Source of the DNA: Sporosarcina ureae
Lineage (GTDB): Bacteria; Bacillota; Bacilli; Bacillales_A; Planococcaceae
Length of the DNA: 64,000 bases
Assembly (NCBI RefSeq): GCF_002082015.1
Contig: NZ_CP015109.1
Location: forward strand, 994,001 to 1,058,000
Reading direction: 5' to 3'
Below, piece by piece: positions 1 through 64,000 of the stretch (position 1 is its first letter; each line of letters opens with the position of its first letter). The translations under genes and the position numbers were made by a program. The notes beneath the pieces are model-generated. The model made no database searches and was not told where the DNA came from. It saw only the letters and a list, made by a program, of their open reading frames with translations.

Positions 1-156
1 GATTTTCGTATTAAAATCCAATGTCATTTCATGAATTTCTCCAAAAACCACTTCACCATCAGCTGGGGTAGCACTAGTTAGACCAGTATGTGCGGATACG
101 GTATTTGCTGAGATGATGAATAACAAAATGGTCATCATGACAATATTTTTCCTCAT
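1..156 (-). CDS. CopC/YcnJ-like copper resistance protein, N-terminal part
   Basis: Only the first 52 codons lie in the window; the gene runs off the left edge. An ATG at 156 is preceded by a purine-rich site (AAGGGGGAAGTG). The peptide has a signal sequence ending near VSAHTG, then LTSATPADGEVV and a beta-strand-like stretch. A mature N-terminus starting with His and a PADG turn is typical of the CopC domain, a periplasmic or extracytoplasmic copper-binding fold also fused to CopD membrane domains in YcnJ. It is divergent from the metal-resistance operon that follows. Whether a CopD part follows cannot be seen. Confidence 0.6.
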   Translation of the reverse strand, partial: MRKNIVMMTILLFIISANTVSAHTGLTSATPADGEVVFGEIHEMTLDFNTKI

Positions 157-394
157 CACTTCCCCCTTCACTTCCTTTCGATTGTACTAGCCACCCTAAT
201 TTCAAAAGGTGCGTACTATCTACTGTTCGCTTCTTTACCTATTGACTCTTAAGAAAGCGCATAGGTTCCAACTCTTCAAAACAAATGACAACAATATAAA
301 CCTTGTAATTTCTCTCCAAAATACCCTTTTCATTATGTACTAACAAGATTTTGTGTTGAACAACAGTCGTCCTTATAGGGGATTCACTATACAT

Positions 395-423
395 TTGACA
401 CACATATCAGTCATTGCTAATAT
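395..423 (+). promoter_or_regulatory. Sigma-A promoter of the metal-resistance operon
   Basis: TTGACA at 395-400 and TAATAT at 418-423 are separated by 17 bases, a near-consensus vegetative promoter. It lies 50 bases upstream of the regulator start and overlaps the first dyad described in the next entry, as expected for repression by an ArsR/SmtB protein. Confidence 0.75.
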
Positions 424-456
424 GATAATAACAAAACGTATTAGTCATGTCTAATA
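403..456 (+). promoter_or_regulatory. Tandem operator dyads for the ArsR/CmtR-like regulator
   Basis: Two related inverted repeats with the same geometry are seen. CATATCAG-N6-CTAATATG (403-424, one mismatch between arms) overlaps the spacer and -10 of the promoter. TATTAG-N6-CTAATA (439-456, perfect arms) lies between the promoter and the ribosome binding site. Both have TCAT in the spacer. Two 12-2-12-like dyads are typical of ArsR-family operators; binding by the gene product at 474-794 is inferred. Confidence 0.65.
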
Positions 457-473
457 TAAGGAGTGATATATAT

Positions 474-794
474 ATGATACAAGAAGAATTAGAACTTAAA
501 GTGAAGTTTTTGCGTGCATTTGGCGACAAAACCAGGGTGCAAATATTGGAATGCATCAAATACGAGGAAAAGACTGTCTCACAAATTGTTGAAAGTGTAG
601 AAGGTAATCAGTCCAATATCTCGCAACACTTAGCTTGTCTAAGAGGTTGTGGAATTATTGTAGGAAGACAAGAAGGTAAATACGTCTACTATGGACTACG
701 AAATCAACAAATTAAAGAATTACTAGACACATTTGATCAGGTGTTGAATCAAATTGAGAACAATGTCGCTTGCTGTGAAAATCATATAAGTTAA
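474..794 (+). CDS. ArsR/SmtB-family metal sensor, CmtR-like
   Basis: A 106-residue winged-helix repressor. The frame opens at an ATG at 447, but an AAGGAG at 459-464 sits nine bases before the ATG at 474 and the 447 codon lies inside the operator, so 474 is preferred. The recognition helix region reads QSNISQHLACLRGCGIIV, which contains a Cys-x3-Cys pair. That matches the alpha-4 cysteine placement of CmtR (Cd/Pb sensor) rather than the CVC motif of ArsR/CadC. A C-terminal CC pair (VACCENH) could supply another ligand, as Cys102 does in CmtR. It is transcribed with the ATPase gene 12 bases downstream, and metal binding should relieve autorepression. The exact metal (Cd, Pb, Zn) is inferred. 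Confidence 0.8.
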   Translation: MIQEELELKVKFLRAFGDKTRVQILECIKYEEKTVSQIVESVEGNQSNISQHLACLRGCGIIVGRQEGKYVYYGLRNQQIKELLDTFDQVLNQIENNVACCENHIS

Positions 795-806
795 GGACGT
801 GATAGA

Positions 807-3350
807 TTGGGCAATACATGCCGTTCTACCAACGTAGAAACTGAAAATCTAGAGAAACAAACATCCTGTTGCAGTAGCAATCAAGTACAAGAAATCGAAA
901 AATCAACCTGTTGCAGTAGTAACGCTAGAAATACGGAAGTACAAGATACTAGTTGTTGTACTGCCACGCCTACTGTAGAAGAAAGTTGTTGCAGTAGTAC
1001 AGAAAAACCTGTAGATCCTGTTAACATGAACTTGGATCAGGGAATCAAAGAGGAATTTCGGGTGCATGGAATGGATTGCCCGGCTTGTGCGGTAACCATT
1101 GAAAAGAACTTACGCACTCTCCAACACATCAATGAAGTGAATGTGAATTATAGTTCTGGCAAAATGCAAATCAGCGCAACTCAAGAACTTGATGAAGAGT
1201 TAATTCAAAAACAGATGAAAAAGCTCGGTTTCGAAGTCGAACCTAGCAAAGTGAATCACAACGTACAGAATTACTTTATTGAAGGCATGGATTGTGGATC
1301 TTGTGCGCTAACAATTGAAAACCATTTGAACCACCTTCCGGCAGTTAAACACGTGAAGGTGAATTTCTCAACAGGTAAAATGAAAATTGAACATGAAAAT
1401 AGTCCTGAAGAAATTATGAACGAAGTAGCGAAAGCAGGATTTAAAGCATCACCTATTTCTGCAAATAAGCAGACGCCTTCTTCCACACATTCTCGTAAAC
1501 AGAATGAAGCGGTCATTTTTTCAGGTATCCTCATCGCACTAGCTTTCATGGGATCGTATACAGGAGTTTCTCCTTATGTAACAACATTCATGTACATCGT
1601 GGCCATGATCGTCAGTGGCTTTAAGCCGGTCAAGAGTGCATATTACGCAATTAGAAGCCGTTCATTGGACATGAATGTGCTCATGTCCGCTGCAGCAATC
1701 GGAGCCGCTATATTAGGCGAATGGCTTGAAGGCGCCACTGTAGTTTGGCTGTTTTCTTTAGGGCTCACCCTACAAAATCGAGCCATCGAAAAAACACGGA
1801 AATCCATTCGGGGACTTATGGAGTTAACACCGCCTGAAGCTTGGGTAAAAATCGGCCATGAATTAATCAAAAAGCCTGTTGAAGAAGTATCCGTTAATGA
1901 CATCATTGTCGTCAAACCTGGAGACAGAATCCCATTGGATGGGGAAATCACCGATGGGGAATCCAGTGTCAATCAAGCTGCGATTACAGGAGAATCGATA
2001 CCCGTTGATAAATCTATAGGCAGTTTTGTATACGCGGGCTCTATCAATGAACACGGCTCACTCACCGTTAAAGTGACTAAACTAATGGAAGATACAACGA
2101 TCTCCAAAATCATTCACTTAGTTGAAGAAGCCCAAGAGAAAAAGGCGCCAACGGAAGCATTTATCGATAAATTCGCCCGGATTTACACGCCCATCGTATT
2201 CATACTGGCTCTCTTGGTGATGGTCGTTCCTCCGGTATTGACGTTCGGTACTTGGGAAGAATGGATTTACAAAGGACTCATGCTATTAGTCATCGCTTGT
2301 CCTTGTGCGCTCGTTATATCCACTCCCGTTGCGATCGTGACGGCACTTGGAAATGCTGCTAAAAATGGTGTCCTCATTAAAGGGGGAACATTCTTAGAAA
2401 ACGCTGGATCTATTGATGCCATTGCCTTTGACAAAACAGGCACACTGACAGAAGGTAAACCGAAAGTTACGAATGTCGTGACCTTTCATGATTCCGAAAC
2501 AAACATGTTATCGATCGCTCGAACGTTAGAAGAGCACTCTACCCATCCCATCGCTACCACCATCGTGGAGTACACAAAAGAACAAAACATTCAAGCGATG
2601 AAGGGTACGCAGTTTAAGAACGTGGTAGGAAAAGGCATCCAAGCGACAATCGAAGAGATACCGTACTTTGCAGGAAACAGTAAGTTATTTGAAGAGATCG
2701 GTGCCCCTCTCCATGAGTATTCACAACAGATTTCCAGCCTGCAAAATGAAGGGAAAACTATTATCATAATAGGTTCCGCTCAAAAGATTTTAGGTATCAT
2801 TGGCGTTTCGGATACCATTCGAGAAACAACAAAACGATCGGTAAAAAACCTAAAGAAAATCGGTGTTCAACAAATCGTTATGCTGACGGGAGATAACGAA
2901 GGGACAGCAAAAGCCATCGCTTCCGAAGCCGGCATGAACCGATATTATGCTGAACTGTTACCGGAAGATAAAGTGCATACGATAAAACAACTGCAGGAAG
3001 AAGGATATCGCGTGGCTATGATTGGAGATGGCATTAACGATGCCCCTGCACTAGCAACGGCTGACCTTGGTATAGCAATGGGCGGTGCGGGTACAGATAC
3101 AGCCATGGACACCGCAGATATCATATTAATGGCTGACAACTTAGAGAAACTCCCACACACCATGAATCTCAGCCGAAAAGCATTGTCGATTATCAAACAA
3201 AACATTTGGTTTTCATTAATCGTAAAAGCAGTGGCTTTACTGTTGATCTTCCCGGGATGGTTGACATTATGGATTGCGGTATTAAGTGATACCGGTGCTG
3301 CGCTAATTGTGATTTTGAATGCGCTTCGGCTTTTGAGGGTTCGGAGTTAG
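807..3350 (+). CDS. cadA: Heavy-metal-exporting P1B ATPase (CadA type) with Cys-pair tail
   Basis: An 847-residue membrane pump expected to export Cd2+/Zn2+/Pb2+. It starts at TTG 807, behind AAGGACGTGA that overlaps the regulator's stop; no earlier ATG is available. The N-terminal tail is odd: four Cys-Cys pairs, mostly in a CCSS context, at about residues 21-22, 35-36, 50-51 and 61-62. Two HMA domains follow, with metal sites GMDCPAC (residues 88-94) and GMDCGSC. The P1B core shows the membrane CPC motif at 498-500, the phosphorylated Asp in DKTGTLT at 542-548, an HP motif (THPIA) and GDGINDAP at 740-747. The CPC in CPCALVIS matches the Zn/Cd/Pb class. Co-transcription with a CmtR-like sensor supports soft-metal export. 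Confidence 0.92.
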   Translation: MGNTCRSTNVETENLEKQTSCCSSNQVQEIEKSTCCSSNARNTEVQDTSCCTATPTVEESCCSSTEKPVDPVNMNLDQGIKEEFRVHGMDCPACAVTIEKNLRTLQHINEVNVNYSSGKMQISATQELDEELIQKQMKKLGFEVEPSKVNHNVQNYFIEGMDCGSCALTIENHLNHLPAVKHVKVNFSTGKMKIEHENSPEEIMNEVAKAGFKASPISANKQTPSSTHSRKQNEAVIFSGILIALAFMGSYTGVSPYVTTFMYIVAMIVSGFKPVKSAYYAIRSRSLDMNVLMSAAAIGAAILGEWLEGATVVWLFSLGLTLQNRAIEKTRKSIRGLMELTPPEAWVKIGHELIKKPVEEVSVNDIIVVKPGDRIPLDGEITDGESSVNQAAITGESIPVDKSIGSFVYAGSINEHGSLTVKVTKLMEDTTISKIIHLVEEAQEKKAPTEAFIDKFARIYTPIVFILALLVMVVPPVLTFGTWEEWIYKGLMLLVIACPCALVISTPVAIVTALGNAAKNGVLIKGGTFLENAGSIDAIAFDKTGTLTEGKPKVTNVVTFHDSETNMLSIARTLEEHSTHPIATTIVEYTKEQNIQAMKGTQFKNVVGKGIQATIEEIPYFAGNSKLFEEIGAPLHEYSQQISSLQNEGKTIIIIGSAQKILGIIGVSDTIRETTKRSVKNLKKIGVQQIVMLTGDNEGTAKAIASEAGMNRYYAELLPEDKVHTIKQLQEEGYRVAMIGDGINDAPALATADLGIAMGGAGTDTAMDTADIILMADNLEKLPHTMNLSRKALSIIKQNIWFSLIVKAVALLLIFPGWLTLWIAVLSDTGAALIVILNALRLLRVRS

Positions 3351-3381
3351 TTGGATCGGTGGAAACGGTACTGGAAACGGT

Positions 3382-3433
3382 ACCAGGTCCCCACACAATT
3401 CGGAAACAATTCCGAATTGTGTGGGGACCTGGT
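3382..3433. repeat. Palindromic repeat family 1, copy 1 (perfect hairpin)
   Basis: A perfect 24-bp stem around a 4-base ACAA loop; the arms start ACCAGGTCCCCACACAATTC. It lies between the convergent cadA and P450 genes and probably works as a bidirectional terminator. Related copies or half copies occur at 7706, 9631, 17731, 22301, 39783 and 44633, and at the ends of the family 3 elements. Confidence 0.85.
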
Positions 3434-3441
3434 GCATTTTG

Positions 3442-4701
3442 TCACTCTTTGAATAACAATACTTTACTAGTTGGATACGTCGGGAACTGATTCATTGGAA
3501 TCGTCCAATCTTGCTCGGGGACGGTAAATTCATATTGATTCACTAAATGATCAGAAAAGACACGTAAGCTGTGAAGAGTAATCCATTCCCCCGCACAGCG
3601 ATGCATTTCTCTGAACTTCCCGCCACCTTGTGCAATCATTTCATACTCTTCTTCATAGGAAATATCTTTCGCTTTTCCTACAAATCGCTTACTATCAAAT
3701 TGCTCCGGAGAATCGATGGTACGCTTGTCATGGTTACTACCGTACAAATCCAAGACAACCCAGCTATCTTTAGGAATCAAGTATCCATCAACTTCTACAT
3801 CACTCACAGCAATCGCTGGTAGCATCGGGAAAAATGGATAGTAACGACGCAGTTCTTGAATGAAAGAATCTTGCAAGTTATCAAAATCACTTTGTAATTC
3901 TTCGTAAATACCTCGTTTCGCAAAAAGTGCATGCCCCATTAACGCTACCCAAACAGTTAACGCCACTGTCGGACGGATGATGTTTAATAATTCCACTGCT
4001 GCTACTTCCACAGGTAAAAGTTCTCCATCGAGGTCCGTTGCATGGGCAAAAGTATATAGCGCGAGATGTTCTTTCCCTGGCACCGGGTGCTCTCGTGCTT
4101 CTTTTATGAGATCTTCAGCCCATTTTTCGGACTCATTTCGATCCGTAATCCCTTTTATGTGGTCTACAGGAGATGTAACGGCTCCACTAATCATAGAAAT
4201 TTGATTTCTCGCCAATTTTTCCAACGTCTTCGAGTCAAATTGTTCCAAGTTGATCCCGCACCATTCCGAGATGGAATTAAACAACACTCTATTCGCGAGG
4301 TCAAACAACTCAAACTCACCATGCTGTTTGTCTAACTCTTTAGATACATTCTTCGCTAATAATTCATGGTACTCTTCCATTCGATCCGGAGACATTAAAT
4401 CCATGAAGTAACTCTTCCGATGATGGTGTTCGTCACCATCTAAAGTCTGCACACCGCCCTCACCGAATAAAGTTTTCAAGACCGGTTTCGGCATAGCGCC
4501 TTCACGTTTAAAGTTTTCCGGATCATAAAATTTACGGGCCGCCTCTTCCCCGTAAATAACCGTTATTTCTTTCGTTAAGAACTCCGCTTTCACTACGGGT
4601 GCACCCACTTCTTCGCGAAGTTCTCCTAACAAATTATATCCTTTATTAATTAATTCCTTCACATCTGTTACTTTAACTTTGGTTTCGGGTAATTTTTTCA
4701 T
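3442..4701 (-). CDS. CYP152-family cytochrome P450 fatty-acid peroxygenase
   Basis: A 419-residue soluble P450, the same length class as the B. subtilis enzyme BSbeta (YbdT, CYP152A1). Helix-K ELRR lies at 283-286. The heme ligand is Cys369 in FREMHRCAGEWITL, the altered heme loop seen in CYP152. Arg243-Pro244 (NIIRPTVAL) corresponds to the Arg-Pro pair that anchors the fatty-acid carboxylate in peroxygenase P450s. The predicted reaction is H2O2-dependent alpha/beta hydroxylation of long-chain fatty acids, without a reductase partner, and none is encoded nearby. It stands alone, convergent with cadA, with an ATG at 4701 behind an AGGAGTG site. Regiochemistry cannot be told from sequence. Confidence 0.9.
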   Translation of the reverse strand: MKKLPETKVKVTDVKELINKGYNLLGELREEVGAPVVKAEFLTKEITVIYGEEAARKFYDPENFKREGAMPKPVLKTLFGEGGVQTLDGDEHHHRKSYFMDLMSPDRMEEYHELLAKNVSKELDKQHGEFELFDLANRVLFNSISEWCGINLEQFDSKTLEKLARNQISMISGAVTSPVDHIKGITDRNESEKWAEDLIKEAREHPVPGKEHLALYTFAHATDLDGELLPVEVAAVELLNIIRPTVALTVWVALMGHALFAKRGIYEELQSDFDNLQDSFIQELRRYYPFFPMLPAIAVSDVEVDGYLIPKDSWVVLDLYGSNHDKRTIDSPEQFDSKRFVGKAKDISYEEEYEMIAQGGGKFREMHRCAGEWITLHSLRVFSDHLVNQYEFTVPEQDWTIPMNQFPTYPTSKVLLFKE

Positions 4702-4874
4702 AATCTTTCACTCCTGTTTTATGTTCATTTTAAGTATTTTTTTATCACGGCTTAGGGCTCTATTACCTGATATACAGTTTGATAAACATAATAAAGATGC
4801 CAAGTTCATACACTATAGTAGATCCATGTAGAAGGCCTTCTAATTTGTGCAAGGACTTAAAATTAAATAAAATC

Positions 4875-4935
4875 TTGAACAAATTTTACTAATATGCTAA
4901 GATATTAATTCAGGCGACTTTCTTAATTTATTAAG
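4875..4935 (+). promoter_or_regulatory. Promoter and palindrome upstream of the Opu operon
   Basis: TTGAAC at 4875-4880 and TAAGAT at 4898-4903 are 17 bases apart. Downstream, at 4922-4935, a perfect palindrome CTTAA-TTTA-TTAAG precedes the gene by about 40 bases and could be an operator. GbsR/OpcR-type MarR regulators often control such transporters, but none is encoded in this window. The rest of 4702-4960 shows no gene. Confidence 0.5.
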
Positions 4936-4975
4936 GAGTGACGTCTATTTTTTTAATTACATGCAGGAGGTACTT

Positions 4976-6112
4976 ATGCTAAAGTTTGAAAATGTGACTA
5001 AAACGTATGATGATGGATTTCAAGCTGTGAAATCTGTCAACTTCGAGATTGCTGAAGGTGAACTACTTGTTCTAATAGGACCGAGTGGTTCAGGTAAATC
5101 TACTACTATGAAAATGATTAACCGGATCATCCCACACACAAGTGGAAAAATTTCTATCAACGGCAAAGATATCAAATCTTACAACGCTGCTGAACTTCGC
5201 AGAAATATCGGTTACGTCATTCAACAAGTCGGGCTTTTCCCTCATTACACGATCGAAAAAAATATCTCTATTGTACCCCAACTGAAAAATTGGAACGAAA
5301 ACAAAACGAGAACACGCGTACTCGATCTACTTGAAATGGTCGGACTCGATCCGAAAATTTATGCTACACGGTATCCAAAAGAATTATCAGGTGGACAACA
5401 ACAACGTGTCGGAATTGCGAGAGCGCTTGCAGCGAATCCAGATGTCATATTGATGGATGAACCGTTCAGTGCGCTGGACCCCATTACACGTGAGCAGTTG
5501 CAAGAAGAATTAATTAAACTACACAAAAAGTTAAAGAAGACCATTGTCTTTGTCACACACGACATGGACGAAGCGTTAAAGATGGGCGACCGTATTGCCA
5601 TTATGAAAGACGGCAATTTACTTCAGTTAGACACTCCAGAGAAACTACTACATGAACCCGCTCACGGCTTTGTAGAAGAGTTTATGGGTAAGCATCGAAT
5701 TATCCAAAACCCTGAACTGATGCCGGTTACGGAAATTATGGCAGAGAAGGTAGTCACTACCCGTTCGAACACTTCTCCAGAACGAGCCATTTCACTTATA
5801 CGTCAACGAAAAATCACCGATCTTCTCGTTATAGATGATCATAAGAAACTACTTGGTATTGTGTCCGCTTACGATTTAATCAAACAGATAGACGGCATCA
5901 AAACCATTGATGAAGTGATGAAACCAGCTGTACCTTTTTTACTGGATTCGGCAACGGCAAAAGACGCCATTATCATGATGGACGCCTCACCGTTCGGCAT
6001 GATTCCTATTGTCAATGAACAACATATACTAGTAGGACTCGTCAATCGTGGCTCCTTACTCTCTGCGATGTCTAGTCAATGGACAGATAAGGGGGACGAT
6101 CTAGATGAATAA
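4976..6112 (+). CDS. Glycine betaine/carnitine/choline ABC transporter ATPase (OpuCA/OpuBA-like)
   Basis: A 378-residue cytoplasmic ATPase. The start at ATG 4976 is set by GCAGGAGG at 4964-4970; the ATG at 4961 would be upstream of that site. Walker A is GPSGSGKS (35-42), the signature is LSGGQQQR (from 137), and Walker B is VILMDEPFSALDP. The C-terminal third carries two CBS domains (about 255-370), the module that senses ionic strength or nucleotides in OpuA/OpuC ATPases. It overlaps the permease gene by 8 bases. It should energise uptake of compatible solutes under osmotic stress. Confidence 0.9.
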   Translation: MLKFENVTKTYDDGFQAVKSVNFEIAEGELLVLIGPSGSGKSTTMKMINRIIPHTSGKISINGKDIKSYNAAELRRNIGYVIQQVGLFPHYTIEKNISIVPQLKNWNENKTRTRVLDLLEMVGLDPKIYATRYPKELSGGQQQRVGIARALAANPDVILMDEPFSALDPITREQLQEELIKLHKKLKKTIVFVTHDMDEALKMGDRIAIMKDGNLLQLDTPEKLLHEPAHGFVEEFMGKHRIIQNPELMPVTEIMAEKVVTTRSNTSPERAISLIRQRKITDLLVIDDHKKLLGIVSAYDLIKQIDGIKTIDEVMKPAVPFLLDSATAKDAIIMMDASPFGMIPIVNEQHILVGLVNRGSLLSAMSSQWTDKGDDLDE

Positions 6113-6758
6113 TTTAAATATATGGCAACAACTTGTAGAACAAACCAAATTGCGATGGCAAGAAGTACTCCAAGCAACATCCATCCATATTCAACTCGTA
6201 TTCTTCTCAATGATCCTCGCGGTACTCATTGCGGTAACGCTCGGAATTCTTATTACACGCGTACCTAAACTGAAAACTGGAGTCCTCGGTGCGGCAGGCA
6301 TTATGCAAACCATCCCGAGTTTAGCTGTACTTGGTTTCATGATTCCCATTTTCGGAATTGGCGTCAAAACAGCTATCGCTGCGTTATTTCTTTACTCTTT
6401 ACTGCCTATTATGCGAAACACGTACACGGGGATTAAAGACGTTGATCCAGCCACAATTGAAGCCGCGAAAGGTATGGGTATGACGAGCACGCAAATTCTA
6501 TTTAAAGTAGAATTGCCACTTGCCATCCCTATTATTATGGCCGGAATTCGAACAGCGGCAGTGATTAACGTCGGTAACGCAACACTGGCTGCATTCATCG
6601 GAGCAGGTGGACTCGGTGACTTCATTTTCCTCGGCATTACACGTGGAATTGACGGATTGATCTTACTTGGGGCTATTCCAGCAGCGATCCTTGCGATTGC
6701 TCTTGAAACGTTCTTTAGCGCCGTTGAACGTTGGACGACGCCGAAAGGATTGAGATGA
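6105..6758 (+). CDS. Osmoprotectant ABC transporter permease (OpuCB/OpuBB-like)
   Basis: A 217-residue integral membrane protein, equal in length to B. subtilis OpuCB. It has about five or six hydrophobic segments and the EAA-type cytoplasmic loop seen as DPATIEAAKGMGMTSTQILFKVELPLAIPIIMAG (two adjacent parts), where the ATPase docks. It starts inside the end of the ATPase gene, so translation is probably coupled. Canonical OpuC/OpuB operons also encode a second permease (OpuCD/BD); none follows here, so this protein may form a homodimer, or the partner lies elsewhere. Confidence 0.88.
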   Translation: MNNLNIWQQLVEQTKLRWQEVLQATSIHIQLVFFSMILAVLIAVTLGILITRVPKLKTGVLGAAGIMQTIPSLAVLGFMIPIFGIGVKTAIAALFLYSLLPIMRNTYTGIKDVDPATIEAAKGMGMTSTQILFKVELPLAIPIIMAGIRTAAVINVGNATLAAFIGAGGLGDFIFLGITRGIDGLILLGAIPAAILAIALETFFSAVERWTTPKGLR

Positions 6759-6759
6759 T

Positions 6760-7647
6760 TTGAAAAACAAACTCACATTATTGCTCGTCACGACCTTACT
6801 GGCTAGCCTACTGTCAGGTTGTATATTCAATGAAAAAGATTCACTTAGAATCGGTTCGCGTAATAATACGGAAAGTATTATTTTATCCAATATCATGGGA
6901 CAATTAATTGAGGACCGATTAGGTGTAGACATTATTTACAAAGAAAACTTGGGCGGCTCATCTGTCGTCTGGAACGCCATGACGAATGATCATATCGACG
7001 TCATCCCGGACTATACAGGAACCATCGTCGTGACGTATTACCAAGAAGAGCCTGGCACAGCTGAAGAAACATTAGCTGCAACTAAACGACTGGTTGCTGG
7101 TGACAACATCACCGCACTCGGTACGTTCGGATTCAATAACACGTACACACTCGCACTTGACGAAGCGAAAGCTGAAGAATTAGGTCTCGTGACATTTAGT
7201 GATTTCGCTAAAGTGTCCAAAGACTTTACATTGGGTGCCGTATTCGAATTTATCGACCGACCAGACGGATTACCTGGTTTCGAAAAAGAATATGACATCC
7301 AGTTTAAAGACGTCAAAGGGATGGATCACGGCATGATGTACCGTGCAATCGGTGCAAACGAAGTAAATGTCATCAACTCCTACACCACAGATGGACAGCT
7401 CGCAATCGCGAATCTACGCGTGCTAGAAGATGACAAATCGTACTTCCCTCCCTACCACGCACTGCCGTTAGTACGAGATGAAACACTCAAAGAATACCCA
7501 GAGCTAGAAGAGATACTTGGCCTTCTCGAAGGTCAGATCGACGAAGAAACGATGCAAATCATGAACGGAAAAGTCGATAATGACGGGATTATGGTTGAAC
7601 TCGTCGCCAAGGAATTCTTGGTCGATAGTGGGTTAATTGAAGAATAG
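6760..7647 (+). CDS. Osmoprotectant-binding lipoprotein (OpuCC/OpuBC-like)
   Basis: A 295-residue extracellular substrate-binding lipoprotein. The start is TTG 6760, two bases after the permease stop, behind AAAGGA. The signal peptide ends in the lipobox LLSGC with Cys21 as the lipidated residue. The fold is that of the glycine betaine/choline-binding OpuAC family (motifs IGSRNNTES, NAMTNDHIDVIPDYTGT, MYRAIGANEVNVINSYTTDGQ). The last gene of the operon, followed at once by a strong terminator. A decayed duplicate of its last quarter lies at 11482-11690. Substrate choice between choline, betaine and carnitine is not visible. Confidence 0.9.
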   Translation: MKNKLTLLLVTTLLASLLSGCIFNEKDSLRIGSRNNTESIILSNIMGQLIEDRLGVDIIYKENLGGSSVVWNAMTNDHIDVIPDYTGTIVVTYYQEEPGTAEETLAATKRLVAGDNITALGTFGFNNTYTLALDEAKAEELGLVTFSDFAKVSKDFTLGAVFEFIDRPDGLPGFEKEYDIQFKDVKGMDHGMMYRAIGANEVNVINSYTTDGQLAIANLRVLEDDKSYFPPYHALPLVRDETLKEYPELEEILGLLEGQIDEETMQIMNGKVDNDGIMVELVAKEFLVDSGLIEE

Positions 7648-7656
7648 TGAATGGAA

Positions 7657-7698
7657 ACAGCGCACCCTCTTGTGTCGATGAGGGTGCGCTGTTTTTTT
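7657..7698 (+). terminator. Rho-independent terminator of the Opu operon
   Basis: Perfect 13-bp stem ACAGCGCACCCTC / GAGGGTGCGCTGT with a 10-base loop, then a run of T. A degenerate copy of this terminator occurs at 11702. Confidence 0.92.
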
Positions 7699-7705
7699 CG
7701 TAGGT

Positions 7706-7773
7706 GGTACCAGGTACACACACAACTTCAGAACAATTCAGAATCGTATCCAAATTGTGTCGGGACCTGGTAC
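7706..7773. repeat. Palindromic repeat family 1, copy 2
   Basis: An imperfect palindrome between GGTACCAGGTACACACACAA and its partner TTGTGTCGGGACCTGGTAC, located between the convergent Opu operon and the small gene at 7807. About 68 bp. Confidence 0.75.
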
Positions 7774-7806
7774 TGTTTCAGGTACTGTTTCAAATGCCAT
7801 GAACAA

Positions 7807-8082
7807 TTACTCGCCTTTTTTCATCTGGGTCTCATTCAATTGTTGCCGAATCACATCCAAATGTCCTTTATGTTCCTCAATCGTATCTAACTCTTCGTTA
7901 TACTGCTTCGCATTCCTAAACGCGTTTTCAGCACGCTCAATTGCATTAAACGCATGCTCGATCGCCATCTCTTCTGGATGAGACATCGCTTGTTTCACTG
8001 CACGATCCGCTTTCTCCACTGAATTACCGAAAAATGTACCCGGATGATCCTTTTTCCAACTCGGGCCAGAATCCTTTGCCAT
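7807..8082 (-). CDS. Small conserved-looking hypothetical protein
   Basis: A 91-residue, charged, probably helical soluble protein without signal peptide or membrane segment. ATG at 8082 sits eight bases behind GGGAGG, a strong ribosome binding site. The first third (SWKKDHPGTFFGNSVEKADRA) is followed by an Ala/Glu/Asn-rich helical stretch with a repeated A(I/F)-x-x-A pattern. I do not recognise the family. It stands alone between a palindromic repeat and the erythromycin-esterase homologue. The codon pattern and ribosome binding site favour a real gene. Confidence 0.55.
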   Translation of the reverse strand: MAKDSGPSWKKDHPGTFFGNSVEKADRAVKQAMSHPEEMAIEHAFNAIERAENAFRNAKQYNEELDTIEEHKGHLDVIRQQLNETQMKKGE

Positions 8083-8241
8083 ATACTTCGCCTCCCACTT
8101 GTAAAATCAATGATCATGAGCTTAGTATCGCTATTTACTCTGGAAGTATACGCAGGAAGATTTAGCTCAGAATAAAGGTGCCAGACCGGATACCTTATTC
8201 ATATCTCACACAGATACCGTTTTCGCTATAAAAAAGCATTA

Positions 8242-9495
8242 TTAGCTCAACGGCCTCAACGCAGTCGAACGGTCGATGTACAGGAAGGCATCATAGCGTT
8301 CGCTGATACGCGAGGGGACGAAGTTGCCGTAGGCTTCGAACTCGGGATTGTAGACCACACCGATTGCGCGATGGCCGATCCATTCGTCAAATTGCTTTCG
8401 GTTTTTATCATCGAACAACAGCAATTTGTCATGTGCGCCCGCTGCGTGCAGTTGGCCTTCCCATGTATTAAAACGTGCGGGCGGTACGACCATTTCTTCC
8501 GGCGTCTCTCCCCAACTGCTTCCTGCAATGACGGTCCCTTCATATGTGCCGAAACCAATCGCGTACGTATTTTCCCTGCCATACTGTTCCCGGATCAGCT
8601 CACCGACGTTTGTCAGTCCTTGGTCTATCATCGAAGTCGCCGATGCGTCACCGATATGGGTATTATGTTCCCACACGATAATTTTGGCATCTTTTCCGTA
8701 ATAATTTTGTACTTCCTTAATTGCCTCTGCCATATGGGTGTCGCGAATATTCCATGACAATGCATCATCTCGAAGCATCGCCCGGTAATAGGCTTCCGCA
8801 TTTTTCGCTACTAGAGCATTCATTGTTAAGTTCAAATCTTGCTCATTCGCGTGGGGGTAGCGCTCTTCATTGGTTCGGATAGATTCCAGTAGGCTCGATA
8901 CCTCTGTTATGCATTCATCCGTGAAGTGGGCAGAAGACAGGGCATAGTGTTCGGGCATCCGATTATACGGCTCAAAACAAGAGAATGCTTTTTTGGCAAG
9001 TTCCAGATCAGCCCCGTAGGATGGATGGCTTTCCAAGAAGTTCATGACTTCATCGATCGAATCGTACAAACTGTACAAGTCGATGCCGTACATGCCGACT
9101 AGGGAGTCTGCACCACGTTGCTCGTTTTCTCGGGTCAGCCACGTGACAAATGCTGCTATTTCTTCATTCGCCCACATCCATGCCGGCCACCTGCTGAATG
9201 AATTCGACAGCAACTCGTTTAGAGCGGGCCGACCGTCATAGCCTTTGACATAGCTATTTATCCTCTGGACAGACGGCCAGTCGCCCTCCACAGCAATCGC
9301 CACGAAACCTTTTTCCTGTATGAGACGTTTGGAAAACTCGGCACGCAGTCGATAGAAATCAGAAGTTCCATGCGATGCCTCGCCGATCATCACAATCTGC
9401 GCATCCCCTACCTCTTTCAAAAGCTGGTCAAATGCAGACGGATCATCCAGCGGAATCGCTTGCTCTTGAATAGCGGCTACTAATTTTCTAGACAT
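8242..9495 (-). CDS. Erythromycin esterase family protein
   Basis: A 417-residue cytoplasmic hydrolase-like protein of the erythromycin-esterase/EreA superfamily (also annotated as succinoglycan biosynthesis-like). The hallmark N-terminal motif is IGEASHGTSDFYRLR (E39, H42), with VEGDWPS and the later VWEHNTHIGDA providing the further His/Glu residues of the active site. Macrolide lactone hydrolysis is proven for EreA/EreB; chromosomal Bacillus homologues (Bcr135/136) show esterase activity without clear resistance, so a housekeeping role is likely. ATG at 9495 follows GGAGG. The leader (about 9513-9578) has complementary 8-base arms CATAGTGA/TCACTATG that could fold. Confidence 0.85.
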   Translation of the reverse strand: MSRKLVAAIQEQAIPLDDPSAFDQLLKEVGDAQIVMIGEASHGTSDFYRLRAEFSKRLIQEKGFVAIAVEGDWPSVQRINSYVKGYDGRPALNELLSNSFSRWPAWMWANEEIAAFVTWLTRENEQRGADSLVGMYGIDLYSLYDSIDEVMNFLESHPSYGADLELAKKAFSCFEPYNRMPEHYALSSAHFTDECITEVSSLLESIRTNEERYPHANEQDLNLTMNALVAKNAEAYYRAMLRDDALSWNIRDTHMAEAIKEVQNYYGKDAKIIVWEHNTHIGDASATSMIDQGLTNVGELIREQYGRENTYAIGFGTYEGTVIAGSSWGETPEEMVVPPARFNTWEGQLHAAGAHDKLLLFDDKNRKQFDEWIGHRAIGVVYNPEFEAYGNFVPSRISERYDAFLYIDRSTALRPLS

Positions 9496-9630
9496 GAAAA
9501 AACCTCCTTCATCATAGTGACGGTCAGGCTATCCCACTCTTCAAAGTCGGCTGGCTTTTTTGTGTCGTTCACTATGAAAGATGCCAAATAAAGGGCCCTT
9601 AATTCAAAGAATAGTGGGTAAATATTAATA

Positions 9631-9700
9631 AGTACCGGGTACGCACACACCTCTAGTTCAATTCAGAATTGTTTCTAAGTCGTGTTGGGACCTGGTACCT
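9631..9700. repeat. Palindromic repeat family 1, copy 3
   Basis: About 70 bp, starting AGTACCGGGTACGCACACAC and ending GGGACCTGGTACCT, with the shared inner sequence CTAGTTCAATTCAGAATTGT. The interval 9496-9786 otherwise holds only the leader of the esterase gene. Confidence 0.75.
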
Positions 9701-9786
9701 TATCTTAATGAAAAACGGATAATCCGTTGACCTACGCTCAGTTTAGAATCAACTTTTCCGCAATCAAAGATTATCCACTTCTTCTA

Positions 9787-10905
9787 TCATACAGCGCAGT
9801 TATTCGGGCCAGTCTCCATTTCCTTTGCTTCTTCAAGTGGCGGATCGATCTTGCCCATATTGGTCTGTCGGATTTCTTCATACGCATTTGGCTGATCTTT
9901 CAGACCTTCCGTTACTCGCTTGATGAACCTCTCTTCATCTTTTATCTGCAAGCCCTCATTGTTTTGGTAAAGAACAGACAGTTTCGCTGAAACACTGCCG
10001 TCTTCATTGAGCTCACTGACTTCTGAGTAATGAGCCGGAAGCACAAGCAGGTCATCAGCCAATTTTTTGTAGCGTCTATAGAGGGTTTCGTACAGATCTC
10101 CTGCCCAGTCGCCCGCTTTACCGGCAAGATCTGGACGGCCGATAGATTCTACAAACAGAATATCACCCGTGAGCAAGTACTGATCGTCAACTACGAATGT
10201 CGTGCTACCGATTGTATGCCCCGGAGAATATACAGCTTCAATCACTGCGCTACCGACTTGGAGTTTCATGCAGTCAGTGATTGGTTCAAATTTAAAAACA
10301 ACTTCTTCCGCATCATCCGGTGGCAAGTAATAGGTAGCATCCACTGAGTCCGCCAATTTTTTACCGCCTGAAATATGATCAGCATGCAAATGCGTATCCA
10401 TTACATGTGTTATCTTCAGTCCTTTTTCCCGCGCAAACTCTTCGTAGGTTTCTGTCATTCGGCTGGCGTCAATAATTGCCGCTTCCCCGTCGGATTCGAC
10501 CAAATAGGATAGACATCCTTTACCAAGTCGCACGAATTGATAAAGAGCGCCTCCGGACACTTCGCCAATTTTGACTGCTTCTAGCTGTTCACTCCAGGCT
10601 GCCATACCGCCTTCAATCGAGTAGACATGGTCAAAGCCCTGTTCCTGCAAATAGGAAGCCGCTTTTTGGGAAGTGTTCCCTCTTGCACAGACTGTATACA
10701 CATTCTGGTCTTTCGGCAAATCCTCCAGGCTCGTTAAATCGGAATCGCTCAGCTCCCTAAACGGAATGTTGACGTATTGGACTTGATTCCCTTCAATATG
10801 CCAATCAGCCGCCTCGTCTTTGCCGCGGACATCCAACACATAAACCGGTTCTTTCTGAAACACCTGATTCGCCACTTTTTTTGGTGATACTGATTTAATT
10901 TCCAT
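9787..10905 (-). CDS. Rhodanese / metallo-beta-lactamase fusion (persulfide-handling enzyme)
   Basis: A 372-residue cytoplasmic protein. The N-terminal rhodanese domain (about 1-110) has its catalytic Cys73 in VCARGNTSQ. The metallo-beta-lactamase domain (about 120-330) has the THLHADH metal site (His172, His174, Asp176, His177) and later GHTIGST and LTGDILF. Such fusions are related to persulfide dioxygenases (ETHE1, CstB), which oxidise low-molecular-weight persulfides using non-heme iron. CstB and PRF have the rhodanese at the C-terminus, whereas here it is first. The next gene on the same strand upstream is a DUF302 protein, 67 bases away, a common neighbour in sulfur or redox loci. ATG at 10905 follows AGGAGG. 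Confidence 0.85.
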   Translation of the reverse strand: MEIKSVSPKKVANQVFQKEPVYVLDVRGKDEAADWHIEGNQVQYVNIPFRELSDSDLTSLEDLPKDQNVYTVCARGNTSQKAASYLQEQGFDHVYSIEGGMAAWSEQLEAVKIGEVSGGALYQFVRLGKGCLSYLVESDGEAAIIDASRMTETYEEFAREKGLKITHVMDTHLHADHISGGKKLADSVDATYYLPPDDAEEVVFKFEPITDCMKLQVGSAVIEAVYSPGHTIGSTTFVVDDQYLLTGDILFVESIGRPDLAGKAGDWAGDLYETLYRRYKKLADDLLVLPAHYSEVSELNEDGSVSAKLSVLYQNNEGLQIKDEERFIKRVTEGLKDQPNAYEEIRQTNMGKIDPPLEEAKEMETGPNNCAV

Positions 10906-10972
10906 AAATACTTCCTCCTTACCTTACACTCTTATTTACCACCCCAGGTATACTGTACGGTAAAAAAATGGC

Positions 10973-11356
10973 TTACACGGTCTTATCAATACAGCCAATC
11001 AATCTTTTTTCAATATCCATCGCAATTTCCTTCAGCGAACCATTATCAATCATTTCTATCAGCGCACTCGGTTTCGGCATGCCAATTTTTGTTGTACCCT
11101 CCTCTTCAAAGACAACAATTTTGCATGGTAGGAAATACCCGACGAGCAGATCTTCAGACAATACGCGGTTTGCTTCCTGCGGGTTGCAGACTTCAAGAAT
11201 CGTGTATGGTGTATTGAAATCAGTACCTTTCTCCTGTAGTTTCGCAGTCAAATCGAAATTCCAAAGCACTCCGAACTTTTCTTCCTTCAGGTTCGCTTCC
11301 AAATCCTTCACCACTTCATCCTTGCTCTTGCTTGTTTCCACTGTGTAATCAAACAT
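10973..11356 (-). CDS. DUF302 domain protein
   Basis: A 127-residue protein covering one DUF302 domain (FDYTVETSKSKDEVVKDLEA, then the NPQEANRVL and LPCKIVVFEE core). The frame opens at 11386, but AGAGGAG lies just before the ATG at 11356, which I use. DUF302 proteins are small alpha/beta proteins of unknown biochemical role, often beside sulfur, rhodanese or metal-resistance genes. Here it precedes the rhodanese/MBL gene on the same strand, so the two probably form an operon. Confidence 0.8.
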   Translation of the reverse strand: MFDYTVETSKSKDEVVKDLEANLKEEKFGVLWNFDLTAKLQEKGTDFNTPYTILEVCNPQEANRVLSEDLLVGYFLPCKIVVFEEEGTTKIGMPKPSALIEMIDNGSLKEIAMDIEKRLIGCIDKTV

Positions 11357-11481
11357 TTGTCTTGCTCCTCTCATTTGTGAACGCATTCTTTTCTTCAGTT
11401 TCCCGTATTAAGCCAGCTAAAACATCTTGTCCGGAAATCAGCCTTTACTACTCAGTGAGAATACCGAAAAACAAAATTGCG

Positions 11482-11690
11482 ATTCCTCCCAGAAACGCAG
11501 GTTTTGGAGATGGTCATAAAGAATTCCACATGATTAAAGAGTACCCAGAACTTGAATAAATACTCGGCCTTCTAGAAGGTAAAAACGATAAAAAATACCA
11601 TGCAAGTGATGAACGGAAAAGTCTACATTGACGGCATCATGGTCGAACTAGTCGCCAAGTAATTTTGGTGGGCAGTGGGTTAATAAGAAA
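11482..11690 (+). pseudogene. Decayed duplicate of the OpuCC-like gene 3' end
   Basis: Aligns by eye with about 7448-7646 of the Opu binding-protein gene: PPxxA, KEYPELE, LGLLEG, MQVMNGKV, GIMVELVAK and the tail TGGGTTAAT are recognisable, but stops (TAA after PELE) and frameshifts break the frame. It is followed by a copy of the same terminator. It is a gene remnant, either from a tandem duplication of the operon or from the last gene of a lost second transporter. Confidence 0.8.
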
Positions 11691-11701
11691 AATGAATGGA
11701 A

Positions 11702-11741
11702 ACAGCGCACCCTTTTGTGCAGATAAGGATGCGCTGTTTTT
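11702..11741 (+). terminator. Relic terminator duplicated from the Opu operon
   Basis: ACAGCGCACCCTT / AAGGATGCGCTGT followed by TTTTC: the same hairpin as at 7657 with a few changes. It may still stop transcription. Confidence 0.75.
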
Positions 11742-11753
11742 CGCCTGAGTAAA

Positions 11754-11819
11754 GATACCTGTGCAAGAAACTTTTATGATTGCTCAAACATTCATGTTGG
11801 TTTCTCACACAGGTACTTT
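11754..11819. repeat. Palindromic repeat family 2 copy
   Basis: About 66 bp with outer arms GATACCTGTGC and CACACAGGTAC and an inner palindrome around GCTCAAACATTCATG. The best family members have a central GTTTAAAC. It sits just after the SLH gene on the minus strand and could end its transcript. Confidence 0.75.
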
Positions 11820-11841
11820 GTTTTCAATCCAAAAATTTCAA

Positions 11842-13302
11842 TTAAGCGGCGTCTGTGTAATGTCCAATTTCTCCAATTTGTACGTTTCGAATATCACCTA
11901 TATGTTGCACTTGTATTCTCAATCCTGTTTGTTTATATGAATCTTCTTGATATATACTCTGACTAAATTCCAGCTCTACACTCACATCTCCGTCTCCTGC
12001 AATCTTCGCATGAAACTGATTGGTCTTAACATCGCGTGTAATCTCTACTAGATGTTCATAGTTTTTCGTCAGTATTTTGTGATTACCAATAGCATGTTTT
12101 TCAAGGTCATATGTAGCGGTGAGTTGCTCCCTTAACACCTTGACATAGTACTCGAAGGAGCTTTTCTTTTCCATTACCTCAACACCGTATCGTACTTCCT
12201 TGCCGTCCGTAAATTTAGCTGTCATGATAAATTGACCCGGTTGATTGACGGTGAAATCGATTTGCGCTCTTTGATCAGAAGTGGAGACGCCGACTTGTTT
12301 AAATTTCACATTGTCGGATACTAATTTGCCATCCATTGTAGACAAAGACAGATGTTGAAGCTGATTTATTTCATCTCCCATGATATATAAACTGGTAACC
12401 GTAGGGAGAATGTGTTCAGTCTTCTCCAGCGTAACAATCAGTTTACCCTCTTGTTTTTTAACATGTACCACGTATTTCCCGTACTGTTTCTCATCCGCGC
12501 CTTGTACTACAAGATAGCCCGTTCCTTCTTTCTCGGGCACGATTTGCAGCTGATCTTCTGAATAACCTTCTTTTCCTTTCACAAAAATCACGCGGAATGG
12601 ATTGTCCTTTCCAATAAACCCAGTCTTGTTTCTAACTGTATTCCATCCAAGATCACTCGCTTTGACTGTGAATAGGTCAGGTCTAGCTTCTTCCGTCGCT
12701 TTCAGCATTTTCGCTGCCTGCCCTCGTGTAATAGGCTCTCCTGGACCGAACGTATTCGGAGTCGTCCCTGTCGTAATACCAAGCTTATAAATAATTAAAA
12801 TAGAACTGTAATGAGAAGAACTATATTTGCTTCCTATGTCTTTAAAAGGATTTTCCACATCATCATAACGAGGTAAATCAAAAGCCCGCACCAGTATCGA
12901 CGCCATTTGCCCTCGTGTGATCGGATCATTCGGACCGTATCTTCCGTCCGCATATCCACCGATCATCCCTTTTTCCGCCATCGCTGCAATTGCTTTATAA
13001 TAGCCGTTTGCAGTAGAAACGTCTGTAAATTTGGGATCCCTCACATTTTCTGTAGCCAGCCCAGTCATCTTCACAATAATCGCTGCTGCTTGTCCGCGTG
13101 TGATCGAGTTCCCTGGTTTGAATGTGCCATCAGGATAGCCACCAATTATATGACGTTTCGCTAAATCATTCACTGCTTCAGCAAAGTGTTTGGTCGCAGG
13201 CACATCCATGAACGGCTGACTGCTTTCCGCGTGTGCCGCGGATAAAGGTAGGCCGCACGCCAGCAGTAGCGTACTAAGCCCGCCTAATAGTTTCTTTTTC
13301 AT
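11842..13302 (-). CDS. SLH-domain surface protein A
   Basis: A 486-residue secreted protein. The frame opens at 13380, but GGGGAG lies just before ATG 13302 and the peptide from there is a clean signal peptide (KKKLLGGLSTLLLACGLPL...AHAES). Three SLH modules follow (roughly residues 30-75, 90-140, 150-205; motif GGYPDGTFKPGNSITRGQAA), which bind pyruvylated secondary cell-wall polymer. The C-terminal 280 residues are beta-rich, without a family I recognise, but are shared with the paralogues at 20847 and 23379. The upstream region carries an ECF-type promoter at 13354-13379. Likely a cell-envelope-stress-controlled surface protein. Confidence 0.85.
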   Translation of the reverse strand: MKKKLLGGLSTLLLACGLPLSAAHAESSQPFMDVPATKHFAEAVNDLAKRHIIGGYPDGTFKPGNSITRGQAAAIIVKMTGLATENVRDPKFTDVSTANGYYKAIAAMAEKGMIGGYADGRYGPNDPITRGQMASILVRAFDLPRYDDVENPFKDIGSKYSSSHYSSILIIYKLGITTGTTPNTFGPGEPITRGQAAKMLKATEEARPDLFTVKASDLGWNTVRNKTGFIGKDNPFRVIFVKGKEGYSEDQLQIVPEKEGTGYLVVQGADEKQYGKYVVHVKKQEGKLIVTLEKTEHILPTVTSLYIMGDEINQLQHLSLSTMDGKLVSDNVKFKQVGVSTSDQRAQIDFTVNQPGQFIMTAKFTDGKEVRYGVEVMEKKSSFEYYVKVLREQLTATYDLEKHAIGNHKILTKNYEHLVEITRDVKTNQFHAKIAGDGDVSVELEFSQSIYQEDSYKQTGLRIQVQHIGDIRNVQIGEIGHYTDAA

Positions 13303-13353
13303 CTTCGAATCTCCCCTGTCGTCTAGTGTCTGTATGTATTTTTTCGCGGTATA

Positions 13354-13379
13354 GACGGAGGATGTTGGATAAAGTTTCA
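13354..13379 (-). promoter_or_regulatory. ECF-sigma-type promoter of SLH protein A
   Basis: On the minus strand TGAAAC (13374-13379), 16 bases, then CGTC (13354-13357). This matches the -35/-10 pattern of ECF sigma factors such as sigma-W/M/X of Bacillus. The same arrangement precedes the paralogues at 20847 and 23379. Confidence 0.65.
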
Positions 13380-13393
13380 TTTTATTTTCGAGA

Positions 13394-13441
13394 AATAAAA
13401 AAACGATAGAGTATCTGATTCCAACTGTTTTTCTATCGTTT
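13394..13441 (-). terminator. Hairpin terminator downstream of the 13790 gene
   Basis: Arms AAACGATAGA (13401-13410) and TCTATCGTTT (13432-13441); on the minus strand a run of seven T follows. It isolates the SLH A promoter from upstream minus-strand transcription. Confidence 0.6.
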
Positions 13442-13573
13442 GGTTAATGGGTCTTCATCAAGAAACTTTACATGCACCTGATTAGCTTTTAAAAATCCGT
13501 GTAACCTTTTCTAGAAAACTCTCTAGTGGATGTTTTTTAAAAAATTGCAGTGTAACTTTATCGTTTCTTGAGT

Positions 13574-13788
13574 TATGAAAAAGCACCTCCTCGATACACT
13601 GATTGTATCGAAGAGATGCTATGTTTTATATGCGTTATTGGATAGGAACTTTATTGCTATTTGTTGAGAGTATTACGTAGGATCTGACGACAGCTTTTTT
13701 GAGCCGCAAACCACTGTATTTCTCTTTTGGATTTCCGATTTTCCACTACCCAAATTGTGTGGGAATTGTGTGAGGACCTGGTACCTTA
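13574..13788. repeat. Long intergenic repeat family 3, copy A
   Basis: About 215 bp related along its length to 39997-40199. It starts with a hairpin based on CCTCGATACACTGATTGTAT and ends in half of a family 1 palindrome (TGTGAGGACCTGGTACCT). It has no open frame and could be a non-autonomous mobile repeat or a structured RNA. The interval 13303-13789 has no gene. A short motif at 13489-13525 (CTTTTCTAGAAAACTCTCTA core) recurs at 19723-19760. Confidence 0.7.
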
Positions 13789-13789
13789 T

Positions 13790-13960
13790 TTACATAATAG
13801 GCAGCACTGGTTCATAGACAGGCTCGGTATAGTAAGGGGGCCTCGGACCAATTTGAGGTACTTGCACTTGTAAAAATTGATTGCCGTAGACCATTGTGGC
13901 CTTCTCCTCAGAATCAGTGATCAGCAAATAATATACGTACGGTGAATAATAATACTCCAA
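13790..13960 (-). CDS. Small hypothetical protein, Tyr/Pro-rich
   Basis: About 56 residues if started at TTG 13960, which lies nine bases behind GGAGGAGG; the open frame continues upstream to 14032 but without a ribosome binding site for those codons. The peptide is rich in Tyr and Pro (YYYSPYVYYLL, VPQIGPRPPYYTEPVYEPVLP), resembling small spore-coat or surface peptides, though I cannot assign a family. It is divergent from the SDR gene. The stop codon directly abuts the family 3 repeat. Confidence 0.5.
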   Translation of the reverse strand: MEYYYSPYVYYLLITDSEEKATMVYGNQFLQVQVPQIGPRPPYYTEPVYEPVLPIM

Positions 13961-14086
13961 CTCAGTAAACCTCCTCCAATTCATTTGTCGTTTCATTCTA
14001 TTCTTCTCAAAAAAATATATGAAGTATAACAAAGTTTCTTCCTACATAAAATGGCCTGATCAGTACAATTGCGGAAGGAGAATGAA

Positions 14087-15004
14087 ATGACGCCTAACCA
14101 TTCAAACGAGGAGGACTATCCTCTTTATCCGAACTTCGGAAAAATTACGCGTTTTGAAGAAGTATCGCTCACGGTACCTGAACAAAGGCAATACCGCCAA
14201 CCAGGATTTGAAGAATTAATGGTGCCACGGCCTATCATTGAAAATCCGAACTATACAGGGAGCGGCAAGTTAAAAGGGAAAATAGCACTTATTACAGGTG
14301 GAGATAGCGGAATGGGAGCGGCAGCAGCTATTGCCTTTGCGAAAGAAGGAGCTGACGTGGCCATTGCTTATTTGGATGAACATGATGATGCCAGGCGTAC
14401 CCAAAACCGGATCGAAGAACTTGGACAGCGCTGTCTTCTGTTGCCGGGCGATCTCCGGGATAAACAACAATGCCGGGACATTGTGGAGAAAACCGTTGAA
14501 ACCTTCAATGGATTGCACGTTCTTTGCAACCATGTCGGCATCCAATTTCAGCAATTAAATATTACCGACATCAGTGATGAACAATTCGATGAAACATTTA
14601 AATTAAATGTCTATTCCCATTTTTATACTACGAAGGCGGCAATGAACTATTTAACGGCAGGCAGTTCCATTATCAACACAGCTTCTGTCGTTGCATTTGA
14701 AGGCAATGAGCAGCTAATGGATTATACAGCAACGAAAGCCGCCATCGTCGGAATGACTCGGGCCCTCGCGCGAAACGTAGTAAATCAAGGTATTCGCGTC
14801 AACGCTATTGCACCCGGTCGTATCTGGACTCCTTTGATCCCCTCTAGCTTCTCTGCAGACCAAACAGCCCTAGCCGGCAACCCGATGGACCGTCAAGGAC
14901 AGCCTTTTGAAGTGGCCCCCACGTTTGTGTATCTAGCTTCAGATGATTCACGCTTCGTCACCGGGCAAGTCCTTCATGTGAATGGCGGTCAAGTATTTGC
15001 TTAG
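14087..15004 (+). CDS. SDR-family oxidoreductase (general-stress GSP39/YhdF-like)
   Basis: A 305-residue NAD(P)-dependent short-chain dehydrogenase. ATG 14087 follows AAGGAG; the TTG at 14069 lies upstream of that site. A 60-residue N-terminal extension before the Rossmann fold is typical of the GSP39/YhdF/YhxC group. The nucleotide loop is TGGDSGMG (70-77). The catalytic pair is Tyr213 and Lys217 in YTATK, with Ser from NTASVV upstream. Gly-Met instead of the usual Gly-Ile in the loop is a small change. In B. subtilis, members belong to the sigma-B general stress response; the substrate is unknown. It stands alone, followed by a weak hairpin (15063-15084). Confidence 0.88.
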
Positions 15005-15223
15005 TACATTTAGTCGATTACACCACTAAAAGAGATTCGTACACAGGATACTCATAATTCAAAACGGGTTTTTTACAACCCGTTCTGCAATAAAATGTTT
15101 TCTGATAGCCTGCAGTATAGATCATTTTACATCGAATAATGATCCTGCTCTGCCACTTCCTCCAATCAAGCATATTTATTCAAGTACAGGAAACACTACG
15201 GACTAGAGAAGAGGTGATATAAA

Positions 15224-16195
15224 CTGAAACGGATCTGGCTTATTTCTTTCATTGCTTGTACAGGATTACTTTACCTAGTTCTTTTCACCAATCACGGAGG
15301 AGCCAATACGAATCTAGTAAGCACTGCCTCCGCATCTAAAACTAGCAAAGACAGACTGACGAAAGAAATAGAATCATTCAGCAAGACGCATCATATCCCT
15401 GCGGTGGATGCAAAGGTCGACAGAGTCTGGAAAGCCATTCCCGGCTACAATGGACTGGAAGTGGATTTGGAAGCCAGCTATAAGAAAATGAAAGCGGCTG
15501 GCAAATTCGATGAATCAAAAGTCGTTTACAAAGAAACAACTCCCTCCGTTCATTTGAAAGACCTAGACCCCCACCCCATATTCAAAGGAAATCCCGATAA
15601 ACCGATGGTGTCTTTTTTGATTAACGTGGCCTGGGGTAATGAATATATTCCTGAAATTTTGGATGTGCTGAAGAAACATAAAACGAAAGCTTCCTTCTTC
15701 TTCGATGGTAGCTGGGTAAGTAAAAATCCTGATTTGGCTAAATTGATTCATAGTGAAGGGCACGAAATTGGAAACCACGCTTACAGCCATCCCGATTTAC
15801 AGCAGAAATCAGAAGCTGAAACAACGGAAGAGTTAAAAAAGACCAATGATGTCATCAAAAAAACACTCGGGATCCCATCGCCTAAGTGGTTCGGTCCGCC
15901 AAGCGGCAGTTTTAATCAGCAAACAGTTGAAACCGCAAGTCAGCTCGGAATGCATACGGTTTTGTGGACAGTGGATACAGTCGACTGGAAAAAGCCGGCG
16001 ACTCACGAAATGGTGAACCGGGTCGTATCTCAAGTGGAGAACGGCTCGATGGTATTAATGCACCCGACCAAACCTGTAGCTGAAGGAATAGAAGATATGA
16101 TTACACAAATTACAGAAAAAGGTTTTCGTCTGGGGACCGTTAGTGAACTGATGAGCGAAAAACGTATCAACGGAACAACATGGTCTGATGAATAA
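15224..16195 (+). CDS. YlxY-like polysaccharide deacetylase family protein with CTG start
   Basis: 323 residues if started at CTG 15224. An ATG exists only at 15404, inside the protein. The frame between is open, has no other start, and encodes a good signal peptide (LKRIWLISFIACTGLLYLVLF) behind AAGAGGTGAT. An in-frame TGA at 15215 excludes earlier starts. The NodB domain covers about 130-305 (SEGHEIGNHAYSHP, PPSGSFN, LWTVDTVDW). The first motif is INVAWGNE instead of the catalytic TFDDGP, as in the YlxY subgroup, so metal-dependent deacetylation is doubtful. The SEGHEIGNHAYSH His pair is kept. It is probably exported and related to wall or cortex metabolism. Confidence 0.75.
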   Translation: MKRIWLISFIACTGLLYLVLFTNHGGANTNLVSTASASKTSKDRLTKEIESFSKTHHIPAVDAKVDRVWKAIPGYNGLEVDLEASYKKMKAAGKFDESKVVYKETTPSVHLKDLDPHPIFKGNPDKPMVSFLINVAWGNEYIPEILDVLKKHKTKASFFFDGSWVSKNPDLAKLIHSEGHEIGNHAYSHPDLQQKSEAETTEELKKTNDVIKKTLGIPSPKWFGPPSGSFNQQTVETASQLGMHTVLWTVDTVDWKKPATHEMVNRVVSQVENGSMVLMHPTKPVAEGIEDMITQITEKGFRLGTVSELMSEKRINGTTWSDE

Positions 16196-16214
16196 AATGC
16201 CAGCGCAAAGCCAA

Positions 16215-16250
16215 AAAACTCTCCTGACCCAATCCGGTCGGGAGAGTTTT
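16215..16250 (+). terminator. Terminator after the deacetylase gene
   Basis: A 15-bp stem from AAAACTCTCCTGACC to its complement GGTCGGGAGAGTTTT (one G-T pair), 6-base loop, ending in T. Works in both directions and also lies just beyond the tRNA on the minus strand. Confidence 0.85.
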
Positions 16251-16256
16251 TATGTA

Positions 16257-16328
16257 CTCCAAAGGCAGGAATCGAACCTGCGACCGATCGGTTAACAGCC
16301 GATTGCTCTACCGCTGAGCTACTTTGGA
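16257..16328 (-). tRNA. tRNA-Asn (GTT)
   Basis: Full cloverleaf on the minus strand, 72 nt without encoded CCA. Acceptor TCCAAAG/CTTTGGA, D arm GCTC/GAGC, anticodon stem ATCGG/CCGAT with loop CTGTTAA (anticodon GTT), T arm GCAGG-TTCGATT-CCTGC, discriminator G. A single tRNA gene rather than a cluster. No integrase or att-like duplication is seen beside it. Confidence 0.95.
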
Positions 16329-16438
16329 AAGAAAATTCTTTTTACGCTAGATAGTATAGACAGAATTCAAACATCTATACATCGTTCATTCATGAAAAGA
16401 CTTGGTCCCGAAGTGACTCGAAGACCAAGTCCGTGCGC

Positions 16439-17527
16439 TTATTCTTTTACACGCTTCACCAGTCCGTACAGCTCTTTCCCTGAACCATCCACTCGTTGAA
16501 TCAAGCCAATATCTTTTGCGTAGTATTCAATCACAGTTTCTTTATTCCATGGGAAGTAGCTTTCAACGACTAGCACATCACGATACTCTGTACCGCGAAC
16601 TGTTTTCTTTGCGTTTGTAGAAGTAATCCACCCATTACCATAACCAACCGGCCCCATATCATCTTGATGATGAATTTGTGTCACTACGAAAGGATGCGGG
16701 AAATATTGATCGTAATGGGCCCAGTCATCGTATCCTTCTCCGTAGTACGAGGAATCTTGCACAAAGCCCAGTCGCGGAATGTCTTCATACTCCGTCTCAT
16801 TGGTAATGCGCCAGTAATCTAGGCCGTTCTCTTCCTTGCCCTCATGATCATAGCGATATGTGCTAGAGCCGTCCGTGTAATAATACGTATAACCAGCGTC
16901 CGGCATAATATTCATCGTCCTCGCTGTCATTGCGCGAGTCAGGAATGCAGCGAAATGCGCACGGGTGATCAGCTGCTTCGGCTTGAATGTCCCATCCGGA
17001 TAACCGGTAGCGACGTTATTAGTCGATACTCTCATAATATCGGTGTGAAAGTCCGAATTTTTTCCCACATCACTGTACGATGGCATATAATCCGCTTTAT
17101 TTTGCACCTTCAAATGAAATGCCTTGCTCATTAACCGCGCCATGAATGCACGTGAGATGCTAGATTCCGGTTTGAAATTAGCCGCCTTGGAAAACAGTCC
17201 TGCCTTGTACGCTGCTGCTATTTCATTGTAGTACGGATGTGTTTTCGGAACGTCCTTGTATCCAGGGTCCGCCAAATCCGTCATCGGCAACTCCAGCGCC
17301 TTGACGAGCATGGCCGCAATATGCTTCTTTGCGATCGGCTCATTCGGCTTGAACTGGCCGTCCGGATACCCACTAATGATACCGAGATCCGCCAGGTAAT
17401 TCACTTCCACATACAGCGAAGAACTGTTCTTCTTCATGTCTGTAAAACTTGCAGCTTCTGTAGACTGCATCGTTCCGGTAACCGCCAGTAGAAAAATCGC
17501 ACATGCCGCGATCCACTTTTTCAACAC
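16439..17527 (-). CDS. SLH-domain surface protein D (different C-terminal domain)
   Basis: About 362 residues. The start is GTG 17527 (or TTG 17524) behind GGGGGC; the ATG at 17566 has no ribosome binding site. The signal peptide is VLKKWIAACAIFLLAVTGTM...EA, followed by three SLH modules (GYPDGQFKPNEPIAKKHIAA; PESSISRAFMARLM; GYPDGTFKPKQLITRAHFAA). The C-terminal 150 residues are rich in Tyr, Trp and Asp and differ from the other three SLH paralogues; I recognise no catalytic motif. No ECF-type promoter was found upstream, so it is probably controlled separately. The interval 17528-18048 holds two repeats and a terminator. Confidence 0.82.
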   Translation of the reverse strand: MLKKWIAACAIFLLAVTGTMQSTEAASFTDMKKNSSSLYVEVNYLADLGIISGYPDGQFKPNEPIAKKHIAAMLVKALELPMTDLADPGYKDVPKTHPYYNEIAAAYKAGLFSKAANFKPESSISRAFMARLMSKAFHLKVQNKADYMPSYSDVGKNSDFHTDIMRVSTNNVATGYPDGTFKPKQLITRAHFAAFLTRAMTARTMNIMPDAGYTYYYTDGSSTYRYDHEGKEENGLDYWRITNETEYEDIPRLGFVQDSSYYGEGYDDWAHYDQYFPHPFVVTQIHHQDDMGPVGYGNGWITSTNAKKTVRGTEYRDVLVVESYFPWNKETVIEYYAKDIGLIQRVDGSGKELYGLVKRVKE

Positions 17528-17730
17528 CCGTTCTGCCCCCTTTATGTACTCATATTTTTTGCACACTCTATCTTTATATGATCATCGCGAGTTATATATG
17601 ATAAATTACAGTATGTTGGGTGATATTTTCCTTTTATGGGTTGTCATATATACTCCATACCCTTTATCCCGTGTACGTAAAACAAGACTGGTTCCAGAAA
17701 TGATGCTTAACGATTTTAAAGGAGTTTAAA

Positions 17731-17799
17731 GGTACCAGGTCCCCACACAACTCTAGTTCAATTCAGAATTGTTTCGGATTTGTGTGGGGACCTGGTACC
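17731..17799. repeat. Palindromic repeat family 1, copy 4 (near consensus)
   Basis: About 69 bp beginning GGTACCAGGTCCCCACACAA and ending TGTGTGGGGACCTGGTACC, with CTAGTTCAATTCAGAATTGT inside. It is the best-preserved full-length copy besides the one at 3382. Confidence 0.85.
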
Positions 17800-17863
17800 T
17801 TACTCTAAATCGAGGTTGAGAAATAAAATATGTATTCAGTAAATCAAAGTACTGTAAATAGGA

Positions 17864-17904
17864 AAAAACGGAGATGAACACCACAGTTCCGTCTCCGTTT
17901 TTTC
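17864..17904 (-). terminator. Terminator downstream of the DUF1835 gene
   Basis: Arms AAAAAACGGAGA and TCTCCGTTTTTT with a 17-base loop; symmetrical, so it can act on either strand. Confidence 0.75.
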
Positions 17905-17960
17905 AGTTGCTGTTACCGCATAGGCATAATCTACACGGTCATCTGTATAACAAACAATTA

Positions 17961-18023
17961 AAAGTTCCTGGGTGTGATGCCTTCATGATTGTTTAAACGT
18001 TCATGATTGTTTCTCACACCTAA
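17961..18023. repeat. Palindromic repeat family 2 copy
   Basis: Contains TTCATGATTGTTTAAACGTT and TTCTCACACC, close to the family centre; the left arm is altered. It lies just past the DUF1835 gene stop. Confidence 0.7.
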
Positions 18024-18048
18024 TTTTAATAGTAGGAATAGTATTCTT

Positions 18049-19026
18049 CTATCCTATTACTCGTATCTTATATTTCCGCCAGTCTCCAATATCCCCTTTG
18101 GACGCAAGTTCTCCGTACCGGATCAATTCCTTCACACGGTACTCAATCCATTCATCACCCGTATACTGCTCCAATTCACCGTATACTTGCCCAATGAGAC
18201 GCAGTACGTTGTAATATTCACCAGGATACGCGGACTGTAACTGACGTGCACAATCCATGATGAACGTGTCGTGTCGATCTTCATCTGAGCTCCACAGTTC
18301 ATCGTGTTCCCAAGTGCGCAAGTAAGACCCATCATACATAAGTGATTCGCCTTCCTGTTCGATTGCTGCGCGTCGGGCTGGGTTCCATTTCCACGGTTCG
18401 TAATGCGCGTAAAATTCGAGCAGCTGTTCAGGCGACAGTTCACTGGAACGAAGGATGTGAATCTCTTCACTATGATCCGCAGTTCTGTACAAGGATTCAT
18501 ATGCTTTGGTACTGTTGAGTTCGCTAATTTCATTGGGCTGACCGCTTAGGAGGTAGGTAGCAAATCGCAGGCCGGTTTGTTCTGCTGCGTTGTTACCAGC
18601 CCAAAGAATAATTGGTAAGTGTGGCGGGATGCTTTTGATGTCCTGTATCGCACTACGGAATTCACTCTCTTGTTCTTGGATGTCACCGCGGAGATGTCCT
18701 TGAAGCCAACAAAATCGGTTCTTGATTCCCTCATCCGTATGGAGAGATTCCACCGGACCGATGGATAGGATGTCCGGTATTGAGATAATTTGCTCGGTTG
18801 ACTTTAAGGGCTCTTTGCGAAATGCGTGTCGTAGAGCTCCCGCAAACGCACGGTCGAAGACGATGTGGACCGTCTGCGGGCACGTTTCATCCGCAGCGAG
18901 CAACGACCGCGTTATTTTCCCGAGCGCTTCATCGTCTAGTTGCTCTGCTTTAATGAACAGTTGATCGACAATTTTTTTTGCTTGTTGCGGAGTATATGGG
19001 TTACTTGGCCGGTGATTTTCATTCAT
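18049..19026 (-). CDS. DUF1835 / DUF3658 domain protein
   Basis: A 325-residue cytoplasmic protein. Residues about 50-200 match the DUF1835 pattern (VHIVFDRAFAGALRHAFR, then IPDILSIGPVE). The C-terminal part (IGQVYGELEQYTGDEWIEYRVKELI in two pieces, then KGDIGDWRKYKIRV) resembles DUF3658. Such two-domain proteins are common in Bacillales as isolated genes; the function is unknown. ATG at 19026 follows AGGAGTGCAATATAA. Neighbours give no clue. Confidence 0.75.
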   Translation of the reverse strand: MNENHRPSNPYTPQQAKKIVDQLFIKAEQLDDEALGKITRSLLAADETCPQTVHIVFDRAFAGALRHAFRKEPLKSTEQIISIPDILSIGPVESLHTDEGIKNRFCWLQGHLRGDIQEQESEFRSAIQDIKSIPPHLPIILWAGNNAAEQTGLRFATYLLSGQPNEISELNSTKAYESLYRTADHSEEIHILRSSELSPEQLLEFYAHYEPWKWNPARRAAIEQEGESLMYDGSYLRTWEHDELWSSDEDRHDTFIMDCARQLQSAYPGEYYNVLRLIGQVYGELEQYTGDEWIEYRVKELIRYGELASKGDIGDWRKYKIRVIG

Positions 19027-19103
19027 TTATATTGCACTCCTTTTGCTTGCTTTCAAACTCCAAAAGTTTATGGTATGCATAATATTAATGTGAAACTTTA
19101 TAA

Positions 19104-19152
19104 AAAGGTGCGCATGTAGGATTCTTTTGTGTTCGTTTCTTACACAGGTACT
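19104..19152. repeat. Degenerate family 2 repeat
   Basis: Keeps AAAAAGGTGCGCATG at one side and GTTCGTTTCTTACACAGGTA at the other, with the centre lost. It lies downstream of the 19171 gene stop. Confidence 0.5.
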
Positions 19153-19170
19153 AATTTCTATTTGATTAAC

Positions 19171-19596
19171 TTACTTCTTAATCACTGATCTAATAATCTG
19201 CGGTCCAAATTTTATAGCCGTACCGACTACAGCTGTTAAAGCTACGCCAGTTAATCCATTGATGAACTTTTTATTATTATCATCAAGTTGATGTGCATCC
19301 GTAGCATGCTGATCTATTCTATCGTAAATTTTTTCTCTTTGTTCTTGACTAAGATCTTCTCTTTTCAATTCATCTTTATAAATTTCGATAATCTTCTTTA
19401 ATAAATCAAACATGTCTTTTGATGAACCAAAATTCGTATCAACTGCTTTTGAAAACATCTCTTTTACGTTGGGTGCAAGTTCTATTAATCTTGTTATATC
19501 CTCTAATGAAATATCAATTTCTTCACTTTCAAATAAATCAAATACTTTCTCAGCTAGCGTAAATTCTTGCTTATTTATATTGTTTTCTTTACTCAT
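19171..19596 (-). CDS. Hypothetical protein with C-terminal hydrophobic segment
   Basis: About 141 residues from ATG 19596 (behind AAGGGTGGG; the codon at 19614 lies before that site). It is acidic and helical (DLFESEEIDISLEDITRLIE), then has a short hydrophobic segment near the end (TGVALTAVVGTAIKFGPQII) and a basic tail (RSVIKK). The layout suggests a tail-anchored or amphipathic membrane-associated protein. Family not recognised. AT-rich relative to neighbours, so possibly acquired. Confidence 0.5.
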   Translation of the reverse strand: MSKENNINKQEFTLAEKVFDLFESEEIDISLEDITRLIELAPNVKEMFSKAVDTNFGSSKDMFDLLKKIIEIYKDELKREDLSQEQREKIYDRIDQHATDAHQLDDNNKKFINGLTGVALTAVVGTAIKFGPQIIRSVIKK

Positions 19597-19827
19597 ATAA
19601 TGCCCACCCTTCAAAGTGATTTTTTCAATCTTATCAGTTAAACACCGAAATTAGAAGGTTTCTCAATTAAAGGTACGTTGTTTTACGAGTTCCAATTAGA
19701 AATTTTATATGCGCCCTTTTACCTTTTTAAAAAGTCGATGTATCCTTTTCTAGAAAACTCTCTATATGAAGTATAAGGAGCACTAAATGAATACTCCTAC
19801 ATCACTTTACTCGAGGGGGACCACCAG

Positions 19828-20667
19828 ATGAAATTATTAATTAACGAAGATCCGATTCCACTATTACCTTCATTGGCAATGAAAGTAGGACTGAACGCTG
19901 CGCTATTCTTGCAACAACTTCACTACCGTTCGAACATTTCAAAAAACATTCGTGACGGTCATAAATGGGTGTTCAATACATACGACGACTGGATGGAAGA
20001 ATTTCCGTTTTGGTCGCTGAACACGATTAAACGAATCACGTATGACTTGGAACAAAAAGGTTACCTGATTTCCACTTCCAAGCACAATAAGATGAAAATC
20101 GACAATACCAAATGGTACCGAATCGATTATGAAAAACTGCCATTTTCGTATACGCCAAATGAGATACTGGCCAACCCAAAAGTGGACACTCTTCCAGCTC
20201 AACATGAAACGTCAATCAACTCACAATTGGACGCTGTGCAAACCCACACTGGTACGACGGCGTATCCCACTATGGGACGGCCTATAACCAAAGAACTTAA
20301 GAAGATCAATAATAAAACCATTGTCGAGAAGAATCTCGACGTCGCACATTCTGTGATACAGTACCTGAATGAAAAAACCGGAAAACATTTTAAAGCGGAG
20401 TCCGCTGCTACCCGTAAATTCATCAACGACCGAATCAAAGAAGGCTACACACAGGAAGACTTTATTCGTGTCATCGACTTAAAGACCATGCAGTGGTTGA
20501 ACCTTCGTAAATTCAATGCGTTCCTTAGACCATCTACTTTGTTTAACGCAACAAACTTTGAAAACTATGTCAATGAGCTAGTTGTTACTAAGAAACCAGA
20601 AAAAGAACCATACATTCCACCAGTTCTCGATTTCAATCGTGGTGAGGAGTTACTATACGGTAATTAA
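19828..20667 (+). CDS. Phage-type replisome organiser-like protein (DnaD-like C-terminal domain)
   Basis: A 279-residue protein. The N-terminal half looks like a winged-helix DNA-binding domain (TYDDWMEEFPFWSLNTIKRI, LEQKGYLIST). The C-terminal region (about 175-255) with VIQYLNEKTGKHFKAES, EGYTQEDFIRVID and RPSTLFNATNFENYVNE matches the conserved phage replisome-organiser C-terminus related to DnaD. In phages this protein opens the origin and loads the helicase. Here it stands alone, without integrase, helicase loader or other phage genes, so it is probably a domesticated or leftover phage or plasmid gene. ATG 19828 follows GAGGGGGACCACCAG. Confidence 0.7.
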   Translation: MKLLINEDPIPLLPSLAMKVGLNAALFLQQLHYRSNISKNIRDGHKWVFNTYDDWMEEFPFWSLNTIKRITYDLEQKGYLISTSKHNKMKIDNTKWYRIDYEKLPFSYTPNEILANPKVDTLPAQHETSINSQLDAVQTHTGTTAYPTMGRPITKELKKINNKTIVEKNLDVAHSVIQYLNEKTGKHFKAESAATRKFINDRIKEGYTQEDFIRVIDLKTMQWLNLRKFNAFLRPSTLFNATNFENYVNELVVTKKPEKEPYIPPVLDFNRGEELLYGN

Positions 20668-20773
20668 CTATTGAATTAGTATGTTTTCGCACGATGATAA
20701 TAGAAAATTGCATAGTGCGTAATAATGGAATATAAGATTTTGTGTTGTGCCTAGTACATTATTTACATTCTTT

Positions 20774-20798
20774 TGAAACTTTTTTACTATTCTCCGTC
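20774..20798 (+). promoter_or_regulatory. ECF-sigma-type promoter of SLH protein B
   Basis: TGAAAC (20774-20779), 15 bases, then CGTC (20795-20798), followed by TGTACG. Same pattern as upstream of SLH proteins A and C. Confidence 0.6.
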
Positions 20799-20846
20799 TG
20801 TACGCTGATTAATAGATCACATTATAGAAATGGAGAGGATTTTAAA

Positions 20847-22292
20847 ATGAAAAACAAATTTAAAGTATGCCTAGGAGCACTATTGCTCGCTGCTAGTTTG
20901 CCGATCACTAGCGCAGCTGCAGAAAAACAGCCATTTCCCGACGTTCCGCCGAGTAAGCATTTTGCGGTAGCGGTCAATGACCTAGCTGCTCGTCATATTA
21001 TCGGAGGATATCCGGACGGCACGTTCAAACCGGGCAACTCGATTACACGAGGACAGGCAGCAGCCATTATTGCTAAAATGACTGGAGTCGATACAAACCA
21101 GGTTAAAAATCCACGTTTCAAGGATGTTTCAACCTCACACGGCTTCTACAAAGCAATTTCTGCATTGGCAGAAAAAGGAGTAATCGGTGGGTATCCGGAC
21201 GGCACTTTCAAACCCAATGATCCGATTAACCGGAAGAATATGGCTGCAATTTTAGTAAAAGCTTTTGATTTGCCACGTGACACAGCTGTTTCCAATCCGT
21301 TCAAAGATCGAAGCGGTATTACAGACGATGTACTTATCATCTACAAACTCGGGATCACGACCGGAACAAGCCCTACTACGTTCAGCCCGAACGCATTTAT
21401 TACACGAGGACAGGCGGCTAAAATGCTGAAATCGACAGAAGATCTGAAACCTCAGAACATACTTACTATGCAACCGGATGATTTTGGTTTAACTACCATC
21501 GACAGAATCCGTACGAATTCATTACAACAAGATGTCGTGAAAAGCATTCTAGTTAAAGGCAAGGAAGGCTATTCTAAAGATAAAATTCAATTTGTTCCTG
21601 TGAAAGAAGGTAGAGACGGTATTATTGTTTCGGGGCAAAATTCCGATACTTCCGTTCAGAAGAAATATTATGTTGATGTTAAAAAAGTACATGGTGAATT
21701 GAAAGTATCGCTGACGGAAACGGATGATATTTTTAGCGCAAAGGTCAAATTGTATGATAAGAATGAAGTAAAGAAGGTTGCACTTTCCACTATGGAAGGT
21801 GAATTACTAGCTGACAATGCAACGTTTGTCAGTGAGAAAGAAAGTATCGAATTTCAGGTCGACAAAGCCGGTGAGTATATCGCAACCGTTACGTATAAAG
21901 ACGGTACAAATCAACGGTACGGAATACGGGTACAACCGACCGAGGATCACTTTGAATACAAAATCGAGACTCTTGTAGAAAAACGCATGGCAGAACTTGA
22001 AATAGGCAAGGACTTTAACATAGGTACACATACTATAGTCGGTGAGAATCATGAAGAAATCGCAACCGTGACGCATGAGTCGAAAACTAATACTTTTCGT
22101 GCTACCGGAAAGAAACGTGGCAACGTTGCAGTATCTTTCGAGAATACAATATACCGAATAGGTGAATGTGAAGGATTGGGTGTTGGAGAATGCTACCCTT
22201 ATTACGTTGAAGGCATCAATATAGAAGTAAGACAATTAGGTTCAATCGTTCATGTTTCTATAGGTGTGATAGGTCAGAGTGATCACGCGTAG
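20847..22292 (+). CDS. SLH-domain surface protein B
   Basis: A 481-residue exported protein. ATG 20847 follows GGAGAGGATTTTAAA; the frame upstream to 20742 contains the promoter, so it is not coding. Signal peptide MKNKFKVCLGALLLAASLPI...AAAE, three SLH modules (GGYPDGTFKPGNSITRGQAA; GGYPDGTFKPNDPINRKNMA; TTFSPNAFITRGQAAKML) and the same beta-rich C-terminal region as A and C (e.g. ILVKGKEGYSKDKIQFVPVKEG, LKVSLTETDDIFSA, VALSTMEGELLADNATF). It is likely anchored to secondary wall polymer. Opposite orientation to its paralogues. Confidence 0.85.
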   Translation: MKNKFKVCLGALLLAASLPITSAAAEKQPFPDVPPSKHFAVAVNDLAARHIIGGYPDGTFKPGNSITRGQAAAIIAKMTGVDTNQVKNPRFKDVSTSHGFYKAISALAEKGVIGGYPDGTFKPNDPINRKNMAAILVKAFDLPRDTAVSNPFKDRSGITDDVLIIYKLGITTGTSPTTFSPNAFITRGQAAKMLKSTEDLKPQNILTMQPDDFGLTTIDRIRTNSLQQDVVKSILVKGKEGYSKDKIQFVPVKEGRDGIIVSGQNSDTSVQKKYYVDVKKVHGELKVSLTETDDIFSAKVKLYDKNEVKKVALSTMEGELLADNATFVSEKESIEFQVDKAGEYIATVTYKDGTNQRYGIRVQPTEDHFEYKIETLVEKRMAELEIGKDFNIGTHTIVGENHEEIATVTHESKTNTFRATGKKRGNVAVSFENTIYRIGECEGLGVGECYPYYVEGINIEVRQLGSIVHVSIGVIGQSDHA

Positions 22293-22300
22293 TATGTAAA

Positions 22301-22347
22301 GTGCCAGGTACCCACATGACTTCAAATCAACTTAGAACTGTTTCTAA
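22301..22347. repeat. Half copy of family 1 repeat
   Basis: AGTGCCAGGTACCCACATGA followed by TTCAAATCAACTTAGAACTG; the right arm is missing and a family 2 element starts at 22355, so the two families abut here. Confidence 0.55.
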
Positions 22348-22354
22348 ATAATAA

Positions 22355-22422
22355 AAGGCACCTGTGTTTGATACTTTCATGAAAGTTTACACATTCATGA
22401 TTGCTTCTCGCACAGGCACCTC
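22355..22422. repeat. Palindromic repeat family 2 copy
   Basis: AAGGCACCTGTG ... CGCACAGGCACCT with an inner palindrome CTTTCATGAAAGTTTACACA; compensating A-to-G changes in both outer arms (GGCACC/GGTGCC) keep the stem paired, which suggests selection for the hairpin. Confidence 0.75.
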
Positions 22423-22423
22423 T

Positions 22424-23179
22424 CTAACAATTCCTTACCAGTTCATCACTACTCAATCTCTGAATATCTTCATAGTTTTTCACAATTGCACCGAGCACCA
22501 GCAACCCGAACACCGCAATTGCAATCAGCCATCCAGCTACGCTAATCCAGTTGAAGAACCCGAATACAGCTCCTGCTGCCAAAAGAACAATCGTGATCCC
22601 GAACCATGGCATCTTCCAGCCATACAACTGGGTGAGCAACGACATATTCTTTGGCGGATCGCACAGTTCTTCATAGAACTTCACATGATGCAGCCGCTCG
22701 TCCGAATAAAATAAGTACCGACCGTCCTTCGCCTGCATTAGAAATGTGTGCTTATTCACTTTCTTCACAATCTCTAGCGGCTCTTCATCCACTATATGAA
22801 ATGACGACTTCACACTCACCATGGAAAAGAATCCGTAGACGATGAACAGCAGCAGAAACACAAAAAGCCCCGCAAGAGCATACGACTGCCCAGCTAGCAG
22901 TTCCCATGACACCCCTGAAAGCGGATCATTCCCTTCTTCGTTCATCCCACTTACACCACCGAACACCAGCATGAACAACGCCGTGCCGGTCAAAGCGGAC
23001 AGAATCAGCCATTGTGCGAAATACACGGTGAACTGCTCACTCACCGTTAAACGTAATTTTTCAATGGGCCTCATATTATACGAATTGAGCGCAATGCGAA
23101 AAAAAGGGACCAAAGTGATAATAAGCAGTGCCACTGCCCTCCACGGCCCCTGAATATATTCGATTACCTGCACATTCAT
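22424..23179 (-). CDS. Hypothetical integral membrane protein
   Basis: About 251 residues. An AAGGAG is only three bases before ATG 23179 and nine before the in-frame GTG at 23173, so the latter may be the true start. Four or five hydrophobic segments: about 15-33, 55-75, 98-120 and two near the end (ITIVLLAAGAVFGFFNW, VAGWLIAIAVFGLLVLGAIV). A cytoplasmic-looking stretch lies between (VDEEPLEIVKKVNKHTFLMQ). No family recognised and no motif for transport or catalysis seen. It is the only gene between SLH proteins B and C. Confidence 0.6.
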   Translation of the reverse strand: MNVQVIEYIQGPWRAVALLIITLVPFFRIALNSYNMRPIEKLRLTVSEQFTVYFAQWLILSALTGTALFMLVFGGVSGMNEEGNDPLSGVSWELLAGQSYALAGLFVFLLLFIVYGFFSMVSVKSSFHIVDEEPLEIVKKVNKHTFLMQAKDGRYLFYSDERLHHVKFYEELCDPPKNMSLLTQLYGWKMPWFGITIVLLAAGAVFGFFNWISVAGWLIAIAVFGLLVLGAIVKNYEDIQRLSSDELVRNC

Positions 23180-23245
23180 CCACTCCTTATTACCGCATAT
23201 AGGTTTATACTACCATGAATGCGAGATAAGTAGATATTGATTAAA

Positions 23246-23290
23246 TGTACCTGTGCTTCAAACTTTCATGAATGTTTCAAGCGGTTACCT
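23246..23290. repeat. Partial family 2 repeat
   Basis: ATGTACCTGTGCTTCAAACT followed by TTCATGAATGTTTCAAGCGG; the right arm is truncated to GGTTACCTT. Confidence 0.5.
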
Positions 23291-23304
23291 TATTTAAATC
23301 CAAC

Positions 23305-23349
23305 AAAACAGATACTGCACCCACATAAAGTGGACACAGTATCTGTTTT
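23305..23349 (-). terminator. Terminator of the SLH protein C gene
   Basis: Arms AAAACAGATACTG (23305-23317) and CAGTATCTGTTTT (23337-23349), symmetrical; T-runs on either strand. Confidence 0.85.
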
Positions 23350-23378
23350 GTTTAATCTAGTTTAAGCACAGCAATCTA

Positions 23379-24821
23379 TCAAATATCTGTAACATAACCG
23401 TCTCCGTGTATTTCAATATTCATGATGGAACCTAGTTTACGAATACTAATGATAAGACCTGTTTCTTGATAGAGTTCCGAACGTTCCCCTCGTTCAAATT
23501 CAACTCTGATCGATTTAGCTTTGTCACCCACCAGTCGGGCAGTAAAAAAGTTCGTTCCCGGATCTCTAGTAATCGTTACCAGCTGTTCATAGTTTTCCGC
23601 CCGGATTGTATGCTTTCCTATATCAAAGTTCGTTCCGCGGTCATACGTCGACACATACTGCTCTTTTAACGTTTCTACTTTATAATAAAATGTACCCGTA
23701 GGTTTCACTTCAATCCCATGACGTTCCTCTTCTCCATTTTTCAAATGGACAGTCGCGATGTATTGACCTGGTCCATCCATCTGGATGCATGTTCCGTAGC
23801 CATTCTCGCATGACGTAAATTTTACATCATCAGATAATTTCTTCCCTTCCATTGTCGTCAAGGAAATATGTTGAATGTCATTCGCATCAAAAGACAGTTT
23901 TGCTTCTGCTGAAAAATAATCTGTCGTTTCTTCCAAAGTCAACTTCAATTCCCCATCGACTTTTTTGACATGCACATAATACTTTTTATACCTTTCCGTA
24001 CCCTCACGATAGTTGCTTCTAAAACTGATCGCTCCCTTGCCTTCCTTCATCGGAATCAATTGAACACGATCACCGGTATAGCCGTTCGGTGTATCCTTGC
24101 CTTGTAGACGTATAGCTTGGAAAACGCCAGAGTTCATCTCACTCGAGTCGACCCAGGCGATACGCTCCCACCCAAGGTCTTCTGCTTTGACCGTAACCAT
24201 CGGGACGTTCACTTCTTCAGTAGCTTTCATCATTTTAGCTGCCTGCCCTCTAGTAATCGGATTTTTTGGGCTGTATGTGTTCGGTGTAGTACCTGTCGTG
24301 ATACCTAGCTTGTAAAGGATCAGAATATTATACGCATGAGACGGATTTTTTGAATCAATGAATGGATTATCCATCTGTTGATAATTATAACGCGGTAAGT
24401 CAAATGCTTTTACTAAAATCGAAGCCATTTGTTCACGGGTAATCGGATCATTGGGACCGTAACTACCGTCTGGATAGCCGCCAATAATATTTGCTTGCGC
24501 TAATGCCGCAATGGCCTTGTAATAGCCATTAGCCGTCCTGACGTCCTTAAAACCGGGGTCTTTGACGTTCTCCATATCCAGTTTCAACAACTTCGCAATA
24601 ATCGCAGCTGCCTGTCCCCGTGTGATCGAGTTACTTGGCTTGAAGGTACCGTCGGGGTAGCCTCCGATAATAGCACGTGCCGCGAAATCATTCACAGCCT
24701 CCGCAAAATGCTTCGTATCCGGTACATCCGAAAACCGCTGCTCACTTGCTGCTGTTCCGGATAATGGCAGGCTGCACGCAAGTATAAGTGCGCCAAATAT
24801 ACTAGATAATTTCTTTTTCAT
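23379..24821 (-). CDS. SLH-domain surface protein C
   Basis: A 480-residue exported protein; ATG 24821 follows GAAAGGAAGAGAG. Signal peptide MKKKLSSIFGALILACSLPL...AAS, three SLH modules in the first 200 residues (two with GGYPDG), then the C-terminal domain shared with A and B (IRLQGKDTPNGYTGDRVQLI, LKLTLEETTDYFSAEAKL, ISLTTMEGKKLSDDVKF). It is close to A in sequence and same strand, so a recent duplicate is plausible. The 5' leader, including an ECF-type promoter, is duplicated without the gene at 36310-36424. Function beyond wall anchoring is unknown. Confidence 0.85.
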   Translation of the reverse strand: MKKKLSSIFGALILACSLPLSGTAASEQRFSDVPDTKHFAEAVNDFAARAIIGGYPDGTFKPSNSITRGQAAAIIAKLLKLDMENVKDPGFKDVRTANGYYKAIAALAQANIIGGYPDGSYGPNDPITREQMASILVKAFDLPRYNYQQMDNPFIDSKNPSHAYNILILYKLGITTGTTPNTYSPKNPITRGQAAKMMKATEEVNVPMVTVKAEDLGWERIAWVDSSEMNSGVFQAIRLQGKDTPNGYTGDRVQLIPMKEGKGAISFRSNYREGTERYKKYYVHVKKVDGELKLTLEETTDYFSAEAKLSFDANDIQHISLTTMEGKKLSDDVKFTSCENGYGTCIQMDGPGQYIATVHLKNGEEERHGIEVKPTGTFYYKVETLKEQYVSTYDRGTNFDIGKHTIRAENYEQLVTITRDPGTNFFTARLVGDKAKSIRVEFERGERSELYQETGLIISIRKLGSIMNIEIHGDGYVTDI

Positions 24822-24882
24822 GTACTCTCTTCCTTTCTATTGTCTGCTGAGTTCCACTTCATCCTCATCGAAGTACCCTACA

Positions 24883-24908
24883 GACGCGTAAATCTGGGAA
24901 TAGTTTCA
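24883..24908 (-). promoter_or_regulatory. ECF-sigma-type promoter of SLH protein C
   Basis: Minus strand TGAAAC (24903-24908), 16 bases, CGTC (24883-24886) then TGTAGG. Perfectly preserved in the leader relic at 36367-36392. Confidence 0.65.
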
Positions 24909-24936
24909 AATTTATTTTAAAGAATAATGCCAACAC

Positions 24937-24973
24937 AAAAACTCCGTCAGTTTATACAAACCAACGGAGTTTT
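24937..24973 (-). terminator. Terminator downstream of the PBP gene
   Basis: AAAACTCCGT / ACGGAGTTTT around a 17-base loop, T-run on both strands; directly followed by a family 2 repeat. Confidence 0.75.
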
Positions 24974-24975
24974 AC

Positions 24976-25033
24976 ACGCTGTGCATGAAACATTCATGAT
25001 GGCTTAAACGATCACGTTTGTTCCGCACACAGG
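24976..25033. repeat. Palindromic repeat family 2 copy
   Basis: CTGTGCATGAAACATTCATG ... GATCACGTTTGTTCCGCACA then CAGGCACC; the left outer arm is partly replaced by the PBP terminator. Confidence 0.65.
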
Positions 25034-25061
25034 CACCTTATTCTTTTTACTTTCAATCCTC

Positions 25062-27113
25062 TTAATCTCTAAACCATTTCCGTCCCCACTCTTCAATCCC
25101 TTCCCAAAACTCTTTTTTCTTCTGATCCTTCTCTTCTTTCTTCTCTTTCTTTTCTCTTTCTTCCTTGGTCTTGTTCTTCTGCTTCTTCAGCTCTTTTATT
25201 TCTTCATCAATTAACGACAAATCAAATTTCTTTGTGGTTAATTCGCTTGCTGATTTTGAAACAACTTGCGCGAATATGGGTGGTGCGGTAAAGCTACTGG
25301 TGGATGTTAAATAATGGCCGGCGTCTGTTTGATCATATCCGAGCCAGACCGCACCGGCAATATCCGGTGTATAGCCAACGAACCAATGATCTTTTGAACC
25401 GTCCACTCCTTCAATTGGAAGCTGTGTGGTGCCCGTCTTCCCCGCCACGTCCACACCGGAAATTTGTGCTTTTTTGGCAGTACCTTCCTCTACAGCCCCT
25501 TGCAGCATATAGGTCATTTGCTGGGCAACTTCCGCATCTGTCACGCGTACAGACTCACCCTTCCACTTGCCGAGCACTTTTCCTTCCGAATCTTTAATTT
25601 CTGTAATCGCATGCGCTTCCTCCATCACACCATCATTCGCAAACGCGGAAAACGCTTGAGCCATCCGCAAAGGAGAAGTGCCTTTAACCAGTCCTCCCAA
25701 CGCTAATCCAAGTGCACGGTCATTTTTTTCTAATGAAATTCCAAACCGTTCAACAGCATGAACTCCATTTTTGATGCCGATCTCATTCAACAGCCAAACG
25801 GGAGGGATATTATACGACTGTGCGAGTGCATCGTACATCGTCACTTCCCCTCTATATGTCTGATCAAAGTTTTTCGGAGAGTATCCATCCATATCAATCG
25901 GTTCATCCACAAGCAAATCCGACATATGGTACCCTTCCTCAAGTGCCGGAGTATAGGCGGCAAGCGGCTTTAACGCAGATCCAGGCTGCCGTATGAGATC
26001 AGTCGCATTATTGAAGCGTCCCTGCGTATACTCCCCTCTCCCACCGACTAACGCCAGGATTCCGCCTGTTTTAGGATTTAGGAAAACAGAGGCGCTCTGC
26101 AAAAGTTGATCTGGCGTGCTCTTCGGAAAATAACGATCATCCGCATACACTTCTTCCAACGCATTCTGGACCGTCGGATTGATTTCTGTCGTAATATGCA
26201 ACCCACCGGACAATACTTCATTTTTCGTCAAATCATACCTATTGACCGCCTCGTCCACTACCCGGTCGATATAATACGGATATTTCGCTTTATAATCTGG
26301 CACTGTCGATTCAGCCAGTTCTATTTTCTGTCCAATCGCTTCATCGTATTCTTGCTGACTGCTATACTGTTCACGCAGCATCAACGACAACACCAGATTG
26401 CGTCGTTTCTCCGACTTTTCCATATTTTTCGTAGGTGATAAATTCGACGGAGCTTTAATGACGCCTGCTATGGTCGCAGATTCACTTAACGTCAATTCAC
26501 TGACATCCTTACCGAAATAGGTCTGCGCCGCACGTTGAACACCCCACGCCCCGTCACCGAAATAAATTTGGTTCAGGTAACGTTCCATGATCTCCTCTTT
26601 CGAATACACGCGTTCAATCTTCTTTGCGAGGATCAGTTCTTTGAATTTACGCGAGTACGTACGCTCCTGCGTCAAAAACGCATTTTTCGCAAGTTGCTGC
26701 GTAATCGTACTGCCCCCTGACACGATTTTACCTTTGAACGCGTTCTCGAGTAAGGCGCGTCCCATCCTGAAATAATTAATGCCGTGATGTTTGTAGAATC
26801 GTTGATCTTCCACGGAAATGACAGCTTCGATCAGCGTATTCGGAATCTGGTCGATCGATACACCTTCAATATTCGAATTCGAAACCTTACTGATCACTTC
26901 TCCGGTCGGATCGTAAATAACCGTTGATCTCGGTGCGGGTCCTTCGAGCTTACTTACGTCACTGAATGTGATGAAGACATTCAGTACGAGTAGTACGCAA
27001 AGAACAGCAAGCAGTGCACTGATCAATACGAAACGGATAATCTTGTTTTTCAGGCTTCTTTGCTTTTTTGGTGCTTTTTTATGTTGTAAAGCTTTATATT
27101 CGGATCTTTTCAT
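25062..27113 (-). CDS. Class A penicillin-binding protein (transglycosylase/transpeptidase)
   Basis: About 683 residues from ATG 27113 (behind GCAGGTGA; the frame upstream to 27164 lacks such a site). Cytoplasmic basic tail, one membrane helix (about 27-52: FVLISALLAVLCVLLVLNVF), a GT51 glycosyltransferase domain with EDQRFYKHHGIN and GGSTITQQLAKN, then a transpeptidase domain with the nucleophile in SALK (RQPGSALKPL), SYN and KTGTTQ. It polymerises and cross-links peptidoglycan. Length and layout resemble B. subtilis PBP2c/2d/4 (pbpF/pbpG/pbpD). The C-terminal tail is a highly charged Lys/Glu coil (KEEREKKEKKEEKDQKKKEF), unusual outside the cell. Stands alone. Confidence 0.9.
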   Translation of the reverse strand: MKRSEYKALQHKKAPKKQRSLKNKIIRFVLISALLAVLCVLLVLNVFITFSDVSKLEGPAPRSTVIYDPTGEVISKVSNSNIEGVSIDQIPNTLIEAVISVEDQRFYKHHGINYFRMGRALLENAFKGKIVSGGSTITQQLAKNAFLTQERTYSRKFKELILAKKIERVYSKEEIMERYLNQIYFGDGAWGVQRAAQTYFGKDVSELTLSESATIAGVIKAPSNLSPTKNMEKSEKRRNLVLSLMLREQYSSQQEYDEAIGQKIELAESTVPDYKAKYPYYIDRVVDEAVNRYDLTKNEVLSGGLHITTEINPTVQNALEEVYADDRYFPKSTPDQLLQSASVFLNPKTGGILALVGGRGEYTQGRFNNATDLIRQPGSALKPLAAYTPALEEGYHMSDLLVDEPIDMDGYSPKNFDQTYRGEVTMYDALAQSYNIPPVWLLNEIGIKNGVHAVERFGISLEKNDRALGLALGGLVKGTSPLRMAQAFSAFANDGVMEEAHAITEIKDSEGKVLGKWKGESVRVTDAEVAQQMTYMLQGAVEEGTAKKAQISGVDVAGKTGTTQLPIEGVDGSKDHWFVGYTPDIAGAVWLGYDQTDAGHYLTSTSSFTAPPIFAQVVSKSASELTTKKFDLSLIDEEIKELKKQKNKTKEEREKKEKKEEKDQKKKEFWEGIEEWGRKWFRD

Positions 27114-27280
27114 ATCGGTTTCACCTGCTTTATTGATGCGAATTTTGTTGGTTGAGTATAGCATAGTATAGACGATGGGGGTGTTTGAAAGTTGCGGATT
27201 TTGTCTTTTGGGGGATTTTGGTACAAATGTATGTAAAAAAAGACATTACGCAGAAGTTGGGCTTCTGGGTAATATCTTAA

Positions 27281-27345
27281 TAAAATACTTATACTTGAGA
27301 TTTTCATGATCGTTTACACATTCACGCTTTTTCGAATACAGATAG
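27281..27345. repeat. Degenerate family 2 repeat
   Basis: Inner part GATTTTCATGATCGTTTACA then CATTCACGC is recognisable; the outer arms have decayed. Downstream of AIM24 copy 1. The rest of 27114-27367 has no gene. Confidence 0.5.
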
Positions 27346-27367
27346 GGAATGTAAATTAAATACCCAA

Positions 27368-28129
27368 TTATTGAAGGAACGGTGCCATTAATACTTTTCC
27401 TGTTCCGCGGTAGACATTTACCAATCCTTCGCCTGAAGCCGCCGAACCCATAAGTGTTTTTCCAGAGCGTTCGACAGTAAATTCTAAACCGCCTGACCAA
27501 GCAATCGCCATATTCCCATCTATTTTTAACTCATCATTTTCTAACTCGATTTCGATAAGTTCCTCTCTCGGTATGGAAGATTCCAGTGCAATTGCGCCTT
27601 GCCCAGTAAGTCCCAGATTAAAAAGACCTTCCCCGCCCATTGCTGCAGAAGAAAGATTTGAGCGCATCACGGCCTTATGTTTTAATCCTGAATCACAAGC
27701 TAAAAATAGTCCATCTTCAATGACGAGTGACTGATCCCACTCATCAACATCCAGTAGCAAAATATGCTTATATGTTGGTTCTAGCACAAGTGTACCAGTG
27801 CCCGTGTACTCCGGTTTGATGCTCGATTCTTTGGTCATTTTGCCCCGAATCGTTTTTCCGATGAAGTCTCCTACTCCCTTAAGCCCAGTCGTCGCTTTCA
27901 CATCTCCCGCCATCCATTGCATGGCCCCTGCCTGAATCGTAATGTTGGACTGACTAACATCGCAAACTAGCTGTCTTCTTCTTACATTCATTTCAGAAGC
28001 ATAATATGCCGATTGGGCCGTAGCATGATTGACACTTAATTCTCTTTGAAACTCTACTACTTTAAAAGGGCCTAGTTCCTCCCTAATTTTCACATTCTCA
28101 TTATCTTCAAAGTTTTTAATTGTAAACAG
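27368..28129 (-). CDS. AIM24-family protein, copy 1
   Basis: 253 residues if started at CTG 28129. The open frame continues upstream to 28270, but similarity to the second copy (30319-31080) starts just before this CTG, where AGAAAGCGGGCGAT, close to the anti-Shine-Dalgarno complement, is present in both copies. The protein is the single-domain AIM24/TIGR00266-like beta-sandwich (VRRRQLVCDVSQSNITIQAG, ALESSIPREELIEIELEN, MGSAASGEGLVNVYRGTGKV). The family has unknown function; yeast AIM24 affects mitochondrial organisation and bacterial members are suspected membrane-associated scaffolds. A TATAAT (28176-28181) lies upstream in both copies. Confidence 0.8.
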   Translation of the reverse strand: MFTIKNFEDNENVKIREELGPFKVVEFQRELSVNHATAQSAYYASEMNVRRRQLVCDVSQSNITIQAGAMQWMAGDVKATTGLKGVGDFIGKTIRGKMTKESSIKPEYTGTGTLVLEPTYKHILLLDVDEWDQSLVIEDGLFLACDSGLKHKAVMRSNLSSAAMGGEGLFNLGLTGQGAIALESSIPREELIEIELENDELKIDGNMAIAWSGGLEFTVERSGKTLMGSAASGEGLVNVYRGTGKVLMAPFLQ

Positions 28130-28226
28130 AATAATCGCCCGCTTTCTGATTTTCTTTTTTGGCAATGTAATGGTAATTATAGCATGATTGAGGCTAGTAA
28201 AATTCACATTTCCTATGTATTGATGA

Positions 28227-28294
28227 AAGGTACCTGTGCCTGAAAATTTCATGATTGTATAAACATTCATGAAAGTTTCTCACACAGGTACCTT
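28227..28294. repeat. Palindromic repeat family 2 copy (near perfect)
   Basis: AAGGTACCTGTG ... CACACAGGTACCTT with the inner TTTCATGATTGTATAAACATTCATGAAA split by a small asymmetry. Between AIM24 copy 1 and the 28353 gene; the mirror-position copy at 30238 lies on the other side of that gene. Confidence 0.85.
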
Positions 28295-28352
28295 CTTTCA
28301 ATGCGCTCCAGAACATGCTGAAGTTGATCTCTAAAAAATACTTTCTTATGTT

Positions 28353-30146
28353 CTATATTTTCTCGCCTAACCGCTTGTACAAATTATAAAATGGGAAGGT
28401 TAGGAAGTCCTCTGCTTGCTGCAAACCTAACTTATTAAAATAATGGTTGGATTCTAATTCATTATTTAATAATATATTACAGCAAAGTTTAAGCATTATA
28501 TTTTCAACGTTATCTGTATGCTCTTTGATATCTACAATATGTTTAAGTTGCTCTTCGGATAGCTTCTGACTCTTCCTGTACAGAGTTTGGTAGTAGTTAA
28601 TAGAGGAAATATTGTAATCATCTATCGTAATCTTACTTAGTAGAAGGTAATCATAAATTGTTTCAGCAAGAAGGAGATAGTCTTCTTGCTTAGTCTTATC
28701 GTAGGTGTTTAGGCAATCTAAACAAAACTGATTTGTTCTTTGGAAAGTAAATGCATTATAGACATGGGAATCAGGGTGAAATGAATCTCTTACTAATTTC
28801 AAAGTTACGTTTGCTGCAGTTAACAAACCCTCAGGATCGACTAATAAATAAGGACTGACGGTGAACTTTTCTGATGTTTCATCAAATCCCAATGAAATTT
28901 CCTTATTCTTAAAGCTATCTCCTGCAACACTCTGCAATTTTTCTATTTCATTTGGAGAATAGAATGTAAGAATAGAATCCTCGCCCAAATTAATATATAG
29001 CATACCGACATCTGAGGGGTACTTCTTAATCACAGAATCGTAGTTTCCATCAATAAAAGCTTCCGTTAAGTTTTTTAGATAATCATTCAAAGTTACCTTG
29101 GTACCTTTCGAAACGTAATGATGAGGGATACCTATTTTGTCATAAACCTTAGTCATATCTTTTAACCACGTTATTCCCTCTTCTATTTCAGCATAATCGT
29201 CATCATTCCACTTTAAATCAGTAATCGTAATAGCACCATTAAATAATGAAACCGTTTCTTCTTTTTCGAATTTTTCTAAGAGTGATAAAACTCTTTGATG
29301 AGATTCCAAAGAATGGAAGTCTAAAATTTTGAATTTCGCTGATTTGGTTTTTCGATTATAAGAAATTAAAAAAGAATGTTCTAAGATAATCTCATCTGTT
29401 TCGCTCAACTCAGAAAACTTATAATGATAAGGAATGGAAACTCCATTAATTTCTATATATGTAGAACCTTCTTTACCGAATTCGTTGAATTTTACAAGAC
29501 CAAGTGGGAATTCTATATCTCCATCAACACCATAAAAGTACATTTCATGATTTACAAATGTATTTCGATCATTAGGTGATGAAAATGAAACCCTGGATGC
29601 TGTGAATTTCTCAAATTTACCAGAATGGAAAGAATGTTTTCCGATATATCCGACAGGTTGTCTTTTTTGTTCTTTAAGAAATTGATTACAAACAAAGGTT
29701 AGTGTTTTCAAATCATTGACATGGCCCAAAGAGATAGTCGTAGTTTGTTGTTGACCATAACTATCAATTAATAATTTCAAATCTAAGGGCAACAGAACTT
29801 TTGCAAATATCTCAACATCACCATTTACCATCACTTCACATACAAAAAATATTGCTCCACCTTCGTTATAGTAATTTCTCATATCATCAAGTTCTAATTT
29901 AGAATATTTTGTTTGTAGAGAAGAGAATTTTTCAACAGCCTTCCCTTTTACTTGGACAGGAATTCTTCCTGCTAATGAAGACTTTTTTAAGGAATTATCC
30001 CTGTATACAGAAATATGTCCATCAAAAGAGACCCCCTTATCACCAATAGGAATAGATGGCTCCAATGATGTACCTGGTTGCATTGCCATTGTCACAATTC
30101 TTGTCACGGCTAATGTTTCAAGTGTATTTGGATTTATATTTACCAT
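28353..30146 (-). CDS. Unknown protein with DUF4365-like N-terminal domain
   Basis: 597 residues from ATG 30146, behind GGGAGGATTTTAAT; the frame upstream to 30206 lacks a ribosome binding site. The first 120 residues (SFDGHISVYRDNS, RIPVQVKGK, EGGAIFFVCEVM, KVLLPLDLKLLI) resemble DUF4365, a nuclease-like fold (PD-(D/E)XK type, VQVKG core) found in defence and mobile contexts. The long remainder is helical and mostly unassigned; the last 150 residues could be TPR-like helical repeats. AT-rich. It sits between two family 2 palindromes, and these between two AIM24 copies, as if inserted between duplicates. Domain call is inference; the function is unknown. Confidence 0.6.
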   Translation of the reverse strand: MVNINPNTLETLAVTRIVTMAMQPGTSLEPSIPIGDKGVSFDGHISVYRDNSLKKSSLAGRIPVQVKGKAVEKFSSLQTKYSKLELDDMRNYYNEGGAIFFVCEVMVNGDVEIFAKVLLPLDLKLLIDSYGQQQTTTISLGHVNDLKTLTFVCNQFLKEQKRQPVGYIGKHSFHSGKFEKFTASRVSFSSPNDRNTFVNHEMYFYGVDGDIEFPLGLVKFNEFGKEGSTYIEINGVSIPYHYKFSELSETDEIILEHSFLISYNRKTKSAKFKILDFHSLESHQRVLSLLEKFEKEETVSLFNGAITITDLKWNDDDYAEIEEGITWLKDMTKVYDKIGIPHHYVSKGTKVTLNDYLKNLTEAFIDGNYDSVIKKYPSDVGMLYINLGEDSILTFYSPNEIEKLQSVAGDSFKNKEISLGFDETSEKFTVSPYLLVDPEGLLTAANVTLKLVRDSFHPDSHVYNAFTFQRTNQFCLDCLNTYDKTKQEDYLLLAETIYDYLLLSKITIDDYNISSINYYQTLYRKSQKLSEEQLKHIVDIKEHTDNVENIMLKLCCNILLNNELESNHYFNKLGLQQAEDFLTFPFYNLYKRLGEKI

Positions 30147-30237
30147 ATTAAAATCCTCCCTGCAGTTCATTATTGAATATAACTTACCAATAATTAAAAT
30201 CTCCATGTTAATCGCTAAAATTTCGAGTATTAATTTA

Positions 30238-30303
30238 AGTTACCTGTGCATGAAACTTTCATGATTGTTTAAACATTCACGTTTGTTTCTCACACAGGTA
30301 TCC
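30238..30303. repeat. Palindromic repeat family 2, near-consensus copy
   Basis: TACCTGTGCATGAAACTTTC then ATGATTGTTTAAACATTCAC then GTTTGTTTCTCACACAGGTA: outer and inner arms pair around GTTTAAAC. This is the clearest member of the family. Confidence 0.88.
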
Positions 30304-30318
30304 TAATTCTTTTCGAAT

Positions 30319-31080
30319 TCATTGAAGGAACGGCGCCATTAATATTTTTCCTGTTCCGCGGTAGACATTTACCAATCCTTCGGCTGAAGCCGCCGAACCC
30401 ATAAGTGTTTTTCCAGAGCGTTCGACAGTAAATTCTAAACCGCCTGACCAAGCAATCGCCATATTCCCATCGATTTTCAACTCATCATTTTCTAACTCGA
30501 TTTCGATAAGTTCCTCTCTCGCTACGGAAGATTCCAGTGCAACCGCTCCTTGCCCGGCAAGTCCCAGATTAAAAAGACCCTCCCCGCCCATTGCAGCAGA
30601 AGAAAGATTTGAGCGCATCACGGCCTTATGTTTTAATCCTGAATCACAAGCTAAAAATAGTCCATCTTCAATGACGAGTGACCGATCCCACTCGTCAACG
30701 TCCAGTAGCAAAATATGCTTGTACGTTGGTTCCAAAACAAGTGTACCGGTTCCCGTGTACTCTGGTTTGATGCTCGATTCTTTAGTCATTTTACCCCGAA
30801 TCGTTTTTCCGATGAAGTCTCCTACTCCCTTAAGCCCAGTCGTCGCTTTCACATCTCCCGCCATCCAATGCATGGCCCCTGCCTGAATCGTAATGTTCGA
30901 CTGACTGACATCGCAAACTAGCTGTCTTCTTCTTACTTTCATTTCAGAAGCATAATATGCCGATTGTGCCGTCGCATGACCGATACTTAATTCTCTTTGG
31001 AACTCTACTACTTTAAAAGGGCCTAGTTCCTCCCTAACTTTTACATTCTCATTATCTTCAAAGTTTTTAATCGTAAACAG
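30319..31080 (-). CDS. AIM24-family protein, copy 2
   Basis: 253 residues from CTG 31080, the same codon as in copy 1. The first ATG (30942) would remove the conserved FTIKNFEDNENVKVREELGP start, so it is internal. An in-frame TAG 27 bases upstream of the CTG leaves no other good start; AGAAAGCGGGCGAT precedes it. By eye the first 250 bp of the two copies are about 95% identical, and the products differ at only a few positions (e.g. IP to VA near ALESS). The pair forms 760-bp direct repeats that could recombine and delete the 28353 gene. Confidence 0.8.
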   Translation of the reverse strand: MFTIKNFEDNENVKVREELGPFKVVEFQRELSIGHATAQSAYYASEMKVRRRQLVCDVSQSNITIQAGAMHWMAGDVKATTGLKGVGDFIGKTIRGKMTKESSIKPEYTGTGTLVLEPTYKHILLLDVDEWDRSLVIEDGLFLACDSGLKHKAVMRSNLSSAAMGGEGLFNLGLAGQGAVALESSVAREELIEIELENDELKIDGNMAIAWSGGLEFTVERSGKTLMGSAASAEGLVNVYRGTGKILMAPFLQ

Positions 31081-31174
31081 AGTAATCGCCCGCTTTCTGA
31101 TTTTCTAATTTGTATGCAAGGTTAGGGTCATTATAACATGAGATTTTACGTAACTGATTTTTACAAAGAAAAAA

Positions 31175-31233
31175 CCTGTACAGCATATGACTACCACACT
31201 AAAATTTACGTGTGGCGGTTATATGTGTACAGG
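31175..31233 (-). terminator. Long hairpin terminator of the oxidoreductase gene
   Basis: Arms CCTGTACAGCATATGACTAC.. and ..GTTATATGTGTACAGG pair over about 24 bp with few mismatches; on the minus strand it ends in TTTTTTC. It lies between the oxidoreductase gene and AIM24 copy 2. Confidence 0.85.
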
Positions 31234-31245
31234 CTAGCTGCTAAC

Positions 31246-32178
31246 TTATTGAATCGTAATCACAATTTTACCTCTTGCATGATGTGTTGCACTTAAATCA
31301 TGTGCTTCACGCAATCCCTTTTCGGTTAACGGGAACGTATGACCAATATGAGATGTGACTTCTCCTTTTTCCATCAGTTGTCCCAGTTCTGCGAGTTGTT
31401 TCCCATTTGGATTTAACCATAAAGATTCCGCGGTAATGCCATTCGTTTTCGCCTTCTCTGCATTTGGTTCACCTGCAATTGAAACGAGACGACCGCCCTT
31501 CTTCACAACATCTAGACTCTTCTCTAAAATTTCTCCACCCATCGTGTCTACGACTAGATCCACGTCCTTTGCAACATCTGCAAAATCAGTCGTTGTATAA
31601 TCAATGAATTCATCCACGCCAAGCTCTTTCAGAAATGCTTCATTCTTGCTGCTCGCCGTAGAAAAAACGTAGGCACCGAAGCTTTTGGCAATCTGTATGG
31701 CATAGCTACCCACACCGCCAGATCCCGCATGAATGATAACCTGATCTCCCTTTTTCACTTGCCCAAAGTCAATCAAGCATTGCCAAGCGGTTAAGCCTGC
31801 CAACGGAACGGAAGCTGCCTCTTCAAAGCTGAGATGATCTGGCTTTAACGCCACTAACTCCTCATCGACCGCCACATACTCGCTGTATGTGCCATTCTCC
31901 ATGGCTGGACGCGCGAACACCGCATCTCCCTTTTTGAACTGCGTCACCTTGCTTCCGACTTCACTAATGATTCCTGCTGCATCCCAACCTAAAATTAACG
32001 GAAACTCAAAAGGCATGGCGTCTTTCAAATAGCCCTCCCGCACTTTCCAGTCAATCGGATTAATAGAAGTGGCATGCATTTCAATCAACACTTGCTGATC
32101 TTGGATCTCCGGTTTAGGAAGGTCTTTCTCCACTAACTGTTCCGACCCACCATATTGTTCAATTACGATTGCTTTCAT
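31246..32178 (-). CDS. Zinc-type alcohol dehydrogenase / quinone oxidoreductase-like protein
   Basis: A 310-residue NADP-dependent MDR-family reductase (QOR-like; lacks structural zinc cysteines). The GroES-like N-terminal domain includes WKVREGYLKDAMPFEFPLILGWDAAG (first and second half) and the GDAVFARP loop. The Rossmann domain has HAGSGGVGSYAIQIAK and a hydrophobic catalytic segment AGLTAWQCL. Likely reduces quinones or alpha,beta-unsaturated carbonyls. ATG 32178 follows AGGAGTGTAGTTGAA. Single gene with its own terminator. Confidence 0.88.
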   Translation of the reverse strand: MKAIVIEQYGGSEQLVEKDLPKPEIQDQQVLIEMHATSINPIDWKVREGYLKDAMPFEFPLILGWDAAGIISEVGSKVTQFKKGDAVFARPAMENGTYSEYVAVDEELVALKPDHLSFEEAASVPLAGLTAWQCLIDFGQVKKGDQVIIHAGSGGVGSYAIQIAKSFGAYVFSTASSKNEAFLKELGVDEFIDYTTTDFADVAKDVDLVVDTMGGEILEKSLDVVKKGGRLVSIAGEPNAEKAKTNGITAESLWLNPNGKQLAELGQLMEKGEVTSHIGHTFPLTEKGLREAHDLSATHHARGKIVITIQ

Positions 32179-32287
32179 TTCAACTACACTCCTTCTGATT
32201 AGTACACCTACATGATGTGGTTATCTGTACTTTCTATACTGTATACCCTGAATCATTTATCTCAATCGAAGGAGTGGAAAGATAGTG

Positions 32288-32339
32288 AAAGGTGCTTGTG
32301 CGTGGAATTTTCATTATTGTTTCTTGCACAGATTCCTAA
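32288..32339. repeat. Family 2 repeat with deleted centre
   Basis: AAAGGTGCTTGTGCGTGGAA ... TTGTTTCTTGCACAGATTCC; the inner palindrome is shortened. Confidence 0.5.
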
Positions 32340-32364
32340 TTTTAAGTATGGGACATGTTGACGC

Positions 32365-33048
32365 TTAGATATGTTTTTCAATTTCAGTGTTAATCCTATT
32401 TATGAATCTCTTTTGATGTTCATAGTCATCCCTCAAAATCATCCTATTAATCTTCTTACACGATATCTCATTTAAAACATTAATATTAAAAAATTCAATA
32501 GATGTGATTTTATCTATAGCTTCTTCCTTACCTTCTAATTCTGCACAAATATATAAGTAGCCAAATTTCTTTATTGAATAATTTAATGTGTTAAGCATCG
32601 AATTCTCCAAAGAAAAATCAATTTTGTTAAAAACATTCTTGCTATATACTAAAAAGTTATAGCAGACTTTAAATTGTAAAATCTCTTCGGCATCCCCCTT
32701 GTGGTCTTCCAGATATTTCCAAGTGCTATATTCAAATTGATTTGCTTGCAGATACTTATCCCCATAATGAATTGATTGAAAAATTCCATTTATCGTTTCA
32801 GAAATATCTCCCTTTGTTTTTAAATTATGCTCCTTACCGGGAGTTGAAATTGCATAGCCATAAGCAATTACTTCTGAAAAATATCTAGAAATAAAATCCC
32901 CATAAATCTCATTTAAATATTTTTTGTTTTCTCTTTTATATGTTAGAAAATTATTTATTACTTGTGAAAGTACGGCTGCCAATAAAGCTACTGACGCTGT
33001 TATTATAGCTGGTATATATTCATTAGGAATGTACTCCTCAATGTTCAA
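32365..33048 (-). CDS. Membrane-anchored protein of unknown function
   Basis: About 227 residues if started at TTG 33048 (GCAGGAG just upstream); the frame reaches TTG 33072. One N-terminal membrane helix (YIPAIITASVALLAAVLSQV) followed by a basic, then helical cytoplasmic region (FLTYKRENKKYLNEIYGDFI; later NSMLNTLNYSIKKFGYLYIC). No catalytic motif or known family recognised. Strongly AT-rich. It lies just downstream (112 bases) of the Mrr-like nuclease on the same strand, so it could be a partner, e.g. a membrane effector, but nothing proves this. Confidence 0.55.
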   Translation of the reverse strand: MNIEEYIPNEYIPAIITASVALLAAVLSQVINNFLTYKRENKKYLNEIYGDFISRYFSEVIAYGYAISTPGKEHNLKTKGDISETINGIFQSIHYGDKYLQANQFEYSTWKYLEDHKGDAEEILQFKVCYNFLVYSKNVFNKIDFSLENSMLNTLNYSIKKFGYLYICAELEGKEEAIDKITSIEFFNINVLNEISCKKINRMILRDDYEHQKRFINRINTEIEKHI

Positions 33049-33160
33049 TTGTTCTCCTGCTTTCTTAATCAATATCCGGTTAATTTTCTAATTAATTAAA
33101 CGCTGTGCAATACAACATTCAAAATCCGACATCTCAGAAGTACTGTTCATTAATCATCGT

Positions 33161-34147
33161 TCACTCAGGTACATAAATCCTCTGCAATGGCAATAGAGCT
33201 CTCCCTTCATTCGGCATACTTTCGTACCACTGCACGACTAAACGTACTAACTCTTCTAAATCAACCAAAGTAACTGAATTATGTTTTGCAACAGCTTGAG
33301 CTTGTACAGTAAATCCTCCAGTCGAGATAAATAGACAATTACCATCGATTGGATTTGCACCTAGGAGTTGCTGTACTTCTGGCGCAGATGCTGTCACTTT
33401 ACGATGTTTCACTTGCACTTTGATAATCGGTTTTTCAAATCCAAATGAATCTTTATACGCAAGGACATCTACTCCGCCATCAGGACCCTTAGGACTTACA
33501 CGAACATTGTATTTCATCGACTGCAATAGTGCCCCGACCAAATCCTGCATTTGCCAAGGATCTAATTTGTCTACCTTATCCTCTACCATTGCTAATGCTT
33601 TACCTATAAAATCTTCAATCACTTCATCTTCCTCAGGCTCCACTTCATCAATTTTTACTGGTTGTATCTGTTGATTCCTTAGCAACTGCATTATTTCATT
33701 TCCCCACTGATCGACACGAAATACAGTTAAAACGGATCCTAAAGTATTTTTCGCAGCTTGGGATAAACGATCTCTGTCTACAGTTTTAGATTCCCAATCT
33801 ACTTTAAGTGTGTTCGGGTAATCCGGGTTTCCTATGAGCGTGTCGTAAAAGTGAGATTCAGTTACCTTACCGATTAAATACTCCCTTTTTTCTTTAGAAT
33901 ACGAAATAATGTGATCGCCTTCTTCTATCTCTCTACTAAAGCGCCACACTTGACTAGTCCAACTATTTCTCGATTGTGGTTTAGCTTCATTAAACACTAT
34001 GTCTGCTTTTTCTCGCATCATATCTTTTGTGCGGTACTGCTTCGGATCTCCAAATTGTGGCCAACCAATTGAAACAATATCATTTTGCTTCCAAACAGGA
34101 ATTAATTCATTATTATCGCCAGCTCTAATCATCCACCATTTTGTCAT
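33161..34147 (-). CDS. Mrr-like restriction endonuclease
   Basis: 328 residues. The C-terminal part (about 195-300) is an Mrr-type PD-(D/E)XK nuclease: DPWQMQDLVGALLQSMKYNV helix, catalytic Asp in GPDGGVDVLAY (Asp223/Asp227) and QVKH (245-248), then the Mrr pattern APEVQQLLGANP and FISTGGFTVQAQAVA. The N-terminal part (WWMIRAGDNNELIPVWKQND, SIGWPQFGD, GDHIISYSKEKREYLIG) resembles the EVE/PUA-like modules that read modified bases. Together this predicts a modification-dependent (type IV) restriction enzyme. No methyltransferase is adjacent, in line with type IV. Confidence 0.82.
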   Translation of the reverse strand: MTKWWMIRAGDNNELIPVWKQNDIVSIGWPQFGDPKQYRTKDMMREKADIVFNEAKPQSRNSWTSQVWRFSREIEEGDHIISYSKEKREYLIGKVTESHFYDTLIGNPDYPNTLKVDWESKTVDRDRLSQAAKNTLGSVLTVFRVDQWGNEIMQLLRNQQIQPVKIDEVEPEEDEVIEDFIGKALAMVEDKVDKLDPWQMQDLVGALLQSMKYNVRVSPKGPDGGVDVLAYKDSFGFEKPIIKVQVKHRKVTASAPEVQQLLGANPIDGNCLFISTGGFTVQAQAVAKHNSVTLVDLEELVRLVVQWYESMPNEGRALLPLQRIYVPE

Positions 34148-34340
34148 TGTATTTTTATTCCCTTCAAAATAGGCTTTTTTATGTTATTGATTCAATTCAA
34201 CATCATACAAGTACCGTTCACTCTATCCTTTTATTTTCTATTCTTTAGTACCAATTATAACAATACTCCCAAAATATGATAGTCGAATAACGTAGTAGTA
34301 TCTACAATTGGAAGAAATTAATGAATTTAATAAATACTAA

Positions 34341-34369
34341 AAACACACCAGTAGAAATACTAGTGTGCA
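34341..34369 (-). terminator. Terminator of the HTH-VWA operon
   Basis: ACACACCAGTA-GAAA-TACTAGTGTGC hairpin followed on the minus strand by TTTTT. The gap 34148-34545 otherwise holds only a family 2 repeat. Confidence 0.65.
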
Positions 34370-34393
34370 TATATAAACTCTTCATTGGTACTA

Positions 34394-34460
34394 AAAAGCC
34401 TTTGCACGAAGCTTTAATGATTGATTAAACATTCACGTTCATTTCTTACATAGGTATCTT
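34394..34460. repeat. Palindromic repeat family 2 copy
   Basis: AAAAAGCCTTTGCACGAAGC then TGATTGATTAAACATTCACG then TTTCTTACATAGGTATCTT; moderately degenerate. Confidence 0.6.
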
Positions 34461-34545
34461 CTTGATTTCATATTGCTAATAGAAATATTAATCACAATCA
34501 AGCACATGATGATTTCAAAATTGGTTCTCGTGCAGCATGTTTAGA

Positions 34546-35493
34546 TCACATTTGATCTTCAAATTCAATATACCTTTTTAAAGCGAGCATATAATGTCCT
34601 TTTGATTTCTTAAATTCCCTCTCAATGGAATGCTCCATAATAGGTGTAATCTGTTTTTCACCATTAAATATATTCCTGTCTAGTATTCCATTCATTCTTG
34701 AAACATAATCGCACGCAGATTTCTCACTAAGATTATAATTATTTTTTAGAAATTCTTTAAATTGCATTGTAAACTCCTTTCGAATAGTACTATTTGAGTG
34801 AGGAGTTATTAAATTAATTGTACGAATACTTGTATCCTCTTTACTCTTCAAACTCCTAGTATTGAAATCTTCTTCGATTCGCTCTTTCCAACCTTCTTTT
34901 ATTTCGCTATGTGCTCTGAATGAACTGATGGTTTCACTAATTACGTCATAATTCAATTCAGTTCCGTCACCATCTGCATGGAAATTCGTTGCACGATCTT
35001 GTGAAATTCCAAATTGACTGGCAGTTGCAATAGCATCGATGTTCGCACCCAGGAAAATAAATTCCCACCCTTGCTCGCCTTTATGGAAATCGATGAGTTT
35101 CCGAATCTTATCGTAAGTAAATTCGCTACTCGCATTTTCCAATCCATCTGTCGTTATGACAAACAGTACATTTCTTGCACGCTCTTCGTCAGATGCATTC
35201 TTTTGCGCATGACTAATTCTGAGAATAGTCTTTCCAATAGCATCCAATAATGCAGTCATGCCTCTGACATAATATTCATTGCTTGTCATCGATTGAATGG
35301 CCTGGAGATCGACTTGATCTTGCAGCAATTCATATGCATCATCAAAGAGAATAGTCGTGACACGTGCTTGTCCTTCTTCTTTTTTCTGCTTTTCAAGCAT
35401 TCCATTATAGCCGCCAATCGTGTCACTTTCAAGTCCACTCATTGAACCGCTTCTATCTAGAATGAAAACTAATTCTGTTATACCTTTTTTCAT
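34546..35493 (-). CDS. VWA-domain protein
   Basis: About 315 residues from ATG 35493, behind GAGGAGGAATACATT. A von Willebrand A domain fills residues 1-200: MIDAS motif DRSGSMS (Asp13, Ser15, Ser17), conserved Thr in RGMTALLDA and Asp in ITTDGLEN. The C-terminal 110 residues are helical (FKEFLKNNYNLSEKSACDYV, MNGILDRNIFNGEKQITPIM) and unassigned. Cytoplasmic, no signal peptide. It follows the HTH-like gene by 80 bases on the same strand; such VWA + small regulator pairs recur in Firmicutes accessory regions, but the role is not established. Confidence 0.75.
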   Translation of the reverse strand: MKKGITELVFILDRSGSMSGLESDTIGGYNGMLEKQKKEEGQARVTTILFDDAYELLQDQVDLQAIQSMTSNEYYVRGMTALLDAIGKTILRISHAQKNASDEERARNVLFVITTDGLENASSEFTYDKIRKLIDFHKGEQGWEFIFLGANIDAIATASQFGISQDRATNFHADGDGTELNYDVISETISSFRAHSEIKEGWKERIEEDFNTRSLKSKEDTSIRTINLITPHSNSTIRKEFTMQFKEFLKNNYNLSEKSACDYVSRMNGILDRNIFNGEKQITPIMEHSIEREFKKSKGHYMLALKRYIEFEDQM

Positions 35494-35573
35494 AATGTAT
35501 TCCTCCTCAACGTTAGTATAAGTTGAGAATATCACGTAGGAATGACTGTCAGGTCGCTTACAAAGCGACAGAT

Positions 35574-36077
35574 TTATACTCCTAATAACTTTTGATCAAA
35601 AGCGAATAGCCCTTCATTGATCTGGAATATATCATGAACTCCTTGATCAATGAAAAACTTGATGATCAAGTCCGACTTACTGCTAGGAGATAAAGCGAAT
35701 CCCGCCCGCAGCAACATATCTTGCGTTTCGTCCAAATCTAATTGCATGGCAAGCGCGAACGCAAGCACGGTGGACTTACTCGGTTTATACTCTTTATTAT
35801 TGCGGATTTTCGAAAATAACTTTCGATCAATTTGTGCTTTTTTATATGTCTCACTATCGGTCATTCCCTTCTCATCAATTGTACGCAACAACATTTCTGA
35901 AAATGTTTCGTGCACTTGCTCTAGTACGTCTTCCAAGCTGCGTGTACTTTCTTGCATCTGCACTTCTGATTCGAGTACTTCGGAATATACAACTTGTGAA
36001 TATATAACAACTTCATCTACGTAGTTGTCATTTATATATTGTTCGAGTAGTAGTTCGGTTACTTTGGGGAGTGACAT
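35574..36077 (-). CDS. HTH-like DNA-binding protein paired with the VWA gene
   Basis: 167 residues; ATG 36077 follows AGGAGG closely. Residues about 60-130 form a lambda-repressor-like helix-turn-helix ([53 protein letters not shown]). The N-terminal 55 residues are acidic and Val/Glu-rich. Likely a regulator or adaptor of the downstream VWA protein, with which it shares an operon. No dyad was recognised in the short upstream region. Confidence 0.65.
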
Positions 36078-36207
36078 GGAAACCTCCTGACTGTTTTTAT
36101 GGCGTATGATTAATTAAAGCTACATTCATTTTACTATGTTTTATATGTTAAAAGCATCAACGTCATATAATTGGCGTTGATGCTTTTCATAATCAATACA
36201 GCAATCT

Positions 36208-36267
36208 AGTTGTACCAAAATTTTATGATTGTTTATACATTCACGTTTGTTCCTCACACAGGTACCC
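36208..36267. repeat. Palindromic repeat family 2 copy, left arm decayed
   Basis: TTTTATGATTGTTTATACAT then TCACGTTTGTTCCTCACACA then GGTACC; the left outer arm survives only as TTGTACC. Confidence 0.6.
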
Positions 36268-36309
36268 CCTTTCAAAAATTGTTTATCATACATGTATTCT
36301 ATTTCAAAT

Positions 36310-36424
36310 TTTTCATGTACTCTCTGCCTGCTGAATTTCGTTTCATCTTCATCGGAGTACCCTACAGACGCGTAAATACAAGAATAGTTTCAAATTTACT
36401 TTCAAGAAAAACACCAACACAAAA
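36310..36424 (-). pseudogene. Relic of an SLH gene leader (promoter, leader and start codon)
   Basis: Aligns base by base with 24816-24936, the 5' region of SLH protein C: start codon context TTCATGTACTCTCT, then CTTCATC, GTACCCTACAGACGCGTAAA, AATAGTTTCAAATTTA and CCAACACAAAAA. The ECF promoter (TGAAAC at 36387-36392, CGTC at 36367-36370) is intact, but no SLH coding sequence follows. It is either the remains of a deleted fourth paralogue or a displaced promoter. It might still fire towards the gap at 36078-36300. Confidence 0.75.
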
Positions 36425-36461
36425 AGCCATGCAGCGAATAAAATATATTCGCTGCATGGCT
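36425..36461 (-). terminator. Terminator of the gltS-ureohydrolase operon
   Basis: Perfect 16-bp stem AGCCATGCAGCGAATA with 5-base loop, then TTTTT on the minus strand. Confidence 0.92.
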
Positions 36462-36474
36462 ATAGTAGTTTCTA

Positions 36475-37419
36475 TCAGTCAGTGTGTTTTTCTTTGTTTT
36501 TAAGTATATGGCCCATGAAATTCAGCATTGTCATAGCTGCTACCCGAGTCGTGGCACCAGTAGGATCATATTGAGGAGCAACTTCAACTAGGTCGAAACA
36601 AACTACGTTTCCTTTTTCAGCGATTCCAATTAAAATGTCATTTAGGAAATCGAATGAGAACCCTCCAGGTGAAGGAGACCCTGTACCCGTAGCCAATGAA
36701 ATATCAAAGCAGTCAATATCTATAGTCACATAGTACTTATCGGCTTTCGGAATTTTATTAAGTATACCTTCTACACCCAACTTAGCGGAATCGCGTGCTG
36801 ATATTAGCTCGCTACCGTAAGCTTTTGCTGCGTCAAAATCTTCTTTTCGACTACTCCCTAATCCACGCAAACCGATTTGTACCATATCTTTAATATGATC
36901 CATTTCAGACATTCTGCGCATAGGGCTACCGTTTCCTAAAGTTTGTCCGCCTGGTGCATCTGACCAGTCTAAATGTGCATCTAATTGAATGACTGTGATG
37001 TCACCTTCATCTTTTAATGCGCGTGCAACAGGAATGGAAATCGAATGGTCTCCTCCCATAATTGCAGGAATGGCACCTTTTTCTCGGATTTTTGCTACAG
37101 CATATTCAATTGCAGTAAATGCTTGCTCTATATCTCCATGGATGACATCCGCATCTCCTGCATCCACGATTTTTACATCTCCGCCTAAAAATACTTCATC
37201 CCGTTCCGGATCGTAAAATCCTGCACTGCCACGTGCGTAATGCGTGGACACTTCCCGAATTCTTCTAGGCCCAAATCGACAGCCGCTTAAAAAGCCAACG
37301 CCCGTGTCATACGGAACCCCTAGAACTGCGATGTCTGCGTCAATTTCTTCCCAGTCCGTGCAGATTGGATACTTAGCAAAAGAACAAATTCCTGTGATTG
37401 GCATATTAATTTTTTCCAT
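36475..37419 (-). CDS. Agmatinase-family ureohydrolase
   Basis: A 314-residue binuclear metal hydrolase. Signature motifs: GGDHSIS, DAHLDW and DIDCFDISLATGTGSP, giving the His/Asp ligands for Mn (or Ni). The family cleaves guanidino groups to urea: agmatinase (SpeB), guanidinobutyrase, guanidinopropionase and guanidinase all share it, and the DAHLDW variant plus the neighbours make the exact substrate uncertain. It follows the glutamate symporter gene by 22 bases and ends at a strong terminator, so the two form an operon under the divergent LysR. That pairing suggests catabolism of an imported guanidino or amino-acid compound. ATG 37419 follows GGAGG. Confidence 0.82.
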   Translation of the reverse strand: MEKINMPITGICSFAKYPICTDWEEIDADIAVLGVPYDTGVGFLSGCRFGPRRIREVSTHYARGSAGFYDPERDEVFLGGDVKIVDAGDADVIHGDIEQAFTAIEYAVAKIREKGAIPAIMGGDHSISIPVARALKDEGDITVIQLDAHLDWSDAPGGQTLGNGSPMRRMSEMDHIKDMVQIGLRGLGSSRKEDFDAAKAYGSELISARDSAKLGVEGILNKIPKADKYYVTIDIDCFDISLATGTGSPSPGGFSFDFLNDILIGIAEKGNVVCFDLVEVAPQYDPTGATTRVAAMTMLNFMGHILKNKEKHTD

Positions 37420-37441
37420 TTGTTATTCCTCCATTACTAGT

Positions 37442-38677
37442 TTAATTTCCTAAAAGGTTTGCAAGAAATACAAACATAGGTACTCCGACGATATCTGTCA
37501 AAACTGTTCCCGCAACCGGGATAATGATAAACGCTTTCCTTGAAAAGACGCCATATTTCGTACAGATCGCATTCATTACAACCAATCCATTTGGCGTGGC
37601 TCCTAACCCATGTCCAATAAATCCTGCTGACATAACAGCTGCATCATAGTTCTTCCCAAGTAATCTGTATAGGATGAACACTGCAACTGCCATTGTGACT
37701 AGTGTTTGCAAAACAAGTATTACTGCTAAAGGAAGAGCCAGATCGTACAGTTCCCATAATTTCAATTTCATCATGGCCATTACTAAAAACATGTTCAATG
37801 AAACATTTGAAATCATATCCATTGCTGTGTCTGTCGTAGGCACCCATGACGTTCGCTCATTAATTGAGCGGAAAATAATTCCTAGGAATAGACTAAATAT
37901 ATGGCCTGGGATAGAGAAGCCAGTCACATTTGTAATCCATTGTGCTGTAGGCAAACCAATGGCCAATATGATAAAGATTAAAGAGCCTTCTATAATTATA
38001 TTTTGCCAAGTAATCGCGGTCTTCTTCTCTTCAATCTCACTTGCAAGCGCAGTCAAATCAGCAGTGTCAGTTTGGATTTTCAAATTTTTTCTAGAGATCA
38101 GCCAATTGCCAACAGGTCCCCCAATTAACGAGCCTGCTATTAGTCCATATGTTGAAGCAGCCATACCAATTGTAAGTGCATTTGATTCACCGAATGACTC
38201 AATCAATGGAGCAAGTGAGCCTGCCATGCCATGACCGCCCTGCATAGATGCCTGTCCTGCCATTAATGCAGAGAGTGGATTAATGCCTGTCAGCCATGCT
38301 GCACCGATACTAATACCGTTTTGCAAAATCGCCAGGAACCAACACACCAACATGTAAATCAAAAGCAATTTGCCGCCTTTTTTCAAAATCGACACGCCGG
38401 TAGACAAGCCAATTGTTACAAAGAAAACATACATGAATAAATCATAGAGTGTATTATCGTATTGAAACTCAAAAAGCCCTAATTCATAAGCTCCCCACAT
38501 TAATAGTGAAAATCCAAAACCTCCAATTACAGGTCCTGGAATGGAATACTTCCAAAGAAATTCATATCTTTTTACAATCCATGTCCCCAAGATTAGTAAC
38601 ACTGCCCCGATAGCAGTAAATGTAATCATATCGACATCCAGGATTAGCATTCCATTCTCACTTCTACTCGATGACAT
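37442..38677 (-). CDS. gltS: Sodium/glutamate symporter (GltS family)
   Basis: A 411-residue membrane protein with about ten to twelve hydrophobic segments. GltS features include two inverted half-repeats with Gly-rich re-entrant loops (ASMQGGHGMAGSLAP and the second-half AGFIGHGLGATPNGLVVMNA). Na+-driven glutamate uptake is the family activity, though neighbours hint that a related substrate is possible. ATG 38677 follows GGAGGAACTGCT. First gene of the operon with the ureohydrolase, divergent from lysR. Confidence 0.85.
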   Translation of the reverse strand: MSSSRSENGMLILDVDMITFTAIGAVLLILGTWIVKRYEFLWKYSIPGPVIGGFGFSLLMWGAYELGLFEFQYDNTLYDLFMYVFFVTIGLSTGVSILKKGGKLLLIYMLVCWFLAILQNGISIGAAWLTGINPLSALMAGQASMQGGHGMAGSLAPLIESFGESNALTIGMAASTYGLIAGSLIGGPVGNWLISRKNLKIQTDTADLTALASEIEEKKTAITWQNIIIEGSLIFIILAIGLPTAQWITNVTGFSIPGHIFSLFLGIIFRSINERTSWVPTTDTAMDMISNVSLNMFLVMAMMKLKLWELYDLALPLAVILVLQTLVTMAVAVFILYRLLGKNYDAAVMSAGFIGHGLGATPNGLVVMNAICTKYGVFSRKAFIIIPVAGTVLTDIVGVPMFVFLANLLGN

Positions 38678-38822
38678 AGCAGTTCCTCCTTCCTATTTGT
38701 CGCTAAACATCGCTTTTTGCTCAGGAGCTAAGGGTAATTCCATAAAAAATGAAATTTAATGAATCGGAACTTTCTAAACACTCCATCTAGTTGAAATTGT
38801 ATAATAGCAGATATATAATGTC

Positions 38823-38838
38823 TAATATCGAAATATTA
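38823..38838 (+). promoter_or_regulatory. Palindromic LysR-type operator in the gltS-lysR gap
   Basis: TAATATCGAAATATTA is a perfect 16-bp palindrome containing the T-N11-A motif, 40 bases before the lysR start. TATAAT-like sequences (e.g. TATAATAG near 38800 and TATAATG near 38814) flank it. The gap 38678-38877 shows no gene. Confidence 0.6.
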
Positions 38839-38877
38839 TAAATTAATAAATTATAGTTATAAAGAAGAGGTGTTAAA

Positions 38878-39774
38878 ATGGACATTCGCTCTTTAAAGCA
38901 TTTTCATACCATTGCAGAATGCGGACAATTTACAAAAGCTGCAACACAATTACATATTTCACAGCCAGCTTTGAGCAATACAATCAAAACGTTGGAAAAT
39001 GAACTGGGATGTACTTTGTTCGAAAGAAGTACGAAAAATTTGAAGTTGACGGAACCAGGGGAAATTTTGTATAAACATGCGGAGAATGTATTGGGGTTAT
39101 TTAATAAGATTTACAAAGAGATGGAGGATGCAAGAAATGTAGGTAAAGGCAAAATTAATCTAGGAATGATCGAATCATACCGGTATTTCATTTCCCATAT
39201 GATTGGAATTTTTAAAAGCAAATATCCTGCTGTATCGATGAAAGTGCGGGAATTAGGACCGAGTGATATTGTAAAAAGTTTAGAGAGCTATGATATTCAT
39301 CTAGGAATCACTTCTATAGCTAATGATCACAACGACTTCAAATATATACCTATCTTCCAGGAAAATTACGTATTACTAACACCTCCGGATCATCGATTTA
39401 AAAATCTGAACAGTATTGAAATTATCGATTTGAAAGACGAAACATTTATTCACAGTTTGGAAGGTTTTAAAATTAGAGAAACATTTATTAAAGCATGCGA
39501 GCATGTAGGCTTTTCACCGTCAGTAGAATTCGAAACAGAAAGTTTAGAAACTGCATGTAGCCTTGTGGAGAATGGACTAGGAATATCGGTTGTTCCAGAG
39601 AGCTTCCTCGCCCTAAATCCATCGAAAAGAAGGAACGTAGTCTTCATAAAAGATTTCTCTTCCAAAAGAACGGTTTATTTAGTCTATCAGCCTGAACGGT
39701 ACCTCCCCCCTCCCATTCAAGACTTTATTGATATTACTCTTCAATTTTCTAATGAGATTATTGTTCGTAAGTGA
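38878..39774 (+). CDS. LysR-family transcriptional regulator
   Basis: 298 residues with the standard LTTR layout: N-terminal HTH (DIRSLKHFHTIAECGQFTKA, QLHISQPALSNTIKTLENEL) and a two-lobe periplasmic-binding-like effector domain (from about 90). ATG 38878 follows AGAGGTG. Divergent from gltS-ureohydrolase, hence the likely activator or repressor of that operon. The effector is unknown, possibly the imported substrate. Confidence 0.88.
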   Translation: MDIRSLKHFHTIAECGQFTKAATQLHISQPALSNTIKTLENELGCTLFERSTKNLKLTEPGEILYKHAENVLGLFNKIYKEMEDARNVGKGKINLGMIESYRYFISHMIGIFKSKYPAVSMKVRELGPSDIVKSLESYDIHLGITSIANDHNDFKYIPIFQENYVLLTPPDHRFKNLNSIEIIDLKDETFIHSLEGFKIRETFIKACEHVGFSPSVEFETESLETACSLVENGLGISVVPESFLALNPSKRRNVVFIKDFSSKRTVYLVYQPERYLPPPIQDFIDITLQFSNEIIVRK

Positions 39775-39782
39775 TGGATGAT

Positions 39783-39850
39783 GGTACCAGGGTTGCACAT
39801 ATCTCTAGTTCAGTTCAGAATTATTTCCGATTTGTGTTGGAACCTTGCAG
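39783..39850. repeat. Palindromic repeat family 1 copy
   Basis: GGTACCAGGGTTGCACATAT, inner CTAGTTCAGTTCAGAATTAT, and TTTGTGTTGGAACCTTGCAG; degenerate arms. Confidence 0.65.
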
Positions 39851-39857
39851 CTACATG

Positions 39858-39925
39858 AAAAGTATCTGTGTGAGATGCATTCATGATTGTTTAAACAATC
39901 ATGGTTGTTGCTCACGCAGGTTCCC
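39858..39925. repeat. Palindromic repeat family 2 copy
   Basis: AAAGTATCTGTGTGAGATGC, inner TTCATGATTGTTTAAACAAT, and TTGCTCACGCAGGTTCCCT. Eight bases from a family 1 copy. Confidence 0.7.
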
Positions 39926-39996
39926 TACATGAATTCGCGTTAGGACTTGGAACTTTGCTCAATGTGTGAGGAGGAGGATTATTGATTTTTTCAAAA

Positions 39997-40199
39997 TATG
40001 AAAATGCACCACCTCGATACACTGATTGTATCGAGGTGGTGCTACGTTTTTATAATTGGACATTCACGGCACTTATTTGAAAGTAGTAGATGTGAGATCT
40101 AACACCAGATGTTGTTGGCTGCAAGTAGCCGTATTTTTCTCTTCGGTTTCTGTTTTCAGACACCCGAATTGTTTGGGATTTGTGTGAGGACCTGGTACC
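39997..40199. repeat. Long intergenic repeat family 3, copy B
   Basis: Related to 13574-13788. It begins with a perfect 16-bp hairpin, arm GCACCACCTCGATACA, and ends in the half family 1 palindrome TGTGTGAGGACCTGGTACCT. Between are matching blocks such as GTATTTTTCTCTTCGGTTTC. The interval 39775-40256 consists of repeats only. Confidence 0.7.
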
Positions 40200-40256
40200 T
40201 GCTTTTTAAGAGTCTTAAATATATGCTTATATTTCATAAACTATTCGGTGGTTATT

Positions 40257-40634
40257 CTAAATAATCCATTTTGCAGTTCTTGAAATTGGTAATCTACGTT
40301 GTCCATCCAAACTTGCTCCAAGTCTAGAGATTTCAGATTCAGATGATAAAGTAAACATACCAGAATCACTATTTCCTAACTTTCTCAATTCAGATAGCTG
40401 GAAATCGTCTAGTATTAACTCATATATATCTGCGATTAATATTTGCTGACATTGAAAATGCTCATCAAATTTAATTTCTTCTTTAATTCTCTTAATGAAT
40501 CTATATCTCAAATATGGAAAACCATCTTTATCTACTAATCCTGAAGAAAGTATCTCTTCATTAAATTCTCTATCTGCGGAAACCTCTCTCCCCTTTCCAT
40601 CCTCAAACCAATTCAAAAAATCTAATAATTTCCC
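40257..40634 (-). pseudogene. 3' half of the RT-associated TM/Nudix-like gene, cut off by IS110
   Basis: 125 codons plus stop, in frame with the 5' half at 42407-42826 once the insertion element is removed. It encodes GKLLDFLNWFEDGKGREVSA, DREFNEEI (a Nudix-box-like R-E-x-x-E-E), then GFPYLRYRFIKRI and an acidic/Leu-rich domain end (LIADIYELILDDFQLSELRK). This matches the SMODS-associated Nudix-like (S-NUDIX) domains known from conflict systems. The ATG at 40706 belongs to the element and not to the gene. Probably not translated. Confidence 0.72.
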
Positions 40635-40637
40635 TCC

Positions 40638-41012
40638 CTCTATAAATATTGATGTATCAACGGTTTGACCCGTTGTTAGGGCGCCAAAAATATATTTTTG
40701 ACACACTTGTTACCGTTTTGAATTTAATATGTGAATCTTCTAACAGCCTTTGGTACGCTACGCGGTCATCGCTGGATAATACTGGTTGCGATGCTAATAC
40801 AATATACGATGCACTCTGGATCTCCGCATAGCTTATGATGACGTACCCTCCCATGTCTCTTGGCGTCTAATGCGCCTACATTCCTTCGTTCGGTCTAGTC
40901 ATAAGGCGGAGGCTGGCGAAGCTCCTTTAGGGACTCATTGGTCGTATGGAAAATATCATGCCGGCTACTCCGTGTCATCCAATTTTCTAGTCATTCACTC
41001 AGAATGTCGTGC
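40638..41012 (-). other. Non-coding end of the IS110 element, candidate bridge-RNA region
   Basis: Follows the transposase stop on the minus strand. It holds several small hairpins (GGCGCATTAGACGCC; AACGGGTCAAACCGTT) and a direct repeat ATGACTAGA. IS110-family recombinases use a structured bridge RNA from a non-coding end to choose target and donor; the longer non-coding end here is 3' of the transposase, as in the IS1111 group. The assignment is inference. The 115-base 5' end also folds (GGTATTT...ATACC around GGGGTCAA/TTGACACCCC) and is the alternative. Confidence 0.4.
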
Positions 41013-42290
41013 TTAGGCAGCTCTATCGAGCTTAGGAATGTCCTTCATCATTTGCTCAGCGTCAAACGCTATGTGTTTCGTACAGATTGCGTGTAGTACC
41101 TTCAGTAGTTTTCCGCAGAGAACCACAATGGACTGTTTCTTGCGTAATGGATTCACTTGTCTGGTTGTGTAATACTCGTGCAGTTGTTTAAATGCCTTGT
41201 TATGCCGCACCATTGGCATCATGACACGGAAGAGCAGTGCACGCAGCTGGCTTCTTCCTCTTTTAGAAATTCGTTTCTGTCCCTTGTGCTGTCCGGAAGA
41301 ATTCTCCCTCAACGTCAATCCCGCAAGTTTCAATAATTGGCGTGGATGATCGTAATGGGAGAAACTGCCGATTTCTGATAGTAAATCAATGATGGTTGCG
41401 TCTCCAAGTCCTGGGACTGTTTGGAGATACTCGTACTCAACTGTAGCTTGAATAAACGCTGTCAGCTGTTCTTGAAGCGATGCCAGTTCCTTCTCAAGTT
41501 GGCGATAACGTTGAACAAGTGTGGCAATTTCAATACGGGCCATCTGTTGTCCTTCTGTTACGCCTATAGAAGTACGTGCATTTTCAATGAGCTTTTTTGT
41601 CTTCGGCAACTGGGGAGATTTCATCCCCTCTACCGTCCGGTAGGTTGCCAGTAGTTCTGACGGTTCCTGATTCACTATCTCAGATGGGAATGGAGTACAT
41701 TCCAAAACGGCTAGCGCCATTTTACCAAACGCTGGAAATATTCCTTGGAACTCGGGAAAGTACCGATCAGTCCAGCGAATCATCTTGTTTTTTATCGCGT
41801 TCAATTCTTCAGTAAGATTACCTTTCAAAGTCGAACCAACCCGTAGTTCTGCCTCTGTCTCCCTTAAAATTCTAGGGTAGCTGTAACGTCCATCTTTCAC
41901 CAAACGGGCGATGACGAGGGCATCTTTTGCATCGTTCTTTGTTTGAAGATTGTCGTCCAGCTCCTTGGACTTCTTTACATGCATGGGGTTGCATACGACG
42001 AGGGGGATGCCCCGATCATCGAGAAAGTAAGCCAGGTTGAGCCAATAGTGGCCGGTAGGTTCAATACCTATGATGACATCACTTTTACCAAATTGTTTCT
42101 TAGCGTTTAGAATACACTCATAGAAGTATTCGAACCCATGGCTTGATTGATGAACAGGGAACGATTTCTTAAGAATCAGGCCACGTTCATCGACCATGCA
42201 GGCGTAATGTGTGCGCTTGGCGATATCCATTCCGATAACTAGCGTCTGATCCGTGACTTGATTAATCTTTGCATTTTGCGTAAAATTCAT
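41013..42290 (-). CDS. IS110-family DEDD transposase
   Basis: 425 residues. The N-terminal RuvC-like DEDD domain has Asp in IGMDIAKRTHYA, Glu in IGIEPTGHYWLNL, and the Asp pair in KNDAKDALVIARL. After a coiled-coil stretch (RYRQLEKELASLQEQLTAF) the C-terminal transposase_20 domain shows VPGLGDATIIDLLSEIGSF, LAGLTLRENSSGQHKGQKRI and SKRGRSQLRALLF with the catalytic-Ser region. The frame is intact, so the element may be active. ATG 42290 follows AAGGAGGACTCATC. Confidence 0.93.
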   Translation of the reverse strand: MNFTQNAKINQVTDQTLVIGMDIAKRTHYACMVDERGLILKKSFPVHQSSHGFEYFYECILNAKKQFGKSDVIIGIEPTGHYWLNLAYFLDDRGIPLVVCNPMHVKKSKELDDNLQTKNDAKDALVIARLVKDGRYSYPRILRETEAELRVGSTLKGNLTEELNAIKNKMIRWTDRYFPEFQGIFPAFGKMALAVLECTPFPSEIVNQEPSELLATYRTVEGMKSPQLPKTKKLIENARTSIGVTEGQQMARIEIATLVQRYRQLEKELASLQEQLTAFIQATVEYEYLQTVPGLGDATIIDLLSEIGSFSHYDHPRQLLKLAGLTLRENSSGQHKGQKRISKRGRSQLRALLFRVMMPMVRHNKAFKQLHEYYTTRQVNPLRKKQSIVVLCGKLLKVLHAICTKHIAFDAEQMMKDIPKLDRAA

Positions 42291-42406
42291 GATGAGTCCT
42301 CCTTGGTATTTAAATTAGGGGTCAATTCGTGCTGATTTGACACCCCGCATCATACCAAGAGGGCTCTTTGTGTTCAAGTCCCCGAAAAAGCTTCTAACAG
42401 GAATGC

Positions 42407-42826
42407 TCCTTTTATCCTTATCCTTAAATCATTTTTTTTAGCATCATCTTCTGGAATTTTCACATCTTCCTTTACATCTAATTCATTAAATATGTAATCA
42501 GAATCCTCATACCTCTTATATACCCCACCAACTGGTTGAAATTGTTGGATTCTATTGCCTTTTACAAGTAAATACTTTCCATCTATTTTAATTCTAAATA
42601 AATAGGAGATCGATACTCTTATTTCTTCATTTCTATATTTCACTTTGGACTTATAGATTAACTTAATAAATTTATAGTTATTAGACAAATATAAAATTAA
42701 ATTCATCATCATAGAAGCTACTATGCCACAAGCAATAGCAATTATATTAGGACTAACACCTTCCACATAAAATATTAATGACATGCAGATTATAAAAGTT
42801 ATAGAGAAAAAAACAACTTTTTTCAT
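42407..42826 (-). pseudogene. 5' half of the RT-associated two-TM/Nudix-like gene
   Basis: 140 host codons, then the frame enters the IS110 element and stops at 42374 after AFLLEAFSGT. The ATG overlaps the RT gene stop (ATGA), so both are translated from one message. Two membrane helices (about 4-22 and 27-49), then a soluble part with FRIKIDGKYLLVKGN and QFQPVGGVYKRY, the start of a Nudix-like fold. The Nudix-box half lies beyond the element. The intact protein would be about 265 residues: a membrane-anchored, possibly nucleotide-sensing or -degrading effector. Confidence 0.72.
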
Positions 42827-44586
42827 AAGATAACCTTTCCTCTCTTTCTCCTTTTCTCATTAAGGTATTTGATGAAACTTATGTCATTCACTTCACTGTA
42901 TTTTTCATCTAAAATGCTTTTTCCAGTACCTAGGCAGTAATAGTGTAGAAAGAAAATTACATATCTTCTTTCAATACTATTAGGGACATACTCTATAGAA
43001 TTTATTTTCGTTAACAAAAATTTAAATGAAGAGTCAAACTTCCTTCTGATGAAATCTATATTTTCTATAAAATAACTAATACAGATACACCTAGCAAACC
43101 AGTTAAAGTTATCTTTTTTATTACTACTAAGAAATCTATTTATGAGGTATTCAGAAATTACTTTTTTGTATTCTTTTCTCTTTACCTTACTTAATACTTT
43201 TAATAAAAAGCATTCAAATTGTGGATAGATATTAGCTTTGCTATTAAGGAAGGACAATGCATCTGAAATTAAATCAGGGTTTTTTTCCAGTAATTGTTTA
43301 ACAAAATTAATTTGTGCAGTTTCAACATTTTCCACAATTGAAGGGTTTTCCAATATTGTTTTAAAAAATTTCTTTGCACCTTTACTTCCAAATCTGTATG
43401 CCCCCTTTGAACTAATTACTTTAAACGTATACCGTATTATCGAAAGCCATCTCCCTCCTCTGTTATTCGAATTCACTATAATAGAAAAATAAAAACTCTT
43501 TAAAAATTCCACATCCTTTTTTCTTTTATTCAATTTATCCCATTCATTAAAATACCAGTGATCTTTAAACATAGCTTTTGTAAAGATCTTTGTCTTCTTT
43601 TCATTAACATGTAACTTTAACTTACCTAAAAGTAGAGAAGAATTTTGTATAACTTCATATGCATCATATTCATCACCATTAAAACATATCCACATATCAT
43701 CAGAGTATCTTGTGTATAGAAAATCATTATTTCCTTTAAATTTCACTCTCAAGAATTTGAGAATTTCAGTGTCATATTTAGCTAAATAAAAGTTTGCTAA
43801 TAATCTGGACATTTCACCTATTTCTTCTTGTGGAATGCCTGTATTTGAAGGGTAATAGCCAATGTCTTTACTATCGGAGGAACGTAAAAAGTGAAATAAT
43901 AAATCAATTATATTGGAATTATCTTTCACAACACTTCTTAGGTCTCTTTCTAGTATGCTTAAATTTACGTCGTCATAAAAATGTGCTATATCAATATGTA
44001 TGTATTTATTATAATTTGCACTCCCAGCTTCTCTTGCTAGTCTCTGATATTCACTCCAATCTTTTCTAAAATTAGCTTTTGAAATCTTTGGTTGATATTC
44101 GTCAGGTATACTATTGATTTTAGTTATATACTCCTTGTATTTTTTTGTGAGATTTTCAAAATCTATTGAATTTATTTTTGATGGCTCTATCATATCTTTC
44201 ATATACAAAGTCTCTATAAAATCCTTCTTACTTTCTTCATTGCTTTTGGGAGTAATTCGATAACCTCCATAAACCTTTTCATTCTCGGTAATTTTAGATG
44301 AAAGATCGGCCTGTATCTTCTTTATACAGTAGTAATATACAACTAAATCTTCTAGCGAAAAGGATTTAGTCTTTCTTAATACTCCATTACCTTTCGCAAA
44401 ATAACGATAAAATGAGGATTGAACAGAATAATCATGGTTATTAATCTTTTGAAGTAGACTTTTTAAAAATTTTTCTTTATCGATATCCTCATAACCTAAT
44501 ATGTCATAATACTCTATTTCTCGTCTAATTACTTTCCAAAAATGGTCATCAATTGAATTAATAAACTCTTTTTCATTTATATTCAC
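42823..44586 (-). CDS. Reverse transcriptase of defence (UG/Abi-like) type
   Basis: 587 residues; GTG 44586 follows GAGGAGTGTAGAAT. RT motifs: motif A HIDIAHFYDD (catalytic Asp199), motif B GIPQEEIGEMSRLLANFYL (250-268) and the YSDD catalytic box (294-297), followed by LHVNEKKTKIF. The length, an extra 190-residue N-terminal part and a 250-residue helical C-terminal part fit the UG/Abi group of chromosomally encoded defence RTs rather than group II introns, retrons (about 320 residues) or DGRs. No intron RNA, msr/msd or template repeat is seen. It is translationally coupled to the TM/Nudix-like gene. The region is about 30% GC, lower than the BREX genes, suggesting separate acquisition. Exact UG class not determined. 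Confidence 0.82.
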   Translation of the reverse strand: MNINEKEFINSIDDHFWKVIRREIEYYDILGYEDIDKEKFLKSLLQKINNHDYSVQSSFYRYFAKGNGVLRKTKSFSLEDLVVYYYCIKKIQADLSSKITENEKVYGGYRITPKSNEESKKDFIETLYMKDMIEPSKINSIDFENLTKKYKEYITKINSIPDEYQPKISKANFRKDWSEYQRLAREAGSANYNKYIHIDIAHFYDDVNLSILERDLRSVVKDNSNIIDLLFHFLRSSDSKDIGYYPSNTGIPQEEIGEMSRLLANFYLAKYDTEILKFLRVKFKGNNDFLYTRYSDDMWICFNGDEYDAYEVIQNSSLLLGKLKLHVNEKKTKIFTKAMFKDHWYFNEWDKLNKRKKDVEFLKSFYFSIIVNSNNRGGRWLSIIRYTFKVISSKGAYRFGSKGAKKFFKTILENPSIVENVETAQINFVKQLLEKNPDLISDALSFLNSKANIYPQFECFLLKVLSKVKRKEYKKVISEYLINRFLSSNKKDNFNWFARCICISYFIENIDFIRRKFDSSFKFLLTKINSIEYVPNSIERRYVIFFLHYYCLGTGKSILDEKYSEVNDISFIKYLNEKRRKRGKVIL

Positions 44587-44632
44587 ATTCTACACTCCTC
44601 ATTCTCTGAACTTCACAAAAATCATTATTAAA

Positions 44633-44702
44633 GGTACCAGGTCCTCACACAACTCTAGTTCAATTCGGAATTGTTTCCAAATTGCGTGTGTACCTGGTAC
44701 CT
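44633..44702. repeat. Palindromic repeat family 1 copy interrupting a gene
   Basis: GGTACCAGGTCCTCACACAA, inner CTAGTTCAATTCGGAATTGT, and GCGTGTGTACCTGGTACC. It forms the 3' end of the Shedu-like frame at 44655-45077 and is the last copy before the BREX cluster. Confidence 0.82.
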
Positions 44703-45077
44703 GTTTTTAAATGCATCATGATGCCCAAATGAATAAAAACCTTTCATAATAGATGCAATAATAAAATATGCTTTTTCTTCACGAATCCAGTTTAGTATTG
44801 ATCTTTCATTTGAAGCTGGATTTACAATTATTTGGTGGAACTCTTCTGTTGAAGTCGTTAGTTGTTCAATTTGTTGTAAATCTACAATATCCAGGTGATT
44901 GTTGGGGTACAAACTTATAAAGTGCCTTACGGCTACTGGATACTCCCTGTAACGCCCTTTTCTAATAGCCAAGTCGCCTTTTCCAATTCTACGAACAATC
45001 TCTTTTTCATTTAAAACTTCCCATTCATCTATTTCTTCTTGTGTAAGTGTAGTATAATCCCTTGAATATATTTTCAT
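44655..45077 (-). pseudogene. N-terminal stub of a Shedu-like (DUF4263) gene truncated by a repeat
   Basis: 140 codons from ATG 45077 (GGAG eight bases upstream). The host part ends near SFGHHDAF; the last 15 or so residues (RYQVHTQFGNNSELN) are translated family 1 repeat, which supplies the stop. The segment NERSILNWIREEKAYFIIAS plus FYSFGHHDAF matches the region just before the nuclease domain in many DUF4263/Shedu (SduA) proteins, where FGHHDAY is normally followed by a FPEF-type strand and the catalytic core. Here the nuclease is missing. Loss of the rest by repeat insertion or repeat-mediated deletion is inferred. Confidence 0.6.
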
Positions 45078-45175
45078 AATACATTCTCCATCCTATTTTT
45101 CTTTCCGTACATATGAAAAAAGAATCGGCATAACCGACCCTTTCTCATTCTATTTCGTTATGTTCCTAACCTTTT

Positions 45176-47233
45176 TCAACTTACCCCCAAAGCCTTAAAC
45201 ACCGCATCAATCGGATCGGCATAAAACACGGGTTGCACTTTAACCAGCAAATCAGGTGGAACTGTCTGTAAGTCCATCACTGATGACGCTGGTATCAATA
45301 CCTTTTTAGCCCCTGCATCGACACATACTTGAAGCACATTCGCAAACTCTTCCACTTTGGCAATGGTTCCTCCGACAGTCATGTTTCCAATAACAACTGT
45401 GCTCTCTTGTACAGGCTTGTCCAAAGCACTTGAACATAATCCAATCAACTCAGCAATAGCCAGTTCATCTGTCAGCCCGATGCCTTGAAGATCACTGATA
45501 TGCATGAGGTAATCTTTTGTTTTCGTGCTAATGACATTACTGATACTTTTGCTGTTAGCTGTGAAGTAACGGAATGCCGTATCCAAGCTTTCTCTTGCTT
45601 CACGATAAGAGCCAACACCAGACTTGTCAAACTTCCCTGTCCCGCTCACAACTTGGTTTTCGAGCTTGTACACGCCTATCATACCTGAGTTTCCATGACC
45701 GACGACATAGACATGTCCTGGCTTGCCCATGCCTTCTGGAATGAGCTTACCGCCACCTTGTTCGGGAACGGATACATACTCCTCTTCCAACGATTCCTTA
45801 TCTATATAGGAGAACATGACATCGTAAAACTCCATACCACCAATCTTCTTAAGCTGTTCTTTTACACGACGGCGACCTTCCATTGCATACTGAACGATTT
45901 CTTCAATATCTTCTTTCGTGTATTCACCGTGTGGATAAATGAGTTTCACCATACCTGAAACCGTCTTGCGAACTGCTACCGTATCACGTTGATTTAAGTT
46001 GTTGCCAAGCTTGTAATACTTATCAATGGAATCGGCAAAGGAACGTTTACGCATTTCCCTAAAGAACTCGGCGATGTAATCCACGATAAATCCATACTTA
46101 TCCGTAAAGAAGTCAGGTCTCATTTTCGGAATTTCCCAACCTGGCATGTAGTAATGCATCCGATCAAAGAATGCCGTATCACTTGCCATTTCTTCTGGGA
46201 AAGGGGCAAACAGGTGTGATGTCTTCAGTAGTACATCCACACTCTGATTGATATTACCAACGAACACCATAGAGGCAGATGCATTTTTCTCTTCTTTTCC
46301 TCTTGCAAAGGATCCTGATGCCATGTAGTCCTTCATTATTTGGATTCCGTCTTTATCCTTAAAGCGAATCCCCGCCACTTCATCGAATGCTACGCAATCC
46401 CACATCCCAACAAGCCCAATTTTTCGTGTAGACATGTTATAGAAAAGGTTTGCTACAGTGGATTGACCACCCGATACTAAGATGGAGTTGGGTGAAATTT
46501 CTTTATACACATGCGATTTACCTGTCCCACGGGGTCCAAGTTCACACATGTTATAGTTGTTTTCGACAAGTGGAACGAGTCGTAACAAAAGATGCCACTT
46601 CACCCGTTCCTCCAGTTGGGTCGGCTCCATTCCAGTCGAACGAATCAACACATCAATCCATTCATCCTTCGTAAATTGCCTTCGTCCTTCAAACACTTCA
46701 TTGATGTCCATATTCGGCATTTGAATCGGCTGTAAACTGCTCACGCTAAAGGGATTCATAACCCGTACTTCTTCATCATAAAAGTAATCAATTTTCACCA
46801 TACACCAAATGCCACCAACAAGAAGCTTGTCGAACTCTTTCACAAAGTTTGAAGCAATTGGAACACCTTTCAGCCCAAGATTCGAAAACTCTGCTTCATA
46901 TGTGTCGATTTTCGGGTTTAGTGCCACGGTTACTTTATCAATAATCGAATACTGCCCTAATTCACGAATGCGTGATTTAATCTTTTCCGCTTCGTCAGGA
47001 CGGACAAAGTTGTCGGTAAGGATCTTTTTAACACGCTCAACGCCTTCTTGTATGCTTTCTTCATCATCCGTGGCCGCATACATACCAAGCAGGTATTCAA
47101 GCACATAAACAGGAACGTTGGCCCCTTCTTTAATAAGCTTCGTCAAGTCCTTTCGAACGACACGACCAGCAAACACATCATTTAGCTTTTTATCAAGATC
47201 CAGCGTCATCGTTTCTTCCACTTTCTCTTCCAC
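45176..47233 (-). CDS. brxL: BREX protein BrxL (Lon-like AAA+ ATPase)
   Basis: 685 residues; GTG 47233 follows GAGGGGGTG. The N-terminal BrxL domain (DLDKKLNDVFAGRVVRKDLT), AAA+ core with Walker A GPRGTGKS (CELGPRGTGKSHVYKE), Walker B-like WDCVAFDEVAGI, and the C-terminal Lon-protease-like domain (QESTVVIGNMTVGGTIAKVE) that lacks the classic Ser-Lys dyad context. BrxL is the last gene of type 1 BREX and is needed for phage restriction; it forms DNA-encircling oligomers. It starts 16 bases after pglZ in the same operon. Confidence 0.93.
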   Translation of the reverse strand: MEEKVEETMTLDLDKKLNDVFAGRVVRKDLTKLIKEGANVPVYVLEYLLGMYAATDDEESIQEGVERVKKILTDNFVRPDEAEKIKSRIRELGQYSIIDKVTVALNPKIDTYEAEFSNLGLKGVPIASNFVKEFDKLLVGGIWCMVKIDYFYDEEVRVMNPFSVSSLQPIQMPNMDINEVFEGRRQFTKDEWIDVLIRSTGMEPTQLEERVKWHLLLRLVPLVENNYNMCELGPRGTGKSHVYKEISPNSILVSGGQSTVANLFYNMSTRKIGLVGMWDCVAFDEVAGIRFKDKDGIQIMKDYMASGSFARGKEEKNASASMVFVGNINQSVDVLLKTSHLFAPFPEEMASDTAFFDRMHYYMPGWEIPKMRPDFFTDKYGFIVDYIAEFFREMRKRSFADSIDKYYKLGNNLNQRDTVAVRKTVSGMVKLIYPHGEYTKEDIEEIVQYAMEGRRRVKEQLKKIGGMEFYDVMFSYIDKESLEEEYVSVPEQGGGKLIPEGMGKPGHVYVVGHGNSGMIGVYKLENQVVSGTGKFDKSGVGSYREARESLDTAFRYFTANSKSISNVISTKTKDYLMHISDLQGIGLTDELAIAELIGLCSSALDKPVQESTVVIGNMTVGGTIAKVEEFANVLQVCVDAGAKKVLIPASSVMDLQTVPPDLLVKVQPVFYADPIDAVFKALGVS

Positions 47234-47249
47234 AATTACACCCCCTCAT

Positions 47250-49808
47250 TTAAAAATCAAAATCACTCACAATTCCCAAGTTGATGGAAAACGGTACTTT
47301 TTCTGTGAAGACACCTGTTTCCATATCTTTTACAAGTAAGTAATACGTTTTATTGCGATCATACGAAATGCTTTTCAATACAAATTGTAGCTTGAATGTT
47401 CGCTCGGCTGGATTATCAAATGAACGATCCCCGATGATGGTTTCCTCATTAGACAGCACATTTCCTTCATCGTCTGCCATGTAAATGACGACTGTACGAG
47501 GAATTATCTTGTCCTCAACTTTTTCGGTTTGGAAGAAATCCAAGTTGAAAATGCTGTTCGTGATTTTTCGTGTCGTGCTTGTCAGCCTGATATCGACCTT
47601 TTGAATAGCTTGCGAACCTTTTTGTCCCGCCCGCTTATTTTTGAAGGCAACTAACGGAACAACGACTTCTTGGAGGCTTGCCCCGCCGTGCACAAAGTTC
47701 ACACCAGTTCCTTGCATACGATTACGAATGGTTCCGTTCGGCACATACGCTGTCAAATGATGTTCGTTCTTCACAATCGAAGTTAAATCAATCGCCAATT
47801 GCCCTGAAACATCTCTATTCTCTTTCGAGAGCATGTAACGACGCTTCACTTCAATCGTATCCATTGCCTCATTCCCGATCTTGTCACTCTCTTCTAAAGC
47901 ATCCCGTTGATACAAGAAGCCATGATCAGCAGTGATATAGACATTCGTTCCGCTCAAATCATCCCGAATGATTTTCACCAAATCATACAACTGATTCAAT
48001 GCCGTTTCCACCGCATCGAACGTGTAGATTTCTGTGGAAGCTTTATCGCCCATCGCATCAATCGTGTCATGATAGATATAAACAAGCTTCTTCCCTTTAA
48101 ACGTTTCACGTCTGCCTGCCTTATTCATCGCCAGCATATCTTGGTAGTGAACGGCGATACTATCTTCTTTGAACGATTCAATGATTTTCTTACGATTTTC
48201 AAGCCCAGCCGAGTCTTTTCCATCGACAAGAACTCGACCGTTTTCGTCAAAATCAAGACTACGATGCGGAAGCAATGAAGCCATCCCCAGTTTCGTAACA
48301 GATGGCACAACTCCAAGCATCGTCTGCATGTCACAAACGCCCATCGTCTCAGAGTTCAAACGTTCAGCAAGTTCAACACCCACCTCATACCGCATCGCAT
48401 CCGAAATGATGACAAACACTCGCTCACCTTTTCGAATATGTGGAGCGACGATGGATGAATAGAATCCTTGCTGATTTTGCACTCCAGGAAGTGACCATTC
48501 CTCTGTCATTTCCGACTTCACTGCCTGTGACCAATGAGTGCTTAACTCTCCCATAAACCAATTCGTATATAGATGTTCCACAAGTTCTTTGAGCTTTTTC
48601 AATAATTCATGGTTACTTTCTTCATCATACGCAACGTAAAACTTACGGTAGTATGTATCCATGACGTGATATTCTTTACGATACGCTTCGTACAGGTCGA
48701 TTGCCCGCCCTTGGGGAATACCTTGCCCGTGTTCTTTATGGAATTCATGCATCTTCACTGTGTAATAAAGTGCCTCGTAAACAGACGCATATTTTTCGTA
48801 ATAATGCTTCGCCCGTCTCAACTTAATCAGCTTCGTGTATTCTTCATAATCTTCCAGCTTCTCCATTAGGCTATTCGCAATATGAATGATGATGGCTTTA
48901 TCAACATACGGGAATGTATCCGCCTGCCTGAACTCGTCTATCGGGACAGATTGCAGTATACTTGGAAGCTGAATTTCCTGTTCAACCATTTCAGCATATT
49001 CATCAAATACTGTATAATCCGTTTTGTGATGCATCCAATGGTCGATGAACACCAATGCATTCGCTTTGTTTCGTTCGGCAATAAAATCTTGCACTGCCGT
49101 CAAATAATCTTCGCTCACCGAATGATTGAACGCCGTCACCGTTAAATGAATAAACAGCGTCTTCAACGTCTTCGTTTCACGCTCGTACCCATAATGAGTC
49201 GCCACATATGTCCAGAACACATCAATATCAAAGAATCGCTCCATTAGTGACAAATACTTGTTGCCGTTATCATCCAGCGTATCCATTAGAACCGTTTTTA
49301 ACACCGCTTCAAAGTCAGGTGTCTTCACGTTGCAAAGAACACCCATGATCGCCAACTCAATCGTTTCCTCTGTATAAGATTCGATGCCAAATGCCTTGAA
49401 TTTTCGGAACCGTTCTCTATTATTAAAGAATCGTTCATGCTTTTTAACGGTCGCCCTGAGCGATGGGTCAATATGAAGCTCACTCAAAAGAAGGGACACC
49501 CGATCCGCAAAAAACGTCTTCGAATACAACACCGTATCCGCCAGCCAGTTATCCTCTACACCTAACTCCACATTCGTATAGATTAAATAAGAAGAAGTCG
49601 GATCTTCTTCCTCTAATAAATGCTTCATGTAGAATTGGTTATTATCAGATAATGTTTGGACTTTAACACCAGCAATCATCAATTGCTCAATTTCTTCAAT
49701 AAATTCTTCGTCCTTGTCCACCCAGAACACAATCTTTCGTTGTTCCCCGTCTTTTAGGGGTTCGTTGAAAATATCTTGCAGGGCGGACTCGATTTGTGTC
49801 ATGTTCAT
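47250..49808 (-). CDS. pglZ: BREX phosphatase-domain protein PglZ
   Basis: About 852 residues. The frame opens at GTG 49817; the ATG at 49808 lies better behind TAGGTG. The long N-terminal half is helical; the C-terminal half is an alkaline-phosphatase-superfamily domain with VFVIISDAMRYEVGVELAER (metal/nucleophile region), KKLVYIYHDTIDAMGDK and VYITADHGFLYQRD. A core BREX-1 component required for both methylation and defence. The upstream gene ends about 125 bases away, and this gap separates pglZ from the two-gene insert. Confidence 0.93.
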   Translation of the reverse strand: MNMTQIESALQDIFNEPLKDGEQRKIVFWVDKDEEFIEEIEQLMIAGVKVQTLSDNNQFYMKHLLEEEDPTSSYLIYTNVELGVEDNWLADTVLYSKTFFADRVSLLLSELHIDPSLRATVKKHERFFNNRERFRKFKAFGIESYTEETIELAIMGVLCNVKTPDFEAVLKTVLMDTLDDNGNKYLSLMERFFDIDVFWTYVATHYGYERETKTLKTLFIHLTVTAFNHSVSEDYLTAVQDFIAERNKANALVFIDHWMHHKTDYTVFDEYAEMVEQEIQLPSILQSVPIDEFRQADTFPYVDKAIIIHIANSLMEKLEDYEEYTKLIKLRRAKHYYEKYASVYEALYYTVKMHEFHKEHGQGIPQGRAIDLYEAYRKEYHVMDTYYRKFYVAYDEESNHELLKKLKELVEHLYTNWFMGELSTHWSQAVKSEMTEEWSLPGVQNQQGFYSSIVAPHIRKGERVFVIISDAMRYEVGVELAERLNSETMGVCDMQTMLGVVPSVTKLGMASLLPHRSLDFDENGRVLVDGKDSAGLENRKKIIESFKEDSIAVHYQDMLAMNKAGRRETFKGKKLVYIYHDTIDAMGDKASTEIYTFDAVETALNQLYDLVKIIRDDLSGTNVYITADHGFLYQRDALEESDKIGNEAMDTIEVKRRYMLSKENRDVSGQLAIDLTSIVKNEHHLTAYVPNGTIRNRMQGTGVNFVHGGASLQEVVVPLVAFKNKRAGQKGSQAIQKVDIRLTSTTRKITNSIFNLDFFQTEKVEDKIIPRTVVIYMADDEGNVLSNEETIIGDRSFDNPAERTFKLQFVLKSISYDRNKTYYLLVKDMETGVFTEKVPFSINLGIVSDFDF

Positions 49809-49933
49809 TGCATTCACCTACTCTCTATAACTTTTTTAAAAAAGATACACCAAAGTTAATAGGTTTAATCTTTAAATGTTCCTGTACCTATGCCACACTT
49901 TTCAAATCATCCTAACAAGGATTTTATAAATAT

Positions 49934-51028
49934 CTAATTGATTTCGATTATATTGCGTAGCTCTTCATGTATCATTTTCCCTATCTTCTCTACTTCGCCA
50001 TCAAGAACGGTGATATTACTCATTGATAACCTTTCACTTATCCTTTTTAAAAGTTGTCCTTCTTTAACTTTTTCATATAAATCATTGAAGTTATACTTGA
50101 TTAATTTCTCCAAAGAAATCGTATTATACATAATAAATATAATGATAGTCTTTTCTACCATTATTCTAATTTTCTCGTCCTCGACAAAAGTATCTTTAAG
50201 CAATAGAAAGTATCTGAAGGTTATGTCATTTCTAATGTATGGAGTAAAGCCAGATGATACAGATGTTAGTAATATATCTAAAGCTTGTGTAACAAACGAA
50301 TATGTCGCAAATTGAAAAACTCGGATGTTAGATAAGTTAGCCAATTGCGGATATTGACTTCTATATTTTTCACATCTTTCTTCCAAATTAAGCTTCGAGT
50401 CCATTATGTCCGTGAAAACTAAATTGTCTAATACATAGTCATCGAGTCCATTCTCAATATCGGATAACGATGAGTAATTTGCAAGAAACTCCGAACCACT
50501 TTTCAAATCCGTATTTAGAATACTTGAAACGAACTTCCAATAAAACGTGTCAAATAACTCTAATTTGGAATTATTTTGGTTATATAAATCTTTAACTGGA
50601 AGGATGTGTATTGAAGTTGGATAATCCCTTGCAATTTTAAAAGTATCGTAATATGCTTCTTTAAATAAATTCAATGTGTAACTGTCCTTAAAGGTGTCAT
50701 TAGAGTTTCTAAAAAAACCTTCAAATTTTATCAATGGTTCTTCAACCACATGATAGTCCCCAATAAGAACAAAGGGATAATGTTCAAAATTCTCCACGTC
50801 CAAATACATTGCACCTGACAGCAATAAGCATTCTCTGGATGAACTCCATCTTTCTATTTCGAATTCAATCAGATTTAAACGTTTAAGCCAAAAAAGTTTC
50901 ACTTCATCAATTAATTTTAGGGCGGTTGAAAAGCCAAATGAAGGTTCCCCTATTACAGTTTGTAATTCCGCCAATAGATTTCTATATTCTACTTGGATAT
51001 TATTTAGAACATCGTTATTAAACTCCAT
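49934..51028 (-). CDS. Unknown protein, second gene of the BREX insert
   Basis: 364 residues; ATG 51028 lies within the last codons of the upstream gene (11-base overlap, GAGG 10 bases before), so translation is coupled. It is soluble, helical, with no signal or TM. Recognisable but unassigned segments: LIEFEIERWSSSRECLLLSG, HYPFVLIGDYHVVEEPL and VRFQFATYSFVTQALDILLT-like helices. No nuclease, ATPase or methylase motif. Not a canonical BREX gene. AT-rich relative to pglX and pglZ. Probably works with its overlapping partner, as an added defence, anti-phage effector or BREX modulator. Confidence 0.6.
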   Translation of the reverse strand: MEFNNDVLNNIQVEYRNLLAELQTVIGEPSFGFSTALKLIDEVKLFWLKRLNLIEFEIERWSSSRECLLLSGAMYLDVENFEHYPFVLIGDYHVVEEPLIKFEGFFRNSNDTFKDSYTLNLFKEAYYDTFKIARDYPTSIHILPVKDLYNQNNSKLELFDTFYWKFVSSILNTDLKSGSEFLANYSSLSDIENGLDDYVLDNLVFTDIMDSKLNLEERCEKYRSQYPQLANLSNIRVFQFATYSFVTQALDILLTSVSSGFTPYIRNDITFRYFLLLKDTFVEDEKIRIMVEKTIIIFIMYNTISLEKLIKYNFNDLYEKVKEGQLLKRISERLSMSNITVLDGEVEKIGKMIHEELRNIIEIN

Positions 51029-52484
51029 ATTGGATATCCTCGTATTTTAACTTATACCATTTTGGGAATTCATAAATTCCCGATAATAGCTGGATATATC
51101 TTTTCAGGATTTTGACAATATCAGAAATAACGCTTGGTAATTTTTGATGAAGATGAATGTCAGGAACTGTATGATACTTATGCAAAGGATTATTACATAC
51201 CAACATTGAACTCTCCCTTACAGCTCCCCAAAAACCATGTGAAAAATTTGTGCCATATTCGTAATAGATTTCATATAACTCCGACTCATCAACTTCCTCA
51301 AATTTCTTTTTTATTGATTGTTGATCAAAATAACGGACATCGATGTCCATAAACTCTTCCCAAATAGGTTCATTTACGATAGCTTCTATAATTGGTTCTT
51401 GTATTTGAGATTCTCTACTAAAGCCACTTTCACGTCCTCGGAGCAAAATATGTTTGTATTTTCCAATACCATATAATTGATATTCCTTAAATATATTTAT
51501 ATTTCCCGTTTCTTTCATAATTAGATATTTCATCATAACAAAGACCTCTGTTATTGTTCTTAGTGCATGTCGACCTAATATAGCGTTTTCTAATTCATTA
51601 TCCAATGTTTCTTTACATAATTTAAGTATATAAACAGCAGACCCCATTAACACGTTGAACTTGGGGCTTTCAAGTAACTTTTCCTTGTAGACCAAGTTAA
51701 TATATTCAAATGCTTTTTGTGTGTCTTGAAGAAATTCACCCGAATCTAATTGATTCTTCATGTGTTTAATAAAAAATGGTGAACATTCAGTGCTTAATCC
51801 AAGTTCATTCCAGAAAGAAGATACAAAATCGTGGTTTGGTTCCTCTATGTCAATTCCCTCGAAACTTCTAATCATAGGTCTGTAAAGCCTCATTATTTCA
51901 TCTTCATGAGATGTTGAACTATAGTTTTTAAATGCATCTATTGTCATACTAACTTCCTCTAAAAACTTGACTTTTCCTCTAAAAAGCGAAAGGCAAATAG
52001 ATAAATATCTTAAGTCTGTTGAATCATTGGATTGTTGGTCAAAAAATCGTTCAACAGTTTCCTGTAATTTTTCAATTCTATATTCGACAGTTTGAGATTC
52101 ATCATAAAAGTATTCATTAATTACTTTGTTTTTATTTCGACGATATACAATAGTTAAAGGGGCTAATATTGTAGGGTCTACAATGTCACTGATAATGTCG
52201 AAAATTTTTTTTTGTTTATCCCCTGGTAAGCCATTTATCAATGAAAACTTCGGTTCATTAATATCAATATCTGTATGAGCAATTCGATATAGTATATTTT
52301 CGCATTTATTTAATCCCTCTTCTCTTCCGTAATAGAGAAGGATTAGTCCTAATCATACAAAATCTGGAAGTCGTTCTTTGCTCCATGAATTGAACTTTAA
52401 CAAATCTCCAAATGCATCATTGGCTGGGGAAATAATAACCCCTTTTTTAAACGAATGGTCTGATAACTTACTTGTATTTCGCAT
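51018..52484 (-). pseudogene. DUF5677-like gene with one in-frame TGA (codon 44)
   Basis: A full frame of about 488 codons from ATG 52484 (AAGGAGGGAATTTTAATA upstream) to 51018, broken only by TGA at 52353-52355. Before it: MRNTSKLSDHSFKKGVIISP and WSKERLPDFV; after it, in the same frame, LGLILLYYGREEGLNKCENI, continuing into the long frame (INGLPGDKQKKIFDIISDIV). In related DUF5677-type proteins I recall a Trp at about this place (RLPE-x-LWLGLI), so TGG to TGA is likely. Later features are HALRTITEVFVMMKYLIMKE and YYEYGTNFSHGFWGAVRESS, typical of DUF5677. It may be a nonsense mutant, be read through, or be restarted at TTG 52241. Confidence 0.65.
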
Positions 52485-52613
52485 TATTAAAATTCCCTCC
52501 TTCATAAAGAAACGGGGAGAGTACAAAGTATGATTGAATGAAATTTTAAGAATCATTTAATCCCCTGTACTCCTAATTCTATAAAAAATGAAATTAACTC
52601 AATTGGATATTAA

Positions 52614-55600
52614 TTATATTTTTGCCACTAACCCCTTAAACTTTTCATAATTGACTTTCACACCGTCATCCAAGTCAATCTCAATTTGCATATCCGCCAT
52701 ATGGTGTAACAGCTCATCATACGCTTTCAACTCGTCGATTTTCTTATCGAGGGATTTCAGTTCCTTTTTGGCATTGCTGATTTCTTTCGTTGTGGAATCT
52801 CCTTCGATGATATCAAGCAAGTCCTTCTTCTCCGCATCCAAGCGAATTTGAACTTCATGCAAATAATCCGTCCGAATACGGGATAGCGTCGTTTTGTCGT
52901 AACGGTGCATATAAATAAGACAATTGAACGCCTTTTCCTTACCTGATGTAAACAGCCAGTATATCGGTCGCTTCTTATACACTTGAACATGATCTTTATA
53001 AAAGTCGTTCAAGAAGTAACGACGCAATGCTTCCCTCGCTGTCTCATTTTTACGTCGACCAATCGCATCCGCTACGAATTCGAGATTTTCTTCCAGTGTT
53101 TCTTCACTAAACGTTACTCGAACGAACTCAACGAATCTTGTTACGATATCATCTTCGAAATAAGCACCTGGCAGGATTGGAAGGATGTTGTCTTCGTCTA
53201 CGGAAAATGTTTTATATCTGGAAGAATCGAATTCTCCGCCTGCATAGATAAGCCCTTCTTCATCAAGCGAATAACGACCGAAAGAACAGCCGATTGCATA
53301 GGAAATGAAGCTTGTAATGTCACGTTCTAAATCGGCTTTGCGGATGGTGATATTATTAACGTCAACTTTTGAAGATAGTTCATCTTGCAAATTATAAAGC
53401 TGAATATATATTTTATTGAGCTCTTCTTCATAAATCGTCATTTGATTAAACTGCTCTTCCATAAATTCTTGCCACAACCCAAAAGCTATTTTAAGTTGCG
53501 TTAAAGTATTTTCATCCTTCATTAAAGGGTGCTTTTTGAACCCCCAGGAGAACTCATATGAATCCCATTCATCTTTCGAGATTTGTATTAAACTTTCAAC
53601 CTTAATATTAATTGATTCAATGATTTCTTTATCTGAAAGTATTATCGGAATTTTAGCAACTGATTCCGCTTGAATTGCGATTGTTGGATTAATTATTCTT
53701 ACGAAGTGGTTAGCAATTTTACTACACAAAAATCCAATAAAATAAGAATGAAATTTCTCTTCTGCGAAAAGAACTGAACCATTGGAATCAAAAATAAAAC
53801 CTTCTGGCAAGTATCGCACTCCGAAATATGAACTACTAATTCTGGACCAAGTTATTCCCCTTTGAAAATAATGTTTCTCATTTGTTATTTTCCAATTTAA
53901 ATTATCACCCAATTGGGGGTATACTCGTCTTGTATTTTCTTTTATTTCATGCCCATCATTTTCCCAATTTACAACATAATCATTATTTCCATACCACTTT
54001 CTGAATTCTCCACCTTTACAATACGGAATCCATTTTACTTTTTGTTTAAATGCATCTTTCGCAGACTTCATAGAAATACCCATTTTATCAAATTCTATTT
54101 CATGCCATAATCTAAGAAAGCGATTATTATCACCCGTCCTCATTCCAAAACAAATTTTAGAGTAATTATCCAAACTTTTATTATTTGAAAAAACTTCATT
54201 TACATTTCCACTTGCCCAATACGCAATCGGGCTTCCTGGAATTTTACTGAAGTTTTCTTGACTGAATGAGTAACGATGCGGAGCAGAGGGATTAAGAACT
54301 GCATCTACCGCTTTTTCTCGTTTCTCTTCAGCTGTTCTTTCTTCGATCATTCGCAAATAAATTCCTTTGCTATCGGACACTTCAACACTTCTTAATACAA
54401 ACGCCGTTGATTGCACAACTTCGCCACCAATTTCCTCAAATGCTCTCGGTCCCAAGTGCAACATTGTATCGATGAATTTATTGTTAATGACCTTTTCACG
54501 CAACTTTTCAAAGCTGGATAGGAACATCCATGAATGCTGATTAATGGCCGCATAGAAACCGTTTTTCTTTAAGTAATGATCCACTTCCATGAAGGAGGCG
54601 AATAAGTCGGATTTTGAATCGGGATAGTTCTTTTTGAGAAAATCAGACAGTTCTTTGTTCATACTTCCCGAACCCATGTAAGGTGGATTCATGACGACGA
54701 TGTCATATTGTTGACCCATGATTTTCGATTGTTGAATAAGTAATGGAAGTAAAGCCAATGTTTTCTCCCGCATCTCTGTTTGAAAAATATCATCTACAGG
54801 ATTGTCTTTTATCTCACGAAGCCTATTCTCTAAATATACTGTATCTATTGCCGTCGCTTTAATAAGTGAACCGTATGTTTTGGCATTTTTAAATGTATCA
54901 ATTAGGATTTTTGTCACATCGAATACTGTATCGTTATCATTGCCTGCAACATACAAAATGTCTTCTTCTGTCCATCCGTTCGTTTCTTGCACAGATGCCA
55001 AATTGAGTGTTAGTCCATCTCTTTCGATACTTCTTAAGAAACGTCTATTGTATTGCAATGCTTTCATAACAACTGAAAAGCTTGCCAATTGATACGCTCG
55101 ATCGTCAATGTCTAATCCATATAAATTTTTTTCAATAATTAGGCGTGGAATTTCTCTTTCCATATAACCGCATTTGCTATAAATCTCGTAAAGAACATCG
55201 AACATATAGACAAGGATATGGCCGCTTCCCATTGCAGGATCAAAGCACTTAATGTCCTCTACATCTAATTCTTTATTGACATATGGGATAATTTTTTCTT
55301 GAGATTCTTCTTGTTCGTGATTTAAGAAAAACTCCCATCCTTCGATTAAATCATTATGCTCTGGATGGGCTTCTGTCCAGTAACGTCCAAGCGAGTTTTG
55401 CACCATATATTGAACAATCCAGTCTGGTGTAAAAAGCTGAGTTGCAAAAGGGATTTCTTCCGCCTTATATTTCTTTTTCGCTTTGAAAACACGGTCTTTT
55501 TCTTCGGCAATATAGTATTGATACAACCACCCGATTACCTCGATTTTCTCCCAGTTAGCTTCTGGTATAACTTCCGTATCCGTCATTTGACGTACAAACG

Positions 55601-56156
55601 AATCCGTCCCAAGTAACCCTTCAGGGAAAAGAATCTCTGAATAATCCTCAATCGTCTCAAACATAAAGGGCATATAACGATTCAAGTCATTACAATGCGT
55701 TTTGATTAGATATTTGAAAAGCTCGTCTGTTTCATTGTTCATTTTCATGTCGTAAACTTTTTCTTTATCTAAGTCAAGATCCAGTGATAATGCTTCTTTC
55801 ATCATATCTGGCTCGGCACTACCTGAATTCGAAGAAAGGACACGCACTTTTGTTGGAAGATAATCGTTTACTTCCATGTATCTCAAAGCGATAAAACGGT
55901 TGAACCAAGTGTAGGATGTTTCTTCCATTAATCGGTCAAAGCCGATTTCATTAATACGGGCGATAAGCTTATTCCGTTGTCGTCTTTCTGTATCTGAAAG
56001 CTGTTTGCCGTCAATAAAGACAGCATCTGAGCTTTCAACGTTAGCTTTTTGAATTGACTCGGCTGTAATACCAATTTTTCTTGCTTGAAGTTCTACTTTT
56101 TCCAGCAACTCTCTTCTTGCTTCAGTTGCAAACTTCTTTAATGCGGTTTTGTTCAA
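52614..56156 (-). CDS. pglX: BREX adenine methyltransferase PglX, second copy
   Basis: 1180 residues; TTG 56156 follows AGAGGTGAAATAG. A class I N6-adenine methyltransferase: SAM site FDPAMGSGHILVYMFDVLYE, catalytic NPPY at 490-493 (VVMNPPYMGSGSMN), and a variable middle that includes the target recognition part (about 500-900, e.g. WIPYCKGGEFRKWYGNN). The N-terminal 390 and C-terminal 270 residues are nearly identical to the copy upstream; the middle is clearly different. BREX PglX modifies a non-palindromic host motif for self-recognition and is needed for defence. Two specificities would imply two modified motifs. It follows the first copy by 84 bases. Confidence 0.92.
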   Translation of the reverse strand: MNKTALKKFATEARRELLEKVELQARKIGITAESIQKANVESSDAVFIDGKQLSDTERRQRNKLIARINEIGFDRLMEETSYTWFNRFIALRYMEVNDYLPTKVRVLSSNSGSAEPDMMKEALSLDLDLDKEKVYDMKMNNETDELFKYLIKTHCNDLNRYMPFMFETIEDYSEILFPEGLLGTDSFVRQMTDTEVIPEANWEKIEVIGWLYQYYIAEEKDRVFKAKKKYKAEEIPFATQLFTPDWIVQYMVQNSLGRYWTEAHPEHNDLIEGWEFFLNHEQEESQEKIIPYVNKELDVEDIKCFDPAMGSGHILVYMFDVLYEIYSKCGYMEREIPRLIIEKNLYGLDIDDRAYQLASFSVVMKALQYNRRFLRSIERDGLTLNLASVQETNGWTEEDILYVAGNDNDTVFDVTKILIDTFKNAKTYGSLIKATAIDTVYLENRLREIKDNPVDDIFQTEMREKTLALLPLLIQQSKIMGQQYDIVVMNPPYMGSGSMNKELSDFLKKNYPDSKSDLFASFMEVDHYLKKNGFYAAINQHSWMFLSSFEKLREKVINNKFIDTMLHLGPRAFEEIGGEVVQSTAFVLRSVEVSDSKGIYLRMIEERTAEEKREKAVDAVLNPSAPHRYSFSQENFSKIPGSPIAYWASGNVNEVFSNNKSLDNYSKICFGMRTGDNNRFLRLWHEIEFDKMGISMKSAKDAFKQKVKWIPYCKGGEFRKWYGNNDYVVNWENDGHEIKENTRRVYPQLGDNLNWKITNEKHYFQRGITWSRISSSYFGVRYLPEGFIFDSNGSVLFAEEKFHSYFIGFLCSKIANHFVRIINPTIAIQAESVAKIPIILSDKEIIESINIKVESLIQISKDEWDSYEFSWGFKKHPLMKDENTLTQLKIAFGLWQEFMEEQFNQMTIYEEELNKIYIQLYNLQDELSSKVDVNNITIRKADLERDITSFISYAIGCSFGRYSLDEEGLIYAGGEFDSSRYKTFSVDEDNILPILPGAYFEDDIVTRFVEFVRVTFSEETLEENLEFVADAIGRRKNETAREALRRYFLNDFYKDHVQVYKKRPIYWLFTSGKEKAFNCLIYMHRYDKTTLSRIRTDYLHEVQIRLDAEKKDLLDIIEGDSTTKEISNAKKELKSLDKKIDELKAYDELLHHMADMQIEIDLDDGVKVNYEKFKGLVAKI

Positions 56157-56240
56157 AACTATTTCACCTCTATTTGATATGATGCTTTGTCTTAGAATCC
56201 AAGTACCTTTCTAAGTAGAAGTATCGGAAAACGTTTTTTA

Positions 56241-59200
56241 CTAAATCTTTGCCACTAACCCTTTAAACTTCTCATAATTCACTTTCACACCGTCATCCAA
56301 GTCAATCTCAATCTGCATATCCGCCATATGGTGTAACAACTCGTCATATGCCTTCAATTCGTCGATTTTCCTATCAAGAGACTTTAGCTCTCTTTTTGCA
56401 TTGTTGATTTCTCTTGTTGTGGAATCTCCATTAATGATTTCAAGTAAATCATTTTTCTCAGCATCCAAGCGGGTCTGAACCTCGTGTAAATAATCTGTTC
56501 GAATACGAGATAGCGTTGTTTTATCATATCTATGCATATAAATAAGGCAATTGAACGCCTTCTCTCTACCTGAAGTAAATAGCCAATAAATCGGTCTTTT
56601 CTTATAAACTTGGAGATGATCCTTATAGAAATCATTCAAGAAATATCGACGTAGGACTTCTCTCGATGTTTCATTTTTTCTTCGTCCAATTGCATCCGCA
56701 ACAAAGTCAAGATTTTCTTCAAGTGTTTCCTCACTAAATGTTATTCTGACGAAATCAATGAACCTTGTTACGATGTCATCTTCAAAATAGGCACCTGGCA
56801 GAATTGGAAGGATGTTGTCCTCGTCTGCTGGGAATGTTTGATAACGGGAAAAATCAAAGCCACCACCTGCATAAATCAGACTATCTTCGTCGAGTGAATA
56901 GCGGCCGAAGGAACAGCCTATTGCATAGGAAATAAAGCTTTTAATATCTTGTTCTAAATCGGCTTTGCGGATGGTTATATCTTTATCCTCCACTTTAGGC
57001 TCAAGTTCATCTTGTAAACCATAGATTTCAATAAAAATACGATTTAGCTCTTCTTCATTCAACTTTAGCTGATTGAACTCCTCCTCCATAAATATCTTCC
57101 ATTTCTTGAACGTAGATTCTATCGAAGTTTCTCTTTTATACATAATTAGAGGATGTTTTTGAAAATCCCAGGAAGTCTCTATTGAATCCCATTCTTTTTT
57201 ACTAATTAAGTAATTTTCATTCGTTAACTCGTCAATTATTGACATAGTTTCTATATTAGTTTTTACAACAGGGAATTTTGCAACTTCACCAGATTGAAAA
57301 TTTAATGTAGGATTTATTTCGCCTAAAACATATTTAAAAACTGAAGAGTTTAATAAAGATAAAAAATAATTTCTTTCGTTCTCGTCTGTATATAAACAAC
57401 AACCACCATTATCAAAGATAAACCCTTCTCCAAATTTTCTAATACTAAAATTAGAGGAAGTAATGGTAGACCATGTTAAGCCAGGCTTCATAAAATAATT
57501 ATAATTGGCTATAACAGCTGTCGGTATTTTCCTAATTTCCTCGGCGTCATTTTTCCAATCAATTAAGTATTCATTATTTCCGTACCACTTTCTATAACCC
57601 CCGCCTTTATTATAGGGGAACCATCTATTAATTTTAGTTTCTTCTTTAACAATTTTGGTCTTATTAAAGTTCACTGTATTTATGTCTACTTCATGCCATA
57701 ACCTTAAAAATAAATTATTATTTGAAGTTGAATTTCCTTTGCGGGGGGATGCAATTTCTCCAAGTTTTATTGAGTTCTCAAATAGTGTTCTTACCTTATC
57801 ACTCACCCAATACGCAATAGGGCTTCCTGATATTTTGCTAAATTGATTTTGTTTACAGGAATAGCGATATGAAACAGAAGGATTTTGAACAGCTTCCAAT
57901 GTTTTTATTGGCTGATTTTCTATACCAGTAAAATCCGATAGCTTTATGAACTCTCCTGACACATCTACATGATAGTTTCGTAAAGTAAACAAACACACTG
58001 GTACCATGGCCGCTTCAAAGCCGTTATATTCCAATTGAATCAATGAGCTAATATTTTTTTCTTTAACGATTATATTTCGTATATGTTCATAAGAAGAAAT
58101 AAACATCCAAACGAACGGAGTAATAAAACCTAATTGACCGTTCGGCTTTGTAGACCGAAAGCTATATTCCATAAATGCGGAATAAAGGTCGGATTTAACA
58201 TTTGGATAATTCGCATTTAAATACGTTGTAACTTCTTTCGACAAATATCTATTACCTGCATATGGTGGATTAGTAATAAAAACATCATACTTTTGATCCA
58301 TGAGAGATGATTGCTTGATTAAACATCTAAATAACTCCAAAGTACGATCTTTCATTTCTAATTCGAACAAGTTACCCACTTGTTGTTCGATTGCAGTTAA
58401 ACGTTCATGCAGAAAAGAAGTATCGTAGGATTCAAGTTTAAGAAGTGAACCAATTGCTTTCGCATGTTTAAATTGTTCAATATAATTTTGCATTTCATCA
58501 AACTTTTCACCAGTATGTTCCCCAGCTAAAAAGGCCACTTCCTCATCCGTCAATTTATTTGTTTCTTGAATAGATGCTAAATTCAGCACTAAGCCTTCTC
58601 GTTCAATACTCCGCATAAATCGCTTGTTATATTGCATTGCTTTCATTACGACTGAAAAGCTTGCCAATTGGTACGCACGATCATCTATGTCTAAACCATA
58701 GAGGTTCTTCTCAATAATAAGACGTGGAATTTCTCGCTCAGTGTATCCACATTGACTATAGATTTCATGGAGAACGTCAAACATGTACACCAAAATATGC
58801 CCACTTCCCATGGCAGGGTCGAAACACTTGATATCTTCAACATTAAGTTCTTTATTAACATATGGAGCTAATTTCTCTTCAAAATCTACTTCGGGATTTG
58901 GATTTTCTAAATAGAACTCCCAATTTTCTATCAAACCTCGATGCTCAGAGTGTGACTCAACCCAATAACGTCCCAAAGCATTTTGCACCATATAACGAAC
59001 AATCCATTCAGGTGTGAACAATTGAGTTGCAAATGGGATTTCTTCGTTTTTATATTTCTTTTTTGCCAAAATAACTCGGTCTTTTTCTTCAGCAATATAA
59101 TATTGATAAAGCCACCCAATAATCTCAACCTTTGTCCAATTATCTTCTGGAATGACTTCCGTATCCGTCATTTGCCGAACGAAAGAATCCGTTCCAAGCA

Positions 59201-59741
59201 ATCCTTCTGGAAAGAGAATTTCCGTATAGTCTTCAATTGTCTCGAACATAAATGGCATGTATCGGTTTAAATCGTTACAATGCATTTTGATCAGATATTT
59301 GAAAAGGTCGTCTGTCTCATTGTTCATTTTCATGTCGTACACTTTTTCTTTATCTAAATCAAGATCCAGTGACAAAGCTTCTTTCATCATATCTGGCTCG
59401 GCACTGCCTGAATTTGAGGATAGGACCCGCACTTTTGTTGGAAGATATTCGTTCACTTCCATGTATCTTAATGCGATGAAACGGTTGAACCAAGTGTATG
59501 CCGTCTCTTCCATTACTCGTTCAAAGCCGATTTCGTTAATTCGAGCAATAAGTTTATTCCGTTGTTGTCTTTCTGTATCTGAAAGCTGTTTGCCGTCAAT
59601 AAAGACGGCATCGGAGCTTTCGACATTTGCTTTTTGGATAGATTCGGCTGTAATGCCAAGCTTTCTTGCTTGTAGTTCTACTTTTTCAAGCAACTCTACT
59701 CGTGCTTCGGTTGCGAATTTCTTTAATGCAGTTTTATTCAT
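56241..59741 (-). CDS. pglX: BREX adenine methyltransferase PglX, first copy
   Basis: 1166 residues; ATG 59741 follows GAAGGGTGAAAATAG, 13 bases after brxC. SAM site FDPAMGSGHILVYMFDVLHE, catalytic NPPY from residue 491 (FITNPPYAGNRYLS), then a variable region (FIKLSDFTGIENQPIKTLEA; WFPYNKGGGYRKWYGNNEYL). Both copies are full length with intact motifs, so both are probably active. The shared ends (e.g. C-terminal DLDDGVKVNYEKFKGLVAKI in both) are long enough for homologous recombination that would delete one copy or create a hybrid. Confidence 0.92.
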   Translation of the reverse strand: MNKTALKKFATEARVELLEKVELQARKLGITAESIQKANVESSDAVFIDGKQLSDTERQQRNKLIARINEIGFERVMEETAYTWFNRFIALRYMEVNEYLPTKVRVLSSNSGSAEPDMMKEALSLDLDLDKEKVYDMKMNNETDDLFKYLIKMHCNDLNRYMPFMFETIEDYTEILFPEGLLGTDSFVRQMTDTEVIPEDNWTKVEIIGWLYQYYIAEEKDRVILAKKKYKNEEIPFATQLFTPEWIVRYMVQNALGRYWVESHSEHRGLIENWEFYLENPNPEVDFEEKLAPYVNKELNVEDIKCFDPAMGSGHILVYMFDVLHEIYSQCGYTEREIPRLIIEKNLYGLDIDDRAYQLASFSVVMKAMQYNKRFMRSIEREGLVLNLASIQETNKLTDEEVAFLAGEHTGEKFDEMQNYIEQFKHAKAIGSLLKLESYDTSFLHERLTAIEQQVGNLFELEMKDRTLELFRCLIKQSSLMDQKYDVFITNPPYAGNRYLSKEVTTYLNANYPNVKSDLYSAFMEYSFRSTKPNGQLGFITPFVWMFISSYEHIRNIIVKEKNISSLIQLEYNGFEAAMVPVCLFTLRNYHVDVSGEFIKLSDFTGIENQPIKTLEAVQNPSVSYRYSCKQNQFSKISGSPIAYWVSDKVRTLFENSIKLGEIASPRKGNSTSNNNLFLRLWHEVDINTVNFNKTKIVKEETKINRWFPYNKGGGYRKWYGNNEYLIDWKNDAEEIRKIPTAVIANYNYFMKPGLTWSTITSSNFSIRKFGEGFIFDNGGCCLYTDENERNYFLSLLNSSVFKYVLGEINPTLNFQSGEVAKFPVVKTNIETMSIIDELTNENYLISKKEWDSIETSWDFQKHPLIMYKRETSIESTFKKWKIFMEEEFNQLKLNEEELNRIFIEIYGLQDELEPKVEDKDITIRKADLEQDIKSFISYAIGCSFGRYSLDEDSLIYAGGGFDFSRYQTFPADEDNILPILPGAYFEDDIVTRFIDFVRITFSEETLEENLDFVADAIGRRKNETSREVLRRYFLNDFYKDHLQVYKKRPIYWLFTSGREKAFNCLIYMHRYDKTTLSRIRTDYLHEVQTRLDAEKNDLLEIINGDSTTREINNAKRELKSLDRKIDELKAYDELLHHMADMQIEIDLDDGVKVNYEKFKGLVAKI

Positions 59742-59754
59742 CTATTTTCACCCT

Positions 59755-62700
59755 TCATTCGATAAACTCGATTTGTTTATTCGATTTGATGATTTGTTTT
59801 AATTTATGGGATAACGTATTGATGTATTTATCGACATCATCTTCTGTCGATAATGTTGTCACGGCAACAAGTTCAGTTACTTTTACTGCCTGTTTTTGAA
59901 CAATCGTTTTGACAGGAGTTTCAACGATCGTACCTGAATTCCTTTTTTGTTCTTCGGCTTTCCGTCTTTGCCATTCAGCAATTTCCCGTTTGATTTCTGT
60001 CGCTGTTCTTTCTTTATAGCTCGCACTTTGGGAAATTGTTGCATCGACTTTAAAAATATCTGTAAAGGCATCAAGACTATCCTTTAATCGGTTGTAGTGA
60101 TCATCGACTTGTTGTTTGGTTTCATTTGATACGCCATACTGCTTCGCCAGAATGGACAATTCATCATAGTCTACTTTTAACTTTTCACGGGCATTGTCTT
60201 TTTTCTCGTTTAGGACGAGGTTTAATTTTTCATTAAACGCATGAACCAACTCAGGGATGTCTTTGATTTTCCGATAAGGAATTGGGTCTTGGATAATGGA
60301 ACGTAGCTTTTCCATCTCCCCAGCTACTTCTTTTCCTGATAAATATGTTTTAATTTCCTCGTACTTGGACAGTGCCTCCAAACCTTGATCGAAAATATCT
60401 TTCTGATTTGTGCCAAAGAAACTTTTCACATAGACGATATCTTCTTCCCAATCTGCCAAATCATCTTCCAGTTCTGTTAGCTTCGTGAAGAATGAAGCGT
60501 TATCGAGTTTGCTATCAAATTGCTCAAAGTATTCAAGCCCTTTGTCGAGTAAGCTCATCCCTGGATATTTTCTGCCTTCATAACGGGCTTTGTATGCCTT
60601 GATTTCGGCGATTTGTTTTTCAATCAACCCACGGATATCTTTTACCAAACCATCTTCATCATCTGCTAAATCCGTTGTGTTGAAAATTTCCCTGCATACA
60701 CGTTTAGCAGTACGGATAAGTCCGTCGTCAACTTTCACACGCTTAACAATGATTCCTTTATCGGCTTCATTTGATTTACCAAAGACCGTCAGCAATTTGT
60801 TCGCATCTGTTTCTGGCTCTAAATATTCGGCGTTATAACGGATGCGGATACGTTGCTCTTTCAATAGCTCCGCAACGAGTCCTGCGATATCAAGCTGTTT
60901 CCATCCGAATGGTTTATCTTCGAAACGGTCATAGACAAGCTTTACTCGAATTTGTTTTTGGATTTGATCTTGCATGTCAATAAATTCATAAACTTCTCTC
61001 TTTGCCAATTCGTTTGGTTTTGTTCCAATTGAATCGTCCAAAGAAAGTTGGTCATTGTCAGAAGCTAAAATAGCGATTAATTGTCTCTCGTTCTCCAAAT
61101 GTTCTTTTACATAGCCTAACTTTGTGTAGACGTTATCTACCAACTGTTTGAAGGCTGAATTGATTTTCTCCTTTACTGAAGAACCTTTGATATCCATTTT
61201 GTCGCCGTTGACGAAAAACGCCCCGTCTTTAATGGCATTGTCTAACAGTTCCCGTACCCTGCGTCTCCTTTCACGCACTTCTGCTTGCTTGTTGTTCAAG
61301 ATATTATGAATGTTTTCTGGAAGCTGAGTGATGTTCTTTTTCTTGCGGAACTCTTCAATGCGTAATGCCTCTTCCATTTCTTCGACATAAGCTTCGTTGC
61401 CACCAAGTTTAATGATCATTTCGCCACTGCCTGAAGTCATCATCATCATTTCCTGATCGGACTTATGATAATGATCTGACAGCGGAGACAGAATTTGCAA
61501 TCCAATGCTTGATGTCTGGTTGCCATAATTTTTCTCATCCATTTTCTGATTATAAGAGAAGGAATACTGTCGTGAATAATTGAAACGCTTATCATCGTAC
61601 AAGTCTTGGAAAATATAGTTTGCCAGCTCCCGCTTGACGATATCATCATCAATGTTCATCTGTTTAATTTCACGGTTAATGTCCTGCTCATCATCCGTTA
61701 AGAACAAATAATAATCGCCATTCTTTTGAATCAATGTTTGCGAAATCAATTTACGAAGAGAACCTTTGATTTTTTCTTTTAGCTGTAGCTTGTCTTCATC
61801 AATATGTGTCACCATGAGTGTTGCGATGTTGTCGATGTTTGCTGGCAGTTCTTTAATGTATTTGATCATGAATAATAACTTTAGTAAGTCTTTGTTGAAT
61901 GGATCATCTTTTAACGCTGGGTTTTCATTTGCTCCTTCAATAACCCTTGATATAGACGGGTTAAGGAATTCTTTAATCGTATCGTAGAACGCATGGAATG
62001 GAATGAGCGTGCCTTCTTCCGCATCTTTATAGCGAAGCCCTGCTTCTTTGAACGCAGAAAGCATCGAACGTTCTCCTTCAGACAAGTGCTTGCCTGATGA
62101 GCCGTGTTTCCGTACTTGCTCAAATACATTTTGCAGGAGTTTGAATTGATATGGAATGAATGGATATACTTCAGCGAACTCCTGTTCATTGTCATACCCC
62201 CTAAGATCCGCTGTACTTTCACGGAAGCTAATAAGATTTTTCAAGATGGCACTTTTTTCAGGGAAAAGAACTTTTAGTTTGTCATTGACGTGCTGGTGCT
62301 TCTCTAAAATACGTTTCTTAATGACTTCATCTACCGAGATGGATGACAAGGATAATCTTGTATCGAAACGACCTTGGATTCGTGAGAAGTCATCACCTTT
62401 TACTTTTACTATGGAGTCAATGCTTTCTTGCGATGTCACCATGATCCATACTTTCCCGTGGGCATGCGTCCCTAAATCTTCCGCAAGCGTCTGCAAGTTG
62501 AGCATGAGATTACGGCTATCTCCGATGTATTGACCAATTTCATCGACGAGAAAGACTAAGTGGAATTTCGGGCCTTTTTCGTCAATGTATTCTTTCACGT
62601 CTTTCGAGAATTTCTCAATGCTGATTTCAAAGTTATTTACACCGTTTTCAAACCAATTGCGTGCTGATTCCTCCGACATATCCGTCACTTTTGTCAACGC

Positions 62701-63327
62701 TCCGATAACGAAATCCGCATCAAAGTAAAAGCTGTTGCGACGGCTCTCCCATGGTTCGCCCGCTAACGCTTGGAACTCCTGTTTAAACGCTTCGTACACG
62801 TCTTGCTTGTCCAAATACTTCTCCATCTCCGCAACGCCTGGAATGTCCCCATAATAGCCTCTATGTTCGTAAAACACCTTCATAAACACACGTAAGATCG
62901 CATCTTCTTTAGATTTATTATCAAGCGAGCTTTTCGAATCAATGTTGAAAAGAATCGTTTCTGTGTCCACGTCAGCAGTTCGCTTCATGTTCGCATATAC
63001 AAGTGGATCTTTTACCTTTTCTTCAAAGAAATCAACTGGCTTTTTTCCTTGTACAGCTTTGTTTTCTAATAGGTAAGCAAGGATTTTAAGGAAGTGTGAT
63101 TTACCCGATCCGAAGAAACCCGAAATCCACACACCCATTTTATCCGTCTTGCCGTCGATTCCCTTTTGGTAGTTATCATAGAACTTAGAGAAGTGTTTAT
63201 GTAATTCTTGTGTAACGACATACTCGTCCAATTCTTGATATATGTCCGCTTCACTTGTTTGGGCAACTTTAATAACGCCACGAATATCCCGTTCAATATC
63301 TTTTAAAAACATCTCTTTCAGTATCAT
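59755..63327 (-). CDS. brxC: BREX ATPase BrxC
   Basis: 1190 residues; ATG 63327 follows GAGGGGGAAATTAG. A large P-loop protein (DUF499/BrxC/PglY-like): Walker A GFFGSGKS (70-77), Walker B FHLVFLVDEIGQYI, then long helical and coiled-coil regions to a Lys/Glu-rich C-terminus. BrxC is essential to BREX-1 and probably moves or remodels complexes on DNA. It lies 19 bases downstream of brxB. Confidence 0.94.
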   Translation of the reverse strand: MILKEMFLKDIERDIRGVIKVAQTSEADIYQELDEYVVTQELHKHFSKFYDNYQKGIDGKTDKMGVWISGFFGSGKSHFLKILAYLLENKAVQGKKPVDFFEEKVKDPLVYANMKRTADVDTETILFNIDSKSSLDNKSKEDAILRVFMKVFYEHRGYYGDIPGVAEMEKYLDKQDVYEAFKQEFQALAGEPWESRRNSFYFDADFVIGALTKVTDMSEESARNWFENGVNNFEISIEKFSKDVKEYIDEKGPKFHLVFLVDEIGQYIGDSRNLMLNLQTLAEDLGTHAHGKVWIMVTSQESIDSIVKVKGDDFSRIQGRFDTRLSLSSISVDEVIKKRILEKHQHVNDKLKVLFPEKSAILKNLISFRESTADLRGYDNEQEFAEVYPFIPYQFKLLQNVFEQVRKHGSSGKHLSEGERSMLSAFKEAGLRYKDAEEGTLIPFHAFYDTIKEFLNPSISRVIEGANENPALKDDPFNKDLLKLLFMIKYIKELPANIDNIATLMVTHIDEDKLQLKEKIKGSLRKLISQTLIQKNGDYYLFLTDDEQDINREIKQMNIDDDIVKRELANYIFQDLYDDKRFNYSRQYSFSYNQKMDEKNYGNQTSSIGLQILSPLSDHYHKSDQEMMMMTSGSGEMIIKLGGNEAYVEEMEEALRIEEFRKKKNITQLPENIHNILNNKQAEVRERRRRVRELLDNAIKDGAFFVNGDKMDIKGSSVKEKINSAFKQLVDNVYTKLGYVKEHLENERQLIAILASDNDQLSLDDSIGTKPNELAKREVYEFIDMQDQIQKQIRVKLVYDRFEDKPFGWKQLDIAGLVAELLKEQRIRIRYNAEYLEPETDANKLLTVFGKSNEADKGIIVKRVKVDDGLIRTAKRVCREIFNTTDLADDEDGLVKDIRGLIEKQIAEIKAYKARYEGRKYPGMSLLDKGLEYFEQFDSKLDNASFFTKLTELEDDLADWEEDIVYVKSFFGTNQKDIFDQGLEALSKYEEIKTYLSGKEVAGEMEKLRSIIQDPIPYRKIKDIPELVHAFNEKLNLVLNEKKDNAREKLKVDYDELSILAKQYGVSNETKQQVDDHYNRLKDSLDAFTDIFKVDATISQSASYKERTATEIKREIAEWQRRKAEEQKRNSGTIVETPVKTIVQKQAVKVTELVAVTTLSTEDDVDKYINTLSHKLKQIIKSNKQIEFIE

Positions 63328-63346
63328 CTAATTTCCCCCTCTTCCA

Positions 63347-63913
63347 TTAATCGACTAAGCGAAATGCCCTGTAGTAGTTATCATCTTTAAATTTGCTGAA
63401 CAATTGGAGTGACTGACCGTCGTACTGTCCCGGGAAGAACATGATGACAGGTGTTTTGTCCAACACTTCCTGAAGGTTGTTCAGGATGTTATGAGAGCGT
63501 ACAAACGGGTACACTTTCCCAACCCCTGTAAGGAAAACAACATTGTGGTCACCCATCTGTTCCTCAATTTTCTGTAGAAATACTTCGGGTTTGGCAAATG
63601 TCGTCATCGCTTTAAACAAAGCATCTTTTCCTTGTTGTTCTTCCATCTGAAAAATACGGTCAAAAATCCGTTTTTCTTTTGTAATTTCGATAAGCATTTT
63701 ATATAAATCAAACTCGATAATTCGTCTGTTCGTCCCTTCATAGCTGAACTCTTTCTTGATATGCTTGATATAGTCCCTCACGACAAGCTCACCGTCTGAC
63801 TCATAGTCGAAGACATAAAAACTGATTTCATTGCCAAGTCCACGCCCATCAATGAATTTGTCTTCTTTGATTTTCGGTATGATCTGATCCAGCCTTGCAT
63901 TCAAATTCGCCAT
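63347..63913 (-). CDS. brxB: BREX protein BrxB
   Basis: About 188 residues from ATG 63913 (GAGGGGTGACAAC upstream; the codon at 63928 lies before the site). A DUF1788 protein: LNARLDQIIPKIKEDKFIDG, FYVFDYESDGELVVRDYIKH, VVFLTGVGKVYPFVRSHNIL, FFPGQYDGQSLQLF. A small alpha/beta protein required by BREX-1; biochemical role unknown. Next to the brxA stop. Confidence 0.92.
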   Translation of the reverse strand: MANLNARLDQIIPKIKEDKFIDGRGLGNEISFYVFDYESDGELVVRDYIKHIKKEFSYEGTNRRIIEFDLYKMLIEITKEKRIFDRIFQMEEQQGKDALFKAMTTFAKPEVFLQKIEEQMGDHNVVFLTGVGKVYPFVRSHNILNNLQEVLDKTPVIMFFPGQYDGQSLQLFSKFKDDNYYRAFRLVD

Positions 63914-63924
63914 GTTGTCACCCC

Positions 63925-64000
63925 TCATTCACCCATCGCACGGACATATCGGGCATCGCCAATATGGGTAAGATGGTTTTTGATTTGTTCGTCTATAATT
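63925..64000 (-). CDS. brxA: BREX protein BrxA, C-terminal end
   Basis: Only the last 24 codons and TGA are present (IIDEQIKNHLTHIGDARYVR then AMGE); the gene continues beyond the right edge. Identified by position directly before brxB with an 11-base gap, and by the BrxA-like GDARYVRAMGE tail. BrxA is a small DNA-binding protein (DUF1819) in type 1 BREX. Confidence 0.7.
   Translation of the reverse strand, partial: IIDEQIKNHLTHIGDARYVRAMGE

Follow-up and report, generated by a model that had tools for sequence, protein, structure and literature searches.

What brings an open reading frame that begins as a Shedu nuclease gene to its end inside a small palindromic repeat, between a BREX operon and a reverse transcriptase (RT)? 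The window analysed here is a 64,000-nucleotide stretch of Sporosarcina ureae DNA (NZ_CP015109.1, positions 994,001 to 1,058,000), and positions are those of the window unless the genome is named. We propose, at a probability of roughly 78% for the explanation as a whole, that the frame is a pseudogene derived from the one-gene Shedu nuclease, sduA, and produced by a rearrangement at a palindrome of family 1 that fused it to an RT-NUDIX unit. The argument begins with these features:

44655 to 45077, minus strand: sduA stub, 140 aa, ATG start and TAG stop; the SduA N-terminal region occupies residues 1-123, and flank and palindrome encode the remainder
44633 to 44701, no strand assigned: family 1 palindrome, 69 bp, with nhmmer matches on both strands
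44702 to 44711, no strand assigned: junction, placed by DNA alignment with the brxL-sduA locus of another genome, G221

A sequence-only reading of this locus had described the frame as keeping the segment that precedes the DUF4263 nuclease and then running into a repeat that supplies its last residues and stop codon, and this description is borne out. The frame has the coordinates, strand and length claimed for it, and contains both motifs named, NWIREEKAYFIIAS and FYSFGHHDAF. Residues 1-123 match positions 1-121 of 268 in the PADLOC profile PDLC00386 SduA at E 1.2e-39, a strong Shedu N-terminal similarity that places the stub in the SduA family. The C-terminal nuclease domain of that family (SduA_C, formerly DUF4263, with a PD-(D/E)xK fold) is missing: a Pfam search of the stub gave nothing above cut-off and no SduA_C match. 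Since SduA_C (PF14082) spans residues 109-261 of the intact G221 protein, most of the nuclease domain has been lost from the stub, whose anti-phage activity would for that reason be expected to be absent; Shedu activity has presumably been lost. A short protein may still be made, and the start codon and an upstream GGAG-like motif (read by eye) are intact. The palindrome encodes the last 14 residues as well as the stop, the TAG at 44655-44657 lying in its core GAACTAGAG.

Intact relatives show what the gene once was. Searching this genome and 300 relatives at E 1e-10 or better found SduA in six of the 301, namely the stub and five complete genes of 265-274 aa, none of which ends naturally where the stub does. 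The full-length gene needed to place the junction was found in G221, from the same family but another genus, where it lies 77 bp downstream of brxL. Its product is 69% identical to the stub over 121 aligned residues, the pglZ genes of the two loci are 76% identical, and the brxL-sduA spacer can still be aligned between them. Two distant SduA proteins are carried on plasmids (38% and 33% identity), and a search for the closest strains, with the stub against a collection of genome contigs from which records close to the window may be missing, found no relative. A PDB sequence search returned de novo TIM barrels and other weak matches, which we judged to be chance and which offered no usable structure.

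The stub stands between two defence loci:

47250 to 49817, minus strand: pglZ of the BREX operon (PglZ models)
45176 to 47233, minus strand: brxL (BrxL models), directly upstream of the stub across a 98 bp gap, 95% identical to G221 brxL
42823 to 44586, minus strand: UG13b reverse transcriptase (PADLOC RT_UG13b, E 6.8e-122), on the other side of the palindrome
42374 to 42826, minus strand: 5' part of an RT-associated 2TM/NUDIX gene (PADLOC RTasNUDIX, E 1.5e-45, profile 2-116 of 234)
41013 to 42290, minus strand: IS110-family transposase splitting the NUDIX gene (Pfam DEDD_Tnp_IS110 and Transposase_20)
40257 to 40706, minus strand: 3' part of the NUDIX gene (Pfam Sa_NUDIX, profile 66-199 of 199)
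40157 to 40199 (genome 1034157-1034199), no strand assigned: partial family 1 palindrome, just beyond the RT-NUDIX unit
39862 to 39921 (genome 1033862), no strand assigned: second-family palindrome, 60 bp, adjoining the degenerate family 1 copy below
39783 to 39849 (genome 1033783-1033849), no strand assigned: degenerate family 1 palindrome, after a conserved LysR-like gene, at the left edge of the BREX/RT block

The idea that a third defence gene was lost beside BREX and the RT needs amendment: sduA is indeed broken, but it is a member of the BREX operon, as in the brxL-sduA arrangement of G221, and not a separate neighbour. Nearer BrxL relatives, in G116 and G022 (90-97% identical), have other genes after brxL, and the slot behind brxL is therefore variable. 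No open PMC paper on a brxL-sduA operon was found, judging by title or abstract start. The UG13b RT-NUDIX defence unit (40257-42826) is probably dead as well, because the IS110 element splits its NUDIX partner gene. Elsewhere in the BREX operon, PADLOC DitA and DitB matches lie at 49934-52241, between the pglX-like genes and pglZ, in a slot that holds a HEPN-like gene in G221; at the pglX position, two large adjacent genes (1180 and 1166 aa, 52614-59741) both match a single G116 gene at 57-58%.

Comparison with G221 places the break almost to the base. The DNA alignment ends directly after ATGCATTTA, at about 44708; the palindrome core, starting at 44701, is 7 bp further on. That the repeat itself cuts the gene thus stands as far as the palindrome at the end of the frame is concerned, but not to the letter, since roughly 7 bp of A-rich flank separate the sduA homology from the core. 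The observation is more than chance: the palindrome region folds as a DNA strand with z -4.62 against 200 shuffles, the best other copies of the palindrome share 89-94% identity with it, and the E value of the SduA match is 1.2e-39. The 3' half of sduA is absent from the whole genome, where a single SduA place exists (profile 1-121); no SduA sequence lies beyond the palindrome, and the 46 bp from there to the RT start are not SduA. Insertion of a palindrome alone is therefore insufficient, and a deletion or exchange is needed. The earlier suggestion that these palindromes move into or recombine within genes accordingly fares well for recombination or deletion at a palindrome and poorly for moving in alone.

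We propose that sduA was once the last gene of the BREX operon, following brxL, and that a rearrangement with its junction at the family 1 palindrome deleted whatever followed codon 123, and with it nearly all of the nuclease domain. The same rearrangement would have joined the stub to the UG13b RT-NUDIX unit, with the palindrome giving the stop codon. The neighbouring copies (39783, 40157 and 44633 in the window, 1058880 in the genome) point the same way, and the event was probably a recombination or deletion in which palindromes acted as direct repeats, as opposed to a simple insertion. Past the palindrome, the homology of the junction copy to other family copies extends no further than roughly 15-40 bp in the best-matching rows, and its donor could therefore not be named; nor did any sduA from before the deletion, with a palindrome in it, turn up to show which step came first. 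A one-ended or illegitimate join beside an existing palindrome would result in the same junction.

It is also conceivable, though we consider it unlikely, that a mobile palindrome of the REP/REPIN kind, moved by a Y1 transposase, simply inserted into sduA and that the 3' half was later lost in an unrelated event. The genome does hold one Y1/RAYT transposase, a Y1_Tnp frame at genome 2618189-2618794, flanked as RAYT genes are by family members at 2618118-2618200 and, inverted, at 2618952-2619000. Relatives of this transposase occur in 41 of 101 genomes (E 1e-10), and one genome, G042, has palindrome copies of the stub's zone and no relative of the transposase. In G029 (2577072-2577670), about 12 tandem repeat units spaced at 50 bp stand next to the Y1 transposase gene. 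Insertion into genes would also fit the observation that, for 19 of 123 palindrome copies, the stop of an ORF of 90 aa or more lies inside the copy or no more than 5 bp away, one or more residues being repeat-encoded in seven of the 19. In favour of our main explanation, a second gene of the stub's zone (genome 990201-991262) takes its last seven residues from the repeat, whereas the orthologue in G001 stops short of the palindrome copy there and has another C-terminus. ORF ends in palindromes are thus seen more than once, and the stub is the most extreme of them. Against simple insertion stands the absence of any sduA sequence beyond the palindrome or elsewhere. In G001 (C21:24970-25275), a 101-aa fragment that by eye resembles a group II intron RT ends inside a palindrome with a tail similar to that of the stub.

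The palindromes themselves are confined to two zones, both in this genome and in G029. Zone 1, at 981-1059 kb of the genome, holds the stub, and zone 2, at 2549-2619 kb, ends with the Y1 transposase. A whole-genome BLAST with the palindrome gave 38 rows, in which both strands of one place are counted. Every one of the 30 at or below E 0.27 falls at 982-1059 kb or 2554-2614 kb; five rows lie outside both zones, none of them better than E 0.94. Searching the zones by profile gave 16 merged copies from 981,299 to 1,058,946 and 17 from 2,548,919 to 2,619,000, the elements of the second zone being shorter and different in core. All 48 rows at E 0.5 or lower in G029 lie within 1020-1076 kb or 2495-2578 kb; the other complete genomes searched (G047, G044 and G054) have few, scattered matches. 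A second palindrome family, of about 64 bp, has 11 merged copies over part of zone 1 and a few elsewhere in the genome; its places are 39862-39921 of the window and ten others at 1005-1034 kb of the genome, and in a whole-genome BLAST the best row of each zone-1 copy is on the plus strand.

Gene order is disturbed where these palindromes lie. We compared 137 ORFs in and around zone 1 with the genomes G029 and G055. Of the 76 ORFs outside the zone, 51 and 53 respectively have an orthologue, all in the expected order; of the 61 inside it, 20 and 17 have one, with 5 and 4 out of order. Orientation is nevertheless kept in 112 of 112 zone orthologue comparisons over six genomes, comparisons that are not independent and in which a majority decided the frame of each draft contig. 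The palindromes, too, mostly point one way (78 against 12, with 25 undecided, leaving out the two more distant genomes G027 and G047). Among 24 gaps in this genome that could be judged, order is broken in at least one other genome at six of the seven with a family 1 palindrome and at four of the 17 without (p 0.009), and adding the second family gives p = 0.002 over all gaps. When gaps shorter than 100 bp are left out, the figures are 7 of 8 against 3 of 9 for both families (p 0.05, two-sided) and p 0.13 for family 1 alone; the link between gene-order breaks and palindromes is suggestive, not proven. Pairs of copies across genomes (83 copies in all, each of at least 35 bits) have only the left-hand neighbour in common in 55 cases and only the right-hand one in 16. 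Zone 2 is likewise changed in order relative to G029, with no inversion among matches of 75% identity or more; two weak matches (27-39%), one in the opposite direction, are uncounted. The scrambled zone also contains an AIM24-family gene (27368-28270) with a shorter near-copy of it not far away (30319-30942). Where exact pattern searches matched genomes with names, these were all Sporosarcina. A comparison of S. ureae strains describes strong synteny and one large IS-bounded inversion, in passages that mention neither zones nor palindromes (PMC5930826). No open PMC paper describing palindrome-bounded shuffling was found, judging by title or abstract start.

Both the shuffling and the stub junction could be due to a site-specific system of the integron kind that works on the palindromes, and the shared direction of the palindromes, the orientation kept by genes that are out of order and the closer tie of palindromes to their left-hand gene all speak for it. 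We regard this as quite improbable, as neither zone holds a tyrosine recombinase, the orthologue comparisons are not independent, and direct-repeat recombination, or tandem duplication followed by random loss, predicts the same orientation rule. Weakest, and very improbable, is the idea that the stub is a functional short protein whose N-terminal SduA domain serves as a regulator or inhibitor: its frame is open and well started, and its differences from G221 fall mostly at third codon positions (26, 19 and 51 at the first, second and third over 121 codons), but no other short SduA occurs in the 301 genomes, the C-terminal residues are repeat-derived, and the codon pattern mainly reflects the time before truncation.

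Recombination between direct repeats, as we propose for the stub, is an ordinary explanation of the shuffling zone that may well suffice, though the zone may be more than a known kind. More speculatively, and with considerable doubt, one can picture both zones of the S. ureae group as sites of palindrome-bounded module exchange, possibly through RAYT-type single-strand events on folded palindromes. Modules would enter, leave and change places but keep their orientation because the palindromes mostly share one direction; BREX and RT-NUDIX would be two of the defence modules carried, and an exchange in the wrong place would have cut sduA. Alone, the stub is one more broken defence gene and ordinary. 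It does, however, place a family 1 palindrome, almost to the base and by comparison with an intact gene, where a rearrangement that destroyed a gene was joined. Because the family marks zones of variable gene content and order between sister species, the stub is a tangible case from which to ask whether REP-like repeats are just bystanders where the chromosome varies or the joints at which defence modules are exchanged.

Among known systems, the stub is closest to Shedu (SduA; Pfam PF14082 SduA_C) in its N-terminal half, which is clearly SduA and whose intact orthologue in G221 occupies the same place in the operon; it differs in ending with repeat-encoded residues in place of the nuclease half. 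Chromosomal integrons have palindromic sites of about 60-70 bp between genes, exchange modules without inversion and are unstable in content. Zone 1 resembles them in its palindromes between genes, its lack of inversion and its unstable content over about 78 kb, but its modules comprise several genes in both directions and it has no integrase; with no Phage_integrase match in either zone and the genome's three tyrosine recombinases at 2269, 3091 and 3230 kb, we rejected its assignment as an integron. There is also a likeness to REP/REPIN elements with their RAYT (TnpA-REP): family 1 is a short multicopy palindrome found mostly outside genes (69 bp at full length) and often near gene 3' ends, with one Y1 transposase between inverted members. 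At the hairpin foot, judged by eye only, the alignment ends in GGTACC and GTAG was not seen. Passages on Marinomonas describe REPs concentrated close to their transposase (PMC8266576), and others on T. roseum describe REPs gathered in blocks at few loci, and also REPs lying within genes (PMC3733652). Here, unlike in REP/REPIN systems, the zone with the stub lies 1.5 Mb from the transposase, the copies point mostly in one direction, and the zone coincides with scrambled gene order.
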